From a virus: 44,264 nt of DNA. How positions within the stretch are numbered: position 1 is the stretch's first letter; each line of letters opens with the position of its first letter. Made by a program: the position numbers and the translations under genes. This document shows, piece after piece, positions 1-44,264 of this stretch. The stretch covers positions 1 to 44,264 of the IMG/VR virus record IMGVR_UViG_3300045968_000057, one strand, 5' to 3'. The notes under the pieces were generated by a model. It was not told the origin of the DNA, made no database searches, and was given only the letters and a program-made list of their open reading frames with translations.

Positions 1-80
1 TAGTTTTACTTCTTTAACGCGCCGCGTCAACCACCATGCCCCTTTGGCTTAGACGACGCGCTGTGCGACCCCCGCCTATC

Positions 81-241
81 CCTTACGGGTCCGTAGGGTA
101 GCACGCCTTCCAAGCTCGGTGGTAGAAAATCTTTAATGGTTCGTCTGCTAAGGAGCCCGTCACCGCATCCCGCCTGGGGAGTCTTTACTCCTAGCGAGCC
201 GGTTACTTCTCTTTCCTTTACAGGTCCATAGGGTAGCATGC
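81..241. repeat. Pair of degenerate 26-bp direct repeats
   Basis: Copies at 81-106 and 216-241 share 22 of 26 bases around a TAGGGTAGCA core. Read on the minus strand, both encode Leu-Pro-Tyr-Gly-Pro-Val, and two of the four differences are synonymous third-position changes (Tyr and Pro codons). That could mean selection on a peptide, or chance. The spacing is 135 bp. Confidence 0.6.
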
Positions 242-303
242 ACTCAAACGTTCACTGATTGAACAGATCTCGAGTGTGCTTGTGAAATGGGGTTACAAGC
301 GTA

Positions 304-340
304 TTAGGTGCGCCTAATGTTGATTCTTAGGTGAGCCTAC
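304..340. promoter_or_regulatory. Two operator-like palindromes
   Basis: TTAGGTGCGCCTAA (304-317) and TTAGGTGAGCCTAC (327-340) match at 12 of 14 positions. Each is nearly palindromic and the centres are 23 bp apart, about two helical turns. This is the usual look of a tandem binding site for a dimeric repressor or activator. The second copy lies inside the spacer of a possible promoter at 320-348. The binding protein is unknown; the HTH protein encoded at 36628-36828 is one candidate. Confidence 0.45.
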
Positions 341-348
341 GGTATGCT
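320..348 (+). promoter_or_regulatory. Possible weak sigma70-type promoter
   Basis: TTGATT (320-325) and TATGCT (343-348) are separated by 17 bp; each hexamer matches four of six consensus bases. Overlap with the second operator-like palindrome fits a regulated promoter. Transcription would enter the inverted repeat at 353 and run antisense to the end of the leftward operon, so a protein target is not obvious. Confidence 0.3.
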
Positions 349-352
349 AGTG

Positions 353-451
353 ATACCCTGGGAGGGTATCGCGCTCATTTAACTGACCAACCCCGGGCCA
401 GGCGTTCGCTTCTACCTGCGCCCGGGGCTCTGGTTAGCCTAGCTGGGTCAT
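353..451. repeat. Inverted repeat, left copy (99 bp)
   Basis: This stretch is a perfect reverse complement of 44166-44264, the last bases of the window. Its outer edge is a 19-base palindrome at 352-370 (8-bp arms GATACCCT/AGGGTATC, 3-base loop), and it contains the stem-loop at 383-437. The identity stops one base after GGGTCA. It lies just after the last gene of the leftward operon. It is either part of an inverted terminal repeat or a shared 3' element of the two convergent operons. Confidence 0.95.
383..437 (-). terminator. Strong stem-loop ending the leftward operon
   Basis: CCCCGGG (391-397) pairs with CCCGGGG (420-426), extended inward by CAGG/CCTG and outward by ACCA/TGGT, with a 12-base loop. 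No long T-tract follows, so it is not a textbook intrinsic terminator. Its position 41-95 bases beyond the last plausible leftward gene, and the identical element after the rightward operon, suggest transcript termination or 3'-end protection. Confidence 0.5.
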
Positions 452-477
452 GTTAATGGGCCCTCGTGTTGCCGCCT

Positions 478-660
478 TCAGTTCATTGCGCCAAAACCTC
501 CCGCAGTCGCTTTGCCGGCCCTACGCCTACGTCTACGCCGCCGGCACTTGGGGGTTCTGGGTTTGCGTTGCATCATTTGCTGCTCGATCTCATGGGCAAT
601 ATGACGCAGTATAAGCGGCAAGTGGTTCATCGCGTTCCAGCCATCATACTTTATAGTCAT
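478..660 (-). CDS. Small arginine-rich hypothetical protein
   Basis: I do not recognise this 60-residue frame. It starts with ATG inside the last codons of the GNAT gene (17-bp overlap), which fits the tight packing of this operon. The middle contains nine consecutive basic residues (Lys then Arg-rich) encoded by a low-complexity CGT/AGA/CGC tract around 510-545. The sequence is Gly/Ala/Arg-rich at the C-terminus. It would be the last gene of the leftward operon. It may equally be a chance frame, since the low-complexity tract lacks stops. Confidence 0.3.
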   Translation of the reverse strand: MTIKYDGWNAMNHLPLILRHIAHEIEQQMMQRKPRTPKCRRRRRRRRAGKATAGGFGAMN

Positions 661-1228
661 TTAAGGGCTTCAGTTTGTATCGCCATTGATATGATTCACT
701 TAATTCCCTCCACCTCCCGCTGGTAAGGCCATATAGCACCATGTCAACGGGGATGTCGTCTAGAAGACGCTGGTCAACTTGGACGCCCTCAAGAATAAGC
801 CCCAGGTCCTCAAGCATGAGACGATGGCCCCGATGAATCGCGTATGTCCCGGCAGTCACCTTGCGGAGCCCCAGCTTGGCGAATGCAAATTCGATGAGGT
901 ACCGGTATATCTCTACGCTATACCGATGGCCGGCGATGCCGACCAGTATTCCTAGATCCCCGGTCTTCTCTCGCTCGTCCACATATAGCGTCGTGGTCCC
1001 GACTAGCCTCGTGTTGTCGTCATCAAGGGCCGCTAGGTAGTAATTGGGCGTCCCGTTGAAACTATCTAGATAGCGTCGCTGCGTCTCGGCGGTGTGGTGT
1101 TGGAACCGATTCGCCGAGTATCGCATAAGGACCTTGTCATTGAGCCACGAAATGATGGTCGATAGATCCTCCTCGACTACATCGCGTAGGATGAGGCGCG
1201 GCGTCTTGATGGGCTGTCGCAGGATCAT
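644..1228 (-). CDS. GNAT-family N-acetyltransferase (RimJ/PseH-like)
   Basis: This 194-residue protein matches the layout of the GNAT acetyltransferase fold: an N-terminal TPRLILRDVVEEDL segment typical of RimJ-type members, a central strand 'GDLGILVGI' followed by a helix carrying the acetyl-CoA site, and 'EFAFAKLGLRKVTAGT' near residues 110-125. The usual Gly-x-Gly-x-Ala pyrophosphate loop is weak here (GHRYSVEIYR), so catalytic competence is not assured. Relatives acetylate ribosomal proteins, small molecules or amino-sugar nucleotides (PseH in pseudaminic acid synthesis). Because this genome also encodes NeuB- and NeuA-like enzymes, an amino-sugar substrate is attractive but inferred. Confidence 0.75.
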   Translation of the reverse strand: MILRQPIKTPRLILRDVVEEDLSTIISWLNDKVLMRYSANRFQHHTAETQRRYLDSFNGTPNYYLAALDDDNTRLVGTTTLYVDEREKTGDLGILVGIAGHRYSVEIYRYLIEFAFAKLGLRKVTAGTYAIHRGHRLMLEDLGLILEGVQVDQRLLDDIPVDMVLYGLTSGRWRELSESYQWRYKLKPLNDYKV

Positions 1229-1296
1229 GCCGTGAAATGTACTTTCAGCGGGTTTGCTATTTTTTTCATCGCCACAATCGTTTTACCGAGACTCAT
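1225..1296 (-). CDS. Tiny translationally coupled peptide (23 aa)
   Basis: An ATG at 1296 overlaps the stop of the upstream gene, and the frame's own TGA overlaps the ATG of the GNAT gene (ATGA at both ends). The predicted 23-residue peptide is basic with hydrophobic stretches. There is no family match I can name. The case rests only on the double start-stop overlap, a pattern repeated throughout this operon. Confidence 0.4.
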   Translation of the reverse strand: MSLGKTIVAMKKIANPLKVHFTA

Positions 1297-1532
1297 TCTC
1301 GACTCCCATGAATCAGCGCACAGAACATTCTGTTGTCATCGCCGCCAGCTTCCGCACTCCCGGAGAGATACGCTGACGCATTCACGCGTTCGTCCTCGCT
1401 GCCATCACGCGCCGGATTGTGCGACTCGCACCAGCGCACGTCGAGAATTTCCTGTTGCGGGTCAGCATTCGGCTCGCATCCGGGACAATACGCTCGAGCG
1501 ACGCATGGCGTATCGGGGAGATAATCACTCAT
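1293..1532 (-). CDS. Small cysteine-containing hypothetical protein
   Basis: This 79-residue acidic protein starts with an ATG overlapping the stop of the beta-helix gene (ATGA). It contains several cysteines (CVARAYCPGC near residues 10-19, a further Cys-Glu-Ser-His), which could form a small metal site. No family is recognised. Its place between the tailspike-like gene and the acetyltransferase gives no firm functional hint. Confidence 0.6.
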   Translation of the reverse strand: MSDYLPDTPCVARAYCPGCEPNADPQQEILDVRWCESHNPARDGSEDERVNASAYLSGSAEAGGDDNRMFCALIHGSRE

Positions 1533-3568
1533 CGCATGCTCGGAAATGTCGTGCCGAAGCGGCCCGCGCCGACACTAGAGGGCGGATTCGGGGGGCTGAT
1601 AGGCGGCTCATCAGGAGTAGGACCGCCACCAAAGTTTGTGATCTTGGCTGGCGATGTCCCGGCAATCCCACCGAATACATTGGTCAGCGGCAGATTTGAG
1701 TCTGTGACTTGGCCGACCCGATACCAAATGCCGTCGCTCCACTTCCAATAAACCGAAATGGTCATACTGCTCACGCGAACTCCGAAACCGTTGCCATCGG
1801 CAATGCTTGTACCGAGATCAACAGGGGAGATGATCGTCGAGACCGCACAGACAGCATCATAGCGTATCACTGAGATGGTTGTCGTCGTGGCCCGGACTTC
1901 ATATCCTGGGCATCCAGTGACTGAGTTCGTCACGGCAAACTCAATCATTCTCGCAGTCCCACTCGTTGGCACTGTGGGCCATGTGGCGTAGACCTCGTGA
2001 TTTGAGGTCAATTGCGACTCGACCCAATACTGAAAAGCGGTCCCAGATGACGGCGCCACGGCTTGATTCGACGCGATACTGAACACGTTGCTATCGAAGG
2101 CCACCCAGTTTGACCCGAGCGTTCCCGAGTCCGCCCGATTAAATGTATCAAGAATCGGCGTGTTGGGGAAATCAGACGCGACGGGAAAGCTCGGCGTGAA
2201 CATCCCGCCCGAATACGCGCCAATGCTCCAAGTCGAGCCTCGTGCGTTGCCCGCCTTATCGGTCGTGAAACTCGCCGAGAGATCGGTGCCGCCAGCAGTG
2301 ATTGAGGCCGGCGAAGATCCGCTGAGTGTAAAGTCTCCGGCGCCCGCACTGGTAAACTGAGGGTTATCAGCCGTCGCACATCCGCTATCACATCGGTTGT
2401 GGCTAAAGGTCCCACTCGCACCGCTCGTATTCGTAATCCGGTTGTCGTCACCAGCATACATAATATTGTTCTGGATGGTGGTGTTTGAGGTGCTGCTGGC
2501 GGACTCGAAATTGATCCCTCCGCCATTCCTGCTCGTGATTTGGTAGAGCGTGTTATTAGCGATGAGATTGTTCGATGCGGCCCCGGCCCCTTGGATCACA
2601 ATACCAGCACACGTGAACGTGTCGCTGAATCCAGGAAAGAGACAGCCCAGGGTAGAGCCATCCCGAACGATATTGTTATAGAACAGTGAGGCATCGACGT
2701 TGGCGACCTCAATACCTTGGAAGCCAAAGCGCGAGACCTCATTGGCGCTGACATCGACTGTGACCTTAGCGAGAACGCTATGGATGGCAATGCCCTGCCC
2801 GTTGCCATCCGTCGGCGAGCAGTTGTCGATTAGGTTGCGGCGGATGGTCCCGCTCGCGCTGAAATACATGCAGTGGTTGCCGCCGCCGGCGCCAAAGCTG
2901 CCAGCCATGCTGTGATTTTTGAGCACGCTATCAAGTACTTCAATGTGGTGCGGATCTGTTAGTGCTGAGCCCGCGTGGAATAAGCCAGAGCCACCAGAAG
3001 ATGCCGTTGAATCGTGCAGGTAGGTGCTCTGGAATCGGATATGATGCGCGGTCACGCTAAGTTGTGAGACGACCCGAGCAACTTCTATACACAACGTGTT
3101 CGCGTCGGCCTCAAAGCCCTCAAAGATAATGTATGACCTGCTCGTGGTGTTCTGAACGGCCACCACGGCCTGTGACGAGCCCCAGCAGTTGGCCGCTATG
3201 GACGGGCGCAGAATAGCCGTGCATGTCGGCGTAAGCGTAGTTAATCCCGTACAGGTGTTCTCGGCCCGGATCGTGGTAGCGCCTAACCACGTGGCCTCGG
3301 CGGCTTCCCCGCCAACTCCACTGCCGCTAGGAATCGTATCAGGCGCGATGCTTTCATCGTAGACGCCATCGCCGATCACCAGCGTGTCTCCGCTATGGAG
3401 GCACGCTATACCAGCGGCAATGGTCGAGACGCGATCAGATAGCGGCGATGAATTGACAGCCGAGGTGCAATTCCCGGAGCCGCTAGGACTAACATAATAC
3501 GTGACGGCGGCCTCAACATAGCCACATAGAACGACGACGCATAGCAACGAGAGAAGTACCCGAATCAC
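1529..3568 (-). CDS. Secreted beta-helix protein with jelly-roll C-terminus (tailspike/depolymerase-like)
   Basis: Using the GTG that overlaps the upstream TGA (GTGA at 3568), the 679-residue product begins with a clear Sec signal peptide: Met-Ile-Arg, then a Leu/Val/Cys core, with cleavage likely after Val-Glu-Ala. Residues 25-430 carry 'YYVSPSGSG', 'AGIACLHSGDTLVIGDGVY' and repeated strand-turn units with Asn ladders (NNLIANNTLY, NTTIQNNIMYAG). This is the pattern of right-handed parallel beta-helix, pectate-lyase-like proteins. A C-terminal domain starting at 'LDTFNRADSGTLGSNW' resembles a concanavalin/LamG-type sandwich. Such proteins bind or cleave polysaccharide; phage tailspikes share the fold but do not normally carry signal peptides. 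Confidence 0.8.
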   Translation of the reverse strand: MIRVLLSLLCVVVLCGYVEAAVTYYVSPSGSGNCTSAVNSSPLSDRVSTIAAGIACLHSGDTLVIGDGVYDESIAPDTIPSGSGVGGEAAEATWLGATTIRAENTCTGLTTLTPTCTAILRPSIAANCWGSSQAVVAVQNTTSRSYIIFEGFEADANTLCIEVARVVSQLSVTAHHIRFQSTYLHDSTASSGGSGLFHAGSALTDPHHIEVLDSVLKNHSMAGSFGAGGGNHCMYFSASGTIRRNLIDNCSPTDGNGQGIAIHSVLAKVTVDVSANEVSRFGFQGIEVANVDASLFYNNIVRDGSTLGCLFPGFSDTFTCAGIVIQGAGAASNNLIANNTLYQITSRNGGGINFESASSTSNTTIQNNIMYAGDDNRITNTSGASGTFSHNRCDSGCATADNPQFTSAGAGDFTLSGSSPASITAGGTDLSASFTTDKAGNARGSTWSIGAYSGGMFTPSFPVASDFPNTPILDTFNRADSGTLGSNWVAFDSNVFSIASNQAVAPSSGTAFQYWVESQLTSNHEVYATWPTVPTSGTARMIEFAVTNSVTGCPGYEVRATTTTISVIRYDAVCAVSTIISPVDLGTSIADGNGFGVRVSSMTISVYWKWSDGIWYRVGQVTDSNLPLTNVFGGIAGTSPAKITNFGGGPTPDEPPISPPNPPSSVGAGRFGTTFPSMR

Positions 3569-4296
3569 TGCCCGATCACCTTGCGATCGGTCCCGCACCC
3601 GATACATCGCTGACGCGATCCTGATGCTTCTTTCCAAGTCGAAATGCCTTGGACAAAATTCCCGTCCTGGCTCGATGTGTACGTGTAGGTGAATGTGCCC
3701 GTGGCGGCAACAATCCGGTAGCCGGTTAACAGGCCCTCTGAGTCGGCGTCAGCCCCAACGTTCGTCAGTTCATTCCAGCCTGCCCCGGTATCGGTTGCAT
3801 AGGTGGTACCGACTGTTGAGTCCGTCCCAAATCCGATCAGGATCTCATTCGCTTGGGCAGTCGTCCCGGTTGACGCGGTCGCATGGCTTGTCCCGTGGCC
3901 GAGCGGATCAGTATCGGTTGCTGTCTGATCAAGTGGTGATGTGGTCGCGGCGCCACTGACTTCGGTTACGCTTAGAGTACCGAAGAAGCCCGCGCTCGCC
4001 CCAGTCAGGGTAAAGGTATGCGAGGCACCCCCGGTGCCATTGGCTTTGTATTGCTGGCGCCCCCGCGTAAACGCCCCCTCGGCCAGTTCAGAGATTGAGT
4101 CGGTATAGCTATTAGACTTGCTGTCCGTGATCGAGGTGAACGCAATACAACAGTAGCCAGTGCTCGCGACAAACAGATTGCCGCTTGTCGTGGTAACGCC
4201 GCTGGTAACGCATGTATCGGCCCCGAGTGTTTCACATGAGACCGTCTGGACAACGGCAAGCGCCGCGTGTACGGGCCACGCGGCGCAGAGCACCAA
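3565..4296 (-). CDS. Secreted beta-rich protein, function unknown
   Basis: This protein of about 243 residues is Thr/Ser/Gly-rich and predicted beta-structured after an N-terminal signal peptide ending Trp-Pro-Val-His-Ala. The TTG at 4296 gives a short signal. A CTG at 4320 would extend it with Arg-Leu-Thr-Phe-Ala-Leu-Leu and make a more normal signal peptide, so the true start is uncertain. Four cysteines lie in the first 50 residues. Composition resembles fibre or adhesin modules found in metagenomic phages. It sits between two other signal-peptide genes and overlaps the downstream gene by GTGA. Confidence 0.7.
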   Translation of the reverse strand: MVLCAAWPVHAALAVVQTVSCETLGADTCVTSGVTTTSGNLFVASTGYCCIAFTSITDSKSNSYTDSISELAEGAFTRGRQQYKANGTGGASHTFTLTGASAGFFGTLSVTEVSGAATTSPLDQTATDTDPLGHGTSHATASTGTTAQANEILIGFGTDSTVGTTYATDTGAGWNELTNVGADADSEGLLTGYRIVAATGTFTYTYTSSQDGNFVQGISTWKEASGSRQRCIGCGTDRKVIGQ

Positions 4297-4327
4297 CAGA
4301 AGTGCGAACGTGAGTCTCAGGGCGGGC

Positions 4328-4786
4328 TCACAGCGGCTGCACCGTTAGCGCAAAGCGGAGCGTGCCGCCGATGGACGCCGACCCACGAAGCCTGCGATTG
4401 GCATTCTGTGTCGCATTCCAGCAGTCGCCGCCCAAGAATGATGCCCCGGTCGTCTGTAGCAGCGCTGTCTGAGTACGATTGAGAGTCTTCGGACTTGCGC
4501 TACGGGTGAACGCCCCGGCCGGACCCCACGTTGTTCCTCCATCCAGCGAGCACTCAAGAGCCGCTGAGATGGCCGGGAGCACTGTCGGGGGGTCCGGGGC
4601 CTCTGACAGATCCATCGTGATCTGCAGGCCCTTCACGTCCAGCGGGACCGCAACGGGCGAGAAGGTGTAATTATTCGCCGCCCGCGTGGACATCCCGATG
4701 ACAACCGTGCTGACAAAAACCCGCTGTGCCGCAACAGGCGCAGCGACGAGCGCGACGAGAATAAGGGCTGCGACCACGCGCCTCAT
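4328..4786 (-). CDS. Secreted small beta-sandwich protein, unknown
   Basis: The 152-residue product starts with Met-Arg-Arg followed by a strongly hydrophobic core and a Val-Ala-Ala/Gln cleavage site, a textbook Sec signal peptide. The mature part has 'ALECSLDGGTTWGPAGAF', reminiscent of the strand-turn repeats with 'S.DGG.TW' found in beta-sandwich and Asp-box proteins, and two cysteines that could form a disulphide outside the cytoplasm. It overlaps its upstream neighbour by ATGA, so the genes are translationally coupled. Exact role unknown. Confidence 0.7.
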   Translation of the reverse strand: MRRVVAALILVALVAAPVAAQRVFVSTVVIGMSTRAANNYTFSPVAVPLDVKGLQITMDLSEAPDPPTVLPAISAALECSLDGGTTWGPAGAFTRSASPKTLNRTQTALLQTTGASFLGGDCWNATQNANRRLRGSASIGGTLRFALTVQPL

Positions 4787-5151
4787 CGCCAGCCCCCGTC
4801 AATCACTTGGAACGTAGTACTTTTCGCGATGAGGTTGTAGCCGTCGGCGGCATAGAGCCTCAACTCATAGACCCCCGGCGGCACCGTGTTCGGGACCACG
4901 AAGCCGCATGTCCCAGTTGACCGTGCGAAGTTCGGGCTCTGCGAGCATGAGACGTAGATCCACTCCAGGAAGTCGTATTTCGACCCCTCGGGCGGGTAAA
5001 GGCCCACCCAGTCTGTCGGCGTCGGGCTGGTAATGCCGTCCCACTGGACGGGCATCGCGCCGCCGGCTGTCACGGGCGCTGGCCATGTGACCTCCTGAGC
5101 GGCCACTGGGGTTACAACCAAGAGCGTCAAGAGTGCGAGCAGCTGGATCAT
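4783..5151 (-). CDS. Secreted SKICH/Ig-like domain protein
   Basis: The start at 5151 follows an AAGGAGGATC ribosome binding site and gives a signal peptide of about 18 residues ending Val-Ala-Ala/Gln. The remaining 104 residues form one domain with the order 'PVQWDGI', 'DWVGLYPP', 'WIYVSC', 'FVVPNTVPPGVYELRLYAADG'. These are hallmarks of the Ig-like DWIGLY/SKICH-type beta-sandwich found as an accessory domain in secreted bacterial phosphodiesterases and carbohydrate-active proteins. A standalone, secreted copy in a phage late operon is unusual. Binding to cell-surface material is an inference. Confidence 0.7.
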   Translation of the reverse strand: MIQLLALLTLLVVTPVAAQEVTWPAPVTAGGAMPVQWDGITSPTPTDWVGLYPPEGSKYDFLEWIYVSCSQSPNFARSTGTCGFVVPNTVPPGVYELRLYAADGYNLIAKSTTFQVIDGGWR

Positions 5152-5204
5152 GACGTGATCCTCCTTGCCCGCAACTTTAGCATAGTCGTCAAGAAATTTA
5201 TTCC

Positions 5205-6740
5205 TCAGAAGTCTTTGCTCTTGTAGCCGTTCACGGTGACGGTGACGGTCGCGACCGCAATATGCGCCTTGATGTTGAGCGCCGACGCCGAAGCCGTGCA
5301 TATGGGCGTGACGAGGGACTTGTTATTGCCGCCTGTGTTGCCCGGCACCGGGATATAGCCCGTGATATCGGTCTGCCCGCTCCGGAAGACTACATAGGTA
5401 TCCGTTGCGGAGAGATTGCCAATCATGTAGTCGGTCATGCAGTACCGAATGCCTGAGAGTTGCGCGGCAACGACCTCGGTGTTGGCCGTCGTGGTCATTG
5501 ATGCAAAGCCCGTGATGGTATCGCCCACGGGCGCATTCATCTGGACGATCTGCTGCCCCGCCCGCCCATAGGTCGCCCGCATGCCCGTGGCATTGTTCCC
5601 GAGCGTCATGGTGGAGGGATTGCGGATCACCGAGCCGTAGTTGAGCGAATTGGTCTGGGCTACGGTTGTCGCCCCGAGCTCCAGCGAGTTGTTATCTTGG
5701 GTGACTGTCGATCCATTGGTGACAGCAACATAAATCGGCCGCGATGTTGAATCGCCGGTTGGCATCGTGTTCGTGCCGTCAGTCGGCATCAAGGGGCGCG
5801 TCACAATGCCTGGGTCACTTGAGCCCGGCGTGTTCGTGCGCGCTCGAGCGGCGATCATATTCGTGCCATCGCTAAATCCGACCGCAATCCCATTAGTCGG
5901 GAATCCAGCCCCGAACGAACTGGGCGCCGTAATGGCGACCGTACCCGTCACGATATTGACGCGAAGGGCATTGTTTGAGGAATCGCCCGCCCGCACGCCC
6001 ACGTTCGTGGTGGTCGGGAAGATGGTCTCAACGAACAGGGCGTTGTTGTTGGTCGCCGAGGCTGAGGCGACGAAACCCGAGGGATCGCGCAGGCCAATCG
6101 GGGCCGCAAGCGTGGGGTAGGCGTTAGCAATGATACCCGTCGCCGCCGGCCCGCCGCAGCCTGTACAGAAGACGTTGAGCAGCCCGCCGTTGGTAATGGT
6201 AAGGCTTCCCACAAATCCACCGGGGTCCTTTGCCCCCATCGGGTTGACGGAGCTCGGCCAAGCGGCGCCAGTTGTGCCCGACGGCCCACTGCTCGAGCCT
6301 GCCACGACGTTGACGCGCACGGCATTGTTGGCGACATCACCGGCCCTGACCGCCGCATCGGTGGTAGAGCGGAAGACCGACTCGACATATAGGGCGTTGT
6401 TGTTCGTCACCGACGCCGAGGCTAGGAATCCCGATGGGTCCCTGAACCCGGCCGCTGTGCCCGTGCCCGGGAATGATACGGCGAAGGCGCTCGACGTTCC
6501 GCCCGTACCGCCGCCAGTGACCACGTTGACGCGTACGGCTTGGTTGGACAGATCGCCCACGTTGACGCGGTTCTGCCCCGTCGTGTCCACGATCTGCACG
6601 GGGAGATGCTGAAATATCGGAGTTGGGTCGCCCTGGCCCCATGCCGAGCGGAGCATCAAGAGGATGGCGATGGCGGCGCAGATGACGAGGAACGCCGCGC
6701 TCCACCGCGTGTTGCTCGGCTGCTTACGAAGCCAGGTCAC
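5205..6740 (-). CDS. Membrane-anchored or secreted repeat-containing fibre-like protein
   Basis: The 511-residue protein starts with a short basic segment and one hydrophobic helix (residues about 14-34, ending near Trp-Gly-Gln-Gly), acting as signal peptide or anchor. Behind it are three imperfect repeats of about 85 residues: 'RDPSGFLASASVTNNNALYV', a shorter 'KDPGGFVGSL' version, and 'RDPSGFVASASATNNNALFV'. The first and third are followed by 'VRAGDVANNAVRVNVV'-like strands. Ala/Thr/Asn/Gly-rich repeats of this kind are typical of phage fibre or decoration proteins. It overlaps the gene before it by ATGA. Host-surface binding is likely but unproven. Confidence 0.7.
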   Translation of the reverse strand: MTWLRKQPSNTRWSAAFLVICAAIAILLMLRSAWGQGDPTPIFQHLPVQIVDTTGQNRVNVGDLSNQAVRVNVVTGGGTGGTSSAFAVSFPGTGTAAGFRDPSGFLASASVTNNNALYVESVFRSTTDAAVRAGDVANNAVRVNVVAGSSSGPSGTTGAAWPSSVNPMGAKDPGGFVGSLTITNGGLLNVFCTGCGGPAATGIIANAYPTLAAPIGLRDPSGFVASASATNNNALFVETIFPTTTNVGVRAGDSSNNALRVNIVTGTVAITAPSSFGAGFPTNGIAVGFSDGTNMIAARARTNTPGSSDPGIVTRPLMPTDGTNTMPTGDSTSRPIYVAVTNGSTVTQDNNSLELGATTVAQTNSLNYGSVIRNPSTMTLGNNATGMRATYGRAGQQIVQMNAPVGDTITGFASMTTTANTEVVAAQLSGIRYCMTDYMIGNLSATDTYVVFRSGQTDITGYIPVPGNTGGNNKSLVTPICTASASALNIKAHIAVATVTVTVNGYKSKDF

Positions 6741-6928
6741 GCCTTGATCTCCTGCGCTAGCAACTGTGCGCCCGGGTGCAGATGTCTCTTGGTGATCTGC
6801 TCGACGGCCTCGCGTTGAGATGCCGCCTTCACGTCAAAAGCCGCCCCGCACGCGCATTCCACGGAATGCGTGGCATTGGGCACCACGGGCCCCTTGACGT
6901 GCTCGACGCCGGGCTTGCGGTCGTTCAC
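6737..6928 (-). CDS. Small zinc-finger-like protein
   Basis: A GTG start at 6928 overlaps the stop of the upstream gene (GTGA), giving 63 residues. 'VECACGAAFDV' supplies a Cys-x-Cys knuckle and 'ITKRHLHPG' supplies histidines, so a single treble-clef-type zinc site is possible. Length and pattern resemble the many small zinc-finger proteins of phages and actinobacteria. It is part of a chain of mini-genes from 6.7 to 8.1 kb joined by start-stop overlaps. Confidence 0.55.
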   Translation of the reverse strand: MNDRKPGVEHVKGPVVPNATHSVECACGAAFDVKAASQREAVEQITKRHLHPGAQLLAQEIKA

Positions 6929-7236
6929 GCGTCCGGAACGTCCTTCCGGTTGCGATCCATCTCGGTCAGGCCGATTTGGATGGGGTGCGACTCGGGCTCG
7001 GGCTTCGCGCTCGGATTCACGCCTCGCGGCCGACCGGCCACGAACTCCGGGCTCGAGGGCGACGCCACGCCGCGCCAATAGGTCAGGGCATCACGCGGCG
7101 CCCCGAGGTCCATGACGTGCGTAACGGGCTTGGCGTAGGCGATGTTGTTCGCGTCCGGGGCCACGTCCCGCATGTTCGGGCGCAACTCGTTCTTGCCCGG
7201 CACGTCTAGTTTCTTGAATCCCGGCTGGTCACTCAT
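6925..7236 (-). CDS. Hypothetical hydrophilic protein
   Basis: The 103-residue product is polar, proline-rich and without membrane segments or cysteines. Start at the ATG at 7236 (Met-Ser-Asp-Gln-Pro), preceded by GGAGACAACG. No family is recognised. It overlaps both neighbours by a few bases, so it is probably co-translated with the surrounding mini-genes. A minor virion protein is possible but not shown. Confidence 0.6.
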   Translation of the reverse strand: MSDQPGFKKLDVPGKNELRPNMRDVAPDANNIAYAKPVTHVMDLGAPRDALTYWRGVASPSSPEFVAGRPRGVNPSAKPEPESHPIQIGLTEMDRNRKDVPDA

Positions 7237-7354
7237 CGTTGTCTCCAAGGGTGCGCGATGGCACCACTAGATATTCCTCGCAGTCCAAGAACGACTCACA
7301 GAGCGCAGTGGCGTCGAGCGCGAACAGCCATGCGTCAAATTCCTCGTCCGTCAT
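7229..7354 (-). CDS. Acidic mini-protein (41 aa)
   Basis: The ATG at 7354 overlaps the upstream stop (ATGA) and the frame ends inside the start region of the next gene. The 41-residue peptide is rich in Asp and Glu with two cysteines and begins Met-Thr-Asp-Glu-Glu-Phe. No homologue is recognised. Support comes from the coupling and from its fit into otherwise unfilled space. Confidence 0.5.
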   Translation of the reverse strand: MTDEEFDAWLFALDATALCESFLDCEEYLVVPSRTLGDNDE

Positions 7355-7530
7355 GTTCTCCTCACGCGTCGGCGATTGTATTTGTAGGCGGCCTCGCGTA
7401 ACTCGTTGGCGAGATCCCGCGGCTTGCCGCCAATGCCATCCATCGGCGACGGGAATTTGATCTGGGCCAAGAGCTCAATCACCTCGGCCAGCGCGATCAG
7501 GACCCGGCGCTCGTACTCGTCACGATCCAT
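7351..7530 (-). CDS. Small helical hypothetical protein
   Basis: Starting at the ATG at 7530 (Met-Asp-Arg-Asp-Glu-Tyr), the 59-residue product is predicted mostly helical, with 'RRVLIALAEVIELLAQI' forming an amphipathic helix and a basic Arg-rich C-terminus. A longer frame extends upstream but would run across the zinc-finger mini-gene, so the internal ATG is preferred. Function unknown. Confidence 0.55.
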   Translation of the reverse strand: MDRDEYERRVLIALAEVIELLAQIKFPSPMDGIGGKPRDLANELREAAYKYNRRRVRRT

Positions 7531-7672
7531 CCGAGCGCCCGCAGTCGTGTTCTCCCCACGCGGCGGCCCCGTCAAAGCGCAGCCCACAGCCCAAGCATTC
7601 CACGCGCGCTAGTTCACGCTCACACCAAGCGTCGAAGCTCTTTTCCCGAGAGTCGTCCCACAACGACCTCAA
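7520..7672 (-). CDS. Zinc-finger mini-protein with TTG start (50 aa)
   Basis: The space between two neighbours is filled by a 50-codon frame beginning with TTG at 7672 that overlaps the upstream TGA (TTGA). It encodes 'CLGCG' followed 14 residues later by 'HDC', a Cys2-His-Cys arrangement typical of tiny phage zinc fingers. The rare start codon lowers certainty, but the cysteine pattern and exact tiling between neighbours support it. Confidence 0.5.
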   Translation of the reverse strand: MRSLWDDSREKSFDAWCERELARVECLGCGLRFDGAAAWGEHDCGRSDGS

Positions 7673-7893
7673 TTCACTCTCCCGTTCGGATTGATGATGC
7701 GCTTGGCCTTCGCCTCGGCGAGCATCTGCTGCGCGAGCTTGTTCGCGAAGTAGGCGTTGATAGCGTCCGAGCCCTTGTGGACGAGCCCGCGCGCCTCCAT
7801 CTCCTCAAGTTCTGGCTCCATCGCGAGGATAAACTGGCCGTCCTCGCCGATGCCAAAGAGCACATACTTTGTGGGCTGTACCCCGTCACTCAT
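7669..7893 (-). CDS. Hypothetical protein (74 aa)
   Basis: This protein begins Met-Ser-Asp-Gly-Val and has a short beta-like N-terminus ('YVLFGIGEDGQFIL') followed by helices rich in Ala, Glu and Lys. No family is recognised. The ATG at 7893 lies inside the end of the preceding gene, a small overlap that fits co-translation. Confidence 0.6.
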   Translation of the reverse strand: MSDGVQPTKYVLFGIGEDGQFILAMEPELEEMEARGLVHKGSDAINAYFANKLAQQMLAEAKAKRIINPNGRVN

Positions 7894-8059
7894 CCTCGTC
7901 CTCCTTAAACCCGGAACCTGCTGGCGTTTTCCCGTCCGCCGGGAATTTGGTCTTCAGTATATACTCCAGCGCGACCTTGAGAATGGCCGCATTGGGCGGT
8001 TCTGGGCCTTCCAGGGCCTCCTTGAGCCTCTTCTCAAAGATCGACACCACGTCGCTCAT
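7886..8059 (-). CDS. Small helical protein, possibly terminase-small-subunit-like
   Basis: The ATG at 8059 overlaps the stop of the upstream gene (ATGA); the 57-residue product ends with an acidic tail (Lys-Glu-Asp-Glu-Asp-Glu). The pattern 'IFEKRLKEALEGPEPPNAAI' then 'LKVALEYILKTKFP' resembles the short helical domain of small terminase subunits of T7-like phages, which often sit next to internal virion protein genes. The likeness is weak and the gene lies far from terL, so this is only a suggestion. Confidence 0.5.
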   Translation of the reverse strand: MSDVVSIFEKRLKEALEGPEPPNAAILKVALEYILKTKFPADGKTPAGSGFKEDEDE

Positions 8060-9045
8060 TGGCCCATGAGCCCCCCAAGCCCGAACCGGCGAGCCATCCC
8101 GGACAACCCCGAGCCGACAGCTTCTCCAGTTTCCGCCACGCCCTGCTTGCCTTCGGGGCTATTCACGGCCGATTGGGCGATAGACCGCAGCGTCGGCGTG
8201 TCGAGGGTCCCGACCACATCCCGCGCCATACGCTCTGCCCCGGAGATAGGACGGGGCACATAGGCCGCCGCATTCCCGGTCATTCTCCCGAATAGATTAC
8301 CCGCATCCGGCGCGAACGCATCAAGCGCCCGGATAGCCTGGTCTCGAGCTACGCCAAACTGCGGTGTTCCCTTGAGCCTGTTGAGTCCGGCCATCACCTC
8401 GTCAAACGTCATGGGGCTGGCCTTATCAAGCGCCGGGACGCTGAGGAATGGCTCGCGCGGCAGATTCTTTACCTGTTGCCTCACGGCATTCGCAGCAGCC
8501 GTCATCTCGGGGCGAAATGCGGCACTCTTGGCCGCCTCACCCTTCACCACGTCGGACATCTCGCCGACGCTACGGGTCCACCTCGGCACCTTCATAAAGT
8601 ACGGGGCCACCTTCGCGACGCCCTCCGCCCCGAGCCCGAGTAGGGCATCAATCGCGAAGCCCCAGCCGGGGCTCTCGCCCCGAGAGGCAGCCTTGCCCGC
8701 ACCAATCCCGCCCGATGTGAGAGCCCGGCCAATCGCGGGCGCGGCGGGCAGAAGTTCGCCCCCCGCCATGATCGTCGGCGCCATCGCCAGATGCGGCAGC
8801 ACGGCGTTGCCGATGCTCTGGATGGTGTCGAGTTCCTTGGGCTGGCCCGCGCCGAAGATCCCGCCCATGATACCTTCGGCGGTCTGGGGTGCGCCCATGA
8901 CCTTATCGCCCGTGCCCCTCGGGACCTCACCAGCCTGCGGAAACTGGCGCAACACCTCAGCCTGGACCTGCTCTTGTGTCGCCCCTTCAGGGCCGTCGAT
9001 CTGGTACGTATTCCCATCCGGAGCCGTAATGCGGTATCGCGGCAT
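8056..9045 (-). CDS. Putative internal virion / DNA ejection protein
   Basis: The 329-residue protein opens with 'YRITAPDGNTYQIDGPEGAT', then 'QEQVQAEVLRQFP'. This short N-terminal module (Tyr-x-Val/Ile-x-Ala-Pro-Asp-Gly ... Pro-Glu-Gly-Ala-Thr) recurs in phage internal virion and DNA-ejection proteins. The rest is Ala/Gly-rich with several hydrophobic helices (residues about 75-145), consistent with a protein that enters the envelope during DNA injection. Gene order after two other Ala/Gln-rich proteins matches the internal-core block of podoviruses. Assignment is by pattern and context. Confidence 0.55.
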   Translation of the reverse strand: MPRYRITAPDGNTYQIDGPEGATQEQVQAEVLRQFPQAGEVPRGTGDKVMGAPQTAEGIMGGIFGAGQPKELDTIQSIGNAVLPHLAMAPTIMAGGELLPAAPAIGRALTSGGIGAGKAASRGESPGWGFAIDALLGLGAEGVAKVAPYFMKVPRWTRSVGEMSDVVKGEAAKSAAFRPEMTAAANAVRQQVKNLPREPFLSVPALDKASPMTFDEVMAGLNRLKGTPQFGVARDQAIRALDAFAPDAGNLFGRMTGNAAAYVPRPISGAERMARDVVGTLDTPTLRSIAQSAVNSPEGKQGVAETGEAVGSGLSGMARRFGLGGLMGQ

Positions 9046-10607
9046 TACTTCACCAATTCCGCCTTGCCCCAGCCCTTGCCGGGCTCGGTCGATTGGCTGG
9101 CCTGGGCGGCGGGTACGCCTGATGGGGCCTCAGTGCCAAGACGCGGGATCAGTTCGTTGATGTCGGGGGCGTCCTTCTTCGATGCTCGCATCCGGAGTAG
9201 GCGATTCTTTAGAGCGTCGATGTTCTGCGAGCGGAGCACGAGCATCCGCGAGCGATTCGTCTCCGGCGAGAGACTGGAATCAAGCCCGAACCTGAGATAC
9301 TTATCCAATTCCGCGCCCGACGCGGCCGTCCCGCTGCGCTGCAGGATCACTAGGCTTCCGTAGTTCTCCATCACGGATAAAAATTGCTGCTCTTCCGGAG
9401 TCAACCGGCCCTTGATGAGTTTCCGGTCCATTGGGTCGGCTTTCGTTCCCTCGGGTGGGACGGGGGTATTGCCACCCCACCGCTGAGAGAGCCGAGTCAG
9501 CCAAGGATTGATCCCGCCCATGATCTTATTCAAGTCAACTCGGCCGGTCGCGAGGAGTTTGTCCATCTGGTCGAAACTGGATTCAATATCGATCGCGTTA
9601 TCAATGATCTTGTCGTCTTGCGTGGACAGGGGACGGAGTTTCGGCTTGTTCGCCTTGTCCTCAAGGCCCTTGAGCCGGGTCTCGTTCCTTAGTTTCTCAA
9701 TCTCCCACCGCAGATTTTGCCCGGCCGCTTGGGCCGCTAACTGCTGCGAGAGCTTGTCATTTCCCTGCTGAATTCGCTGTTGCATCGCCTCATACTGTTG
9801 GTCGCGGTAATTCTTCAGCGCATCAATCTGCGCGATCCTCAGTTGTACATCCACCGCGGACTTTCGGGCGTCCTCCAGAAACTTGACCGCCCTATCGGCC
9901 TCGCCGACCTCGAAAGCCGCCGACGCCATCGCGTTCTGATGCTCTCGGGCGGTAATCTCCATCGCCCGCAACTTCTGATCCAGCGGCACGCGCTCGGCAA
10001 TCATCAGCGAGTTGTAACGGCGCATCTCGTCATCAAACTGCTTGAGCATGTTCTCGGTCTCGGCCTTCCACGTCTGATACGCCGCGTCGGCCTTGTGCCG
10101 ACTGCCCTCGCGCCATCCCTCTAGCGCCCCCGTCATCGCGGAGATGGACGCGCGAGCCCCGTTCCTTCCGCCGCCAACCATCGTCGCAAACAGACTCACC
10201 GCCTGAATGGCCTTGCTGATGGTGGTGTAGGGGTCTTCTTCCTTGGTGGACGCAAGGAACGGCTGGAGTCCTCGGTTGGGCGCTGGCTGGGACTGCTGGA
10301 CCTGCGGCAGCATCCGCTTGGCGAGTTCTTCGTACTGCTGCGCCGCGATCTCAGTCTCGGACTTCTGGGCGTCCATGACCGCCTTGTAGTCGGCATTCGT
10401 CTGGCGGTAATTCCTGACCGCATCGGCGCGAGCGGACTGCGCGTCTGCGAAGGACTGCTCGCTCGGCATCGGCATTGCCTGCCGGGCGAGGTCCAGCGGA
10501 TTCTGGCCGCCGACAATGCCCGGCGCTGCCGCCTGGAGTGGCGTCGGAGCGGGCGCGACGGCTTGCGCCGCGACTTCCCCGAGGGGGTCCTGGAGGCCCG
10601 TGCCCAT
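9045..10607 (-). CDS. Large coiled-coil virion protein, internal-core-like
   Basis: This 520-residue, Gln/Ala/Arg-rich protein is predicted largely helical, with long heptad-like stretches (residues about 55-110 and 170-325, such as 'YEAMQQRIQQGNDKLSQQLA'). It has no signal peptide. The C-terminal third has 'DPMDRKLIKGRLTPEEQQFL'. It is TAATG-coupled to the downstream ejection-like gene and directly follows a similar Gln-rich gene. Size, composition and position suit an internal core or ejection protein of a podovirus-like particle; no catalytic domain was recognised. Confidence 0.55.
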   Translation of the reverse strand: MGTGLQDPLGEVAAQAVAPAPTPLQAAAPGIVGGQNPLDLARQAMPMPSEQSFADAQSARADAVRNYRQTNADYKAVMDAQKSETEIAAQQYEELAKRMLPQVQQSQPAPNRGLQPFLASTKEEDPYTTISKAIQAVSLFATMVGGGRNGARASISAMTGALEGWREGSRHKADAAYQTWKAETENMLKQFDDEMRRYNSLMIAERVPLDQKLRAMEITAREHQNAMASAAFEVGEADRAVKFLEDARKSAVDVQLRIAQIDALKNYRDQQYEAMQQRIQQGNDKLSQQLAAQAAGQNLRWEIEKLRNETRLKGLEDKANKPKLRPLSTQDDKIIDNAIDIESSFDQMDKLLATGRVDLNKIMGGINPWLTRLSQRWGGNTPVPPEGTKADPMDRKLIKGRLTPEEQQFLSVMENYGSLVILQRSGTAASGAELDKYLRFGLDSSLSPETNRSRMLVLRSQNIDALKNRLLRMRASKKDAPDINELIPRLGTEAPSGVPAAQASQSTEPGKGWGKAELVK

Positions 10608-11519
10608 CTATTGCGCCATCGCATTCAGCTGCGCGAGCGCCTGCTGCGACGACCGGATGAGGTTGTCGAGTTGGTTCTGCTCCTGATTTGCGACCTGAGC
10701 CCCAGCGTAGGCCCCCTGCATCGCCGTTCCGGTCCCGCCCATCGCGGACTGCAGGGCCTGAATCGCCGTGTTCTTATCCTGGCCGATGATGCTCGCCCGC
10801 ATGGCGAGCGCCTGCTTGTCGATCGCCCCCAGCGCCGTATTCATCATGGTGGAGTTGCTGATGCCCTGTGAGGCGAAGTATTGCTGCATCTTCGCCTTTT
10901 CCGCCGCCGCCCACTCGTCGATATACGCTTGAATCGCCGGGTCCACCATCCCCGCCGACGCCTGCTGAAGCTGGTTGGTGCCGAATTGCTGCAGGGGCTT
11001 GATGGACTGCTGCTGGGTCTGCTGGAGATTCGCCTGCTGCTGCTGGAATCCCCGCTGCAGTTTGGACTGGTCGCGAGCGTTCCGGGTGGCGTCAAACTGG
11101 TTCTTGATGTTGAGCCCCTGGAGGCCGAGCCCGGCGATGGGGAGGGCGGTCTTCAGGCCACCCGCGATGGTGCCCGCAACCTTCTCAAAGTCGGATGGGG
11201 GCTGCGGCGGGGCCTGACCGGGCGCCATGACCCCACCGCCCGGTGGCAGACTCGGAGCGAATGATGGGGCGTTGGGGATGTTGGTCCCGTAGGCGTTAGG
11301 CCCCAGCCCGAAATTCGGCAGGGCCTCCATCGAACTTGAGAAGTTCGGGTTCGGGATGCTTACCCCGCTCATGACCCCGCCCATCTGCGGCACGGTGAAG
11401 TTGGGGATATCAAACGTCATCCCGCTGACATCGGGTAGATTCGGGATATTCGCCCCGCCCGCCACCCCCCCGCCGAGGTCTCCGAGGTCCAGCCCGCTCA
11501 GGAAGTCGTATTCACCCAT
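10608..11519 (-). CDS. Gln/Ala-rich virion protein, internal-core-like
   Basis: The N-terminal 110 residues are disordered, Pro/Gly/Asn-rich with repeated 'NIPN'/'SIPNPN' motifs. Residues 115-300 form Gln-rich helices ('QQQQANLQQTQQQSIKPLQQ'). The ATG at 11519 is chosen; a GTG three bases upstream overlaps the preceding TGA and is equally possible. The stop abuts the ATG of the next gene. Likely a minor internal virion protein, by composition and neighbours only. Confidence 0.55.
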   Translation of the reverse strand: MGEYDFLSGLDLGDLGGGVAGGANIPNLPDVSGMTFDIPNFTVPQMGGVMSGVSIPNPNFSSSMEALPNFGLGPNAYGTNIPNAPSFAPSLPPGGGVMAPGQAPPQPPSDFEKVAGTIAGGLKTALPIAGLGLQGLNIKNQFDATRNARDQSKLQRGFQQQQANLQQTQQQSIKPLQQFGTNQLQQASAGMVDPAIQAYIDEWAAAEKAKMQQYFASQGISNSTMMNTALGAIDKQALAMRASIIGQDKNTAIQALQSAMGGTGTAMQGAYAGAQVANQEQNQLDNLIRSSQQALAQLNAMAQ

Positions 11520-11860
11520 CACACCACCCCCGCCGCTATCTTAATCCGATTCAAGTCCTGAGCCACCACGAAAGTCCACGAGACCCACTCGGATTGATCC
11601 CGCAAATTGAAGGTTTGCAGGTCCGGCGGGTCGTCAATCCCGAGCGCCCGCGAAAGGGCCTGCGACTGCGACTGAATGGTCTCCAGCGTCTCATCCATGG
11701 GCGAATTGGCATCCAGCACGTACTTCGCAGGGCTGGTCTGTGTCAGATTGGACACGGCCTCAATCAGCCCGTCGTGGATGGTCGAGATGGTCCCGATCAT
11801 GTCCTCGTAGGCGGTCTTATTGCGGAAAGGCGTCCCGGCGAGGATGTTGGGATCTAACAC
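11519..11860 (-). CDS. Hypothetical virion-region protein (113 aa)
   Basis: The start is a GTG at 11860 (Val/Met-Leu-Asp-Pro-Asn), seven bases after the stop of the preceding gene, with purine-rich sequence upstream. The frame is open further upstream, but that part overlaps the previous gene and looks like a shadow. The product is helical and ends with a hydrophobic tail. No family is recognised. Confidence 0.5.
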   Translation of the reverse strand: MLDPNILAGTPFRNKTAYEDMIGTISTIHDGLIEAVSNLTQTSPAKYVLDANSPMDETLETIQSQSQALSRALGIDDPPDLQTFNLRDQSEWVSWTFVVAQDLNRIKIAAGVV

Positions 11861-11867
11861 GCCCCAC

Positions 11868-13193
11868 TCACTCTTGGCTCCCGTAATAAGGCCCGTAACT
11901 CTGCGAGAAGTCACCCGCCTGCTGCTTCTGGTACTCCTCGGCTTGGGCCTGTTGCGTCTGCGCCTGCCCACTGGTGACGTAGCGCAAGAGTTGTTCCTGC
12001 CGGTCGGGCGGAAGGCCCGAGTTGGCAATCATCTGCTGGGCCTGGTCGGGGAAGGATATCGCATCATTGGCGATCAGCATGAACTTGTCATACGTCGCCG
12101 GGTCCATCCCCGTCGCGAAGTTCTGATAACTCAGCTGTGTCCCCGGGCCGCCCTCGGGCAGTACGTCATACAGCTTGCTGATGTAGTCGTTTAGCGCGGT
12201 CGTGACCGGCCCGAAATCAGCCGTGATCCCGCCCTCATGCTTCGACCCGAAGGCACCCGGGAGAAGGCCGACCTGCGGAGCCCCGCCGGGCGTCCCCTTC
12301 CCGAGTTGGTAGCCTCCAACGCCGGCGCCGGTTTCGACGAGTTGCCGGAAGAGGTCGAGGTATTGGCTGATATCTCCACGGGTCTGTGCCTTTCCAAGCC
12401 AGGGCACCAGGGTGTTAATGGCACTGGATGTGCCCTGGAGCGTTTGGCCTACCTTCTCGCCGAATGACTGCCACGCGGACGACGGCTCGAGCAGGCGCCC
12501 CACCAGTGCCTTTGCGGCATCGCCGACCGGGCCGCCCAACAGGCTCAGGCCCATGTCGCCCCACATATTGCCGGTCGTGGGGCCTTCGTTGATGCCCGCT
12601 CCGAGCTTCATTGCCAATTTCATGAGGTCGTAGGCGGCGGACATGCCACCATAGGCCCCCAGCAAAGATCCTGCCCCCAATTCGGCAGCAGAGCCCCCTA
12701 GGCCCTCTAATCCGGCCCCTAGGGCGCTGCCGGACTCTCCAGTCAGGGCCCCGGCGCCGCCCGCGAACAGTTCCTCTTTGGGGACCATGCCCACAAACTC
12801 GCCACCCGTCGCCAGAAGGTCCCCAACCCCTGCACCGCCCGAGCCGAGAACGCCCCCAGCCCCAGCGCCGGTGGCATTAGGAATCAGGTCCTTGAGTTGC
12901 CCCTTCGCCAGCCCGAGAATCGTGCCCGCCGCCCCGGCCCCTAACTGCGTCGCGAGGCCGGGGGCCGAGGGGCCAAAGGTATTCTGCCCGAACGACGCCC
13001 CGACGCTGGTCCCGCCGCCCATCGGCGATCCGGCCCCACCGGGAGAGGCCGGGCCGGTGCTCGGCGCCGACCCCACGCTCGGGAGCGCGGATTGCTGGGC
13101 GAACGCGATCGGCGAGCTCCGCCCTAGGTAGTCCAGGGCGCTCTGGGCCTGGACGTCGTCCGTGGATAGCCCGGTAATCGGATCGCTAGCCAC
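11868..13193 (-). CDS. Gly/Ala-rich virion protein, internal or ejection-like
   Basis: With the GTG at 13193 overlapping the end of the outer-spanin gene, the product is 441 residues. Residues 40-240 are extremely Gly/Ala-rich with long small-residue helices that could be membrane-active. The C-terminal third is Gln-rich ('SGQAQTQQAQAEEYQKQQAG'). No enzymatic motif is seen. It is the first of four adjacent genes of similar composition and is best read as an internal virion or DNA-delivery protein. Confidence 0.55.
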   Translation of the reverse strand: MASDPITGLSTDDVQAQSALDYLGRSSPIAFAQQSALPSVGSAPSTGPASPGGAGSPMGGGTSVGASFGQNTFGPSAPGLATQLGAGAAGTILGLAKGQLKDLIPNATGAGAGGVLGSGGAGVGDLLATGGEFVGMVPKEELFAGGAGALTGESGSALGAGLEGLGGSAAELGAGSLLGAYGGMSAAYDLMKLAMKLGAGINEGPTTGNMWGDMGLSLLGGPVGDAAKALVGRLLEPSSAWQSFGEKVGQTLQGTSSAINTLVPWLGKAQTRGDISQYLDLFRQLVETGAGVGGYQLGKGTPGGAPQVGLLPGAFGSKHEGGITADFGPVTTALNDYISKLYDVLPEGGPGTQLSYQNFATGMDPATYDKFMLIANDAISFPDQAQQMIANSGLPPDRQEQLLRYVTSGQAQTQQAQAEEYQKQQAGDFSQSYGPYYGSQE

Positions 13194-13587
13194 GAGGCTC
13201 AACCATAATGCCACGACGGCACTGCGTAATGTTCTCGCCGCGCATCGTCGAAAGCACCGCACAGTTGCGGAGGTACTTGTTGACGAGATCATTGAGCCAC
13301 ATTATGCCCTCGTCGGTGATTCTGTCATCATGGTCGATGATCACCGGGCGGTACTCCTGGTCCAGGAGCTCGAGCGGGGGTCTTACCGTCCCCGCCGCGC
13401 AGCCATGCACGGTTAACAGGCTCAGGACTACGACGAGCCACCTCCACCACGTCGACCAGGGCGCGCTCGACCCCGCTGATTTTAGCCTGATCCTCAGCGA
13501 GTTGCTTGGCTCGGCCGTATCGGACAGAGGCCCAGACCACTGCAACCACCAAGGCTGCTGCGCCCACGACGACTGCCAGGGCCACAT
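13186..13587 (-). CDS. Outer-membrane spanin lipoprotein (Rz1-like), partly embedded
   Basis: The frame contains a hydrophobic stretch 'WLVVVLSLLTVHGC' ending in a lipobox-type Cys, followed by a short, polar mature peptide. That is the architecture of an outer-membrane spanin lipoprotein. It overlaps the inner spanin gene in a different frame, the classical Rz/Rz1 arrangement. The ATG at 13587 would put about 50 residues before the lipobox, unusually long, so initiation at a nearer non-ATG codon is likely. Together with 13328-13603 it would fuse inner and outer membranes at lysis. Confidence 0.6.
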   Translation of the reverse strand: MWPWQSSWAQQPWWLQWSGPLSDTAEPSNSLRIRLKSAGSSAPWSTWWRWLVVVLSLLTVHGCAAGTVRPPLELLDQEYRPVIIDHDDRITDEGIMWLNDLVNKYLRNCAVLSTMRGENITQCRRGIMVEPRG

Positions 13588-13603
13588 AGACTTGGGGGCT
13601 CAC
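13328..13603 (-). CDS. Inner-membrane spanin (Rz-like)
   Basis: A GTG at 13603 overlaps the upstream stop (GTGA). The 91-residue product has one N-terminal transmembrane helix (residues about 6-27, Ala/Val-rich) followed by a charged helical periplasmic part ('RAKQLAEDQAKISGVERALV'). This fits an i-spanin. The downstream lipoprotein frame begins within or overlaps it. It sits directly after a holin-like gene and an endopeptidase gene, as in many lysis cassettes. Short for the family. Confidence 0.6.
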   Translation of the reverse strand: MSPQVYVALAVVVGAAALVVAVVWASVRYGRAKQLAEDQAKISGVERALVDVVEVARRSPEPVNRAWLRGGDGKTPARAPGPGVPPGDHRP

Positions 13604-13782
13604 TGAGGCTTCGGCATCGTGCCTTTGTTCGCCGCCCAGCCGAGTACGGCGGTCGAGAGGGCCGCCACGAGCCCGGCGATCCACGAATACTTGCCCATCG
13701 GGACCATCGTCCCGACTGTGCCTGACGCCCCCGCGACAAGCCCAGCCCACGTCGCAATCTTCTCGAATGTTTCGGGTTTCAT
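13600..13782 (-). CDS. Putative holin
   Basis: The 60-residue protein has two predicted transmembrane helices (about residues 10-27 and 33-51), a small loop and a short basic tail, the size and topology of class II holins. It lies between an endopeptidase/coiled-coil pair and the spanin pair, with ATGA coupling to the upstream gene. The assignment rests on topology and position, because holins lack sequence signatures. Confidence 0.6.
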   Translation of the reverse strand: MKPETFEKIATWAGLVAGASGTVGTMVPMGKYSWIAGLVAALSTAVLGWAANKGTMPKPQ

Positions 13783-14108
13783 TTAGTCCTCCGTAGCAAT
13801 TCGTCGAGCTTCCGCCCGGTCTCGTCCAGCTTCTTGTTCGTATCTTTCTGCTGCTCCTTCACGTCCTTCACGTCTTCCTCGATTCGCCGCACCTTCTCTT
13901 CGATGACCGTGGCCTTGGTCTTCACGTCCTGCGTCTCTTTGCGGTCGGCCGACTGCGCGATCTCAATCGCCGCCGTCTTCGTGGTCAGCGAATTGAGCCA
14001 CGTGGCCCCCAAGAGCGTCGAGATCGTCATCATCCCGCCGGCAACCCACTTCCACGTGACGCTGCCGTTGGGATGCAGGCGCCTCTCGGGGCCGTCGTAT
14101 TTGATCAC
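13779..14108 (-). CDS. Membrane-anchored coiled-coil lysis-cassette protein
   Basis: A GTG at 14108 overlaps the stop of the endopeptidase gene. The 109-residue product has one transmembrane helix near residues 20-40 and then about 65 residues of charged coiled coil ('IEEKVRRIEEDVKDVKEQQK'). This resembles XhlA-type haemolysin/holin partners or spanin-like proteins. The gene lies in a row of lysis genes. Which lysis role it has is unclear. Confidence 0.6.
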   Translation of the reverse strand: MIKYDGPERRLHPNGSVTWKWVAGGMMTISTLLGATWLNSLTTKTAAIEIAQSADRKETQDVKTKATVIEEKVRRIEEDVKDVKEQQKDTNKKLDETGRKLDELLRRTK

Positions 14109-14470
14109 GGGACCACGTGTCCTAACTGGACGTGGAGGTGCTCCCGGTCCGTCCCATGAGCCTCCCACTCGACGTAAAAGTCCGGCCCGAGGGTGTCCTC
14201 GATCATGTCCACGAGCAATTGGCGCCGGGCCTGCGGGACATTCCAGATCCGGAAATCGGCCGCCTTGCCGAGATAATGGGCGTTCACGGTATCGCCCGCC
14301 ACGGGACGCCCCTTATGAACGGTATCGACCTCATCCCCGGACGTGAGCCACAGATCGCACCCGAAATGGGTATAAACATCTTCAATCTGGGTACACGCCT
14401 CGCGCATGCGGTCCACCATCTTCGCGTCCGAGGCGCCCGGCTTGATCTTCAATTCCACAACTCTTCCCAC
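14105..14470 (-). CDS. Peptidoglycan endopeptidase, M15-like (endolysin)
   Basis: The product of about 121 residues carries 'NAHYLGKAADFR' (His-x3-Gly-x-Ala-x-Asp form of the zinc-binding motif) and, 45 residues later, 'DREHLHVQ' (His-x-His). These are the metal and catalytic residues of M15/VanY-type D-Ala-D-Ala or L-Ala-D-Glu peptidases used as phage endolysins. No signal peptide is present, so a holin route is expected. The start is uncertain: GTG at 14470, GTG at 14458, or a TTG at 14452 that overlaps the upstream TGA and has GGAAGAG at good spacing. Confidence 0.75.
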   Translation of the reverse strand: MGRVVELKIKPGASDAKMVDRMREACTQIEDVYTHFGCDLWLTSGDEVDTVHKGRPVAGDTVNAHYLGKAADFRIWNVPQARRQLLVDMIEDTLGPDFYVEWEAHGTDREHLHVQLGHVVP

Positions 14471-15480
14471 CCGAGCGTGGTCAACTGCGTCGCCACGTTC
14501 GCGGCGTTCCGGTAGCGGATGCGTTGGGCGTTATCGGTCACCACTTCGACGTAGCCGCCCGCCGTGCCACCGAACGCGGCACAACTGAGCGGACCGGCCG
14601 GTGCCTCATCGGTAGCCGTCATCTCCGAAACATAGAGCTGGCCTGTGTTCGCGAGCGCGCATGAGAGCACTGCCGTCGTGCTGACTCCGTTCGGCGTCGA
14701 GAGCGTGGCGACGACCGCCGACGTGCCGGGCGTGGCGCTGTTCACGTCCAGCGTCGAGGTCACCGTGGCCCAACGGAAACGCTTGCCGTACTGGGCGAAG
14801 AAGTAAATCTCGGCGCCCGCCGTGCCGTGCCACGTCGTCCGGATCGAGCCGAGCCTCTGCTTCTTCGTGTAGTTCGTCGGCATCGTTGGCGAGTTCGCGC
14901 TCGTGGAGCACAGCACATCCACGACGCCCGTATCAGGCCGCTGAATCACGAATACCGAGTACCAGGTAAAGGCCGCCACGGAGCCCGTGTCCAGACACCC
15001 GTTGCCCGAGCCGACCGCCCATGCGGTCAACTTCTTTGTCAGCGTCGAGGTCAGGCCGATGAGGACGCGGTTTGCAATCGTGCCGTCGTCGCTCGTTGCG
15101 GCGCCGGGAAAGACGAGAAAGGACGAGGTCGCGGTCCCGTTATTGGCAATCGTCAGGCTGGCGCGCTGGTTAACTAACTGATTGGAGACCGAGGCCGCGA
15201 TCTGCGTCCATGACGTGCCGTTGTCGGCATAGAGGATCGTGTTATCGGTAGCGAAGTAGTAGCGCCCTGCCGTGCCCGCCGTCGGGCGCGCGCTGAGAAG
15301 CCCGAAGGTGATCTCTCGCGCATTGACGTAGGTCGCGATGGCCGCCCAGTTTTGATCGAGCAGGCTGGTCGGGACCGGGTTCGGCTGGGTAAAGATCGTG
15401 TTCGGAATTGTGAGCGTCCCGGTGGCGTAGGCAAGCACTGGGACCATGAGAAAGCAGAATAGAAGCCAAAGGCGAATCAT
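14449..15480 (-). CDS. Secreted head/tail-fibre-like protein
   Basis: Starting at the ATG at 15480, which overlaps the upstream stop, the 343-residue product has a signal peptide (Met-Ile-Arg, Leu/Phe-rich core, cleavage after Ala-Tyr-Ala). The mature part has 'RPTAGTAGRYYFATDNTILY' and a following Asp-Asn-Gly-Thr motif, the short beta module common in phage fibre and decoration proteins (R/Px-A-x-x-A-G-R-x-Y-F-A-T-D). The rest is beta-rich. Fibre proteins with this module normally lack signal peptides. It is followed directly by the endopeptidase gene. Confidence 0.7.
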   Translation of the reverse strand: MIRLWLLFCFLMVPVLAYATGTLTIPNTIFTQPNPVPTSLLDQNWAAIATYVNAREITFGLLSARPTAGTAGRYYFATDNTILYADNGTSWTQIAASVSNQLVNQRASLTIANNGTATSSFLVFPGAATSDDGTIANRVLIGLTSTLTKKLTAWAVGSGNGCLDTGSVAAFTWYSVFVIQRPDTGVVDVLCSTSANSPTMPTNYTKKQRLGSIRTTWHGTAGAEIYFFAQYGKRFRWATVTSTLDVNSATPGTSAVVATLSTPNGVSTTAVLSCALANTGQLYVSEMTATDEAPAGPLSCAAFGGTAGGYVEVVTDNAQRIRYRNAANVATQLTTLGWEELWN

Positions 15481-15593
15481 GCGAACCTCGCGTAGTAGAA
15501 CGCGTTCAGCCACGCCACCACCTTCGGCATATCGTCGGGGGTGGCGTCGTAGATCCGGAGTCGCCCAGCCTGAATCATGCCGTCAAGTCTCAT
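15477..15593 (-). CDS. Mini-protein (38 aa)
   Basis: ATGA overlaps at both ends place this 38-codon frame exactly between the tail-stabilisation-like gene and the secreted fibre gene. The peptide contains 'AWLNAFYYARFA' at the C-terminus. No family is recognised. Existence is supported by the perfect tiling. Confidence 0.45.
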   Translation of the reverse strand: MRLDGMIQAGRLRIYDATPDDMPKVVAWLNAFYYARFA

Positions 15594-17170
15594 GCGTTCC
15601 AATCCCTTGTCATGACGTATTCATATTGTATGGCCTGCAGGCGGAATGGCGCATCGGTCCCGTAGAGCGTCCAGCCGAGAAAATGGCCGAACATGGCCGC
15701 ATCCTGTTTGGGCAGGACCAGGCCCCCGCCGACGAAGGTCACCGTCTGGCCCGAGGAGTTCGTGAAGACGACCGTCTGCCCCGAGGCGTTCACGAACCTC
15801 TGGACGCGATTGGCCGCGATCGCCAGCGTCTTCGACCCGAGATCGGAGTCGATCGTGCACTGCGGGTCAATGACCGCCGGCGTCTCGAGTTCAACGCCCA
15901 GCTTCATCAGCCCTTTCATCTGGACCGATTTCCCCAGCGGGTGCAATTTGCCCACGATCTTGTACGGGACAGCCGTCGACGCGGCAGCGCCGAAGAGCTG
16001 GAAGATATTGCCGCTCCCGTCCGCGCCCCACGCCTGCGCCACGCCGTTGACGATCACGCTCGTGATCCACTTCAGCGTGGCGCCCTGCGAGGCGAAGAAC
16101 ATCTTGCCCTCGCTGAACCCGAGCACCAGCGGCGTTCCGGTCGTCACGCCGTTCGCGGGCGTCGGGAGCGAAGGCGTGTTGGCCTGCGTATAGGTGACCA
16201 GAAATAGCATGCAGTAGAGGTTCTGCACGAGCGACACGGCCGCTGGCACATCGCCGGTCAGCATCAGCCCCGGAAAGAGCCGGTCGATCGCCTTGGAGAT
16301 CTTCTGGGGCGACACGCCTGAGATCGCATAGATCCCGCCGGGCGAAAAGAACGCGATGGCCCGGAAGAACGGGATGCCGGACGACGGAGCGCTCGAGCCC
16401 ACCGAAGGCACGACGTTCGAGATGGCGAAGGTCCGCACGACGGATGGTGCCACGCCCGACGCCTGCACGTTGCTGATGGTCTCCACGCTCGCGGGGCCAA
16501 CGATCCACAACTGCTCGACGGCCGAGAGCATGAAGGTGATATTGCCGATGAATGCCTCGTCGGTGATCGTGACCGATCCGGCCCCGTTGCCCGCCGTGAA
16601 GTCGTTGAACGTCGCCGGGGCCGTAAAGGTGATTGTGCGATTGTTCCCGAGCCACACGCTGCCCTGGAAGACGGCGATGGAGGTCCCGACCATCGTCGCG
16701 TCAATGACGGTGTACGTGGTCCCATCCCACGAGGAATAGCCGAATGTCGGGTCTTCGATCAGGATGGTAGTGCCCTGCCAGATGGTCATGCGGGCCGACG
16801 TGGACACCGTACCCGCGCCGCCGCCGATCACGGTTTGCACGCCGCCGGGCACCGTCACCTGAGTGAGCGAGCCGTCGGAGCCCACGACCATGACGATGGC
16901 CACGCCGTTCAGTGTGAAGCCGAACATGGACGCGATACCCTGCGAGAGCGTCGCGATGGCGTCGCCCGGACCATTGAGAATCTGGATCACGCCCTTGCCG
17001 ATGCTGATTCCGTTCTCCAGCCAGAAGAGCTCGGTGTCCTCGATGTCCGTCCGCGCATCGGTGAGATTGATCCCGGTCCAGCGGCGAAACTCGGCCGTCT
17101 GGCGCTTGTTCTGCGGCGGCGGTCGGCGGCCGTTGCCAGTGCCGACCAGCGCCGGGGAGGCCATTCTCAC
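15590..17170 (-). CDS. Virion structural protein, tail stabilisation/tubular-like
   Basis: This 526-residue protein starts with a Pro/Gly-rich basic segment, then 'FRRWTGINLTDARTDIEDTE', 'FWLENGISIGKGVI', and repeated strand pairs such as 'MFGFTLNGVAIVMVVGSDGS'. Proteins with this N-terminus are found beside adaptor genes in podovirus-like genomes and resemble packaged-DNA-stabilising or tail tubular proteins with a beta-propeller-like body. It has no signal peptide. It overlaps the adaptor gene upstream, so the pair is probably made together. Family-level assignment is by recalled pattern. Confidence 0.65.
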   Translation of the reverse strand: MRMASPALVGTGNGRRPPPQNKRQTAEFRRWTGINLTDARTDIEDTELFWLENGISIGKGVIQILNGPGDAIATLSQGIASMFGFTLNGVAIVMVVGSDGSLTQVTVPGGVQTVIGGGAGTVSTSARMTIWQGTTILIEDPTFGYSSWDGTTYTVIDATMVGTSIAVFQGSVWLGNNRTITFTAPATFNDFTAGNGAGSVTITDEAFIGNITFMLSAVEQLWIVGPASVETISNVQASGVAPSVVRTFAISNVVPSVGSSAPSSGIPFFRAIAFFSPGGIYAISGVSPQKISKAIDRLFPGLMLTGDVPAAVSLVQNLYCMLFLVTYTQANTPSLPTPANGVTTGTPLVLGFSEGKMFFASQGATLKWITSVIVNGVAQAWGADGSGNIFQLFGAAASTAVPYKIVGKLHPLGKSVQMKGLMKLGVELETPAVIDPQCTIDSDLGSKTLAIAANRVQRFVNASGQTVVFTNSSGQTVTFVGGGLVLPKQDAAMFGHFLGWTLYGTDAPFRLQAIQYEYVMTRDWNA

Positions 17171-18066
17171 CGCCAGCCCCCCATTGCCCCGCCCAGCCGC
17201 CCGCTCAAGCTCGGAATGGTCCCGACCTTGTTCGCGTCCAGCCGGTTGACCTCATCGTTGAAGCGGTCCTCGAATTCCCGCGCCTCGTCATAGGCCCGCT
17301 CGTTGTACTTCGCTTCCCGCGCCGCCCAGTACTTCACGGGGGCGTCGAACGGGGCCGGGAGCACGTCGGTGTCAGTCGTCGCGACAAGGTAGTCCTTCGG
17401 GACGATCTGCGAGCAATCGACCTCGAGCGTGTAGGCAATCGCCGGAGCCGGGGCGATCACGAATTGCGCCGGGCCGTAGCGGGCGAAGGCCACGGGCGCC
17501 CACTGGAAGACCGGCTGATACATCCGCAGGTAGGCGTTGAGCTCGCTGAATGAGCACGAGCCCATCACATAGCGGAGATTCTGGTACAGCAGATTGATGC
17601 CGACCAGGTCGAATACGGTCGTATTGCCGAGGTTCGTGAAGGTGTACGTATCGACGCCGACCGTGGTCGTGAACGAGATCAGTGTGCGATTCTGCCCGGT
17701 CTCCCGGTCCCGCTTCTGGAGACCCAAATTGATATACTTCGTTTTTTGTGCGGCCGACCAATATACATCATCGGGATCGTGCAGGATATCGCGCAGATCG
17801 TCCAGATACTGCGCGAGTGACACGGCCGACGCGATGGGCGCCAGGATGGCCCAGTCGAAGCTTCCGCCCGCGGGTGGCGATGGGACGGTAAACTGCGCCG
17901 TAAAGCCCGTCGAGAGCTTGGACGCCGGGGCCACGAAATGTGACGTGGCCCACGACGGCGTGATTTGCACCACGGTATAGGGTGTCTGCGCGACGCCTGT
18001 GAACGTGACGCCTTGCGAGACGATCCCGCCCGCGATGCTCTGAGTCCCGCTAATGAGCGTGCTCAT
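17167..18066 (-). CDS. Head-tail adaptor with an N-terminal Ig-like domain
   Basis: Residues about 1-95 form a beta-sandwich-like domain ('TPSWATSHFVAPASKLSTGF') nearly the same as the whole protein encoded at 21108-21386. Residues about 100-299 read 'YLDDLRDILHDPDDVYWSAA', then 'KYINLGLQKRDRETGQNRTL', the signature of phage adaptor/connector proteins that close the portal and receive the tail. An extra Ig-like module fused to an adaptor is unusual. Neighbours are the tail-stabilisation-like gene and a virion protein, in correct order for a podovirus-like particle. Confidence 0.7.
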   Translation of the reverse strand: MSTLISGTQSIAGGIVSQGVTFTGVAQTPYTVVQITPSWATSHFVAPASKLSTGFTAQFTVPSPPAGGSFDWAILAPIASAVSLAQYLDDLRDILHDPDDVYWSAAQKTKYINLGLQKRDRETGQNRTLISFTTTVGVDTYTFTNLGNTTVFDLVGINLLYQNLRYVMGSCSFSELNAYLRMYQPVFQWAPVAFARYGPAQFVIAPAPAIAYTLEVDCSQIVPKDYLVATTDTDVLPAPFDAPVKYWAAREAKYNERAYDEAREFEDRFNDEVNRLDANKVGTIPSLSGRLGGAMGGWR

Positions 18067-18956
18067 CGAAACACCACCGTGGGGAATACCTGATCTACAA
18101 AGTCCACGTCATCGGCCCCTGTGCCTGTGATGTGATACGCGAGTTGCCCAGCCGTGTTCGTATCGGTCGCCGAGAGAGCGATGTAATACCAGCCGCTCGC
18201 GATTTCCGTAACGGTGCCGCCCGCTGCCGCAAACGCGCCACCGGCCTTGCTGAGTGTCACGACTGGCGCCGCGCCGGTAACGGGCGTCGCGTGGTCCGAC
18301 GACGACCGCATCCGAAAGATTCGCGTGTATGCGGTGCTTTGCTTGATGAGTTGTCCGCCCAGCGAATCGACAATCCGCCCCGCCGAGGCCGCGGAGATGC
18401 CCGCGATATCGGCGGCGATGCTGGCGCCCGCAGGAGCGCCGAGCCGGGCGAAGCTGTCTCCGGTCTGCGCCGCAATGTTCGTCACGCTCGCCACAACCTG
18501 ATCGACATCAATGTTCGTGGCGCTCAGGTTGACGGCAGTCGTCGGGGAGCCGATGTTGGCCCAATCGACACCCGCCTCACCGCCCGCGCTCACGTCCAGC
18601 GTGCGCCCGGCGGTCGTCGGTCTCAGGCTTGAGCGAGCCTCGATGCTGAATTGCGCGATGACTTCGCCCACGACGGAGACGCTATCGACCGTGCCCGCAG
18701 AGATCACGAGGGCGTAATTACTCCCCGATGCGTAGCCGTTGCCGCTCGTCGCCACCACACGAACTTGATTCAGGCCCGTGACGCCATCATGGTCGGCACC
18801 CAGCGTGATCCCGCCCGTGACCTCCGTCGTGCTGTTGTCGGGGTACGCGACGATGGTCCCGCCCGAAAGCGCAAACGGCGCCCCGGTGGAGAAGCGGCGC
18901 GTCGTGAATTTCACGTCGAAGGTCACGCCGAGCGCGAAGTCGCCGACGTAACTCAT
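18063..18956 (-). CDS. Virion structural protein, tail or decoration type
   Basis: The 297-residue protein contains 'SSLRPTTAGRTLDVSAGGEA' followed by 'GVDWANIGSPTTAVNLSATN', a segment seen in many environmental phage structural proteins. An N-terminal beta domain contains 'GGTIVAYPDNSTTEVTGGIT'. A C-terminal beta domain ends in 'DDVDFVDQVF'. There is no signal peptide. ATGA overlaps on both sides link it to the adaptor and jelly-roll genes. Exact virion location unknown. Confidence 0.65.
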   Translation of the reverse strand: MSYVGDFALGVTFDVKFTTRRFSTGAPFALSGGTIVAYPDNSTTEVTGGITLGADHDGVTGLNQVRVVATSGNGYASGSNYALVISAGTVDSVSVVGEVIAQFSIEARSSLRPTTAGRTLDVSAGGEAGVDWANIGSPTTAVNLSATNIDVDQVVASVTNIAAQTGDSFARLGAPAGASIAADIAGISAASAGRIVDSLGGQLIKQSTAYTRIFRMRSSSDHATPVTGAAPVVTLSKAGGAFAAAGGTVTEIASGWYYIALSATDTNTAGQLAYHITGTGADDVDFVDQVFPTVVFR

Positions 18957-19777
18957 CCGGCGAGACCTCCGACGCCCGCGAGGCGCGGCGGATATCCGGC
19001 GAGTTTCCAGGAGAGGCCGCCTGTCTGCGGGAACGAGTAATAACGGACGATCTTGGGGCGGAGGACGGCGTAGGGCACTTTGTGGAGCAATGACGCCAAC
19101 GACTCCGAGAAATAGACACCGCTATAAAGGTATAGATAGGAAAACTGGATCGTCGTCCCGCCACCAGACTCAAAAAAATTCATCTGTTGCGATGTAGAGG
19201 TTTGAAGGCCAGCACCTCCAGTAAAAGCTCCGGTCCCTGCGGAAGTGCCATTAAAGAATACCTGCATCTCATCTCGTGGGGCCGAGGCCTGGCAGATGAA
19301 ATCAAACCACTCACCAGCCGCCCACGACGTGCCTGCCGGGACTAATTGTTTGAGGTTCCCTCCGCTATCCCATGTGTGCCAATTCACGCTGGTACTCGTC
19401 TCGGGCCGGATAATCCAGCAGCGCGGCGCACTGTCGCGGTTGAGCGTATGGACGCCCGAATTAGGAGTCTGGTCGTAAATCCGGAGCGCGATACACAGCT
19501 CCAGGGCGGCATCGAGCCCTTGAGCCGCAACTGCTCCCCCACTCCCGGAACCCGCATAGGAAACGACCGGCCCCTTGACCCCGCTGCTCCAGGTCGCCGT
19601 ATTGAAGACAAATGGGGCACGCTCGCCGAGCAGATCATAGGCATTCGCGCCAGCCGTCTCATTAAAGAGCCACGCACCGATGAGTCCCCGCGCCATCGGG
19701 TGTCCCCGGTCAACCGCGACCGTCCCGAGGGCAGGCTTGATGAGGAATCGGGGAACGCGGGTCGGCGTGAGGATCAT
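18953..19777 (-). CDS. LamG/concanavalin-like jelly-roll virion protein
   Basis: Residues about 29-235 carry 'RGLIGAWLFNETAGANAYDL', then 'LELCIALRIY', 'WHTWDSG', 'EWFDFICQA' and 'MQVFFNGTSAGTGAF', the strand order of LamG-type jelly-roll domains. These bind sugars or proteins and occur in phage tail fibres and decoration proteins. A Pro/Arg-rich tail follows. No signal peptide. Its place in the structural block suggests a surface-exposed virion component. Confidence 0.65.
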   Translation of the reverse strand: MILTPTRVPRFLIKPALGTVAVDRGHPMARGLIGAWLFNETAGANAYDLLGERAPFVFNTATWSSGVKGPVVSYAGSGSGGAVAAQGLDAALELCIALRIYDQTPNSGVHTLNRDSAPRCWIIRPETSTSVNWHTWDSGGNLKQLVPAGTSWAAGEWFDFICQASAPRDEMQVFFNGTSAGTGAFTGGAGLQTSTSQQMNFFESGGGTTIQFSYLYLYSGVYFSESLASLLHKVPYAVLRPKIVRYYSFPQTGGLSWKLAGYPPRLAGVGGLAG

Positions 19778-20544
19778 GCCGAGGTCGCGTAGGCTCCGGC
19801 CACGTACACCTGATTCGGATCGCCAGTCGTCTCAAGCGTGGTGGTCGTGGACTGCGCGACGAAGTTGACAAACTTGCGCGGCACCAACCCGAAGACCGAA
19901 GCCACCGATGGGATCATCGTGTAATACACCTGACTCGCCGTCGTATCAGTGGCCGTCACTGCCGCGAGTCGGGCGATAGCGTTGAGCACGTTGGTATCCG
20001 TGACCGTCTCGGCAGACTCGGTCCCATCGAACACATCCGGCCATGCGGAGTCATTGAGTTCTGCGACGAGGTAATGATTGATCTGTCCTGCCGCAAGACC
20101 GGCTGATTCGACGGTGTATGTTCCGTTGATCCGATAGTCCAAATACTTGTTGCTGGAGTTGTCGATGGCATCGCTTTCCCAGCCCGCGACGAAGGTCGTA
20201 GACGACGCAAGCCCGTCCAGGTTGGTCTGGGTGAGCGCCGCCGAGGCCGCATACGCGAGCTTCAGGTCCGCGTTCGGCGCATAGGCCAACCACCACGGCA
20301 CGAACCCGTAGCGGTCCAGCAGCGGATAGATGAGTTTATCCGCCAGCCGCGAGCGGATCGTGCGCCGAGGCGACCGGAATTCGATCCGGTGGCCGCGATG
20401 CTTATACTCCCAATCGGCCATGCGCTGAAGGAACTCGCCCGGCAAGGCGTCAATCGGGTGCCGGTGGCGGCAGTCGTGACACGCTGCGATCAGGTGGACC
20501 TTCGCGGCGTCGGTCAGGGGATTCAGCGGGTTGAAGACCGACAT
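19774..20544 (-). CDS. Hypothetical virion-region protein with Cys/His N-terminus
   Basis: The 256-residue product has two parts. The N-terminal 90 residues hold 'CHDCRHRHPIDALP' and a basic segment, possibly a small zinc site. The C-terminal part is Ala/Thr-rich and beta-like. It overlaps the genes on both sides (ATGA and adjacent stop). No family is recognised; a structural role is inferred from location only. Confidence 0.6.
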   Translation of the reverse strand: MSVFNPLNPLTDAAKVHLIAACHDCRHRHPIDALPGEFLQRMADWEYKHRGHRIEFRSPRRTIRSRLADKLIYPLLDRYGFVPWWLAYAPNADLKLAYAASAALTQTNLDGLASSTTFVAGWESDAIDNSSNKYLDYRINGTYTVESAGLAAGQINHYLVAELNDSAWPDVFDGTESAETVTDTNVLNAIARLAAVTATDTTASQVYYTMIPSVASVFGLVPRKFVNFVAQSTTTTLETTGDPNQVYVAGAYATSA

Positions 20545-21098
20545 TAGGGCAGGTCCCTCGCCATCTGGACATCCGTCGGCGTGATATTGCCCTCGTGGAC
20601 AAGCGTCGCGGGCGAGGCATCGCTGCCGGTGCCGGTGGCGAACAACTTCTCCCCTCGCTTGGCAAGCCGCTTCCAGAGGATCAGCAGTGCGGCCCGCGTA
20701 TTGACCCCGCCCGCCCCGGAAAAGATGTCATCGAAGAAGGCGCGGGTGTCGGCTCGGGTCGGATTCACGCCGCCTGCCAGGTAGATGGCCAGGGTTTGCA
20801 GGCGAGTGTGGTTGAGGCTGGTGAGCCCGGCCAACTCGGCCGCATTGAAGGACGCGCCGACCTGCCCAATCGGGACATTGGTCTTCCAGACCGTAAAGTT
20901 CGGGCTGGCGTTGAGGTTGTACAGATTGGCAATCGCCAGGTTCCCATCCGCGTTGTTCGGCTGGGAGTTCAGGTCCGGATTCGCCAGAATGTCGGCCTTG
21001 AGCGTTACGAGTTGCGCGGGCGTCAGGGCGGCATGTACCGGCATCGCCGCCACAAGAATCAGAACTACGAGAACTGCGCTGATAGTCCGAAGCCGCAT
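20544..21098 (-). CDS. Conserved phage structural-family protein with an added signal peptide
   Basis: The mature region reads 'LTPAQLVTLKADILANPDLN', 'SQPNNADGNLAIANLYN', 'DDIFSGAGGVNTRAALLILW' and 'AEKLFATGTGS'-like 'GEKLFATGTGSDASPATLVH'. This is a family frequent in phage structural operons whose members, as I know them, begin directly at the 'LTTAQLATLKADI' segment. Here a 23-residue Sec signal (Met-Arg-Leu-Arg, Val/Leu-rich core, ending Pro-Val-His-Ala) precedes it. The fusion implies export of a protein that is normally cytoplasmic before assembly. Length otherwise is normal for the family. Confidence 0.7.
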   Translation of the reverse strand: MRLRTISAVLVVLILVAAMPVHAALTPAQLVTLKADILANPDLNSQPNNADGNLAIANLYNLNASPNFTVWKTNVPIGQVGASFNAAELAGLTSLNHTRLQTLAIYLAGGVNPTRADTRAFFDDIFSGAGGVNTRAALLILWKRLAKRGEKLFATGTGSDASPATLVHEGNITPTDVQMARDLP

Positions 21099-21107
21099 AG
21101 CGCCCCC

Positions 21108-21386
21108 CTATACCGCTGTCACAAAGCCCCAGAGTTCATTGGCCGCCGCCGCCAGGGCGCTATCCGAGGCGTCCGTCGTGACGGTCCAGTCGGCATCCGA
21201 ATCAACCGATGGCGAGATGTTGAATTGCGCGACCCATTGGCTTGTCGTCTTGCTCGCAGGGGCCACGAACACGTCCGTGCCCCACGAGGGCGTCAGGGCC
21301 GCCTCGTAGGGCGTGACGAAGGCCCCCGTGATGGTCACGGAGATCGCCCCGGCCGGGACGGTCACGGTCCCGCCCTGCGAGGCCAC
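21108..21386 (-). CDS. Small Ig-like beta-sandwich protein
   Basis: The 92-residue product, starting with GTG at 21386, is a single beta-sandwich: 'VTITGAFVTPYEAALTPSWG', 'DVFVAPASKTTSQWVAQFNI', 'DADWTV'. The same domain forms the N-terminus of the adaptor protein at 17167-18066, so the genome has two copies. No signal peptide. Such domains are found in virion decoration proteins; the position just after a fibre-like gene agrees. Confidence 0.65.
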   Translation of the reverse strand: MASQGGTVTVPAGAISVTITGAFVTPYEAALTPSWGTDVFVAPASKTTSQWVAQFNISPSVDSDADWTVTTDASDSALAAAANELWGFVTAV

Positions 21387-22526
21387 CTAGCCGACCCCGA
21401 GACAGTGAATCGAGAACACGCTGCCCTGTGCGGGGCTGATGTGCGTGTTCACAGAGGCGCCCGTGGTGGTCACGTTGGTCACGCTGACGGTCGAGGCGGT
21501 CGAGGTATTCAGTTGCGCGATACAGGACGGCGCCACGGTGAACGTCTTTCCGAAGTTCACGGTGAACGGGTTCGCGGGTACACCCGTCGAGCCCATCGTG
21601 ACCTTCATAGAGGCCGGAGTGCCGACCACCGTGGGCGATGTGCCGCACCCGTGGATACAGTACGGAGCGCTCGCGGGGCCAGAATTGACGAGGACCGGCG
21701 TCGCATTAAAACTGACGCCCGAGGCCACCATCAACGCGCCCTCATTCGTAATACGCACAGGCCCGTTCGTGCCGTTACCCTCGTAGTCGAAGGCGTAGCC
21801 GTTGGCCGAAATGGTGCTCGCCGTGATCCAGATGCCTCGAGCCCATTGGCTATTGGCCGCCGCCGTGCGAATCCCGAGCGCGGCCGGGCCAGTCGTAAAC
21901 CCGCCGTAGGCGTCCAGCGTCATGCCAAAGTGATTAAAGTCCGTGGGGTTCAGCAGATCGTTCCGGAGTTCGTTATTGAACGAGACCTCAATCCCGTTTA
22001 CGAACGCCGCTGCTGTGCTGCTCTGATGGGCGATGACGTTGAGCGGGATACACCCATCCGGCGTCGCGACGGTCCCGGTCACGCAACGCAGGCCAAGCGG
22101 GATGCGGAAGAAGCCGGCCGTCAGCGTGTTGGTCGCCGTCATGTCGAGGAACATGCCGACGTGCTGATTCGTACCTGTCGCTGTGGCCGAGTAATTGAAG
22201 TAGTCGTTGACGCGATTGGCCTGACCACCGATCGTGTAGGCGATAGGCTGCTGATTGTTGACGGAGACGGTGGCCCACGAGCCATTGAAATAGACGCGGA
22301 TCTGCCCCGTCGCGGCCTCGGTGCACCAGGTCTGCCCACTGACGGGCGAGGTAATGGCGTCGCAATTGGTCCGGCTTCCGGTCGCAGAGGTGCCGAAGAA
22401 TCCGACGCCCTGTGCGTCGGCCGGGATGGGACTCACGGTGAGCCAGAGGACGAACCCGGCTACGAAGCCGAGCACGATCCCCAGCGTGAGGACAAGAAGG
22501 AGGCGCGTTGAACGGTCTCCGAACAC
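21387..22526 (-). CDS. Signal-anchored fibre-like protein
   Basis: GTG start at 22526 after an AAAGGAGG ribosome binding site. Residues 8-32 are one long hydrophobic helix preceded by Arg residues and followed by Pro-Ala-Asp-Ala-Gln, acting as a signal peptide or anchor. The mature part has 'CDAITSPVSGQTWCTEAATG' and 'QIRVYFNGSWATV', the short module common in phage fibre/decoration proteins, then Asn/Thr/Gly-rich strands with several cysteines. It lies immediately downstream of the capsid gene, where decoration proteins are often found. Confidence 0.65.
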   Translation of the reverse strand: MFGDRSTRLLLVLTLGIVLGFVAGFVLWLTVSPIPADAQGVGFFGTSATGSRTNCDAITSPVSGQTWCTEAATGQIRVYFNGSWATVSVNNQQPIAYTIGGQANRVNDYFNYSATATGTNQHVGMFLDMTATNTLTAGFFRIPLGLRCVTGTVATPDGCIPLNVIAHQSSTAAAFVNGIEVSFNNELRNDLLNPTDFNHFGMTLDAYGGFTTGPAALGIRTAAANSQWARGIWITASTISANGYAFDYEGNGTNGPVRITNEGALMVASGVSFNATPVLVNSGPASAPYCIHGCGTSPTVVGTPASMKVTMGSTGVPANPFTVNFGKTFTVAPSCIAQLNTSTASTVSVTNVTTTGASVNTHISPAQGSVFSIHCLGVG

Positions 22527-22568
22527 CCGAGCCTCCTTTCTAGGTAGTCGCTACGTTCGCCCTACTTC

Positions 22569-23585
22569 TCAGACCACGTTGCTGTTGTAGCCGGTCGCCA
22601 CCGTGATCGTCTTCCGCTTGGCGCAGACGAAGTTCAGAAGAACGACCAGCGCGCCGACGTACCCAAGCTGGTTGTTCGGCAGCGTCGAGGCGAATCCGGT
22701 GAACGCGAACGCTGCCGCCTCGTGGATGTACGCGGCGAGGTAGCGGGTGTTCCAGTACCAGATCTCGCCCTCAGGAATGCCGAGGTCCATGTACACCGGG
22801 ACCGCGCCGATCATCAGCGCCGTGAAGCCCGCACGGGCGCCGAGGTTCGACTGGTCGAACGACTGCTGCGGGGTGATGAGGTACTGCTCCAGGCTCAGGA
22901 AGTCCTCTGACAGCAACTCCCACGTGCCCGGCCCTGCCGCGGCGATGTTCGGCGACTCACCCGAGGCGAACTTGGTCGCGCTCACGATGTCGCGCAGCAC
23001 GAGCGCCCGGGTCGGGTTGCCGGAGACGGTGCGGACGTTGGCCCGCCACCAGTCGTTCGCGGCGCCGTCGATGTTGCCGTAGGTGCCCTGGCCCGCCGTC
23101 GCTGCCGCGGTCCCGGCCATCAACCGAAGCGAGTCGACGTTGATGCCGCCACCCGCGCCGGTCAGGAACGCCGTCGAGAGGTAGTCGGCGATCTGGTTGC
23201 CCGCGTCATTCATGCGCGCCTCGATCAGCGGCACGACGGCGGCGTTCAGCTGGATCAGGCCCTCGAGACCCGGGAACGGAATCGGCACCACGACCGCCGC
23301 GAGGTTGACATCGACCTCGAAGGAGCCGTTTTGCACAGTCGGCTGAGTGAACGCGCCCGAGTAGTCGGTCGCCTGCGCCGTGGTGAACGGCAGGCCCTGG
23401 ACCGGGATCGTCACCGACGATACGCCGCCGCTGGCCGTCTGAGCGTTCGCGAGGCAGGCCGACAGGACGGGTGTGGCCCTGTAGATCTGCACGACCATCT
23501 TTGGGACGAAGGCGCGTCGCGTGACGACCGTGAGCTCCGTTCCAATCGCACCACCCGGGACCGCACCAGTACCAATCAGCGGCAT
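22569..23585 (-). CDS. Major capsid protein (HK97-like fold)
   Basis: This 338-residue protein has no signal peptide. 'IGTELTVVTRRAFVPKMVVQ' and 'IYRATPVLSACLANAQTASG' at the N-terminus, 'LIEARMNDAGNQIADYLSTA' in the spine-helix region, and 'LVLRDIVSATKFASGE' plus 'GFTALMIGAVPVYMD' in the C-terminal half match the general layout of HK97-type coat proteins of podoviruses and siphoviruses. Size is normal. An AGGAGAAC ribosome binding site precedes the ATG. Downstream of scaffold-like genes and upstream of adaptor genes, as expected, though a membrane protein gene lies between. Confidence 0.7.
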   Translation of the reverse strand: MPLIGTGAVPGGAIGTELTVVTRRAFVPKMVVQIYRATPVLSACLANAQTASGGVSSVTIPVQGLPFTTAQATDYSGAFTQPTVQNGSFEVDVNLAAVVVPIPFPGLEGLIQLNAAVVPLIEARMNDAGNQIADYLSTAFLTGAGGGINVDSLRLMAGTAAATAGQGTYGNIDGAANDWWRANVRTVSGNPTRALVLRDIVSATKFASGESPNIAAAGPGTWELLSEDFLSLEQYLITPQQSFDQSNLGARAGFTALMIGAVPVYMDLGIPEGEIWYWNTRYLAAYIHEAAAFAFTGFASTLPNNQLGYVGALVVLLNFVCAKRKTITVATGYNSNVV

Positions 23586-23586
23586 G

Positions 23587-24807
23587 TTAGTTCTCCTGGC
23601 CCCATTCGTGGGGCGATGTTAGGTCAGCAACAGTACGGGTTTGGGCTGTCGCCAACCCGACAAGGATCAATCCGACCAGCGAAATCTGCACAACGTGCAT
23701 GGGGAAGAAGGTCAGGGCATTCACGCCCAACGCCGCCAGCGAGCCGCCCCAGACCGGATGCGCGAACATCGCGCGATGAGTCCAGAGCCACATGGCAAGA
23801 AGGATCAGGCCGATGACGCCCGCCTCCACGATCCACTGAAGGTATTCGTTGTGGGCCTCGCGCCAGAGCTCCTTCGTCGGCGCGAATTGGTGCTGGATCT
23901 GGAGCGCCGGGATTCTGTTGGCCCAACCCCCGAGGCCATAGCCGACCAGGGGATCAGTCCGGACCCAATCGCTCGCCGCAAAGCCCCAGATAGCGCCGCG
24001 CCCGGTCAGGTGCGCCGCTAGCGGGTTGATGCTCTTCGCAAAGGCCGAGGCGTAGGCCATCCACGCCACGATGCTCAGGAGCGGGATCACGACCCACTTG
24101 TTATGCCGGTACTTCACGCCGAGGCCCGCCGCGAGCGCGAGCGTGGCCGACACCGCGTGCGACTTCCAGACCACGAGGAGCACCGCGGGCAGCGTCCACC
24201 ACGGCATCAGCGGGGCCAGAATGGCGATGTAGGCCGACGCGGCGTCAACCGTCCCGATGGTCCCGAGTGCCTGGATTGGCCCGCACGTCAGTTGGGGATT
24301 CTTCAGGAGCGCGGCCTGATACTCGGCGCTCCCGCACGGCATCACCAACTGGCCGCCCATCAGCGGACCCCAGAGGATGTCGTAGCCGAGAAAGAGTTGC
24401 TGAGAGACGTACAGGAGCTCAAACACGCCGAGGCCCGCGAGCACTGACGCGATCCGCATGTGATAGCGCATCGGCGTGTAGCGCATGACTGCGACGAGGA
24501 GCGCCCCGAGGCCGAACATGATCGAATGCGTTGGGTCTAGGTGCGCCCCGCGCCAGAAGATACCGAGGCCCGCGAGTCCGACCGCGAGCCCGAGATATCG
24601 GTCCTGTCGAAAGATCAGAAACGCTATGGTGGTCATCGCGGCGAGGAAGAAGGTCTGCGATGACCAGAAGTCGATGCCCTGGGCCGCTTGATACTGCGGC
24701 AGGCCGATCCACGGGAAGCGATAGGCCAGCATGGGAAACCAGGTGACGAGGGGCGCAACAACCGCCCCCGCCACCGGGATCCACCAGAGCCGCTTGAGTT
24801 CGGTCAT
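23587..24807 (-). CDS. O-antigen polymerase/ligase-like membrane protein (Wzy/WaaL type)
   Basis: The 406-residue protein has about ten transmembrane helices. Near residue 320 it carries 'REAHNEYLQWIVEAGVIGLI', and earlier 'DPLVGYGLGGW'. These are the hallmark of the Wzy_C/O-antigen ligase family, where the loop with the His-Asn-x-Tyr-Leu motif forms the active site that polymerises or transfers undecaprenyl-linked O-antigen. It lies in the late operon between the capsid gene and a secreted-protein gene, TAATG-coupled to the latter. Seroconverting phages are known to carry alternative Wzy proteins. Polymerase versus ligase cannot be decided here. Confidence 0.75.
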   Translation of the reverse strand: MTELKRLWWIPVAGAVVAPLVTWFPMLAYRFPWIGLPQYQAAQGIDFWSSQTFFLAAMTTIAFLIFRQDRYLGLAVGLAGLGIFWRGAHLDPTHSIMFGLGALLVAVMRYTPMRYHMRIASVLAGLGVFELLYVSQQLFLGYDILWGPLMGGQLVMPCGSAEYQAALLKNPQLTCGPIQALGTIGTVDAASAYIAILAPLMPWWTLPAVLLVVWKSHAVSATLALAAGLGVKYRHNKWVVIPLLSIVAWMAYASAFAKSINPLAAHLTGRGAIWGFAASDWVRTDPLVGYGLGGWANRIPALQIQHQFAPTKELWREAHNEYLQWIVEAGVIGLILLAMWLWTHRAMFAHPVWGGSLAALGVNALTFFPMHVVQISLVGLILVGLATAQTRTVADLTSPHEWGQEN

Positions 24808-25535
24808 TAGAACCCGAGCTTGAGCACGCCGTTATAGATGTTCAGCGAGTTGCCCGACGCCGCCGAGCCCCAACGCCAGAGCACCTTGATCGTGTAGCTC
24901 GAGGCGCTGTTGAGGTTGAGCGCGGACAGCGAGGCCACGTTGTAAGTCGTCTCGGTCGTGAACTGATAGTTCGCCTGACCCTGGTTGGTCGAGGCCACGA
25001 CGAACCGGCCCGACATATACACGGACGGGTTACACACGCGGAGGTCCGTGCAGTTCTGGGACATCACGGTTGCGATCGGCGAGAACATCACGTCGAGCGC
25101 CACCGGAGCTTGACAGGCCGCCGCCCCTTGCGCCGCGCCGGCGCACGCCGTACCCGCGCCAAGATCAGGCGGAAGCGCGTTGCCGTTGACGACCATCATC
25201 GTCGCGGTCGAACCGCCGATGCTCACGGCAAGCGAGTTACCCGTGATGCCGCCCACGGTCCCTAGCGTCTTGATGCCGCCGTTCAGGCGTAGATGCATGG
25301 GCGCCGAGCCGAAGGCCCGGTTGCTCGTGGTCCACGACGCCAGGAACGAGGCCGGGACCGTGAACTCATACAGCAGGATTTCGGCGGTCGTGTTGGCCGC
25401 GTTGACTGAGGCCACCGTCGCGTTGATGATCCCATGCGAAATCATGGGAATCGTCGACTGCGCCCGGCTGGACAGCGGCGCGAAGCTGACGGCCAGGGCT
25501 ACGAGAATCGCAATCGCAATCCAGCGGGTTTTCAT
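24807..25535 (-). CDS. Secreted beta-rich protein, unknown
   Basis: A textbook signal peptide (Met-Lys-Thr-Arg, Ala/Val/Leu core, cleavage after Ser-Ser-Arg-Ala) opens this 242-residue protein; AAGGAGACTGGA precedes the ATG. The mature part is Ala/Ser/Thr/Asn-rich with several cysteines ('GTACAGAAQGAAACQ', 'CTDLRVC') that could form disulphides in the periplasm, and has a C-terminal 'NSASSYTIKVLWRWGSA', as in phage fibre domains. Located just after scaffold-like genes and coupled to the Wzy/WaaL-like gene. Confidence 0.7.
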   Translation of the reverse strand: MKTRWIAIAILVALAVSFAPLSSRAQSTIPMISHGIINATVASVNAANTTAEILLYEFTVPASFLASWTTSNRAFGSAPMHLRLNGGIKTLGTVGGITGNSLAVSIGGSTATMMVVNGNALPPDLGAGTACAGAAQGAAACQAPVALDVMFSPIATVMSQNCTDLRVCNPSVYMSGRFVVASTNQGQANYQFTTETTYNVASLSALNLNSASSYTIKVLWRWGSAASGNSLNIYNGVLKLGF

Positions 25536-25545
25536 TCCAGTCTCC

Positions 25546-26154
25546 TTACGCCTTCACCGGAAAATTGGGTGATGCTGGCCAATAGGACGGGTCGGCCCAC
25601 TTGACCTCCGCCTCGGCCCGGTTGTGCTTGAAATCCTCCAGAATCATGTCGACCTTGTCCCGCGCCCAGTCCTCGCCGGGGTGATGAAACTCCCCCTCCA
25701 TGATCCCGTTGAAGTAGGCGGCATGAGCGCCACGCCCGTACGCCTTCGGGCTCATGCTGCCTCGGGGCTCCACGGACGGGGTGCGCGGGGCGGCCACCTG
25801 GCGGCGGGTGTCGTAGACGATGGCCGCGTTGGAATGCAGGCCAATGCCTTCCTTCGCCATGATGTCTTCGATGGCCTTGATGTCGTCCGCCTTGTACCCC
25901 TGCTTGGCGAGGTCGTTGATCGCCCGCTCGTGGTCGCGATCGGCCTCGAACTTCGCAAGCTTGGCGTCGATTGATGCCTCGCGCTCGGCCAGCTTCGCCT
26001 CGGTCGCCTCGGTAGCCTCTCGCAGGGCAAGCCCCGGAATGTCGGCATTCGGGAAGGCGATTTTGAGAGACCGCTCGAGATGGGGCCGGGCCTCTTTGGT
26101 GGCCCAAGCCTTCTCGATGAGGGTGATCCGTGGGTCGATTTCCTGGTCCGGCAC
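25546..26154 (-). CDS. Putative scaffolding protein
   Basis: The 202-residue acidic product (GTG start, directly after the upstream TAA) has a central coiled coil from about residue 45 to 95 ('EATEATEAKLAEREASIDAK') and a polar C-terminus with 'GEFHHPGEDWARDKVDMILE'. Coiled-coil acidic proteins of this length directly upstream of the capsid gene are usually scaffolds. No protease domain is seen in the neighbourhood. Confidence 0.55.
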   Translation of the reverse strand: MPDQEIDPRITLIEKAWATKEARPHLERSLKIAFPNADIPGLALREATEATEAKLAEREASIDAKLAKFEADRDHERAINDLAKQGYKADDIKAIEDIMAKEGIGLHSNAAIVYDTRRQVAAPRTPSVEPRGSMSPKAYGRGAHAAYFNGIMEGEFHHPGEDWARDKVDMILEDFKHNRAEAEVKWADPSYWPASPNFPVKA

Positions 26155-26412
26155 TTAGGCCCCCATCTGCGACTGGCTGGTCTTCTTGGCGCCCTTGACG
26201 CCGGTCGGCCCGCCGCCTTCGAGCTTGATGACGTTACCGTCACCGGACTGCTCGCCGGGCGACCGATTGCCTTCCCACTTGCTCGGGCCGCTGAGTCCAC
26301 CGCGACCCATGAAGCGGGGCGGGTTCAGCATCCGGCCGGATTCCATCGACTTGTCGCGGGGATCGCGAATCGGATACGAACCGGGGCCCATCACGCCAGG
26401 CTGCTCTGCCAT
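26155..26412 (-). CDS. Hypothetical small Gly/Pro-rich protein
   Basis: This protein of 85 residues is rich in Gly, Pro, Ser and Lys and mostly predicted disordered ('NPPRFMGRGGLSGPSKWEGN'). It lies between two scaffold-like genes with a GAGAAGAG-type ribosome binding site. A minor head protein is possible; no family is recognised. Confidence 0.55.
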   Translation of the reverse strand: MAEQPGVMGPGSYPIRDPRDKSMESGRMLNPPRFMGRGGLSGPSKWEGNRSPGEQSGDGNVIKLEGGGPTGVKGAKKTSQSQMGA

Positions 26413-26422
26413 GTCTCTTCTC

Positions 26423-26848
26423 CTATGCGCCCGCCGTCGCGGGCGTCTGTGGTGCGAGCGCTGGGGCGGGTTGCCCTGCGCGATTGGCGCCTACTTGGCG
26501 CATCATGTCGGCGAACGCCGCGGGATTGGTTGGCCCCACGGCGGGCATCGTCTCTTCAGCCATCTTCAGGCTGGCTTTCGTGAGGTCTGGCGACGGGACG
26601 CCGTAGACCTTGGCGAGCTCTTCCATCGCCTTACGGAGCGCCTTGGCCCGATCGCTCTTGGCATCCTCAACGCGCGCGGCCTTCCGGAGGAAGTTGAGTG
26701 CCGAATCCACCCACAACGGGGCCTGGGCTTCCATGCCTGCCGCGCCGGGGATGGTGGTCGCTGGGCCTGTGGAGCCGTCCGGGACCGGCGCGGGGGCCGG
26801 GACCGGCATCGGCGGAGCGGCGATATCGGCGTCAGGCATTCCTGGCAT
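26423..26848 (-). CDS. Hypothetical head-region protein
   Basis: The first 45 residues are a Pro/Ala repeat ('APPMPVPAPAPVPDGSTGPA'). Residues 45-110 are helical and charged ('LRKAARVEDAKSDRAKALRK'), and the tail is again Pro/Ala-rich. It follows the portal gene across the plus-strand island and precedes the scaffold-like gene, so a scaffold or capsid accessory role is likely but unproven. TAATG-coupled to a tiny basic frame upstream. Confidence 0.55.
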   Translation of the reverse strand: MPGMPDADIAAPPMPVPAPAPVPDGSTGPATTIPGAAGMEAQAPLWVDSALNFLRKAARVEDAKSDRAKALRKAMEELAKVYGVPSPDLTKASLKMAEETMPAVGPTNPAAFADMMRQVGANRAGQPAPALAPQTPATAGA

Positions 26849-26940
26849 TACCGGCCCTTGGTGCGGGACGTGCGCCCGCTGTTCCGGCGATTTGCTCTCG
26901 CATTCACCAGATTTCTTCGCGCTGCGCGCGCATGACGCAC
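26848..26940 (-). CDS. Possible tiny basic peptide (30 aa)
   Basis: A GTG at 26940 opens a 30-codon frame that ends in TAATG overlapping the next gene's start. The peptide has ten arginines and could bind nucleic acid. There is no family and the ribosome binding site is not clear. It is the first leftward frame after the plus-strand island. Confidence 0.3.
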   Translation of the reverse strand: MRHARAARRNLVNARANRRNSGRTSRTKGR

Positions 26941-26986
26941 TCCTCGCGTCGCCACTGCCGGATAGAATGTGGGGATTGCGGCCAAC

Positions 26987-27015
26987 TTGTCACTTGGGAG
27001 AATTTGTCGTATATT
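26987..27015 (+). promoter_or_regulatory. Sigma70-type promoter of the plus-strand island
   Basis: TTGTCA (26987-26992) and TATATT (27010-27015) are separated by exactly 17 bp. The ATG of the HNH gene is only 9 bases beyond the -10 hexamer, so the transcript would start at or next to the start codon (leaderless), unless a downstream start is used. The local AT-rich patch contrasts with GC-rich surroundings. Confidence 0.6.
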
Positions 27016-27024
27016 TTTGGCGGG

Positions 27025-27429
27025 ATGATTGTCCCGGACAAAATACATCGCCTAATCGAGCCCGAGCCTATGTCGGGATGTTGGCTTTGGCTCGGATCGC
27101 TACATAAATCGGGCTATGGTTGTATTAACATTCCGGGGCGCACACGCCTAGCCCATCGTCTTGTCTATGAACTCCATCGGGGCAGGATTCGTCGGGGACG
27201 AGTATGCGACCACCTGTGCTGCAATAAGCAATGCGTCAATCCTTCACATATTAGGATCACGACCAATCGTAAAAACGCCCAGCGCGGCCACATGCCGTGG
27301 GCCAATAGGCCGCGCTACCATTGCCCGAAAGGCCACCGCAAGACCCGCACCAAGGAGACGTGGCGCGTGGCTTATGTCTGCCGCATCTGTAGCCGAGAAT
27401 CCTATCTGCGTCGTCGAGTGGTGGCGTGA
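27025..27429 (+). CDS. HNH homing-type endonuclease
   Basis: The 134-residue protein has 'SGCWLWLGSLHKSGYGCINI' then 'RLAHRLVYELHRGRI' and 'CDHLCCNKQCVNPSHI', the recurrent pattern of phage free-standing HNH endonucleases: conserved His in the 'AHR' segment, paired cysteines, and the Asn-Pro-x-His core. A second Cys/His-rich piece follows ('YHCPKGH', 'YVCRICS'). Such genes spread by cutting unmarked DNA. It opens the plus-strand island and may be the reason the island sits here. Stop overlaps the next GTG (GTGA). Confidence 0.8.
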   Translation: MIVPDKIHRLIEPEPMSGCWLWLGSLHKSGYGCINIPGRTRLAHRLVYELHRGRIRRGRVCDHLCCNKQCVNPSHIRITTNRKNAQRGHMPWANRPRYHCPKGHRKTRTKETWRVAYVCRICSRESYLRRRVVA

Positions 27430-27602
27430 AGACCTACACAGACCAGGTAAACGATGCGCGGAAACGCATTCTTGCCAAGGCCCTAGAACGTCACGGCTGG
27501 AACAAAACGCATACCGCCTGGGCGCTCAAAATCGACCGCAACTATCTACAGCGGCTCGTCAAACAGTTTCATTTGATGACCCCCACAGCGGGGGGCAAAT
27601 GA
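27426..27602 (+). CDS. Small Fis-type helix-turn-helix protein
   Basis: A GTG at 27426 overlaps the HNH stop. The 58-residue product contains 'AKALERHGWNKTHTAWALKI' followed by 'DRNYLQRLVKQF', closely following the Fis/NtrC C-terminal DNA-binding helix-turn-helix (Ala-Leu-x-x-x-x-x-Asn-x-x-x-Ala-Ala-x-x-Leu-Gly-I-x-R-x-x-L). Such small proteins in phages act as local regulators or accompany HNH genes as DNA-specificity parts. Confidence 0.65.
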   Translation: MKTYTDQVNDARKRILAKALERHGWNKTHTAWALKIDRNYLQRLVKQFHLMTPTAGGK

Positions 27603-27733
27603 TCCTCCGCATCCTGCGCATGACGTGGCTGGACGTGGAATTGCGGGCGTGCCTGCTGTTGCACAATGCGGTCACCCGCTGGGCGAGTTCACTCCGGGCG
27701 CGAAGCGCCCCATTCTTGAAGGAGACGAAATGA
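27599..27733 (+). CDS. Small hypothetical protein (44 aa)
   Basis: The ATG overlaps the upstream TGA (ATGA) and the stop overlaps the next ATG. The 44-residue product is mildly hydrophobic in the first half ('WLDVELRACLLLHNAVTRWA') and basic at the end. No family is recognised. Tiling supports it. Confidence 0.5.
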   Translation: MILRILRMTWLDVELRACLLLHNAVTRWASSLRARSAPFLKETK

Positions 27734-28026
27734 AGAAGGACCACGGACTCAACGACTTGGAGCGCATCGAACGCTTGGAGCGCCTGCTAGCCGACCTCGC
27801 CGAAGAGGTCGGGACCGGCAAGGCGATGAGCACCCGGCTGGCCTCGCAGAACGTGGCGCTGGCGGTCCTGCGCGAGTTGCGCCCGGAGCCGGTGACCGCG
27901 AAGGCCGCGCTTGGGTCTGGCGCGATCTGCGGCAAACCTCAGCGCAAAGGCGATGAGGATTCGCCGGTCTGCCTGCGCCCGGCCGGGCACAAGGATGGGC
28001 ACCAGTACGGGGTGAAGCCCGCGTAA
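27730..28026 (+). CDS. Hypothetical protein with Cys/His C-terminal motif
   Basis: The 98-residue product has an N-terminal charged helix ('DLERIERLERLLADLAEEVG') and a C-terminal 'CGKPQ...CLRPAGHKDGHQY', a Cys/His cluster of the Gly-His-x-x-Gly-His type seen in many small phage proteins, probably metal-binding. The AAGGAGACGAA ribosome binding site is strong. It is followed by the structured region at 28028-28093. Confidence 0.6.
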   Translation: MKKDHGLNDLERIERLERLLADLAEEVGTGKAMSTRLASQNVALAVLRELRPEPVTAKAALGSGAICGKPQRKGDEDSPVCLRPAGHKDGHQYGVKPA

Positions 28027-28027
28027 T

Positions 28028-28093
28028 GTCGGCTACGGGAGCGGCTCACCATAAGCCGTTAAACTCGTGATGCCCGGCGAGCCCGTAGCCGAT
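28028..28093 (+). ncRNA. Predicted three-way-junction RNA before the methyltransferase gene
   Basis: GTCGGCTACGGG (28028-28039) pairs with CCCGTAGCCGAT (28082-28093), an 11-bp perfect stem plus one G-U pair. Inside are two hairpins: a 7-bp stem at 28040-28060 with loop CACCATA, and CTCG/CGAG at 28064-28081 with a 10-base loop, joined by AAA. Almost no base is unpaired. The element ends 12 bases before the GTG of the methyltransferase gene. It could be a riboswitch-like leader, a processing site, or a terminator, although no T-tract follows. Confidence 0.45.
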
Positions 28094-28104
28094 TTGAGCG
28101 CCTA

Positions 28105-28683
28105 GTGGAGTACCGGGCGCGACTGTTCGGAGACTACCGCACCTACTCGTCCGCGAGGGTGGCCCGCGTACTGGAGGTCGGCCCCAAGGATGGGCTCGAC
28201 ACGCGGCGCCTGCTTACGCTCAAGCCGAAGCTATTGACTCTCGTGGACCTACCAGGGCGCGATCGGGTCAACATCATCTCGGGCGGGACGGTCATCGAGC
28301 ATGTAGCGCTGGACGTGCTCACCATCCCGGCCCCGAAGCCCCTCGACCTCATCTGGTGTACTGGCGTCCTCTACCACGTCAAGGAGCAGTACCGGCTGAT
28401 CCGGCACTTCTATGACTGGCTGGTGCCAGGTGGCACACTTGTCCTAGAAAGTGCCACCATCCGGAAGTGGTGGTTGCGGCGGGCTAACGTCGTGGAGATT
28501 CTGCACCCGCCGTCTGAGGAGGTAAAGCGCCGCTATCACCTGAGCCTCAACGTGACCCATCTCCCCTCACGCCGGGCCATTGAATCGTGGCTCCACATGG
28601 CGGGATTCACGAACATCACGCGGTCCAGCTGCCACGGCTGGTGGCTCGGGCGGAATCGGGCGGCGTTTCTGGCTACGAAGTAG
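28105..28683 (+). CDS. Class I SAM-dependent methyltransferase
   Basis: The GTG-initiated 192-residue protein has the SAM-binding motif I 'VLEVGPKDGLDT' (residues about 22-33), an acidic residue after strand 2 ('TLVDLPG'), and motif IV 'LDLIWCTGVLYHVKEQYRLI', typical of class I small-molecule methyltransferases of the Methyltransf_11/23 type, in which 'GVLYHV' is common. The substrate is unknown; sugars and lipids are frequent for this group. It ends the plus-strand island and converges on the portal gene with an 11-bp overlap. Confidence 0.75.
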   Translation: MEYRARLFGDYRTYSSARVARVLEVGPKDGLDTRRLLTLKPKLLTLVDLPGRDRVNIISGGTVIEHVALDVLTIPAPKPLDLIWCTGVLYHVKEQYRLIRHFYDWLVPGGTLVLESATIRKWWLRRANVVEILHPPSEEVKRRYHLSLNVTHLPSRRAIESWLHMAGFTNITRSSCHGWWLGRNRAAFLATK

Positions 28684-30505
28684 GACTGCCGCTCGCCCGC
28701 GGCGTCGCGGCCTGAGCGACCTTCACCTGCGCCTGCATCAGTTTCGCCTGCGCCTCCTGCTGCCTCGACGCGAGCGCCTGCTTCTTGATCTCCCCGCCCG
28801 ATTTCTCGATCTGCCGCGCCTTCGGGCGCAGGATGTCTTCCATCGGCGGGGCGATCAACTCAATGAAACTCTCCAGCCCGATCGCGCCCTCACGCTTCAG
28901 GATCACCGCCAACTCACGCATCTCGTTGCGGAATAGTGGGGAGGCTGAGTGGGCCGAGACCCGTACCCTAACCTCACCCGGGACCTGCGACAGCAGGAAG
29001 GACCGATAGGGCTTCCCGGTCGTCGGATCGGGTTCGTTCAGTGGCACGCGCAGGGGGTCTTTGCTGGTCCGCCGCCGCAGGCGTAGCGTGTCGGTCGAAA
29101 TCTCCTCGAGGGAATCCTCCACCCGCATCGCCCGCCGATTGGTGCGGGGTGAGGATAGGGCGGCACCGGCGGTCATCTGACCGGCCGAGCGCATATTCGC
29201 CTCTCCTGGCGTCCCACTGGCACCGAGCGGCAGCCCGCCTTGCCGGTCAAACTTCTGGTCAATCAGTTGGTGCATGCCCGCCGTATCCGGTGGCGTCTCC
29301 GGGGAGAAACGGCGGATGTCGGCGTTGGGGATATTGGACATCGTGAAGGTCCCGCCTGGCATCCGCAGCAACTTCGCCCGCTCGTTGTCCACGTTGGACA
29401 GCCCGATGATGGCGATGGGAGGGTCAAGTTGGAGGTCGAGCAGGTTGTCATGCTTCCGGAGTAGATCCTCGCTCCAGAGTTGCAGGTTCACCAGTGGGTC
29501 CATCGGCGACAAGCCATACGCGTAATTGGTGACCGGCTCGAGGCAGAGTTGGCGGATCGGCTGGCGCTGCCTCAGCAGGGGATTCAGGGAGCCCCACAGA
29601 ATCTCCTCGCCCCAGCGACCCATCCCGAGCACCTTGCGCCACTCCCAGGTATGCTTCCCCGACTTCTGGAATTCGTGATCCTTGGTCGCCCCGTGGTGGA
29701 CCTCATCGCCTTCGCCGTGGTCGCACTGGGCGCACGCGGGGTAGGCGAGGTCGTCCTTGATCCAGAGCTCGCACATCGGTACCACATCGGCCATGACCTC
29801 GGGCTCGGCGAGGTTCAGAATCGGCATATTCTGGACGGCGCCGATCATGTTGGGGGAGGCCGCGGCCAGGATGAGGCGCGGGATAGCCGGGGCGAGAGCG
29901 CCACCGGACGGCCCGCGGGTCGCATGCTCTCGCGCCAGTCGGATCAGGCGATCGCGGTCGCCGGCGTCCGGTATTGCCCCCGAGAAGAGCCGAATCACCG
30001 CGTGCAGGTTCATCGAGAAGGTGTGCACGAGGGCTTCTTGCTTCTCAAACGGCCGGTTCTCTTCCCACACCCCCACGTCGGCGGGGTCTTCGATGAGTTC
30101 CGGGCAGACCTCGCCACCGGACGTGATCACCTTGACGAACATGCACGGATAGATGTGCGCCCAGTCCACGGCGAGGCCGAAGGTCATGTCGAGCCCGGAG
30201 TGGGAGAATAACTCCGCGATCTCGTTGCGGATAACCCCAAGCTCTTCGGTCCACTGATCGCCGTAGCGCGGCGGCAGCGTGGCGCCGAACTTCACGAACT
30301 CGGGGGCGTAGCAGTAGGCGCTAGAGTTTGAGGCCCACTCGCGCAGCTTGTTCTGGACTACGACCTGGCTACCGTCGCTTCCGTGGAGCGCGAGTTGTCG
30401 GAGCCGCCGGTAATATGCCCGCCTCCGGTCCTGCGACTGTAGGCACTCCCGGATCGTATTTCGATATATCGAGTTCCTGTCGTCCTGATCCCCCGGCAGA
30501 ATCAT
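28673..30505 (-). CDS. Portal protein
   Basis: From the ATG at 30505 (Met-Ile-Leu-Pro-Gly-Asp-Gln) the product is 610 residues. It has 'YRNTIRECLQSQDRRRAYYR' near the start, 'PVTNYAYGLSPMDPLVNLQL' and 'DLLRKHDNLLDLQLDPP' in the middle, and a Gln/Ala-rich helical C-terminus. This is the layout of large portal-type proteins in podovirus-like phages, where 'G.sPm.p' marks the portal wing. Size, and place right after terL and small head genes, agree. The open frame continues 52 codons upstream, but that part overlaps another frame and lacks portal character. Confidence 0.7.
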   Translation of the reverse strand: MILPGDQDDRNSIYRNTIRECLQSQDRRRAYYRRLRQLALHGSDGSQVVVQNKLREWASNSSAYCYAPEFVKFGATLPPRYGDQWTEELGVIRNEIAELFSHSGLDMTFGLAVDWAHIYPCMFVKVITSGGEVCPELIEDPADVGVWEENRPFEKQEALVHTFSMNLHAVIRLFSGAIPDAGDRDRLIRLAREHATRGPSGGALAPAIPRLILAAASPNMIGAVQNMPILNLAEPEVMADVVPMCELWIKDDLAYPACAQCDHGEGDEVHHGATKDHEFQKSGKHTWEWRKVLGMGRWGEEILWGSLNPLLRQRQPIRQLCLEPVTNYAYGLSPMDPLVNLQLWSEDLLRKHDNLLDLQLDPPIAIIGLSNVDNERAKLLRMPGGTFTMSNIPNADIRRFSPETPPDTAGMHQLIDQKFDRQGGLPLGASGTPGEANMRSAGQMTAGAALSSPRTNRRAMRVEDSLEEISTDTLRLRRRTSKDPLRVPLNEPDPTTGKPYRSFLLSQVPGEVRVRVSAHSASPLFRNEMRELAVILKREGAIGLESFIELIAPPMEDILRPKARQIEKSGGEIKKQALASRQQEAQAKLMQAQVKVAQAATPRASGSPTS

Positions 30506-30698
30506 CCGGCCCCATTGTATGCCATGTTGACGCGATATTCCAAAGGCGGCATAGATACTCAGCGACTTCAAGCCGTTGGATGTGGTGGACGAGCACCAGT
30601 TTCGGGGTCTGGAGTTGGTACGGCCCGCCGAGGCCCATGTGGACGATTTGGGCGGGGCCACTGGGAACGAGATGCTTGAGTTGGTCGAGGGTTCTCAT
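30369..30698 (-). CDS. Hypothetical protein overlapping the portal start
   Basis: The ATG at 30698 overlaps the upstream stop. The 109-residue product begins Met-Arg-Thr-Leu-Asp-Gln-Leu-Lys-His-Leu and includes 'PYQLQTPKLVLVHHIQRLEV'. It overlaps the portal frame by 137 bases in another frame, a long overlap for this genome. Either it is a real separate protein, or a frameshift (programmed or sequencing error) joins its first 60 residues to the portal frame. Its first ten codons are duplicated at 30892-30921. Confidence 0.45.
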   Translation of the reverse strand: MRTLDQLKHLVPSGPAQIVHMGLGGPYQLQTPKLVLVHHIQRLEVAEYLCRLWNIASTWHTMGPDDSAGGSGRQELDISKYDPGVPTVAGPEAGILPAAPTTRAPRKRR

Positions 30699-30871
30699 AG
30701 AAACTCCACCTCGATATCGCTATCTGGCGTGAAGTCGTGCGGCCCGCTATGTCCACTCTCTAGCATGCAAGTGCCCGATGGCTTGCCCATCGCCTCAGCC
30801 CATTCCTCGGAACCGAACTCCAGATCATCCATGTTTCCGGCCCAGCAATGTAGCACGCGCTTTCCGCTCAT
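30695..30871 (-). CDS. Small protein with Gly-His-x-Gly-Pro-His motif (58 aa)
   Basis: The ATG at 30871 overlaps the stop of the tiny upstream frame and its own TGA overlaps the next ATG. The acidic 58-residue product has 'CMLESGHSGPHDF', the short Cys/His motif also found in the 27730-28026 protein, probably metal-binding. No further function is recognised. Confidence 0.5.
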   Translation of the reverse strand: MSGKRVLHCWAGNMDDLEFGSEEWAEAMGKPSGTCMLESGHSGPHDFTPDSDIEVEFL

Positions 30872-30921
30872 GCTTCCCTCCTCGCCTGCGCCAGATGCTT
30901 GAGTTGGTCGAGGGTTCTCAT
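30868..30921 (-). CDS. 17-codon mosaic frame
   Basis: This frame starts like the 30369-30698 gene (ten identical residues) and ends like the 31022-31504 gene (Ala-Gln-Ala-Arg-Arg-Glu-Ala). It has ATGA overlaps on both sides. It looks like a recombination remnant, the fused start and end of two neighbours, rather than a functional protein, although it may couple translation. Confidence 0.35.
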   Translation of the reverse strand: MRTLDQLKHLAQARREA

Positions 30922-31022
30922 TGCGGTTTTACCCAGCCGAACCCGATAGCCCAAAAAAGCAAGCCCGCTACGGTAAAGAATCCAGCGAAGAAAAACGCCA
31001 TAAGTCGCCACAACTCCATCAT
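30918..31022 (-). CDS. Small single-span membrane protein (34 aa)
   Basis: The ATG at 31022 overlaps the upstream TAA (TAATG); a second ATG follows immediately. The 34-residue product is one transmembrane helix rich in Phe, Trp and Gly ('FFFAGFFTVAGLLFWAIGFG') with a short charged tail. No family is recognised. Small membrane peptides are frequent in this genome (see 34230-34426, 40064-40192 and 43818-43916). Confidence 0.5.
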   Translation of the reverse strand: MMELWRLMAFFFAGFFTVAGLLFWAIGFGWVKPQ

Positions 31023-31504
31023 TACGCTTCCCTCCTCGCCTGTGCGATCTCATCCGGCGACGGCTTCCAACGCCTGACTTCCCCGGTCGGCACCCGCACC
31101 GCGCCCGCGCTCTTGATTCCCGCGAGCCCGGCGTCCGTAATCCCCGACGTCGGCCGCGCCGCCCCGGCCGGCCCCAGTGGCGGCATGGCAAGCCCGGTCG
31201 CTCGCGCTACCGCACCCGAGAGCCCGCCTGGTCCGTTCGGGTCCACGGCCAGCATCGGGCTCCGGCGATTGGCCTCCTTCGCCCGGTCTTTCTGCTGCCG
31301 CTTCTCCGTGTAGACCGGCTCCACGAACGCATCCGAGCGCTTGGCGATCCCGCGCGAGATGTTGGGCGGGCTGAACAACCGGATAATCTTTTTCGTCCCG
31401 CACACGGGGCACCGCGTCGCATTCACGGGGAGGTCGTAGACCGTGGCCCCCTTCGCGGTCTTGCACGTCTTGGAGTTGCAGGCGAAGTCAGCGTGGGGTT
31501 TCAT
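31022..31504 (-). CDS. Zinc-ribbon phage protein
   Basis: The 160-residue product has 'DFACNSKTCKTAKG' and, about 18 residues later, 'TRCPVCGTKKIIRLF', four cysteines in the FmdB-like zinc-ribbon spacing found in many phage proteins near terminase genes. The rest is Pro/Gly/Ala-rich and probably disordered. The start overlaps the end of a 36-codon frame. Function of the family is unknown; nucleic-acid contact is likely. Confidence 0.65.
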   Translation of the reverse strand: MKPHADFACNSKTCKTAKGATVYDLPVNATRCPVCGTKKIIRLFSPPNISRGIAKRSDAFVEPVYTEKRQQKDRAKEANRRSPMLAVDPNGPGGLSGAVARATGLAMPPLGPAGAARPTSGITDAGLAGIKSAGAVRVPTGEVRRWKPSPDEIAQARREA

Positions 31505-31611
31505 AGCTTGCTACACCCTTGGGAGTTGAACACACCAGCTTTCGCCAATGTGAACTTGGCGGGGCGCCCGGCCAATATCCTGACGTGGGGGTGTAGCAAG
31601 GTGGATATCAT
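31501..31611 (-). CDS. Possible 36-aa peptide after terL
   Basis: An ATG overlaps the terL stop (ATGA) and the TGA overlaps the ATG of the zinc-ribbon gene, so the frame fills the gap exactly. The peptide is basic with no recognised family. The same bases form a strong three-way-junction RNA (31507-31600), so the frame may be incidental to a structured RNA, or both may be used. Confidence 0.4.
   Translation of the reverse strand: MISTLLHPHVRILAGRPAKFTLAKAGVFNSQGCSKL
31507..31600 (-). ncRNA. Predicted structured RNA between terL and zinc-ribbon gene
   Basis: On the minus strand CTTGCTACACCC (from 31600) pairs perfectly over 12 bp with GGGTGTAGCAAG (to 31507). Inside lie a 5-bp hairpin TTGGC/GCCAA and a 9-bp hairpin (CACATTGGC with GCTGGTGTG, including G-U pairs) closed by a GAAA tetraloop. 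An alternative hairpin CGCCAA/TTGGCG could replace these two. The outer stem ends three bases before the next ATG, so folding would affect its translation. No known class was recognised. Confidence 0.4.
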
Positions 31612-33422
31612 ATCCCTCTCCCTGTCCTCATCACGCGGCCGATGAAGTTTCCCGCGAGCACCGAGAGCACATTGGTCTCTTCGGGTTTCACCATCTTCGG
31701 CGCGAAGCGGCCCTGAATCTCCGGCTGGACGTTCGTGAACCAGTGCTCCACCGCCATCGCCGCCGCGAGCACCCGGCACTCCGAATACTCCCCGCCCGCG
31801 CCCGCCGTGATCACGTCCGCGTCCTGCAACTCGCCGCGCCGCATCGCCTGCAACTCGTCGATCAATTCCGGGGAGCGGATCTCCACGTGCCCGTTCTCGA
31901 GCACGTCGCGGATCTGGTTGAGCAGCCAGGGGCGGAAACTGGCCTGCGACTTCCACTCGACGGCGCGCACGCCTCGGGCGAGAGAATCCGGCCGGCGGAA
32001 GTAGTAATGGCGCACGGCGCCAATCATGTTCTGGAGGTCGTGCTTACCCTGAATCCGCTGGCCCCACCCGCGCTGCTCGAATCGCATGATCTCGTTCAGC
32101 ACGCTAAAGCCGGTCATCTCCACGTCCATCACGAAGTAGACATCTGCGAACGGGCGATTTTGTCGGTATGACCCAGCCAGATGCAAACACGCCCACGCGC
32201 ATCGCACAGTGAGATCACCTCCGGGTACAACGTATTCCGCGACCTGAACAAGTGAATCTGGATACGCTCGCCAGACCTGGACGACATCATCTGGCGCTTC
32301 AGCCGACGAGGAATACGCAGGATGACACGCGACGATGTAGACCCCTTCCGGGTCCGGTTCTTCCCAGACCGTGACGGCGCCGTCTTCTCTCGGGTCGCAC
32401 TTCTCGATTTGCGTGTCATCTAGCCATCTCCCCCATTCGTACTTGTACCCGTGCGGCTTGGGTGCCTGCGCGGCCCCGGCGCGGAGTTGGCGAATGAGCG
32501 CCGGCCGGAAGAACTTGTTGCCGAAGGATTGGAAGGCGTCCTCGGGCAGGTTCGGGTGCTCCTGCGCCATCATGGCCTCGTCGCCGTGCATGTCCTCCGC
32601 TAGCTTCCATCGGTACCAGACGAGGTATTCGGGCGGTAACTCAACTCCATAGATTTCCGCCACAGCACGGACCCAGAGTCGCTCATCATCGCTAAGTCGA
32701 TCGCTGCCGTAAATGTCCCAGACAGCGCGATTGGCGTGCTCAACGTAATTGAGACTGTGCCGCCAGGCAGGGATAAAGATACGCCGTGTAGTAGCGGAGT
32801 GCTCATGCTCCCTCCATGCGGCCCACAGGACGCCGTGGCCCTGTGCGGTTGAAGCCCAAGTGTAGAGTCGTCGCGGGTGGCGGTCGGAGCGGGAGGCCCG
32901 CAGGCCCATCACCGCCCGGGGGTCGGTCCAGGCGTCGAACTCGTCGGCGTGGAGGTAGGAGATTCCCTTGCCTCGACCGAGCTTGGTTTTCGTGCCCCTG
33001 GACTTGGTGGCGCTTTGCGACCAAAGCAGGCGCGATCCGTTCGACCAAGCCAGCATGTTGCCGTTATCGACTCGCACTGGTAGCCGAAAGGACTCATCCT
33101 GCACGCTGTAGTACATGCTTCGGATGATGTCGCGTCGGACTTCTCGGTTGTCGTCGTCATCGGCCACCATGATTCCTTGGATGCCTTCATAGCGCTGGGG
33201 CCAGTAGAGGTCCAAGGCGTCGGTGATTGTGGTCAAACCTTGCTGGCGCCCCTTCAGCACCAAGAAGTCATGCACGTCGTTCTCGAGCCCCGCCGCCACT
33301 TCCCGGAGGAAATACTTTTGTGTGGAGTACAGCGTCTTCATCCGGAAGGTGCCCGAGTGATCCTTGGCCGGGATGGCGAGGGCCGTGCAGAACTTTTCAA
33401 AGTTGGCGAGCGGGAATTTCAT
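31608..33422 (-). CDS. terL: Terminase large subunit
   Basis: The 604-residue protein is the DNA-packaging motor. Walker A is 'LKGRQQGLTT' (residues 56-65) and Walker B 'ISYLHADE' (154-161), in the N-terminal ATPase. The C-terminal RNase-H-like nuclease region follows from about residue 360 ('VYIVACHPAYSSS', then 'VYFVMDVEMTG'). Two acidic positions usual in this nuclease look altered: His367 stands where the first Asp is expected, and the last motif has Ser-Glu-Cys in place of the common Asp-Asp. The gene overlaps small genes on both sides. Length is typical. Confidence 0.85.
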   Translation of the reverse strand: MKFPLANFEKFCTALAIPAKDHSGTFRMKTLYSTQKYFLREVAAGLENDVHDFLVLKGRQQGLTTITDALDLYWPQRYEGIQGIMVADDDDNREVRRDIIRSMYYSVQDESFRLPVRVDNGNMLAWSNGSRLLWSQSATKSRGTKTKLGRGKGISYLHADEFDAWTDPRAVMGLRASRSDRHPRRLYTWASTAQGHGVLWAAWREHEHSATTRRIFIPAWRHSLNYVEHANRAVWDIYGSDRLSDDERLWVRAVAEIYGVELPPEYLVWYRWKLAEDMHGDEAMMAQEHPNLPEDAFQSFGNKFFRPALIRQLRAGAAQAPKPHGYKYEWGRWLDDTQIEKCDPREDGAVTVWEEPDPEGVYIVACHPAYSSSAEAPDDVVQVWRAYPDSLVQVAEYVVPGGDLTVRCAWACLHLAGSYRQNRPFADVYFVMDVEMTGFSVLNEIMRFEQRGWGQRIQGKHDLQNMIGAVRHYYFRRPDSLARGVRAVEWKSQASFRPWLLNQIRDVLENGHVEIRSPELIDELQAMRRGELQDADVITAGAGGEYSECRVLAAAMAVEHWFTNVQPEIQGRFAPKMVKPEETNVLSVLAGNFIGRVMRTGRGI

Positions 33423-33916
33423 CCCTTCCCCTGGCTGGCGCGGGCGATGGCGGGGGCGTGCTCGACAATCCGGCAGGCTCGACCATGAGGCGGCTCCTCA
33501 CCTTCTAACCACCGGCACCCACACCATACGCATTCTTTGGCCCCACCTAGAATCGTGCGCGGTGTGCTCAGCGCCCGGATCGCCGCCCAGGCTTCGGTGC
33601 GCTCCTGTTCATCGCGCTCAAACTGTTCACCATACTCCCGACAATTTGTTTTCCACGCCTCTAGCTCCCGCGTCCGCTCCGCGAGGGCCTGCCGTGCTTG
33701 ATCTCGCTGATCCGCCATTTCGACAGCAACGGTCGCCCGATCTTCGGCCCACTGCCTGTTGTCGTCGCGGTCCTTTGCGATCCAGATAATATCTGCGCGG
33801 AGTTTGATTATCTCGTCCTTCGCCTCCGCGAGTTCGGCTTCGAGGGCGGCGATGCGGGCAATTAACATCGCCACGCTTGGGCGCTCGGGCGTGGCGGCGA
33901 ATTCGTCTAGGATCAT
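33419..33916 (-). CDS. Coiled-coil protein with C-terminal zinc knuckle
   Basis: From the ATG at 33916, residues 18-105 form a coiled coil ('AALEAELAEAKDEIIKLRAD'). The C-terminus has 'CVWCGCRWLEGEEPPHGRAC', a Cys-x2-Cys ... His-x3-Cys zinc site. Such proteins are common just upstream of terL and may help terminase recognise DNA, but no small-terminase signature is seen. ATGA overlaps on both sides. Confidence 0.6.
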   Translation of the reverse strand: MILDEFAATPERPSVAMLIARIAALEAELAEAKDEIIKLRADIIWIAKDRDDNRQWAEDRATVAVEMADQRDQARQALAERTRELEAWKTNCREYGEQFERDEQERTEAWAAIRALSTPRTILGGAKECVWCGCRWLEGEEPPHGRACRIVEHAPAIARASQGKG

Positions 33917-34233
33917 CGAAACATCTCCTTTTGCATCTCCGTCATCCCCGCCGCGTCGTCCCATCGGTCGCCGCCGAGGTCCTGACGCCCGCTCAACCGC
34001 TTCGCCTCCGGGTCCTGGTCAAACTGCAACCACAACCACGCCATGCGCTTCGCCCAGTCGGAGACCACCACGCGCCCCGGCCGGGAAGTCGCACGCCACC
34101 ACGCGGCGAGTTGGTCCTTCGTGATGCACTTATACCCCTCCCGGTGCCTCGGATTGACCGGCGTGCACGTACACGCGGGCTTTTCCTGCTTCCAGACCTT
34201 CCGCTCGCGGGCTTCGCGCTCGGATTCGGTCAT
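33913..34233 (-). CDS. Hypothetical protein (106 aa)
   Basis: The ATG at 34233 overlaps the upstream stop. The product is charged and Trp-rich ('LAAWWRATSRPGRVVVSDWA', 'KRMAWLWLQFDQDPEAKRLS'), with a short Cys-Thr-Cys segment near the start. It has the size of a small terminase subunit and lies two genes before terL, but no helix-turn-helix is clear. Confidence 0.55.
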   Translation of the reverse strand: MTESEREARERKVWKQEKPACTCTPVNPRHREGYKCITKDQLAAWWRATSRPGRVVVSDWAKRMAWLWLQFDQDPEAKRLSGRQDLGGDRWDDAAGMTEMQKEMFR

Positions 34234-34337
34234 CTGAAGCCCCTCCACAGCGCTACCAAGAAACACGCGATAAAGATTACGAAGCCAGTGACGAAGAGAG
34301 TTAGCCCGATCTTGATCATGATGTGATCGGGGCTCAT
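34230..34337 (-). CDS. Small single-span membrane protein (35 aa)
   Basis: The ATG at 34337 (Met-Ser-Pro-Asp-His) gives a 35-residue protein with one helix of about 20 hydrophobic residues ('IGLTLFVTGFVIFIACFLVA') and a basic tail. It overlaps both neighbours by four bases. No family is recognised. Confidence 0.5.
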   Translation of the reverse strand: MSPDHIMIKIGLTLFVTGFVIFIACFLVALWRGFR

Positions 34338-34426
34338 CGCCGCACCAGGTACGACCACAGGAGCGCCCACCGATTGCTCGGCCGACCGTAGACCGCGAGC
34401 GCGATGTAGACCGAGGGGATGATCAT
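34334..34426 (-). CDS. Mini-protein (30 aa)
   Basis: ATGA overlaps on both sides define a 30-codon frame beginning Met-Ile-Ile-Pro-Ser-Val. It is weakly hydrophobic with a basic Arg-Arg end. No family is recognised. Support comes from tiling. Confidence 0.4.
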   Translation of the reverse strand: MIIPSVYIALAVYGRPSNRWALLWSYLVRR

Positions 34427-35181
34427 CACGACGCCTCCGCGAGCAGGTCCTGAATGATCGCCAGGTCCACCGTAGACCAGTCCGCATCCGCCGTCGCCAG
34501 GAGCTTCGACAGCCCGCGCTTTACGAGGATCATGTGGACCTGCGACCGCGTGAGTTCCAACTCCCGCCACCGATCCTGCAGCCGCTTGACGAGCGCCGCC
34601 CGCTCATCCTTCTCCTTGAACGAGGCATTGGCTTCATGCGTCATCGCATCCCCGACCTCGGGCGTCATCTCGACCACCTTCGCCTCATCCTTATACATCC
34701 TGACGACCCGCTGCTTGATATCCTCGGGGATGAGGTTCAGGATCGCGTTCCGCATGGCCTTGCTGCCACCCTGCTCGAACCAAAACGGATTCGCCTCCAA
34801 CTCCCCGTTGCGCCGCGTGATGAATTTCGGCTGGCGCTTGAGCTCGACGACGGTATCGAGCCGCTTCTCTTCCTTGTTCTCGCGGATGACCCACCGGGAC
34901 GCGAACGCCTTGAAGTAGGCCGTCTCCGCATCCTCCTTCATGAGCACGATGTCATCCTCGCGGATCACTTCGCCGGTCTTCGCCAACTCCCGCTTGCACG
35001 CTTCGGCCCCGTCCACGCCGAGGCCGTAGATCATCTGGCCGGACTGCTTGAAGGCGTAGACGTACTCGCGCAGGATGGCCCCGCGCGTTAGGCGGTTGGC
35101 GATCGCCGCGTCATCGGCGCGGTCGAACAGCATCAGGGTTTCCGGGTACGGCTTGACCTGTGGTACAGTTGGCTCGTTCAT
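34426..35181 (-). CDS. Hypothetical conserved phage protein, possibly recombination-related
   Basis: The start at 35181 has a very strong GAGGAGGAGG ribosome binding site. The 251-residue product has 'GLGVDGAEACKRELAKTGEV', a central beta region, then 'GGSKAMRNAILNLIPEDIKQ', resembling the 'SKAQRNAI..LIP' helix of phage proteins linked to single-strand annealing and repair. The C-terminal 60 residues are helical. The likeness is suggestive only; no annealing motif is certain. A stem-loop lies in its leader. Confidence 0.5.
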   Translation of the reverse strand: MNEPTVPQVKPYPETLMLFDRADDAAIANRLTRGAILREYVYAFKQSGQMIYGLGVDGAEACKRELAKTGEVIREDDIVLMKEDAETAYFKAFASRWVIRENKEEKRLDTVVELKRQPKFITRRNGELEANPFWFEQGGSKAMRNAILNLIPEDIKQRVVRMYKDEAKVVEMTPEVGDAMTHEANASFKEKDERAALVKRLQDRWRELELTRSQVHMILVKRGLSKLLATADADWSTVDLAIIQDLLAEAS

Positions 35182-35198
35182 GGTCGTCCTCCTCCTCG

Positions 35199-35223
35199 GG
35201 CGCCCGGCTCGTCACCGGGCGCC
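35199..35223. promoter_or_regulatory. 9-bp perfect stem-loop in the leader of the 34426-35181 gene
   Basis: GGCGCCCGG (35199-35207) and CCGGGCGCC (35215-35223) flank a 7-base loop. On the minus strand the stem ends directly before the GAGGAGGAGG ribosome binding site, so it could attenuate or protect the message. It lacks a T-tract on that strand; on the plus strand TTCGTTATTT follows. Confidence 0.5.
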
Positions 35224-35234
35224 TTCGTTATTTA

Positions 35235-35675
35235 CTAGACCGCTCGTATTCCGAGTGTCCGATGGTAGGCGCGCGGCGTGCTGCGCCGACTCTTCGCGGC
35301 CCTGTTCTTCTTCCCGGCGCCGCCCTGATGCCGACCGACCCTGTGCGCTGGGTCTACGGGGCGCAAGTGGTATTCGCCGGGCCGGAAATCCCCGTGGCGA
35401 TCGAATGACACTATCTCGCGATAGATAGACTGCGGAACTCTGTAGCGCGTCGCGGTCCTGCCCCGTACAAAGTACGCCACGGACGGACGGATCACGGCGC
35501 CGTCGAGCGCAAATGCGCGCGTACACGCCCGCGCCATAGCGCAGTTGTCTGGGGCCTTTTTCTTTGACCCCCTGAGATCTGATGTGGCCACGGTTACCCT
35601 AACCCGCCGCTGGCCATCCACAACCCTCCGCACTTTCGGATAAAACCTCTGAACCTGATCGAGTACCGTCTTCAT
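35235..35675 (-). CDS. Basic conserved phage hypothetical protein
   Basis: From the ATG at 35675, behind GAGGAGGAGCG, the 146-residue product contains 'RVTVATSDLRGSKKKAPDNC', 'AMARACTRAFALDGAVI' and 'REIVSFDRHGDFRPGEYHLR', segments I recall from small phage hypothetical proteins of unknown role. The last 35 residues are strongly basic. The domain is probably a small alpha/beta unit; a nucleic-acid role is possible. Confidence 0.6.
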   Translation of the reverse strand: MKTVLDQVQRFYPKVRRVVDGQRRVRVTVATSDLRGSKKKAPDNCAMARACTRAFALDGAVIRPSVAYFVRGRTATRYRVPQSIYREIVSFDRHGDFRPGEYHLRPVDPAHRVGRHQGGAGKKNRAAKSRRSTPRAYHRTLGIRAV

Positions 35676-36325
35676 TCGCTCCTCCTCTTTGTGTGAACTG
35701 CTCGCATCACCCGCGACACCGGCTTCAGATACCACGGCAACTGTTCCGGCAGGTGACGCAACACGTACTTCCGCTCCACGAAATGCGCCCGGTAGATGTA
35801 GCGCACGCCCCGCCGCACGTTCTGTGACCCGTGCTCGCGGGATGGGTCGAACAGCAGGACCGTGCCCATCTTCCCCGGCACCGTGGTCCCGTCGTAGATC
35901 AGCGGGGCCTGATCGGCGTCGCAGGCCTCGAGGTACACGTACACCTTCAGCGCCCGGCAGTTGTCGAAGTCATCCACGTGGAGCGGGAACAGGGGCTCGG
36001 CCGTTACGCCCGAGTAGTCCCAAATGTACTGATTGATGCCCCAGCCCCGGCCGAGGAAGTCATCGGCGATGTGGGCGACGCGCTCGACCACGCCCGTTGC
36101 CGTCGCGAGGCTGTTCCACGCCTTGGCGCGATCGACGCGGCTCGGCGTGATATTGATGCGCCAGCCGCTCTCGGTCTCGTGGACCCGGGCGTAGTCGGCG
36201 TTACGGAGCTTCTGGCCCGTGACGCGGAGGTCGTGGCACACGAGCGGGGAGAGGCGTTCCCCGAGCATCATGATGCCATAATGGCGCAGGCCATAGGTCG
36301 TGTCGAAGTCGGACATGTCGGCCAT
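35672..36325 (-). CDS. 2-oxoglutarate/Fe(II) dioxygenase-like protein
   Basis: The 217-residue product has 'FPLHVDDFDN' (His-x-Asp iron motif), a jelly-roll strand set ('ALKVYVYLEACDADQAPLIY'), and 'LFDPSREHGSQNVRRGVRYI' supplying the distal His and the Arg that would bind 2-oxoglutarate. This His-x-Asp...His...Arg order is that of PhyH/2OG-Fe(II) oxygenases. Substrate is unknown; phage members act on nucleotides, DNA bases or small molecules. It lies in the early part of the leftward operon with ATGA-type overlaps. Confidence 0.6.
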   Translation of the reverse strand: MADMSDFDTTYGLRHYGIMMLGERLSPLVCHDLRVTGQKLRNADYARVHETESGWRINITPSRVDRAKAWNSLATATGVVERVAHIADDFLGRGWGINQYIWDYSGVTAEPLFPLHVDDFDNCRALKVYVYLEACDADQAPLIYDGTTVPGKMGTVLLFDPSREHGSQNVRRGVRYIYRAHFVERKYVLRHLPEQLPWYLKPVSRVMRAVHTKRRSE

Positions 36326-36631
36326 TTACTCCTCCACCTCCCGCACGATCGGGTGATCCTTGCGGATCGTCTCCCAGGCCAGTTGGTTGCCGAAGACAAG
36401 ATGGCACGCCGCCAAAGCCGCCCGGAGCATTTCCACATAATCGCGCACTAGAATCCGGTTGCCGCGATCATGGATCTCCCGATTTAGCGCCTCACTAAGG
36501 CGAGAAATCTCGTCACGCAGGGCGTTAGCCTCGCCGGCCGATTTCATCCCGGCGTCGCGGCCCGGGTTTTCCTTGGGCTCGCGTCCGTGTCCGGACATCT
36601 CGTCCGGCACCATACGGTCGGCGGGGGTCAT
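36326..36631 (-). CDS. Hypothetical helical protein (101 aa)
   Basis: The start overlaps the stop of the regulator gene. The product has a disordered, charged N-terminal third and a helical rest ('ANALRDEISRLSEALNREIH'). No family is recognised. It is the second gene of the leftward operon. Confidence 0.55.
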   Translation of the reverse strand: MTPADRMVPDEMSGHGREPKENPGRDAGMKSAGEANALRDEISRLSEALNREIHDRGNRILVRDYVEMLRAALAACHLVFGNQLAWETIRKDHPIVREVEE

Positions 36632-36828
36632 GCCAGCACCCGCTCTAGCTCTGCCCAGACCTTTTCTCGGATATCTTCGGCCACGCGAGGGTCCCGCGCA
36701 ATGACCCTGGTAAAGGTAGACTGGCTGGTGCCGACCTTGGCCGCCACGTCGATACCCCTCACGCGGCGGGCCTTCATCAGGGTCACTATCGCATAGCGCG
36801 GCTTGTGGCGTATCTTCATGGACCCCAT
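36628..36828 (-). CDS. Small helix-turn-helix regulator
   Basis: The 66-residue product (ATG at 36828, or 36819) has 'GIDVAAKVGTSQSTFTRVIA', a helix-turn-helix with the usual Ala...Gly-x-Ser pattern, then a charged helix. It is the first gene leftward of the divergent control region, exactly where a phage switch regulator lies. It may bind the 85-bp region between the operons or the paired palindromes at 304-340. It could be an excisionase- or Cro-like protein; lysogeny genes are not seen. Confidence 0.65.
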   Translation of the reverse strand: MGSMKIRHKPRYAIVTLMKARRVRGIDVAAKVGTSQSTFTRVIARDPRVAEDIREKVWAELERVLA

Positions 36829-36863
36829 GATGCCACGCGTAAAATTAAATTGCAAGAAAATTA

Positions 36864-36892
36864 TTGACACGCCATCTCCGTTGTGGGATACT
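36864..36892 (+). promoter_or_regulatory. Strong sigma70-type promoter of the rightward operon
   Basis: TTGACA (36864-36869, perfect -35) and GATACT (36887-36892) are 17 bp apart. An AAGGAGG ribosome binding site follows at 36900-36906, seven bases before the ATG at 36914. The leftward regulator gene starts 36 bp upstream of the -35, so the region is compact. No equally good leftward promoter was found. Confidence 0.75.
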
Positions 36893-36913
36893 CTGGGTCA
36901 AGGAGGATCGGAT

Positions 36914-37100
36914 ATGACGACGGACAGGGACAAGGTAGTCGAGGTCAGGACGTACATTCACACGGCCGACATCACCTTCCTCAATGACGACGAGGCGGGC
37001 GCATCGGTCTACGTGCGAGGCGTGGATCGCTGCGGGTGGGAGTTCTCGGGCTTCATGGACCGCGCGGCCCTCGCCCCGATCCTGTTCCCGGAGGGAAACA

Positions 37101-37108
<8 letters not shown>
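36914..37108 (+). CDS. First gene of the rightward operon, hypothetical
   Basis: Placed right after the promoter and AAGGAGG, this 64-residue acidic protein has a small beta-like fold ('KVVEVRTYIHTADITFLNDD', 'SVYVRGVDRCGWEFSGFMDR'). As the first early gene under a strong promoter it may act on the host, as many such small phage proteins do; nothing more specific is visible. It overlaps the next gene by 8 bases. Confidence 0.65.
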
Positions 37109-37822
<714 letters not shown>

Positions 37823-37826
<4 letters not shown>

Positions 37827-39184
37827 CCTTCGACTTCCGCGACCTGTTCATCTTCGAGATGGCGAACAACCACCAGGGCAGCGTGGAGCACGGGAAGAGG
37901 ATCATTCAGGAGATGGCCCGGATCGCCAAAGAGAAGGGCATCCGGGCGGCGGTCAAGTTGCAGTTCCGGGACCTCGACACCTTCGTTCACTCCGTGCCGC
38001 CGAGTAAGCACATCAAGCGATTCCTCGAGACGCGGCTCTCGTGGGATGAGTTCGCCGTGCTCGTCGAGGAGATCCGGAAGAATGACCTTATCACGATGTG
38101 CACGCCGTTCGATGAGGCGTCGGTGGACAAGATTGTGGAGATGGGCATTGAGGTCATCAAGGTCGGCTCGCCGTCCAACAAGGACTGGCCGCTGATTGAG
38201 AAGGTGGCGAAGGCCGGAAAGCCCGTCATCTTCTCCACGGGTGGCCTCACCATGCGGGAGATCGACGACGTGTCGCGTTTCCTCGACTGGGCCAACGTCC
38301 ACCATGCCATCATGCACTGCGTCTCCATCTATCCGACGCCCGCCGAGCACTTCCAGTTGCACCAGATTGGTGCATTGTGCCGACGCTACCCGGACAAGGT
38401 GATCGGGTTCTCGTCGCATGAGGGGAGGTGGCAGCATTCGCCCATTGGCATCGCTTACGCGCAAGGCGCCCGGATCTTTGAGCGCCATGTTGGCATAGAC
38501 ACAACGATGTCCGTCGACCCCAACCCCATATCCCTGAACGCCTACTCTGCGGGGCCGGGTTATGTCGAGCAGTGGATCAGGGATTATCAGAGCGCCCGGA
38601 CCCTCTGCGGCGCCACCGAGCGGCCCGAGTCCCCACCCGAGGAGCAAGCCGCGCTCCAGGAGTTGAGGCGGATTCAGCCTCCGACGCCACGCGATCCCGT
38701 CCAGGAGATCATCTCCCAAGCCGTCTATACCGTCCGGACGATGCTGGCCGAGGCGAAGATCGCGCCCCCGCCCGACTTCAAGTTGGAGCTCTCACACCAT
38801 CACGGGCTCGTGCGCTTCCCCTACGTGGGCGCCACCATCATCAACGTGGTCAACCGGGAGTACTGCAAGAAGTTGATCGTGTTGACGCCAGGGCAGGGGC
38901 ACCCGCGGCACTACCACAACAAGAAGGAGGAGACATTCCAGATCCTCTCTGGGGCTCTAAATGTCACCCTAGATGGTGGCATGCAGACGCTGTGGCCGGG
39001 GGATACCGTAGTTATCAAGCCGGGCGTATGGCACTCATTTACGGCCACTCACATCATGGGCGCCATCATCGAGGAGATCTCCACGACGCACCACAACGAC
39101 GACTCCTTTTACTCCGATCCGCTCATCACGGCACTGAAGCGGGAGGAGCGGAAGACTATCGTGGAGGGGTGGGGAGGGCACTGA
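37823..39184 (+). CDS. neuB: NeuB-family nonulosonic acid synthase fused to a C-terminal cupin
   Basis: The ATG at 37823 overlaps the upstream stop (ATGA), giving 453 residues. Residues 1-265 match NeuB/sialic acid synthases: 'FEMANNHQGS' (catalytic Glu and metal-region Asn-His), 'MCTPFDEASVDKI', 'VIKVGSPSNKD', 'KPVIFSTGGLTMREID', 'HCVSIYPTPAEHFQLHQIG', 'IGFSSHEG' and 'FERHVGID'. These enzymes join phosphoenolpyruvate to an N-acyl-hexosamine. Residues about 350-440 are a cupin: 'HPRHYHNKKEETFQILSGAL', 'PGDTVVIKPGVWHSF'. The usual C-terminal SAF domain is absent. Upstream of the NeuA-like gene; together they would make an activated nonulosonic acid. Confidence 0.8.
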
Positions 39185-39372
39185 TGGGGTGGGCGGTCTG
39201 TGATTGCAGGGCGGATTGGGGAGACTTTCTCCACATACGCCATTTACTGATTAATGAGTGGCTTAATGAGGGAAAGTCGCCGGAGTACATCGCTGAGGTC
39301 TTGTCTATGGACCCCGTGCAGGTTCAACTGATCGGAAGGACCCCGGTGGGTGATACATGCTGGCAGGCATGA
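39184..39372 (+). CDS. Small hypothetical protein (62 aa)
   Basis: It overlaps the NeuB stop by one base and the NeuA start by 16. The product has two Cys near the start and 'NEWLNEGKSPEYIAEVLSMD', a short helix-turn-helix-like segment. A partner of the sugar enzymes or a regulator is possible; no family is recognised. Confidence 0.55.
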   Translation: MGWAVCDCRADWGDFLHIRHLLINEWLNEGKSPEYIAEVLSMDPVQVQLIGRTPVGDTCWQA

Positions 39373-40067
39373 GGGTCCTCGTCGTCGTCCCGGCCCGAGG
39401 CGGGAGCAAGGGCATCCCGCTGAAGAATATCTACCCAGTCTGTGGGCGCCCGCTCATCGCCTATACCGCCGATGTGGTGAAAGCCCTCCCGTGGGTCGAT
39501 ATGGCGATCTGCTCGACGGATCACCCGGAGATCATGAAGATAGCCCACCAGGAGGGCCTGCGCGTCCCATTTCGCCGCCCAGACGACCTCGGGGGCGATT
39601 TCATCAGCGACCTCCAGGTCTTGACCCACGTGCTGCACTCGGTGGACGAGGGGGCCTATGACGTGGTGGTCATGCTGCAGCCCACGTGCCCCCTACGGAA
39701 GCCCAGGCATGTGACGTGGGCGGTCCATCGGCTCATCGCGGGCGGATATGACTCGGTGTGGACGGTATCGCGCACGCCAATGAAATATCATCCGCTCAAG
39801 CAGTTATGGGTCACGACTACTGGGCAGTTGGGGTATTGGGACCGTATCGAGGGGCCGCGCATCATCGCCCGACAGCAACTTGATGAATACGGAGTCCACT
39901 ACCGCAACGGGGCCGCCTACGCCTTCACGCGGGAGTGCCTGCTGGATCAGAAGACCATCATGGGCAAGAATGCCGGGGCGGTGCTCATCCAGGACGACCC
40001 GCTCGTCAACATCGACACGCTCGAGGACATCGCCGAGGTGGAGAGGATCATGAGGGGAAAGCCATGA
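39357..40067 (+). CDS. neuA: CMP-nonulosonic acid (CMP-NeuAc-type) cytidylyltransferase
   Basis: The 236-residue protein has the nucleotide-binding loop 'VVVPARGGSKGIPLKNI' (residues 8-24), then 'GRPLIAYTADVVKAL', 'ICSTDHPEIMKIA', 'VVVMLQPTCPLRKPRHV' and 'VWTVSRTPMKYHPLK', the motif order of NeuA/KpsU/PseF-type enzymes that activate sialic or related acids with CTP. The second Met (residue 5) could be the start. 'NIDTLEDIAEVE' near the end is also typical. It follows the NeuB-like gene with a small gene between, so the product of one is likely the substrate of the other. Confidence 0.85.
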   Translation: MLAGMRVLVVVPARGGSKGIPLKNIYPVCGRPLIAYTADVVKALPWVDMAICSTDHPEIMKIAHQEGLRVPFRRPDDLGGDFISDLQVLTHVLHSVDEGAYDVVVMLQPTCPLRKPRHVTWAVHRLIAGGYDSVWTVSRTPMKYHPLKQLWVTTTGQLGYWDRIEGPRIIARQQLDEYGVHYRNGAAYAFTRECLLDQKTIMGKNAGAVLIQDDPLVNIDTLEDIAEVERIMRGKP

Positions 40068-40192
40068 TGACGCTGTTCTGGGTCGGGCTCTCAATGGCAG
40101 CCGGGTTCCTCTTGGGGTTCTTCATCGGCATCATGCTCGTGTTCGGGGCGGATGAGCGGCCGGGGTGCAATCGGCTGAAGGCGGACCCATGA
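40064..40192 (+). CDS. Small membrane protein (42 aa)
   Basis: ATGA overlaps both neighbours. The product has one hydrophobic helix ('GLSMAAGFLLGFFIGIMLVF') followed by a short polar cytoplasmic or periplasmic tail. No family is recognised. It could anchor or assist the sugar enzymes encoded upstream, but that is speculation. Confidence 0.5.
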   Translation: MMTLFWVGLSMAAGFLLGFFIGIMLVFGADERPGCNRLKADP

Positions 40193-40371
40193 CCCTCGAT
40201 GACGCTGCGAGTCACCGGCAGCATGCGGCGGATCTGGGGGATAGTCTTGATGATGTTCCGCTACATCCTTGGATTCAGCGTGGCACCTTTTACGCGATTG
40301 GCATGCTTATCAACGAGGTCAACTATCTGCGGGCTGAGTTGAAGCGACTAGAGGCCCAAATACGGCCATGA
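40189..40371 (+). CDS. Small hypothetical helical protein (60 aa)
   Basis: ATGA overlaps define the 60-residue frame. The C-terminal half is an amphipathic helix ('LINEVNYLRAELKRLEAQIR'), perhaps a short coiled coil for dimerisation. No family is recognised. Confidence 0.5.
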   Translation: MTLDDAASHRQHAADLGDSLDDVPLHPWIQRGTFYAIGMLINEVNYLRAELKRLEAQIRP

Positions 40372-40562
40372 TCGAGTGCCCGCACTGCCGACGCCCCGCC
40401 CATGACAAGTCCACCTTCCCCACCATCCGGGGCGTCCGCTGTGAGCGATGTGCGGTCTTGGAGTTCACAAAGTACCTTGTCGATCAGCTTGGGGGTCATT
40501 ATGGGCGGACCACGCAAGTACGGCACGACCGGCCTTTTCCCGTCCCATCGCCGAACCCGTAA
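40368..40562 (+). CDS. Zinc-finger mini-protein (64 aa)
   Basis: The product begins 'MIECPHCRRPAHDK' and continues to 'RCERCAVLEFTK', two Cys-x2-Cys knuckles 20 residues apart, a typical small zinc ribbon. The C-terminal 20 residues overlap the next gene in another frame, a longer overlap than elsewhere in the operon, so either this end or the next start may be misplaced. Confidence 0.55.
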   Translation: MIECPHCRRPAHDKSTFPTIRGVRCERCAVLEFTKYLVDQLGGHYGRTTQVRHDRPFPVPSPNP

Positions 40563-40860
40563 GCCCAAGGATCGCACTGCGACTACGCTGAAGGAGGCCC
40601 GAGCCGAGATTGGCATGATCGGCCCCGTGAATCACCATGATGGGGGCTCGTGCTGCTCCGCCTGTCGCCGATATCTTGACGAGCGGTATCGCCAAAGTTG
40701 CCAAGATCCTACGCGGCAGCATATTCTTGCGGGGTGCTGCGAATGGTGCGGGCGACTGCCGCTGGACATGGAGCTCATCCAGTATGGGACCATTGCCACG
40801 GCTCGAGCGCACCCAGAGATCTTGCAGGACTTCGCGCCAGCGATGGAAGATGTCTCGTAA
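40501..40860 (+). CDS. Cys-rich zinc-binding protein
   Basis: The 119-residue product has a basic N-terminus ('HRRTRKPKDRTATTLKEARA') and a zinc-like core 'GGSCCSACRRYLDERYRQSC' followed by 'ILAGCCEWCGRLPLD', several Cys-x2-Cys pairs in a treble-clef or HNH-like spacing, without the catalytic His pair. A start at the Met at 40617 is also possible and would avoid the overlap with the preceding gene. DNA or RNA contact is likely. Confidence 0.5.
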   Translation: MGGPRKYGTTGLFPSHRRTRKPKDRTATTLKEARAEIGMIGPVNHHDGGSCCSACRRYLDERYRQSCQDPTRQHILAGCCEWCGRLPLDMELIQYGTIATARAHPEILQDFAPAMEDVS

Positions 40861-41248
40861 GGGCTGGAAGGCAATCGAGAGGTCCGCTGCAGGCATTATG
40901 GGCGGAACACGTTTCCCGGCTAACACTGGCGGCAGACTAGACTTTGGTCTCAAGGAGGACGGAACATGGACCGACGTCGTAGGCCAGGTCAAGAACGTGT
41001 CACGAATCTCGCTGGCGCAGATCGAACGGCTAGCGATCGAGTGCGAGCGGATAGCCGATTCAAGAGGCCGACTTGGAGTGGTGATCATCAAGCGCAGCGC
41101 GGGAAAAGGAACGCAGACGCCGCATTTGGTCGTGTTGACGGAGACTTCCTGGAGGTCGTTCCTGGCCTCCCGACCGACGAGCAGCTCAACGCCGCCGTCA
41201 AGGCCGCCGGGTTTACCCGGTGCTTCCTCAAGGAGTACAAGTGAGTAA
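40850..41248 (+). CDS. PDDEXK-type / Holliday-junction-resolvase-like nuclease
   Basis: From the ATG at 40850 the 132-residue product begins 'SRKGWKAIERSAAGIMGGTR', resembling the 'GK.fErevA..lGG.R.' start of phage resolvase-like nucleases. It continues 'GRLDFGLKEDGTWTDVVGQV' and Lys-Asn, giving an Asp...Gln-x-Lys catalytic pattern, then 'LGVVIIKRSAGKG' and 'HLVVLTETSWRSFLA'. This is the layout of small PDDEXK enzymes; Gln in place of the common Glu is tolerated in some. Probably trims branched DNA before packaging. Confidence 0.6.
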   Translation: MSRKGWKAIERSAAGIMGGTRFPANTGGRLDFGLKEDGTWTDVVGQVKNVSRISLAQIERLAIECERIADSRGRLGVVIIKRSAGKGTQTPHLVVLTETSWRSFLASRPTSSSTPPSRPPGLPGASSRSTSE

Positions 41249-41591
41249 CATCTATATCGCTGGTCCGATGCGCGGCATACCATTCTTCAACTTCCCGGCC
41301 TTCCATGACGCTGCCAAGAAGTTACGCGCCAACGGGCACACGGTCTTTAATCCGGCCGAACGCGATGAGGCAAAGCACGGCACAGATATAGCCTCTAGTC
41401 CAGTTGGCGACTTAGCCGACGCAAACGCTAAGGGCTTTTCGCTCCGCGATGCTCTCGGAGCGGATACGGCCTGGATTTGCGCTCACGCCGATGCCATTGC
41501 GTTGCTGCCAGGCTGGGAGCACAGCAAGGGCGCGACGGCAGAGCGGGCCTTGGGCATCGCGCTAGGACTAGAAATCATATGCCTAGCCTAG
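41241..41591 (+). CDS. DUF4406 / nucleoside 2-deoxyribosyltransferase-like protein
   Basis: GTG at 41241 lies behind an AAGGAG ribosome binding site. The 116-residue product has 'IYIAGPMRGIPFFNFPAF', 'HTVFNPAERDE' and 'ICAHADAIALLPGWEHSKGA', then 'AERALGIALGLEI', the standard motifs of DUF4406, a branch of the nucleoside deoxyribosyltransferase fold. These act on nucleotides or nucleosides; the exact reaction is unknown for most phage members. An adjacent Nmad1 gene strengthens a nucleotide-metabolism context. Confidence 0.8.
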   Translation: MSNIYIAGPMRGIPFFNFPAFHDAAKKLRANGHTVFNPAERDEAKHGTDIASSPVGDLADANAKGFSLRDALGADTAWICAHADAIALLPGWEHSKGATAERALGIALGLEIICLA

Positions 41592-41914
41592 AAAGCGTCT
41601 TAGATTTCCGTCGCAAAATGTTCGAGGATTCGCTAGCGATTATCCAACGCAAAGGACATGATTATAACCGTCAACAGCAACAGGGGGGCAATACCCTATT
41701 CAACCTAACAGTGGCAGAATTGTTAGGAATAGTACCGACCGCTGAGCGCGGGATTTTGGTGCGCCTATCCGATAAATTCATGCGGCTCATTTCATTAATG
41801 GAGCCCGGCGTTGACCCCGCAGTCGCCGGCGAGTCTGTACGTGATACGGTGAAGGACATTCACAATTATGTCGATTATGCGCTTCAGTTGTGGGAAGAAC
41901 GAGAATGCTCCTAG
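41579..41914 (+). CDS. Nmad1/DUF1599-like protein
   Basis: The 111-residue product has 'IIQRKGHDYNRQQQQGGNTL', 'GILVRLSDKFMRLISLME' and 'ESVRDTVKDIHNYVDYALQL', the motif set of DUF1599, named nucleotide modification associated domain 1. These helical proteins resemble nucleotide pyrophosphohydrolases and occur near base-modification genes in phages. The gene is somewhat richer in A and T than its neighbours (many ATT, TTA and GAT codons), hinting at recent acquisition. Overlaps the preceding gene by 13 bases. Confidence 0.7.
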   Translation: MPSLESVLDFRRKMFEDSLAIIQRKGHDYNRQQQQGGNTLFNLTVAELLGIVPTAERGILVRLSDKFMRLISLMEPGVDPAVAGESVRDTVKDIHNYVDYALQLWEERECS

Positions 41915-43492
41915 ATGTTCCGCAAGGCGTACCACATACCCATACGCCCAGGGCAGCAATTCAAGCTCGTTCCTATAGGTGATATCCACTTTGACTGCGT
42001 GCATGTGGATCACAAGATCCTATGTCGCGATCTTCGATGGCGACGAGCCGGCGACCTCAAGACTGGCGATGAACTTATTGGGTTCGATGAGAAGCCATCT
42101 CCGGGCAAGAACGGCGCGAGGCATCTTCGCCCATCGGCCGTTGTATCGCACAAAATCGACACGCGGCCATGTCTCGCCGTGGAGCTTGAAACCGGCGAAA
42201 AGATCGTCACGACGCATAATCACCCGTGGCTCACGAGATATAAGGGTCTCCAGTGGCGGACCTCATCTCAGTTGCTGCCCGGTCAATGCGTGGTTCGCTC
42301 GTTTACGCCGTGGCGTGACGATCAATCATGGGAAGCGGGGTGGTTGGCTGGATTCTTTGATGGCGAGGGGTGTCTCGTTCTTGAGCGCAGCAAGCGGATT
42401 CTTACAATGCAGGCCGGACAGAATGAAGGCCCCACATATGAATTCGCGGCTCGGCTTCTAGAAGAGAAGGGCTTTAGGCATGGCCGGTACAAGCAGGCCG
42501 ACAAGTCGCGAGTATGGATACTCCGGGTGCTTGGCGGCACCGGAGAGATCTTCCGATTTCTCGGCCAGATCCGACCCGGCCGACTCATGGCTAAACTGCC
42601 GCTTGAAGAAGTACGCACTCGACGTGGCTCAACTTATGTCCGCGTTGTATCGGTCCATGACGTCGGCGATGAACCAGTCGCGGTTATGGGCACCACGACA
42701 CGGACATACTTCGCCGAAGGCTACGCGATGCATAACACTGATGAATGCGATCGCAACCGACTTCGGGACCTCATGGAGTGGATTGTTGACGAGGAGAAGC
42801 GCGGCTCGGTGGTGCGCCTCTGTGGCCTGGGGGATTACCTCGACTTTATGTCTCCGAGCAATCGGATGCGCTATTCGGCCGCCGAGCTCTACGAGACCAC
42901 GCGGCAGACGATTGAGCAGCGCGTATGGGACAATATCAAGGAGTTTGTGGAGTATGTTCCGCAATTGCGCCGCCGCACGCTTTTTATGCTCACGGGTCAT
43001 CACGTCTATAGGTTTGGCGTTCAGAAGGTGAGTGGCGCGTGGATAGGGAAGACGACGGATCAATGGGTGGCACAACAGTTAAGGGCAGATTTTGCGGGAG
43101 ATGGAGTAGCTCTCGTGCGTTTACAATTACCGCACTCTCAATACTTAGACGTGCTGGCGTATCACGGCTCTGGAGGCGCGCAAACGCCTGGTGGTCGTGT
43201 ACAGAAGCGTATGAAGTTTGCCGAGATTGCCCCAACGGCCCATATCGTCATAAGCGGCCACGACAACGCCAAACTCGCATATCCAAGGAGCGGACTTGAT
43301 TACTCTCAGGGTTCAATTAAACGATACGTTGTTGGCTCTGGATCTTTCCAGAGAGCGTACCTATCCGGGGTTGAGGCTGGATACGCAGAACGCGGAGGAA
43401 TGGTTCCGGCAGATCTTGGCGTTGTGGTCATCAACGTGTCAGTCGTTGAAAGACGCGGCCGATTCCGCGTAGACTTTCACTGCTCGGTATGA
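41915..43492 (+). CDS. Metallophosphoesterase interrupted by an intein
   Basis: The 525-residue precursor consists of an N-extein (residues 1-27), a 247-residue intein (28-274) and a C-extein (275-525). The joined host protein would read 'PIGDIHFD' followed by 'TDECDRNRLRDLM', then 'CGLGDYLDF', 'MLTGHHVYRF', 'LAYHGSGGA' and 'VISGHDNAKL', the Asp-x-His, Gly-Asp-x2-Asp, Gly-x-His and Gly-His motifs of calcineurin-like phosphoesterases. GHH replaces the usual GNH. Such phage proteins may cleave phosphodiesters or nucleotides. The host protein can only work after the intein removes itself, since the first metal motif is split. Confidence 0.8.
   Translation: MFRKAYHIPIRPGQQFKLVPIGDIHFDCVHVDHKILCRDLRWRRAGDLKTGDELIGFDEKPSPGKNGARHLRPSAVVSHKIDTRPCLAVELETGEKIVTTHNHPWLTRYKGLQWRTSSQLLPGQCVVRSFTPWRDDQSWEAGWLAGFFDGEGCLVLERSKRILTMQAGQNEGPTYEFAARLLEEKGFRHGRYKQADKSRVWILRVLGGTGEIFRFLGQIRPGRLMAKLPLEEVRTRRGSTYVRVVSVHDVGDEPVAVMGTTTRTYFAEGYAMHNTDECDRNRLRDLMEWIVDEEKRGSVVRLCGLGDYLDFMSPSNRMRYSAAELYETTRQTIEQRVWDNIKEFVEYVPQLRRRTLFMLTGHHVYRFGVQKVSGAWIGKTTDQWVAQQLRADFAGDGVALVRLQLPHSQYLDVLAYHGSGGAQTPGGRVQKRMKFAEIAPTAHIVISGHDNAKLAYPRSGLDYSQGSIKRYVVGSGSFQRAYLSGVEAGYAERGGMVPADLGVVVINVSVVERRGRFRVDFHCSV
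41996..42736 (+). mobile_element. Intein with LAGLIDADG-like segment (247 aa)
   Basis: The element begins with Cys ('CVHVDHKILCRDLRWRRAGD' then 'LKTGDELIG'), the intein block A, has 'IVTTHNHPWL' (block B Thr-x2-His), and ends 'VAVMGTTTRTYFAEGYAMHN' followed by Thr, i.e. the block F/G His-Asn end with a Thr +1 residue. A partly conserved homing endonuclease motif 'AGWLAGFFDGEGCLVLE' (LAGLIDADG-type) lies near intein residue 115. A second such motif is not evident. Insertion is directly after the Asp-x-His-x-Asp metal motif of the phosphoesterase, a typical conserved target. Confidence 0.85.
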
Positions 43493-43821
43493 GAGCCCTC
43501 TACAAGAACGTCCACAAGCTCATGCTCTACTGGTTCGCCCGCCTGATCCTCGAGACGGACTGGAATGGCGCAATGGCGTACAAGTCGGGGATGCGTGCCG
43601 AGGAGTTCCGCCACGTCAACCGATACAATTACAATCGCAGATACTGGAAGCTGCGCGAGTCGGGCTTGAGCTCGTATGAGGCTCGGGCGAAGATGGATGG
43701 GACGACGCCGGCCGTGATCAAGATGCGCTCCAATCGCTCCAATCGGCGCCAGGCTGAACGCTTGGGCGGGTATCCGAAGGTCGGGACGAGCGCGTACAAT
43801 AGATGGTTGGTGGCACGATGA
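43489..43821 (+). CDS. Hypothetical basic protein (110 aa)
   Basis: ATGA overlaps both neighbours. The product is rich in Arg, Tyr and Asn, with 'HVNRYNYNRRYWKLRESGLS' and 'VIKMRSNRSNRRQAERLGGY', and looks like a small DNA- or RNA-binding protein. No family is recognised. Confidence 0.55.
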   Translation: MRALYKNVHKLMLYWFARLILETDWNGAMAYKSGMRAEEFRHVNRYNYNRRYWKLRESGLSSYEARAKMDGTTPAVIKMRSNRSNRRQAERLGGYPKVGTSAYNRWLVAR

Positions 43822-43916
43822 GGTGGCTTAATCGCTTCGTCACGGTGTTTATAATCCTGTGTCCGCTATGCTGGCTCCCGTGTCTGGTGATGTGGCAGAC
43901 GGGCGACTGGTCGTGA
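43818..43916 (+). CDS. Small membrane protein (32 aa)
   Basis: ATGA and GTGA overlaps define a 32-residue peptide with one hydrophobic helix ('FVTVFIILCPLCWLPCLVMW') containing three Cys. It resembles the other single-span peptides of this genome. No family is recognised. Confidence 0.45.
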   Translation: MRWLNRFVTVFIILCPLCWLPCLVMWQTGDWS

Positions 43917-44143
43917 GGGAGAATAGCAGCGCTCGGCGCGCTGGTTTTGGCGTATGCGGTCATGGTCCACTTTGTACACGGGAGCGATGCCGCGCCTATC
44001 CGAAGTCGAAACAGATCAAGTTGTCGCGGCGCGACGCCGAGATATTTGTGAAGGCGCTAATCGAGAGCGAGCGCCAGGGGCGACCTCATAGTCTGTCGCG
44101 CGACTGTTGGTGTAGGCCGAAGGTAATTAAGCCATCTCTTTGA
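43913..44143 (+). CDS. Last gene of the rightward operon, Cys-containing hypothetical protein
   Basis: A GTG at 43913 overlaps the upstream TGA. The 76-residue product has 'GVCGHGPLCTRERCRAYP' at the start and 'SRDCWCRPK' near the end, a possible split zinc site around a central helix ('RRDAEIFVKALIESERQG'). Twenty-two bases after its stop the right inverted repeat begins. Confidence 0.5.
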   Translation: MRENSSARRAGFGVCGHGPLCTRERCRAYPKSKQIKLSRRDAEIFVKALIESERQGRPHSLSRDCWCRPKVIKPSL

Positions 44144-44165
44144 AAACCTACTGAGGCCAACTGAA

Positions 44166-44264
44166 ATGACCCAGCTAGGCTAACCAGAGCCCCGGGCGCA
44201 GGTAGAAGCGAACGCCTGGCCCGGGGTTGGTCAGTTAAATGAGCGCGATACCCTCCCAGGGTAT
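44166..44264. repeat. Inverted repeat, right copy (99 bp)
   Basis: This is the exact reverse complement of 353-451 and ends at the last base of the window, one base short of completing the 19-base palindrome. A perfect repeat of this length that stops exactly at the contig end often means the assembler ran out of unique sequence, so the true repeat may continue as the complement of 352-1. Confidence 0.95.
44180..44234 (+). terminator. Strong stem-loop ending the rightward operon
   Basis: This is the same stem-loop as at 383-437, in the same orientation relative to transcription: CCCCGGGC arms, CAGG/CCTG extension and a 12-base loop, starting 37 bases after the last stop codon of the rightward operon. 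No T-tract is present. Probable transcript end or 3'-protecting structure. Confidence 0.5.

Follow-up and report, generated by a model that had tools for sequence, protein, structure and literature searches.

The window analyzed here, 44,264 nucleotides of viral DNA (IMG/VR record IMGVR_UViG_3300045968_000057), carries on its plus strand at positions 37823-40067 two genes that had been predicted to encode a NeuB-cupin protein and NeuA. Both genes are real and intact, and the coordinates are right. The first (37823-39184, with an ATG at 37823 and a stop codon ending at 39184) encodes a protein of 453 residues, which Pfam, AlphaFold2 and Foldseek describe as a NeuB-type synthase fused to a D-lyxose/mannose-isomerase-type cupin and lacking a SAF domain. 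In the AlphaFold2 model (mean pLDDT 93.3), a barrel spans residues 8-262, helices residues 272-310 and a cupin residues 320-450. The boundaries of the TIM-barrel PEP-condensing domain (residues 8-262; 37844-38608) were taken from an alignment with references and 95 relatives and from the secondary structure of the model, and those of the isomerase-type domain, helix and cupin together (residues 291-453; 38693-39181), from PF07385, a profile match, a fold match and active-site mapping. The site of the missing SAF domain lies around residues 283-300 (38669-38722). The second gene (39357-40067) encodes a NeuA-type CMP-sugar synthetase of 236 residues.

The genes at this locus are tightly packed. 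The ATG of NeuB overlaps the stop codon of the preceding ORF (ATGA), the NeuB stop codon is overlapped by a small ORF of 62 codons (39184-39372, plus strand; TGATG), and the start codon of NeuA lies inside this small ORF, which had no tblastn match in the sister phage described below and is possibly a coupling ORF. Because the two genes overlap or nearly overlap their neighbors, the arrangement fits a single transcript, as proposed originally. The strong early promoter that was part of the same proposal fared less well: the sigma-70-like match TTGACA-17-GATACT upstream of the operon (36864-36892, plus strand, ∼930 nt before NeuB) is the single one found against 0.8 expected, a number at chance level. 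The ORF directly upstream of NeuB (36984-37826) is extremely rich in alanine, consists of 9- and 12-nt coding repeats and was not found in the sister phage.

Contig G001, assembled from another sample, encodes identical NeuB and NeuA (100%) as well as the capsid protein, and its alignment to positions 24620-44264 of the window contains no mismatch. A diverged sister phage (G002, locus L003) shows the same gene order, with a NeuB/NeuA pair at the same place. Identity between window and sister is 87% for the capsid protein, 79% for the terminase, 67% for a Wzy_C protein, 60% for NeuB and 64% for NeuA; the corresponding NG86 dN/dS values are 0.17, 0.13, 0.23, 0.28 and 0.19, which are rough, as dS is high (1.3-1.8) and the codon method simple. 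NeuB and NeuA are thus intact and under purifying selection, and the pair has therefore been kept by selection since the two phages split. Outside the sister, the closest homologues of NeuB come from cellular organisms, which might point to host DNA misjoined to the phage contig, but the pair is present both in G001 and in the sister, and such an origin would stand only if all three assemblies shared the same error. Recent host contamination, a concern raised with the original prediction, was accordingly rejected as extremely improbable. The terminase was absent from the four genomes of nearest cellular relatives that were searched. TerL and the capsid protein match only environmental "Bacteriophage sp." entries (32% and 48%), and TerL also Hydrogenobaculum phage 1. 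Near the two ends of the window lies an inverted repeat of 110 nt (96%; 353-462 and 44155-44264), and G001 continues past the right end of the window into the reverse complement of positions 352-4. Together these suggest inverted terminal repeats of ∼460 nt, with the last ∼350 nt missing from the window; the phage genome seems to end in such repeats, an assembly artifact being the alternative.

The synthase matches the Pfam NeuB family (PF03102) at 8.6e-39 (133.9 bits, cut-off 22.1). In the alignment with references and 95 relatives, the barrel keeps E12, K45, Q47, T94, F96, K113, S116, S138, Y170, S197, H199, E220 and H222, and the PEP- and metal-binding residues, on which the original prediction depended, are invariant. 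Among the alignable barrel residues named in the literature for Neisseria NeuB (E25, Q55, T110, F112, K129, N184, Y186, S213, H215, and E234; PMC6795526), N184 is replaced by S168; the others are kept and correspond, in order, to phage E12, Q47, T94, F96, K113, Y170, S197, H199, and E220. The closest solved relative is 3g8r (42% identity, Foldseek TMt 0.78), a Chromobacterium violaceum protein known from its structure only and titled putative "spore coat polysaccharide E," which has the FEMANNH motif in common with the phage synthase but is a chain of 350 residues without a cupin domain. Phage K45, S116, S138 and H222 align with K53, S132, S154 and H236 of the Neisseria enzyme. NeuA, in turn, matches CTP_transf_3 (PF02348) at 1.5e-15, and its family profile matches CMP-Neu5Ac synthetases over the full length (6ifd, 1e-41). 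It retains the P-loop RGGSKG..KN (R14 to N24), the LQPT.PLR motif (Q108 to R114) and the metal-binding aspartate D220.

A PEP-condensing synthase paired with a CMP-activating enzyme, as predicted, is therefore present, but its assignment to sialic or pseudaminic acid synthesis was not borne out. Against the equivalog models for N-acetylneuraminate synthase (NeuB_NnaB, TIGR03569) and pseudaminic acid synthase (PseI, TIGR03586), the phage synthase scores 109.5 and 108.9 bits, ∼3-fold below the NCBIfam cut-offs of 399.65 and 340.25, and NeuA reaches 118.3 bits against the pseudaminic acid cytidylyltransferase PseF (TIGR03584; cut-off 205.7). In the tree, a long branch with 99% SH-aLRT support sets the clade of the synthase apart from NeuC-linked NeuB and from PseI. 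Judged by sequence against NeuB and PseI references, the phage synthase is not an orthologue of either but a member of a separate clade. Compared with the NeuB/NANS sialic acid synthases (N. meningitidis NeuB, 1xuu) and PseI (8h2c), it shares the PEP condensation on a TIM barrel and the Mn and PEP residues but, at 20%-26% identity, differs in having no SAF domain, no Arg314 and an added isomerase-type cupin.

All 80 of the best cellular relatives (out of 514) have the architecture TIM barrel-SAF-cupin, with 99-103 residues between barrel and cupin, versus 50-51 in the phage and its sister; the part that is absent, ∼52 residues, is the SAF/antifreeze domain. In Neisseria NeuB, this domain caps the active site, and its Arg314 is in contact with the N-acetyl moiety of ManNAc (PMC6795526). 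An equivalent of Arg314 is present in five of five reference NeuB/PseI proteins; the 80 cellular relatives all have Met, Ile or Phe at this position, as do the viral relatives with an aligned SAF domain. The hallmark of sialic acid synthases, a C-terminal SAF domain with Arg314, is thus lacking in the phage synthase. Since Arg314 is missing family-wide, the reading of the N-acetyl group was apparently dropped by the family before the phages dropped the SAF domain. Another viral sequence (L231, 410 residues) is also without SAF, and the tree places this as a separate second loss (two changes). Among the relatives analyzed, SAF was therefore lost twice, both times in viruses and once in the present phage lineage, and the SAF-less form was seen here only in viruses. 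The loss might indicate a captured gene in decay, whose synthase is inactive or has changed its role, given that ∼52 residues common to all 80 cellular relatives are gone and that they belong to the domain capping the active site in Neisseria. Such decay is very unlikely, because the same loss is seen under purifying selection in the 60%-identical sister, SAF was lost independently in another virus lineage, the catalytic Arg of this domain had already gone in the family, the predicted fold is confident, and KDO8P synthase, a related enzyme, functions without SAF (PMC6795526).

Gene neighborhoods of the relatives also bear on function. NeuA is encoded at 54 of the 80 cellular loci, a Gfo/Idh/MocA oxidoreductase at 48, a HAD phosphatase at 35 and a DegT aminotransferase at six, all of which are lower bounds as a simple ORF finder was used on partly truncated contigs. 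In viral relatives, NeuA mostly lies close to NeuB. One of the nearest cellular relatives, from a Gemmatimonadales metagenome-assembled genome (L030), has an in-frame fusion NeuB-SAF-isomerase cupin-HAD of ∼747 residues (L030:8001-10241; HAD_2 at 49.6 bits, cut-off 23.8), directly followed by NeuA. These observations can be set against an ordinary nonulosonic acid module, in which NeuB would make sialic, legionaminic or pseudaminic acid from an amino sugar produced by the host, NeuA would activate the product and the cupin would be accessory. The NeuB fold with its PEP and metal residues, the full-length match of NeuA to CMP-NeuAc synthetases and the aminotransferases and epimerases near some relatives agree with a module of this kind; the scarcity of DegT genes, the wide shortfall from the NeuB, PseI and PseF cut-offs, the long branch of the clade, and the loss of Arg314 in the family and of SAF in the phage make it rather unlikely.

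The C-terminal half of the protein matches Cupin_2 (5e-13) and, more specifically, Lyx_isomer (PF07385), with 34.0 bits for the whole protein and 38.3 bits for the domain alone (cut-off 20.8). In a Foldseek search of the PDB, the cupin half including its helix matched the D-lyxose isomerases 7nzp and 7nzq (TMt 0.71, rmsd 1.6-1.7, 25%-26% identity over 174-179 columns; for 7nzp, 26% and 1.7 across 179 columns), with further matches to 2y0o, 3kmh and cupin phosphomannose isomerases. A profile built from 35 such cupin domains had B. subtilis D-lyxose isomerase (2y0o, 1e-17) as its best PDB match. Eight residues hold the sugar in the Thermofilum D-lyxose isomerase, K62, H75, H77, K86, E88, H143, E156 and D163, and positions equivalent to K86, E156 and D163 have been reported as essential (PMC8378251). 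Seven of the eight are kept in the phage domain, in the same order as K350, H363, H365, K368, E370, H404 and E418, including the metal ligands H75, H77, E88 and H143 (H363, H365, E370 and H404). The eighth, D163, aligns in sequence with N425, and an invariant aspartate, D427, lies two residues further on. In 34 standalone viral cupins related to the domain, K350, H404 and E418 are kept, as is D427 in 32; these four positions lay outside the pattern used for the search, whereas H363, H365, K368 and E370 were required by it and are conserved by construction. Sequence and modeled fold place the fused cupin among D-lyxose/D-mannose isomerase-type domains. It resembles the known isomerases (2y0o, 7nzo/7nzp, 3kmh) in its helix and cupin fold, metal site and catalytic Lys/Glu; those enzymes are free-standing, whereas the phage domain is fused to a synthase and leaves D163 unaligned.

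The asparagine at the D163 position and the versatility of cupins count against an isomerase, and other chemistry is possible. The domain could be an epimerase, a lyase, or a module for sugar binding or oligomerization, acting by modification or sequestration of the resulting ulosonic acid, and its standalone viral relatives do occur in glycan clusters such as that of the S-CAM1 heptose genes. We give this a low probability in view of the complete D-lyxose-isomerase metal site, the conservation of K350, K368 and E418, and the retention of residues outside the search pattern in the standalone viral homologues. The S-CAM1 relative (114114-114467; L286:6115-6468) adjoins the cyanophage heptose kinase, phosphoheptose isomerase and heptose epimerase genes and is annotated as a nucleotidyltransferase, which is probably wrong.

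In Kdo synthesis, the isomerase KdsD is followed by the PEP synthase KdsA, the phosphatase KdsC and the CMP transferase KdsB. Without the isomerase, the same series of steps leads from Man-6-P to Kdn. This scheme underlies the proposal that a compact pathway encoded by the phage pair may yield a Kdn/Kdo-type 3-deoxy-2-ulosonic acid in CMP-activated form. The synthase-cupin protein would be bifunctional: the C-terminal cupin would convert a ketose (e.g., fructose or fructose-6-P) to an aldose (e.g., mannose or mannose-6-P), and the N-terminal TIM barrel would condense the aldose with PEP. A phosphorylated product would then need a phosphatase, which a HAD gene or domain could provide in the cellular relatives and a host enzyme in the case of the phage, before NeuA activates the ulosonic acid with CTP. 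Such a bifunctional isomerase-synthase working with NeuA toward a CMP-ulosonate is, in our judgment, marginally probable. Fru-6-P to Man-6-P to Kdn-9-P would be its simplest example; the steps from Man-6-P through Kdn-9-P and Kdn to CMP-Kdn are known, and general sugar phosphatases can replace a missing Kdn-9-P phosphatase (PMC6200933). Several products other than Kdn are possible, and the Gfo/Idh gene at 48 of the 80 cellular loci suggests that the enzyme may naturally use a modified sugar and not plain mannose. If the route is right, the sugar-preparing step that seemed to be missing lies inside the synthase-cupin protein; the earlier view that an absent epimerase must be supplied by the host is doubtful, as the fused cupin is of a sugar-isomerase type.

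No phosphatase or glycosyltransferase for the sugar was recognizable in the phage. A host glycosyltransferase would presumably place the sugar on the host surface, where its most likely effect would be a change of phage receptors during lysogeny or infection. The Wzy/WaaL-like protein mentioned in the original prediction does exist, as a Wzy_C/O-antigen-ligase-like membrane protein whose gene adjoins that of the major capsid protein (23587-24807, minus strand; PF04932, 41.5 bits, cut-off 31.7). It is present in seven of the seven nearest capsid relatives searched and had no match in the named phage collection. The presence of this conserved protein, encoded beside the capsid gene, makes a change of the host surface glycan the best guess, with the Wzy_C protein as a possible partner.

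A core status of the pair in the phage group was not supported. Among 22 capsid-related contigs searched, NeuB and NeuA were found only in the sister, the other 21 including one short contig of the same phage and many fragments, and the pair therefore looks like an accessory module of this lineage. No named phage homologue was found at full length. In the tree, the synthases of the window and the sister form one group (99%) whose neighbors are sequences from Gemmatimonadota, Acidobacteriota, Verrucomicrobiota and Planctomycetota. A cluster of 13 further viral sequences lies elsewhere in the tree, which indicates that the present phage lineage acquired its gene from bacteria independently. The idea that all viral NeuB sequences form one lineage was rejected, as they are scattered among cellular ones and supported branches force at least six changes. 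More generally, a large family in bacteria, archaea and phages may fuse an isomerase cupin to a sialic-acid-type synthase and so lead from a ketose of central metabolism straight to a 3-deoxy-ulosonic acid, which with NeuA (and a phosphatase) would be a minimal route to a CMP-sugar, repeatedly taken by phages and twice trimmed of SAF. This wider statement is offered tentatively, as a serious possibility that we would stop short of calling probable.

The proposed logic has a counterpart in the Kdn-9-P synthase, phosphatase and CMP-Kdn synthetase of Bacteroides and Prymnesium (PMC6200933), likewise an aldose and PEP, a phosphatase and CMP activation with no N-acetyl group. The likeness is one of pathway logic, and those enzymes are separate proteins, not known to include an isomerase fusion. 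The Acinetobacter prophage proteins EpaA/EpaB (PMC12053666) are also phage products that change nonulosonic acid on the host capsule, but they modify finished pseudaminic acid, whereas the two enzymes described here would synthesize an ulosonic acid de novo and activate it. Phage O-acetyltransferases acting on nonulosonic acids are known too (PMC6586298). A full-text literature search, in which few subscription papers were covered, returned no paper naming both NeuB and D-lyxose isomerase, and, judged by titles and abstracts, its matches for NeuB with a cupin do not report such a fusion. The fused isomerase-synthase family is apparently undescribed, its folds and pathway logic being already known. 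If the proposed route is correct, a phage could turn common metabolites into an activated acidic sugar with a two-gene cassette, and this would account for phages that have NeuB and NeuA without the rest of the sialic acid pathway. A common family labelled only "N-acetylneuraminate synthase family" would also gain a function open to testing, and it would seem that natural enzymes can do without SAF, a domain regarded as belonging to sialic acid synthases.

Two further genes had been linked to glycan synthesis. The GNAT at 644-1228, suggested to be a PseH-type acetyltransferase, exists, but it lacks a conserved counterpart in the sister phage, and nothing tying it to the pathway was found. The ORF proposed to encode a secreted beta-helix protein (1529-3637) is also present, and its product is perhaps beta-helix-like (DUF1565 at 18.2 bits, below the cut-off of 20.3). 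By eye and hydropathy, several proteins of the structural block, encoded on the minus strand at 4328-4786, 4783-5301, 14449-15513, 20544-21098, 21387-22526 and 24807-25535, seem to begin with Sec signal peptides, which is unusual for a tailed-phage structural module. Within the minus-strand structural block lies a plus-strand SAM methyltransferase gene (28105-28683), which is absent in the sister. By eye, the product of 35672-36325 resembles a 2OG-Fe(II) dioxygenase, with no Pfam match, and its 43%-identical copy in the sister is at a different place. At 41915-43492, an intein-like insert carrying a LAGLIDADG domain splits an ORF resembling a metallophosphoesterase/DNA repair exonuclease.
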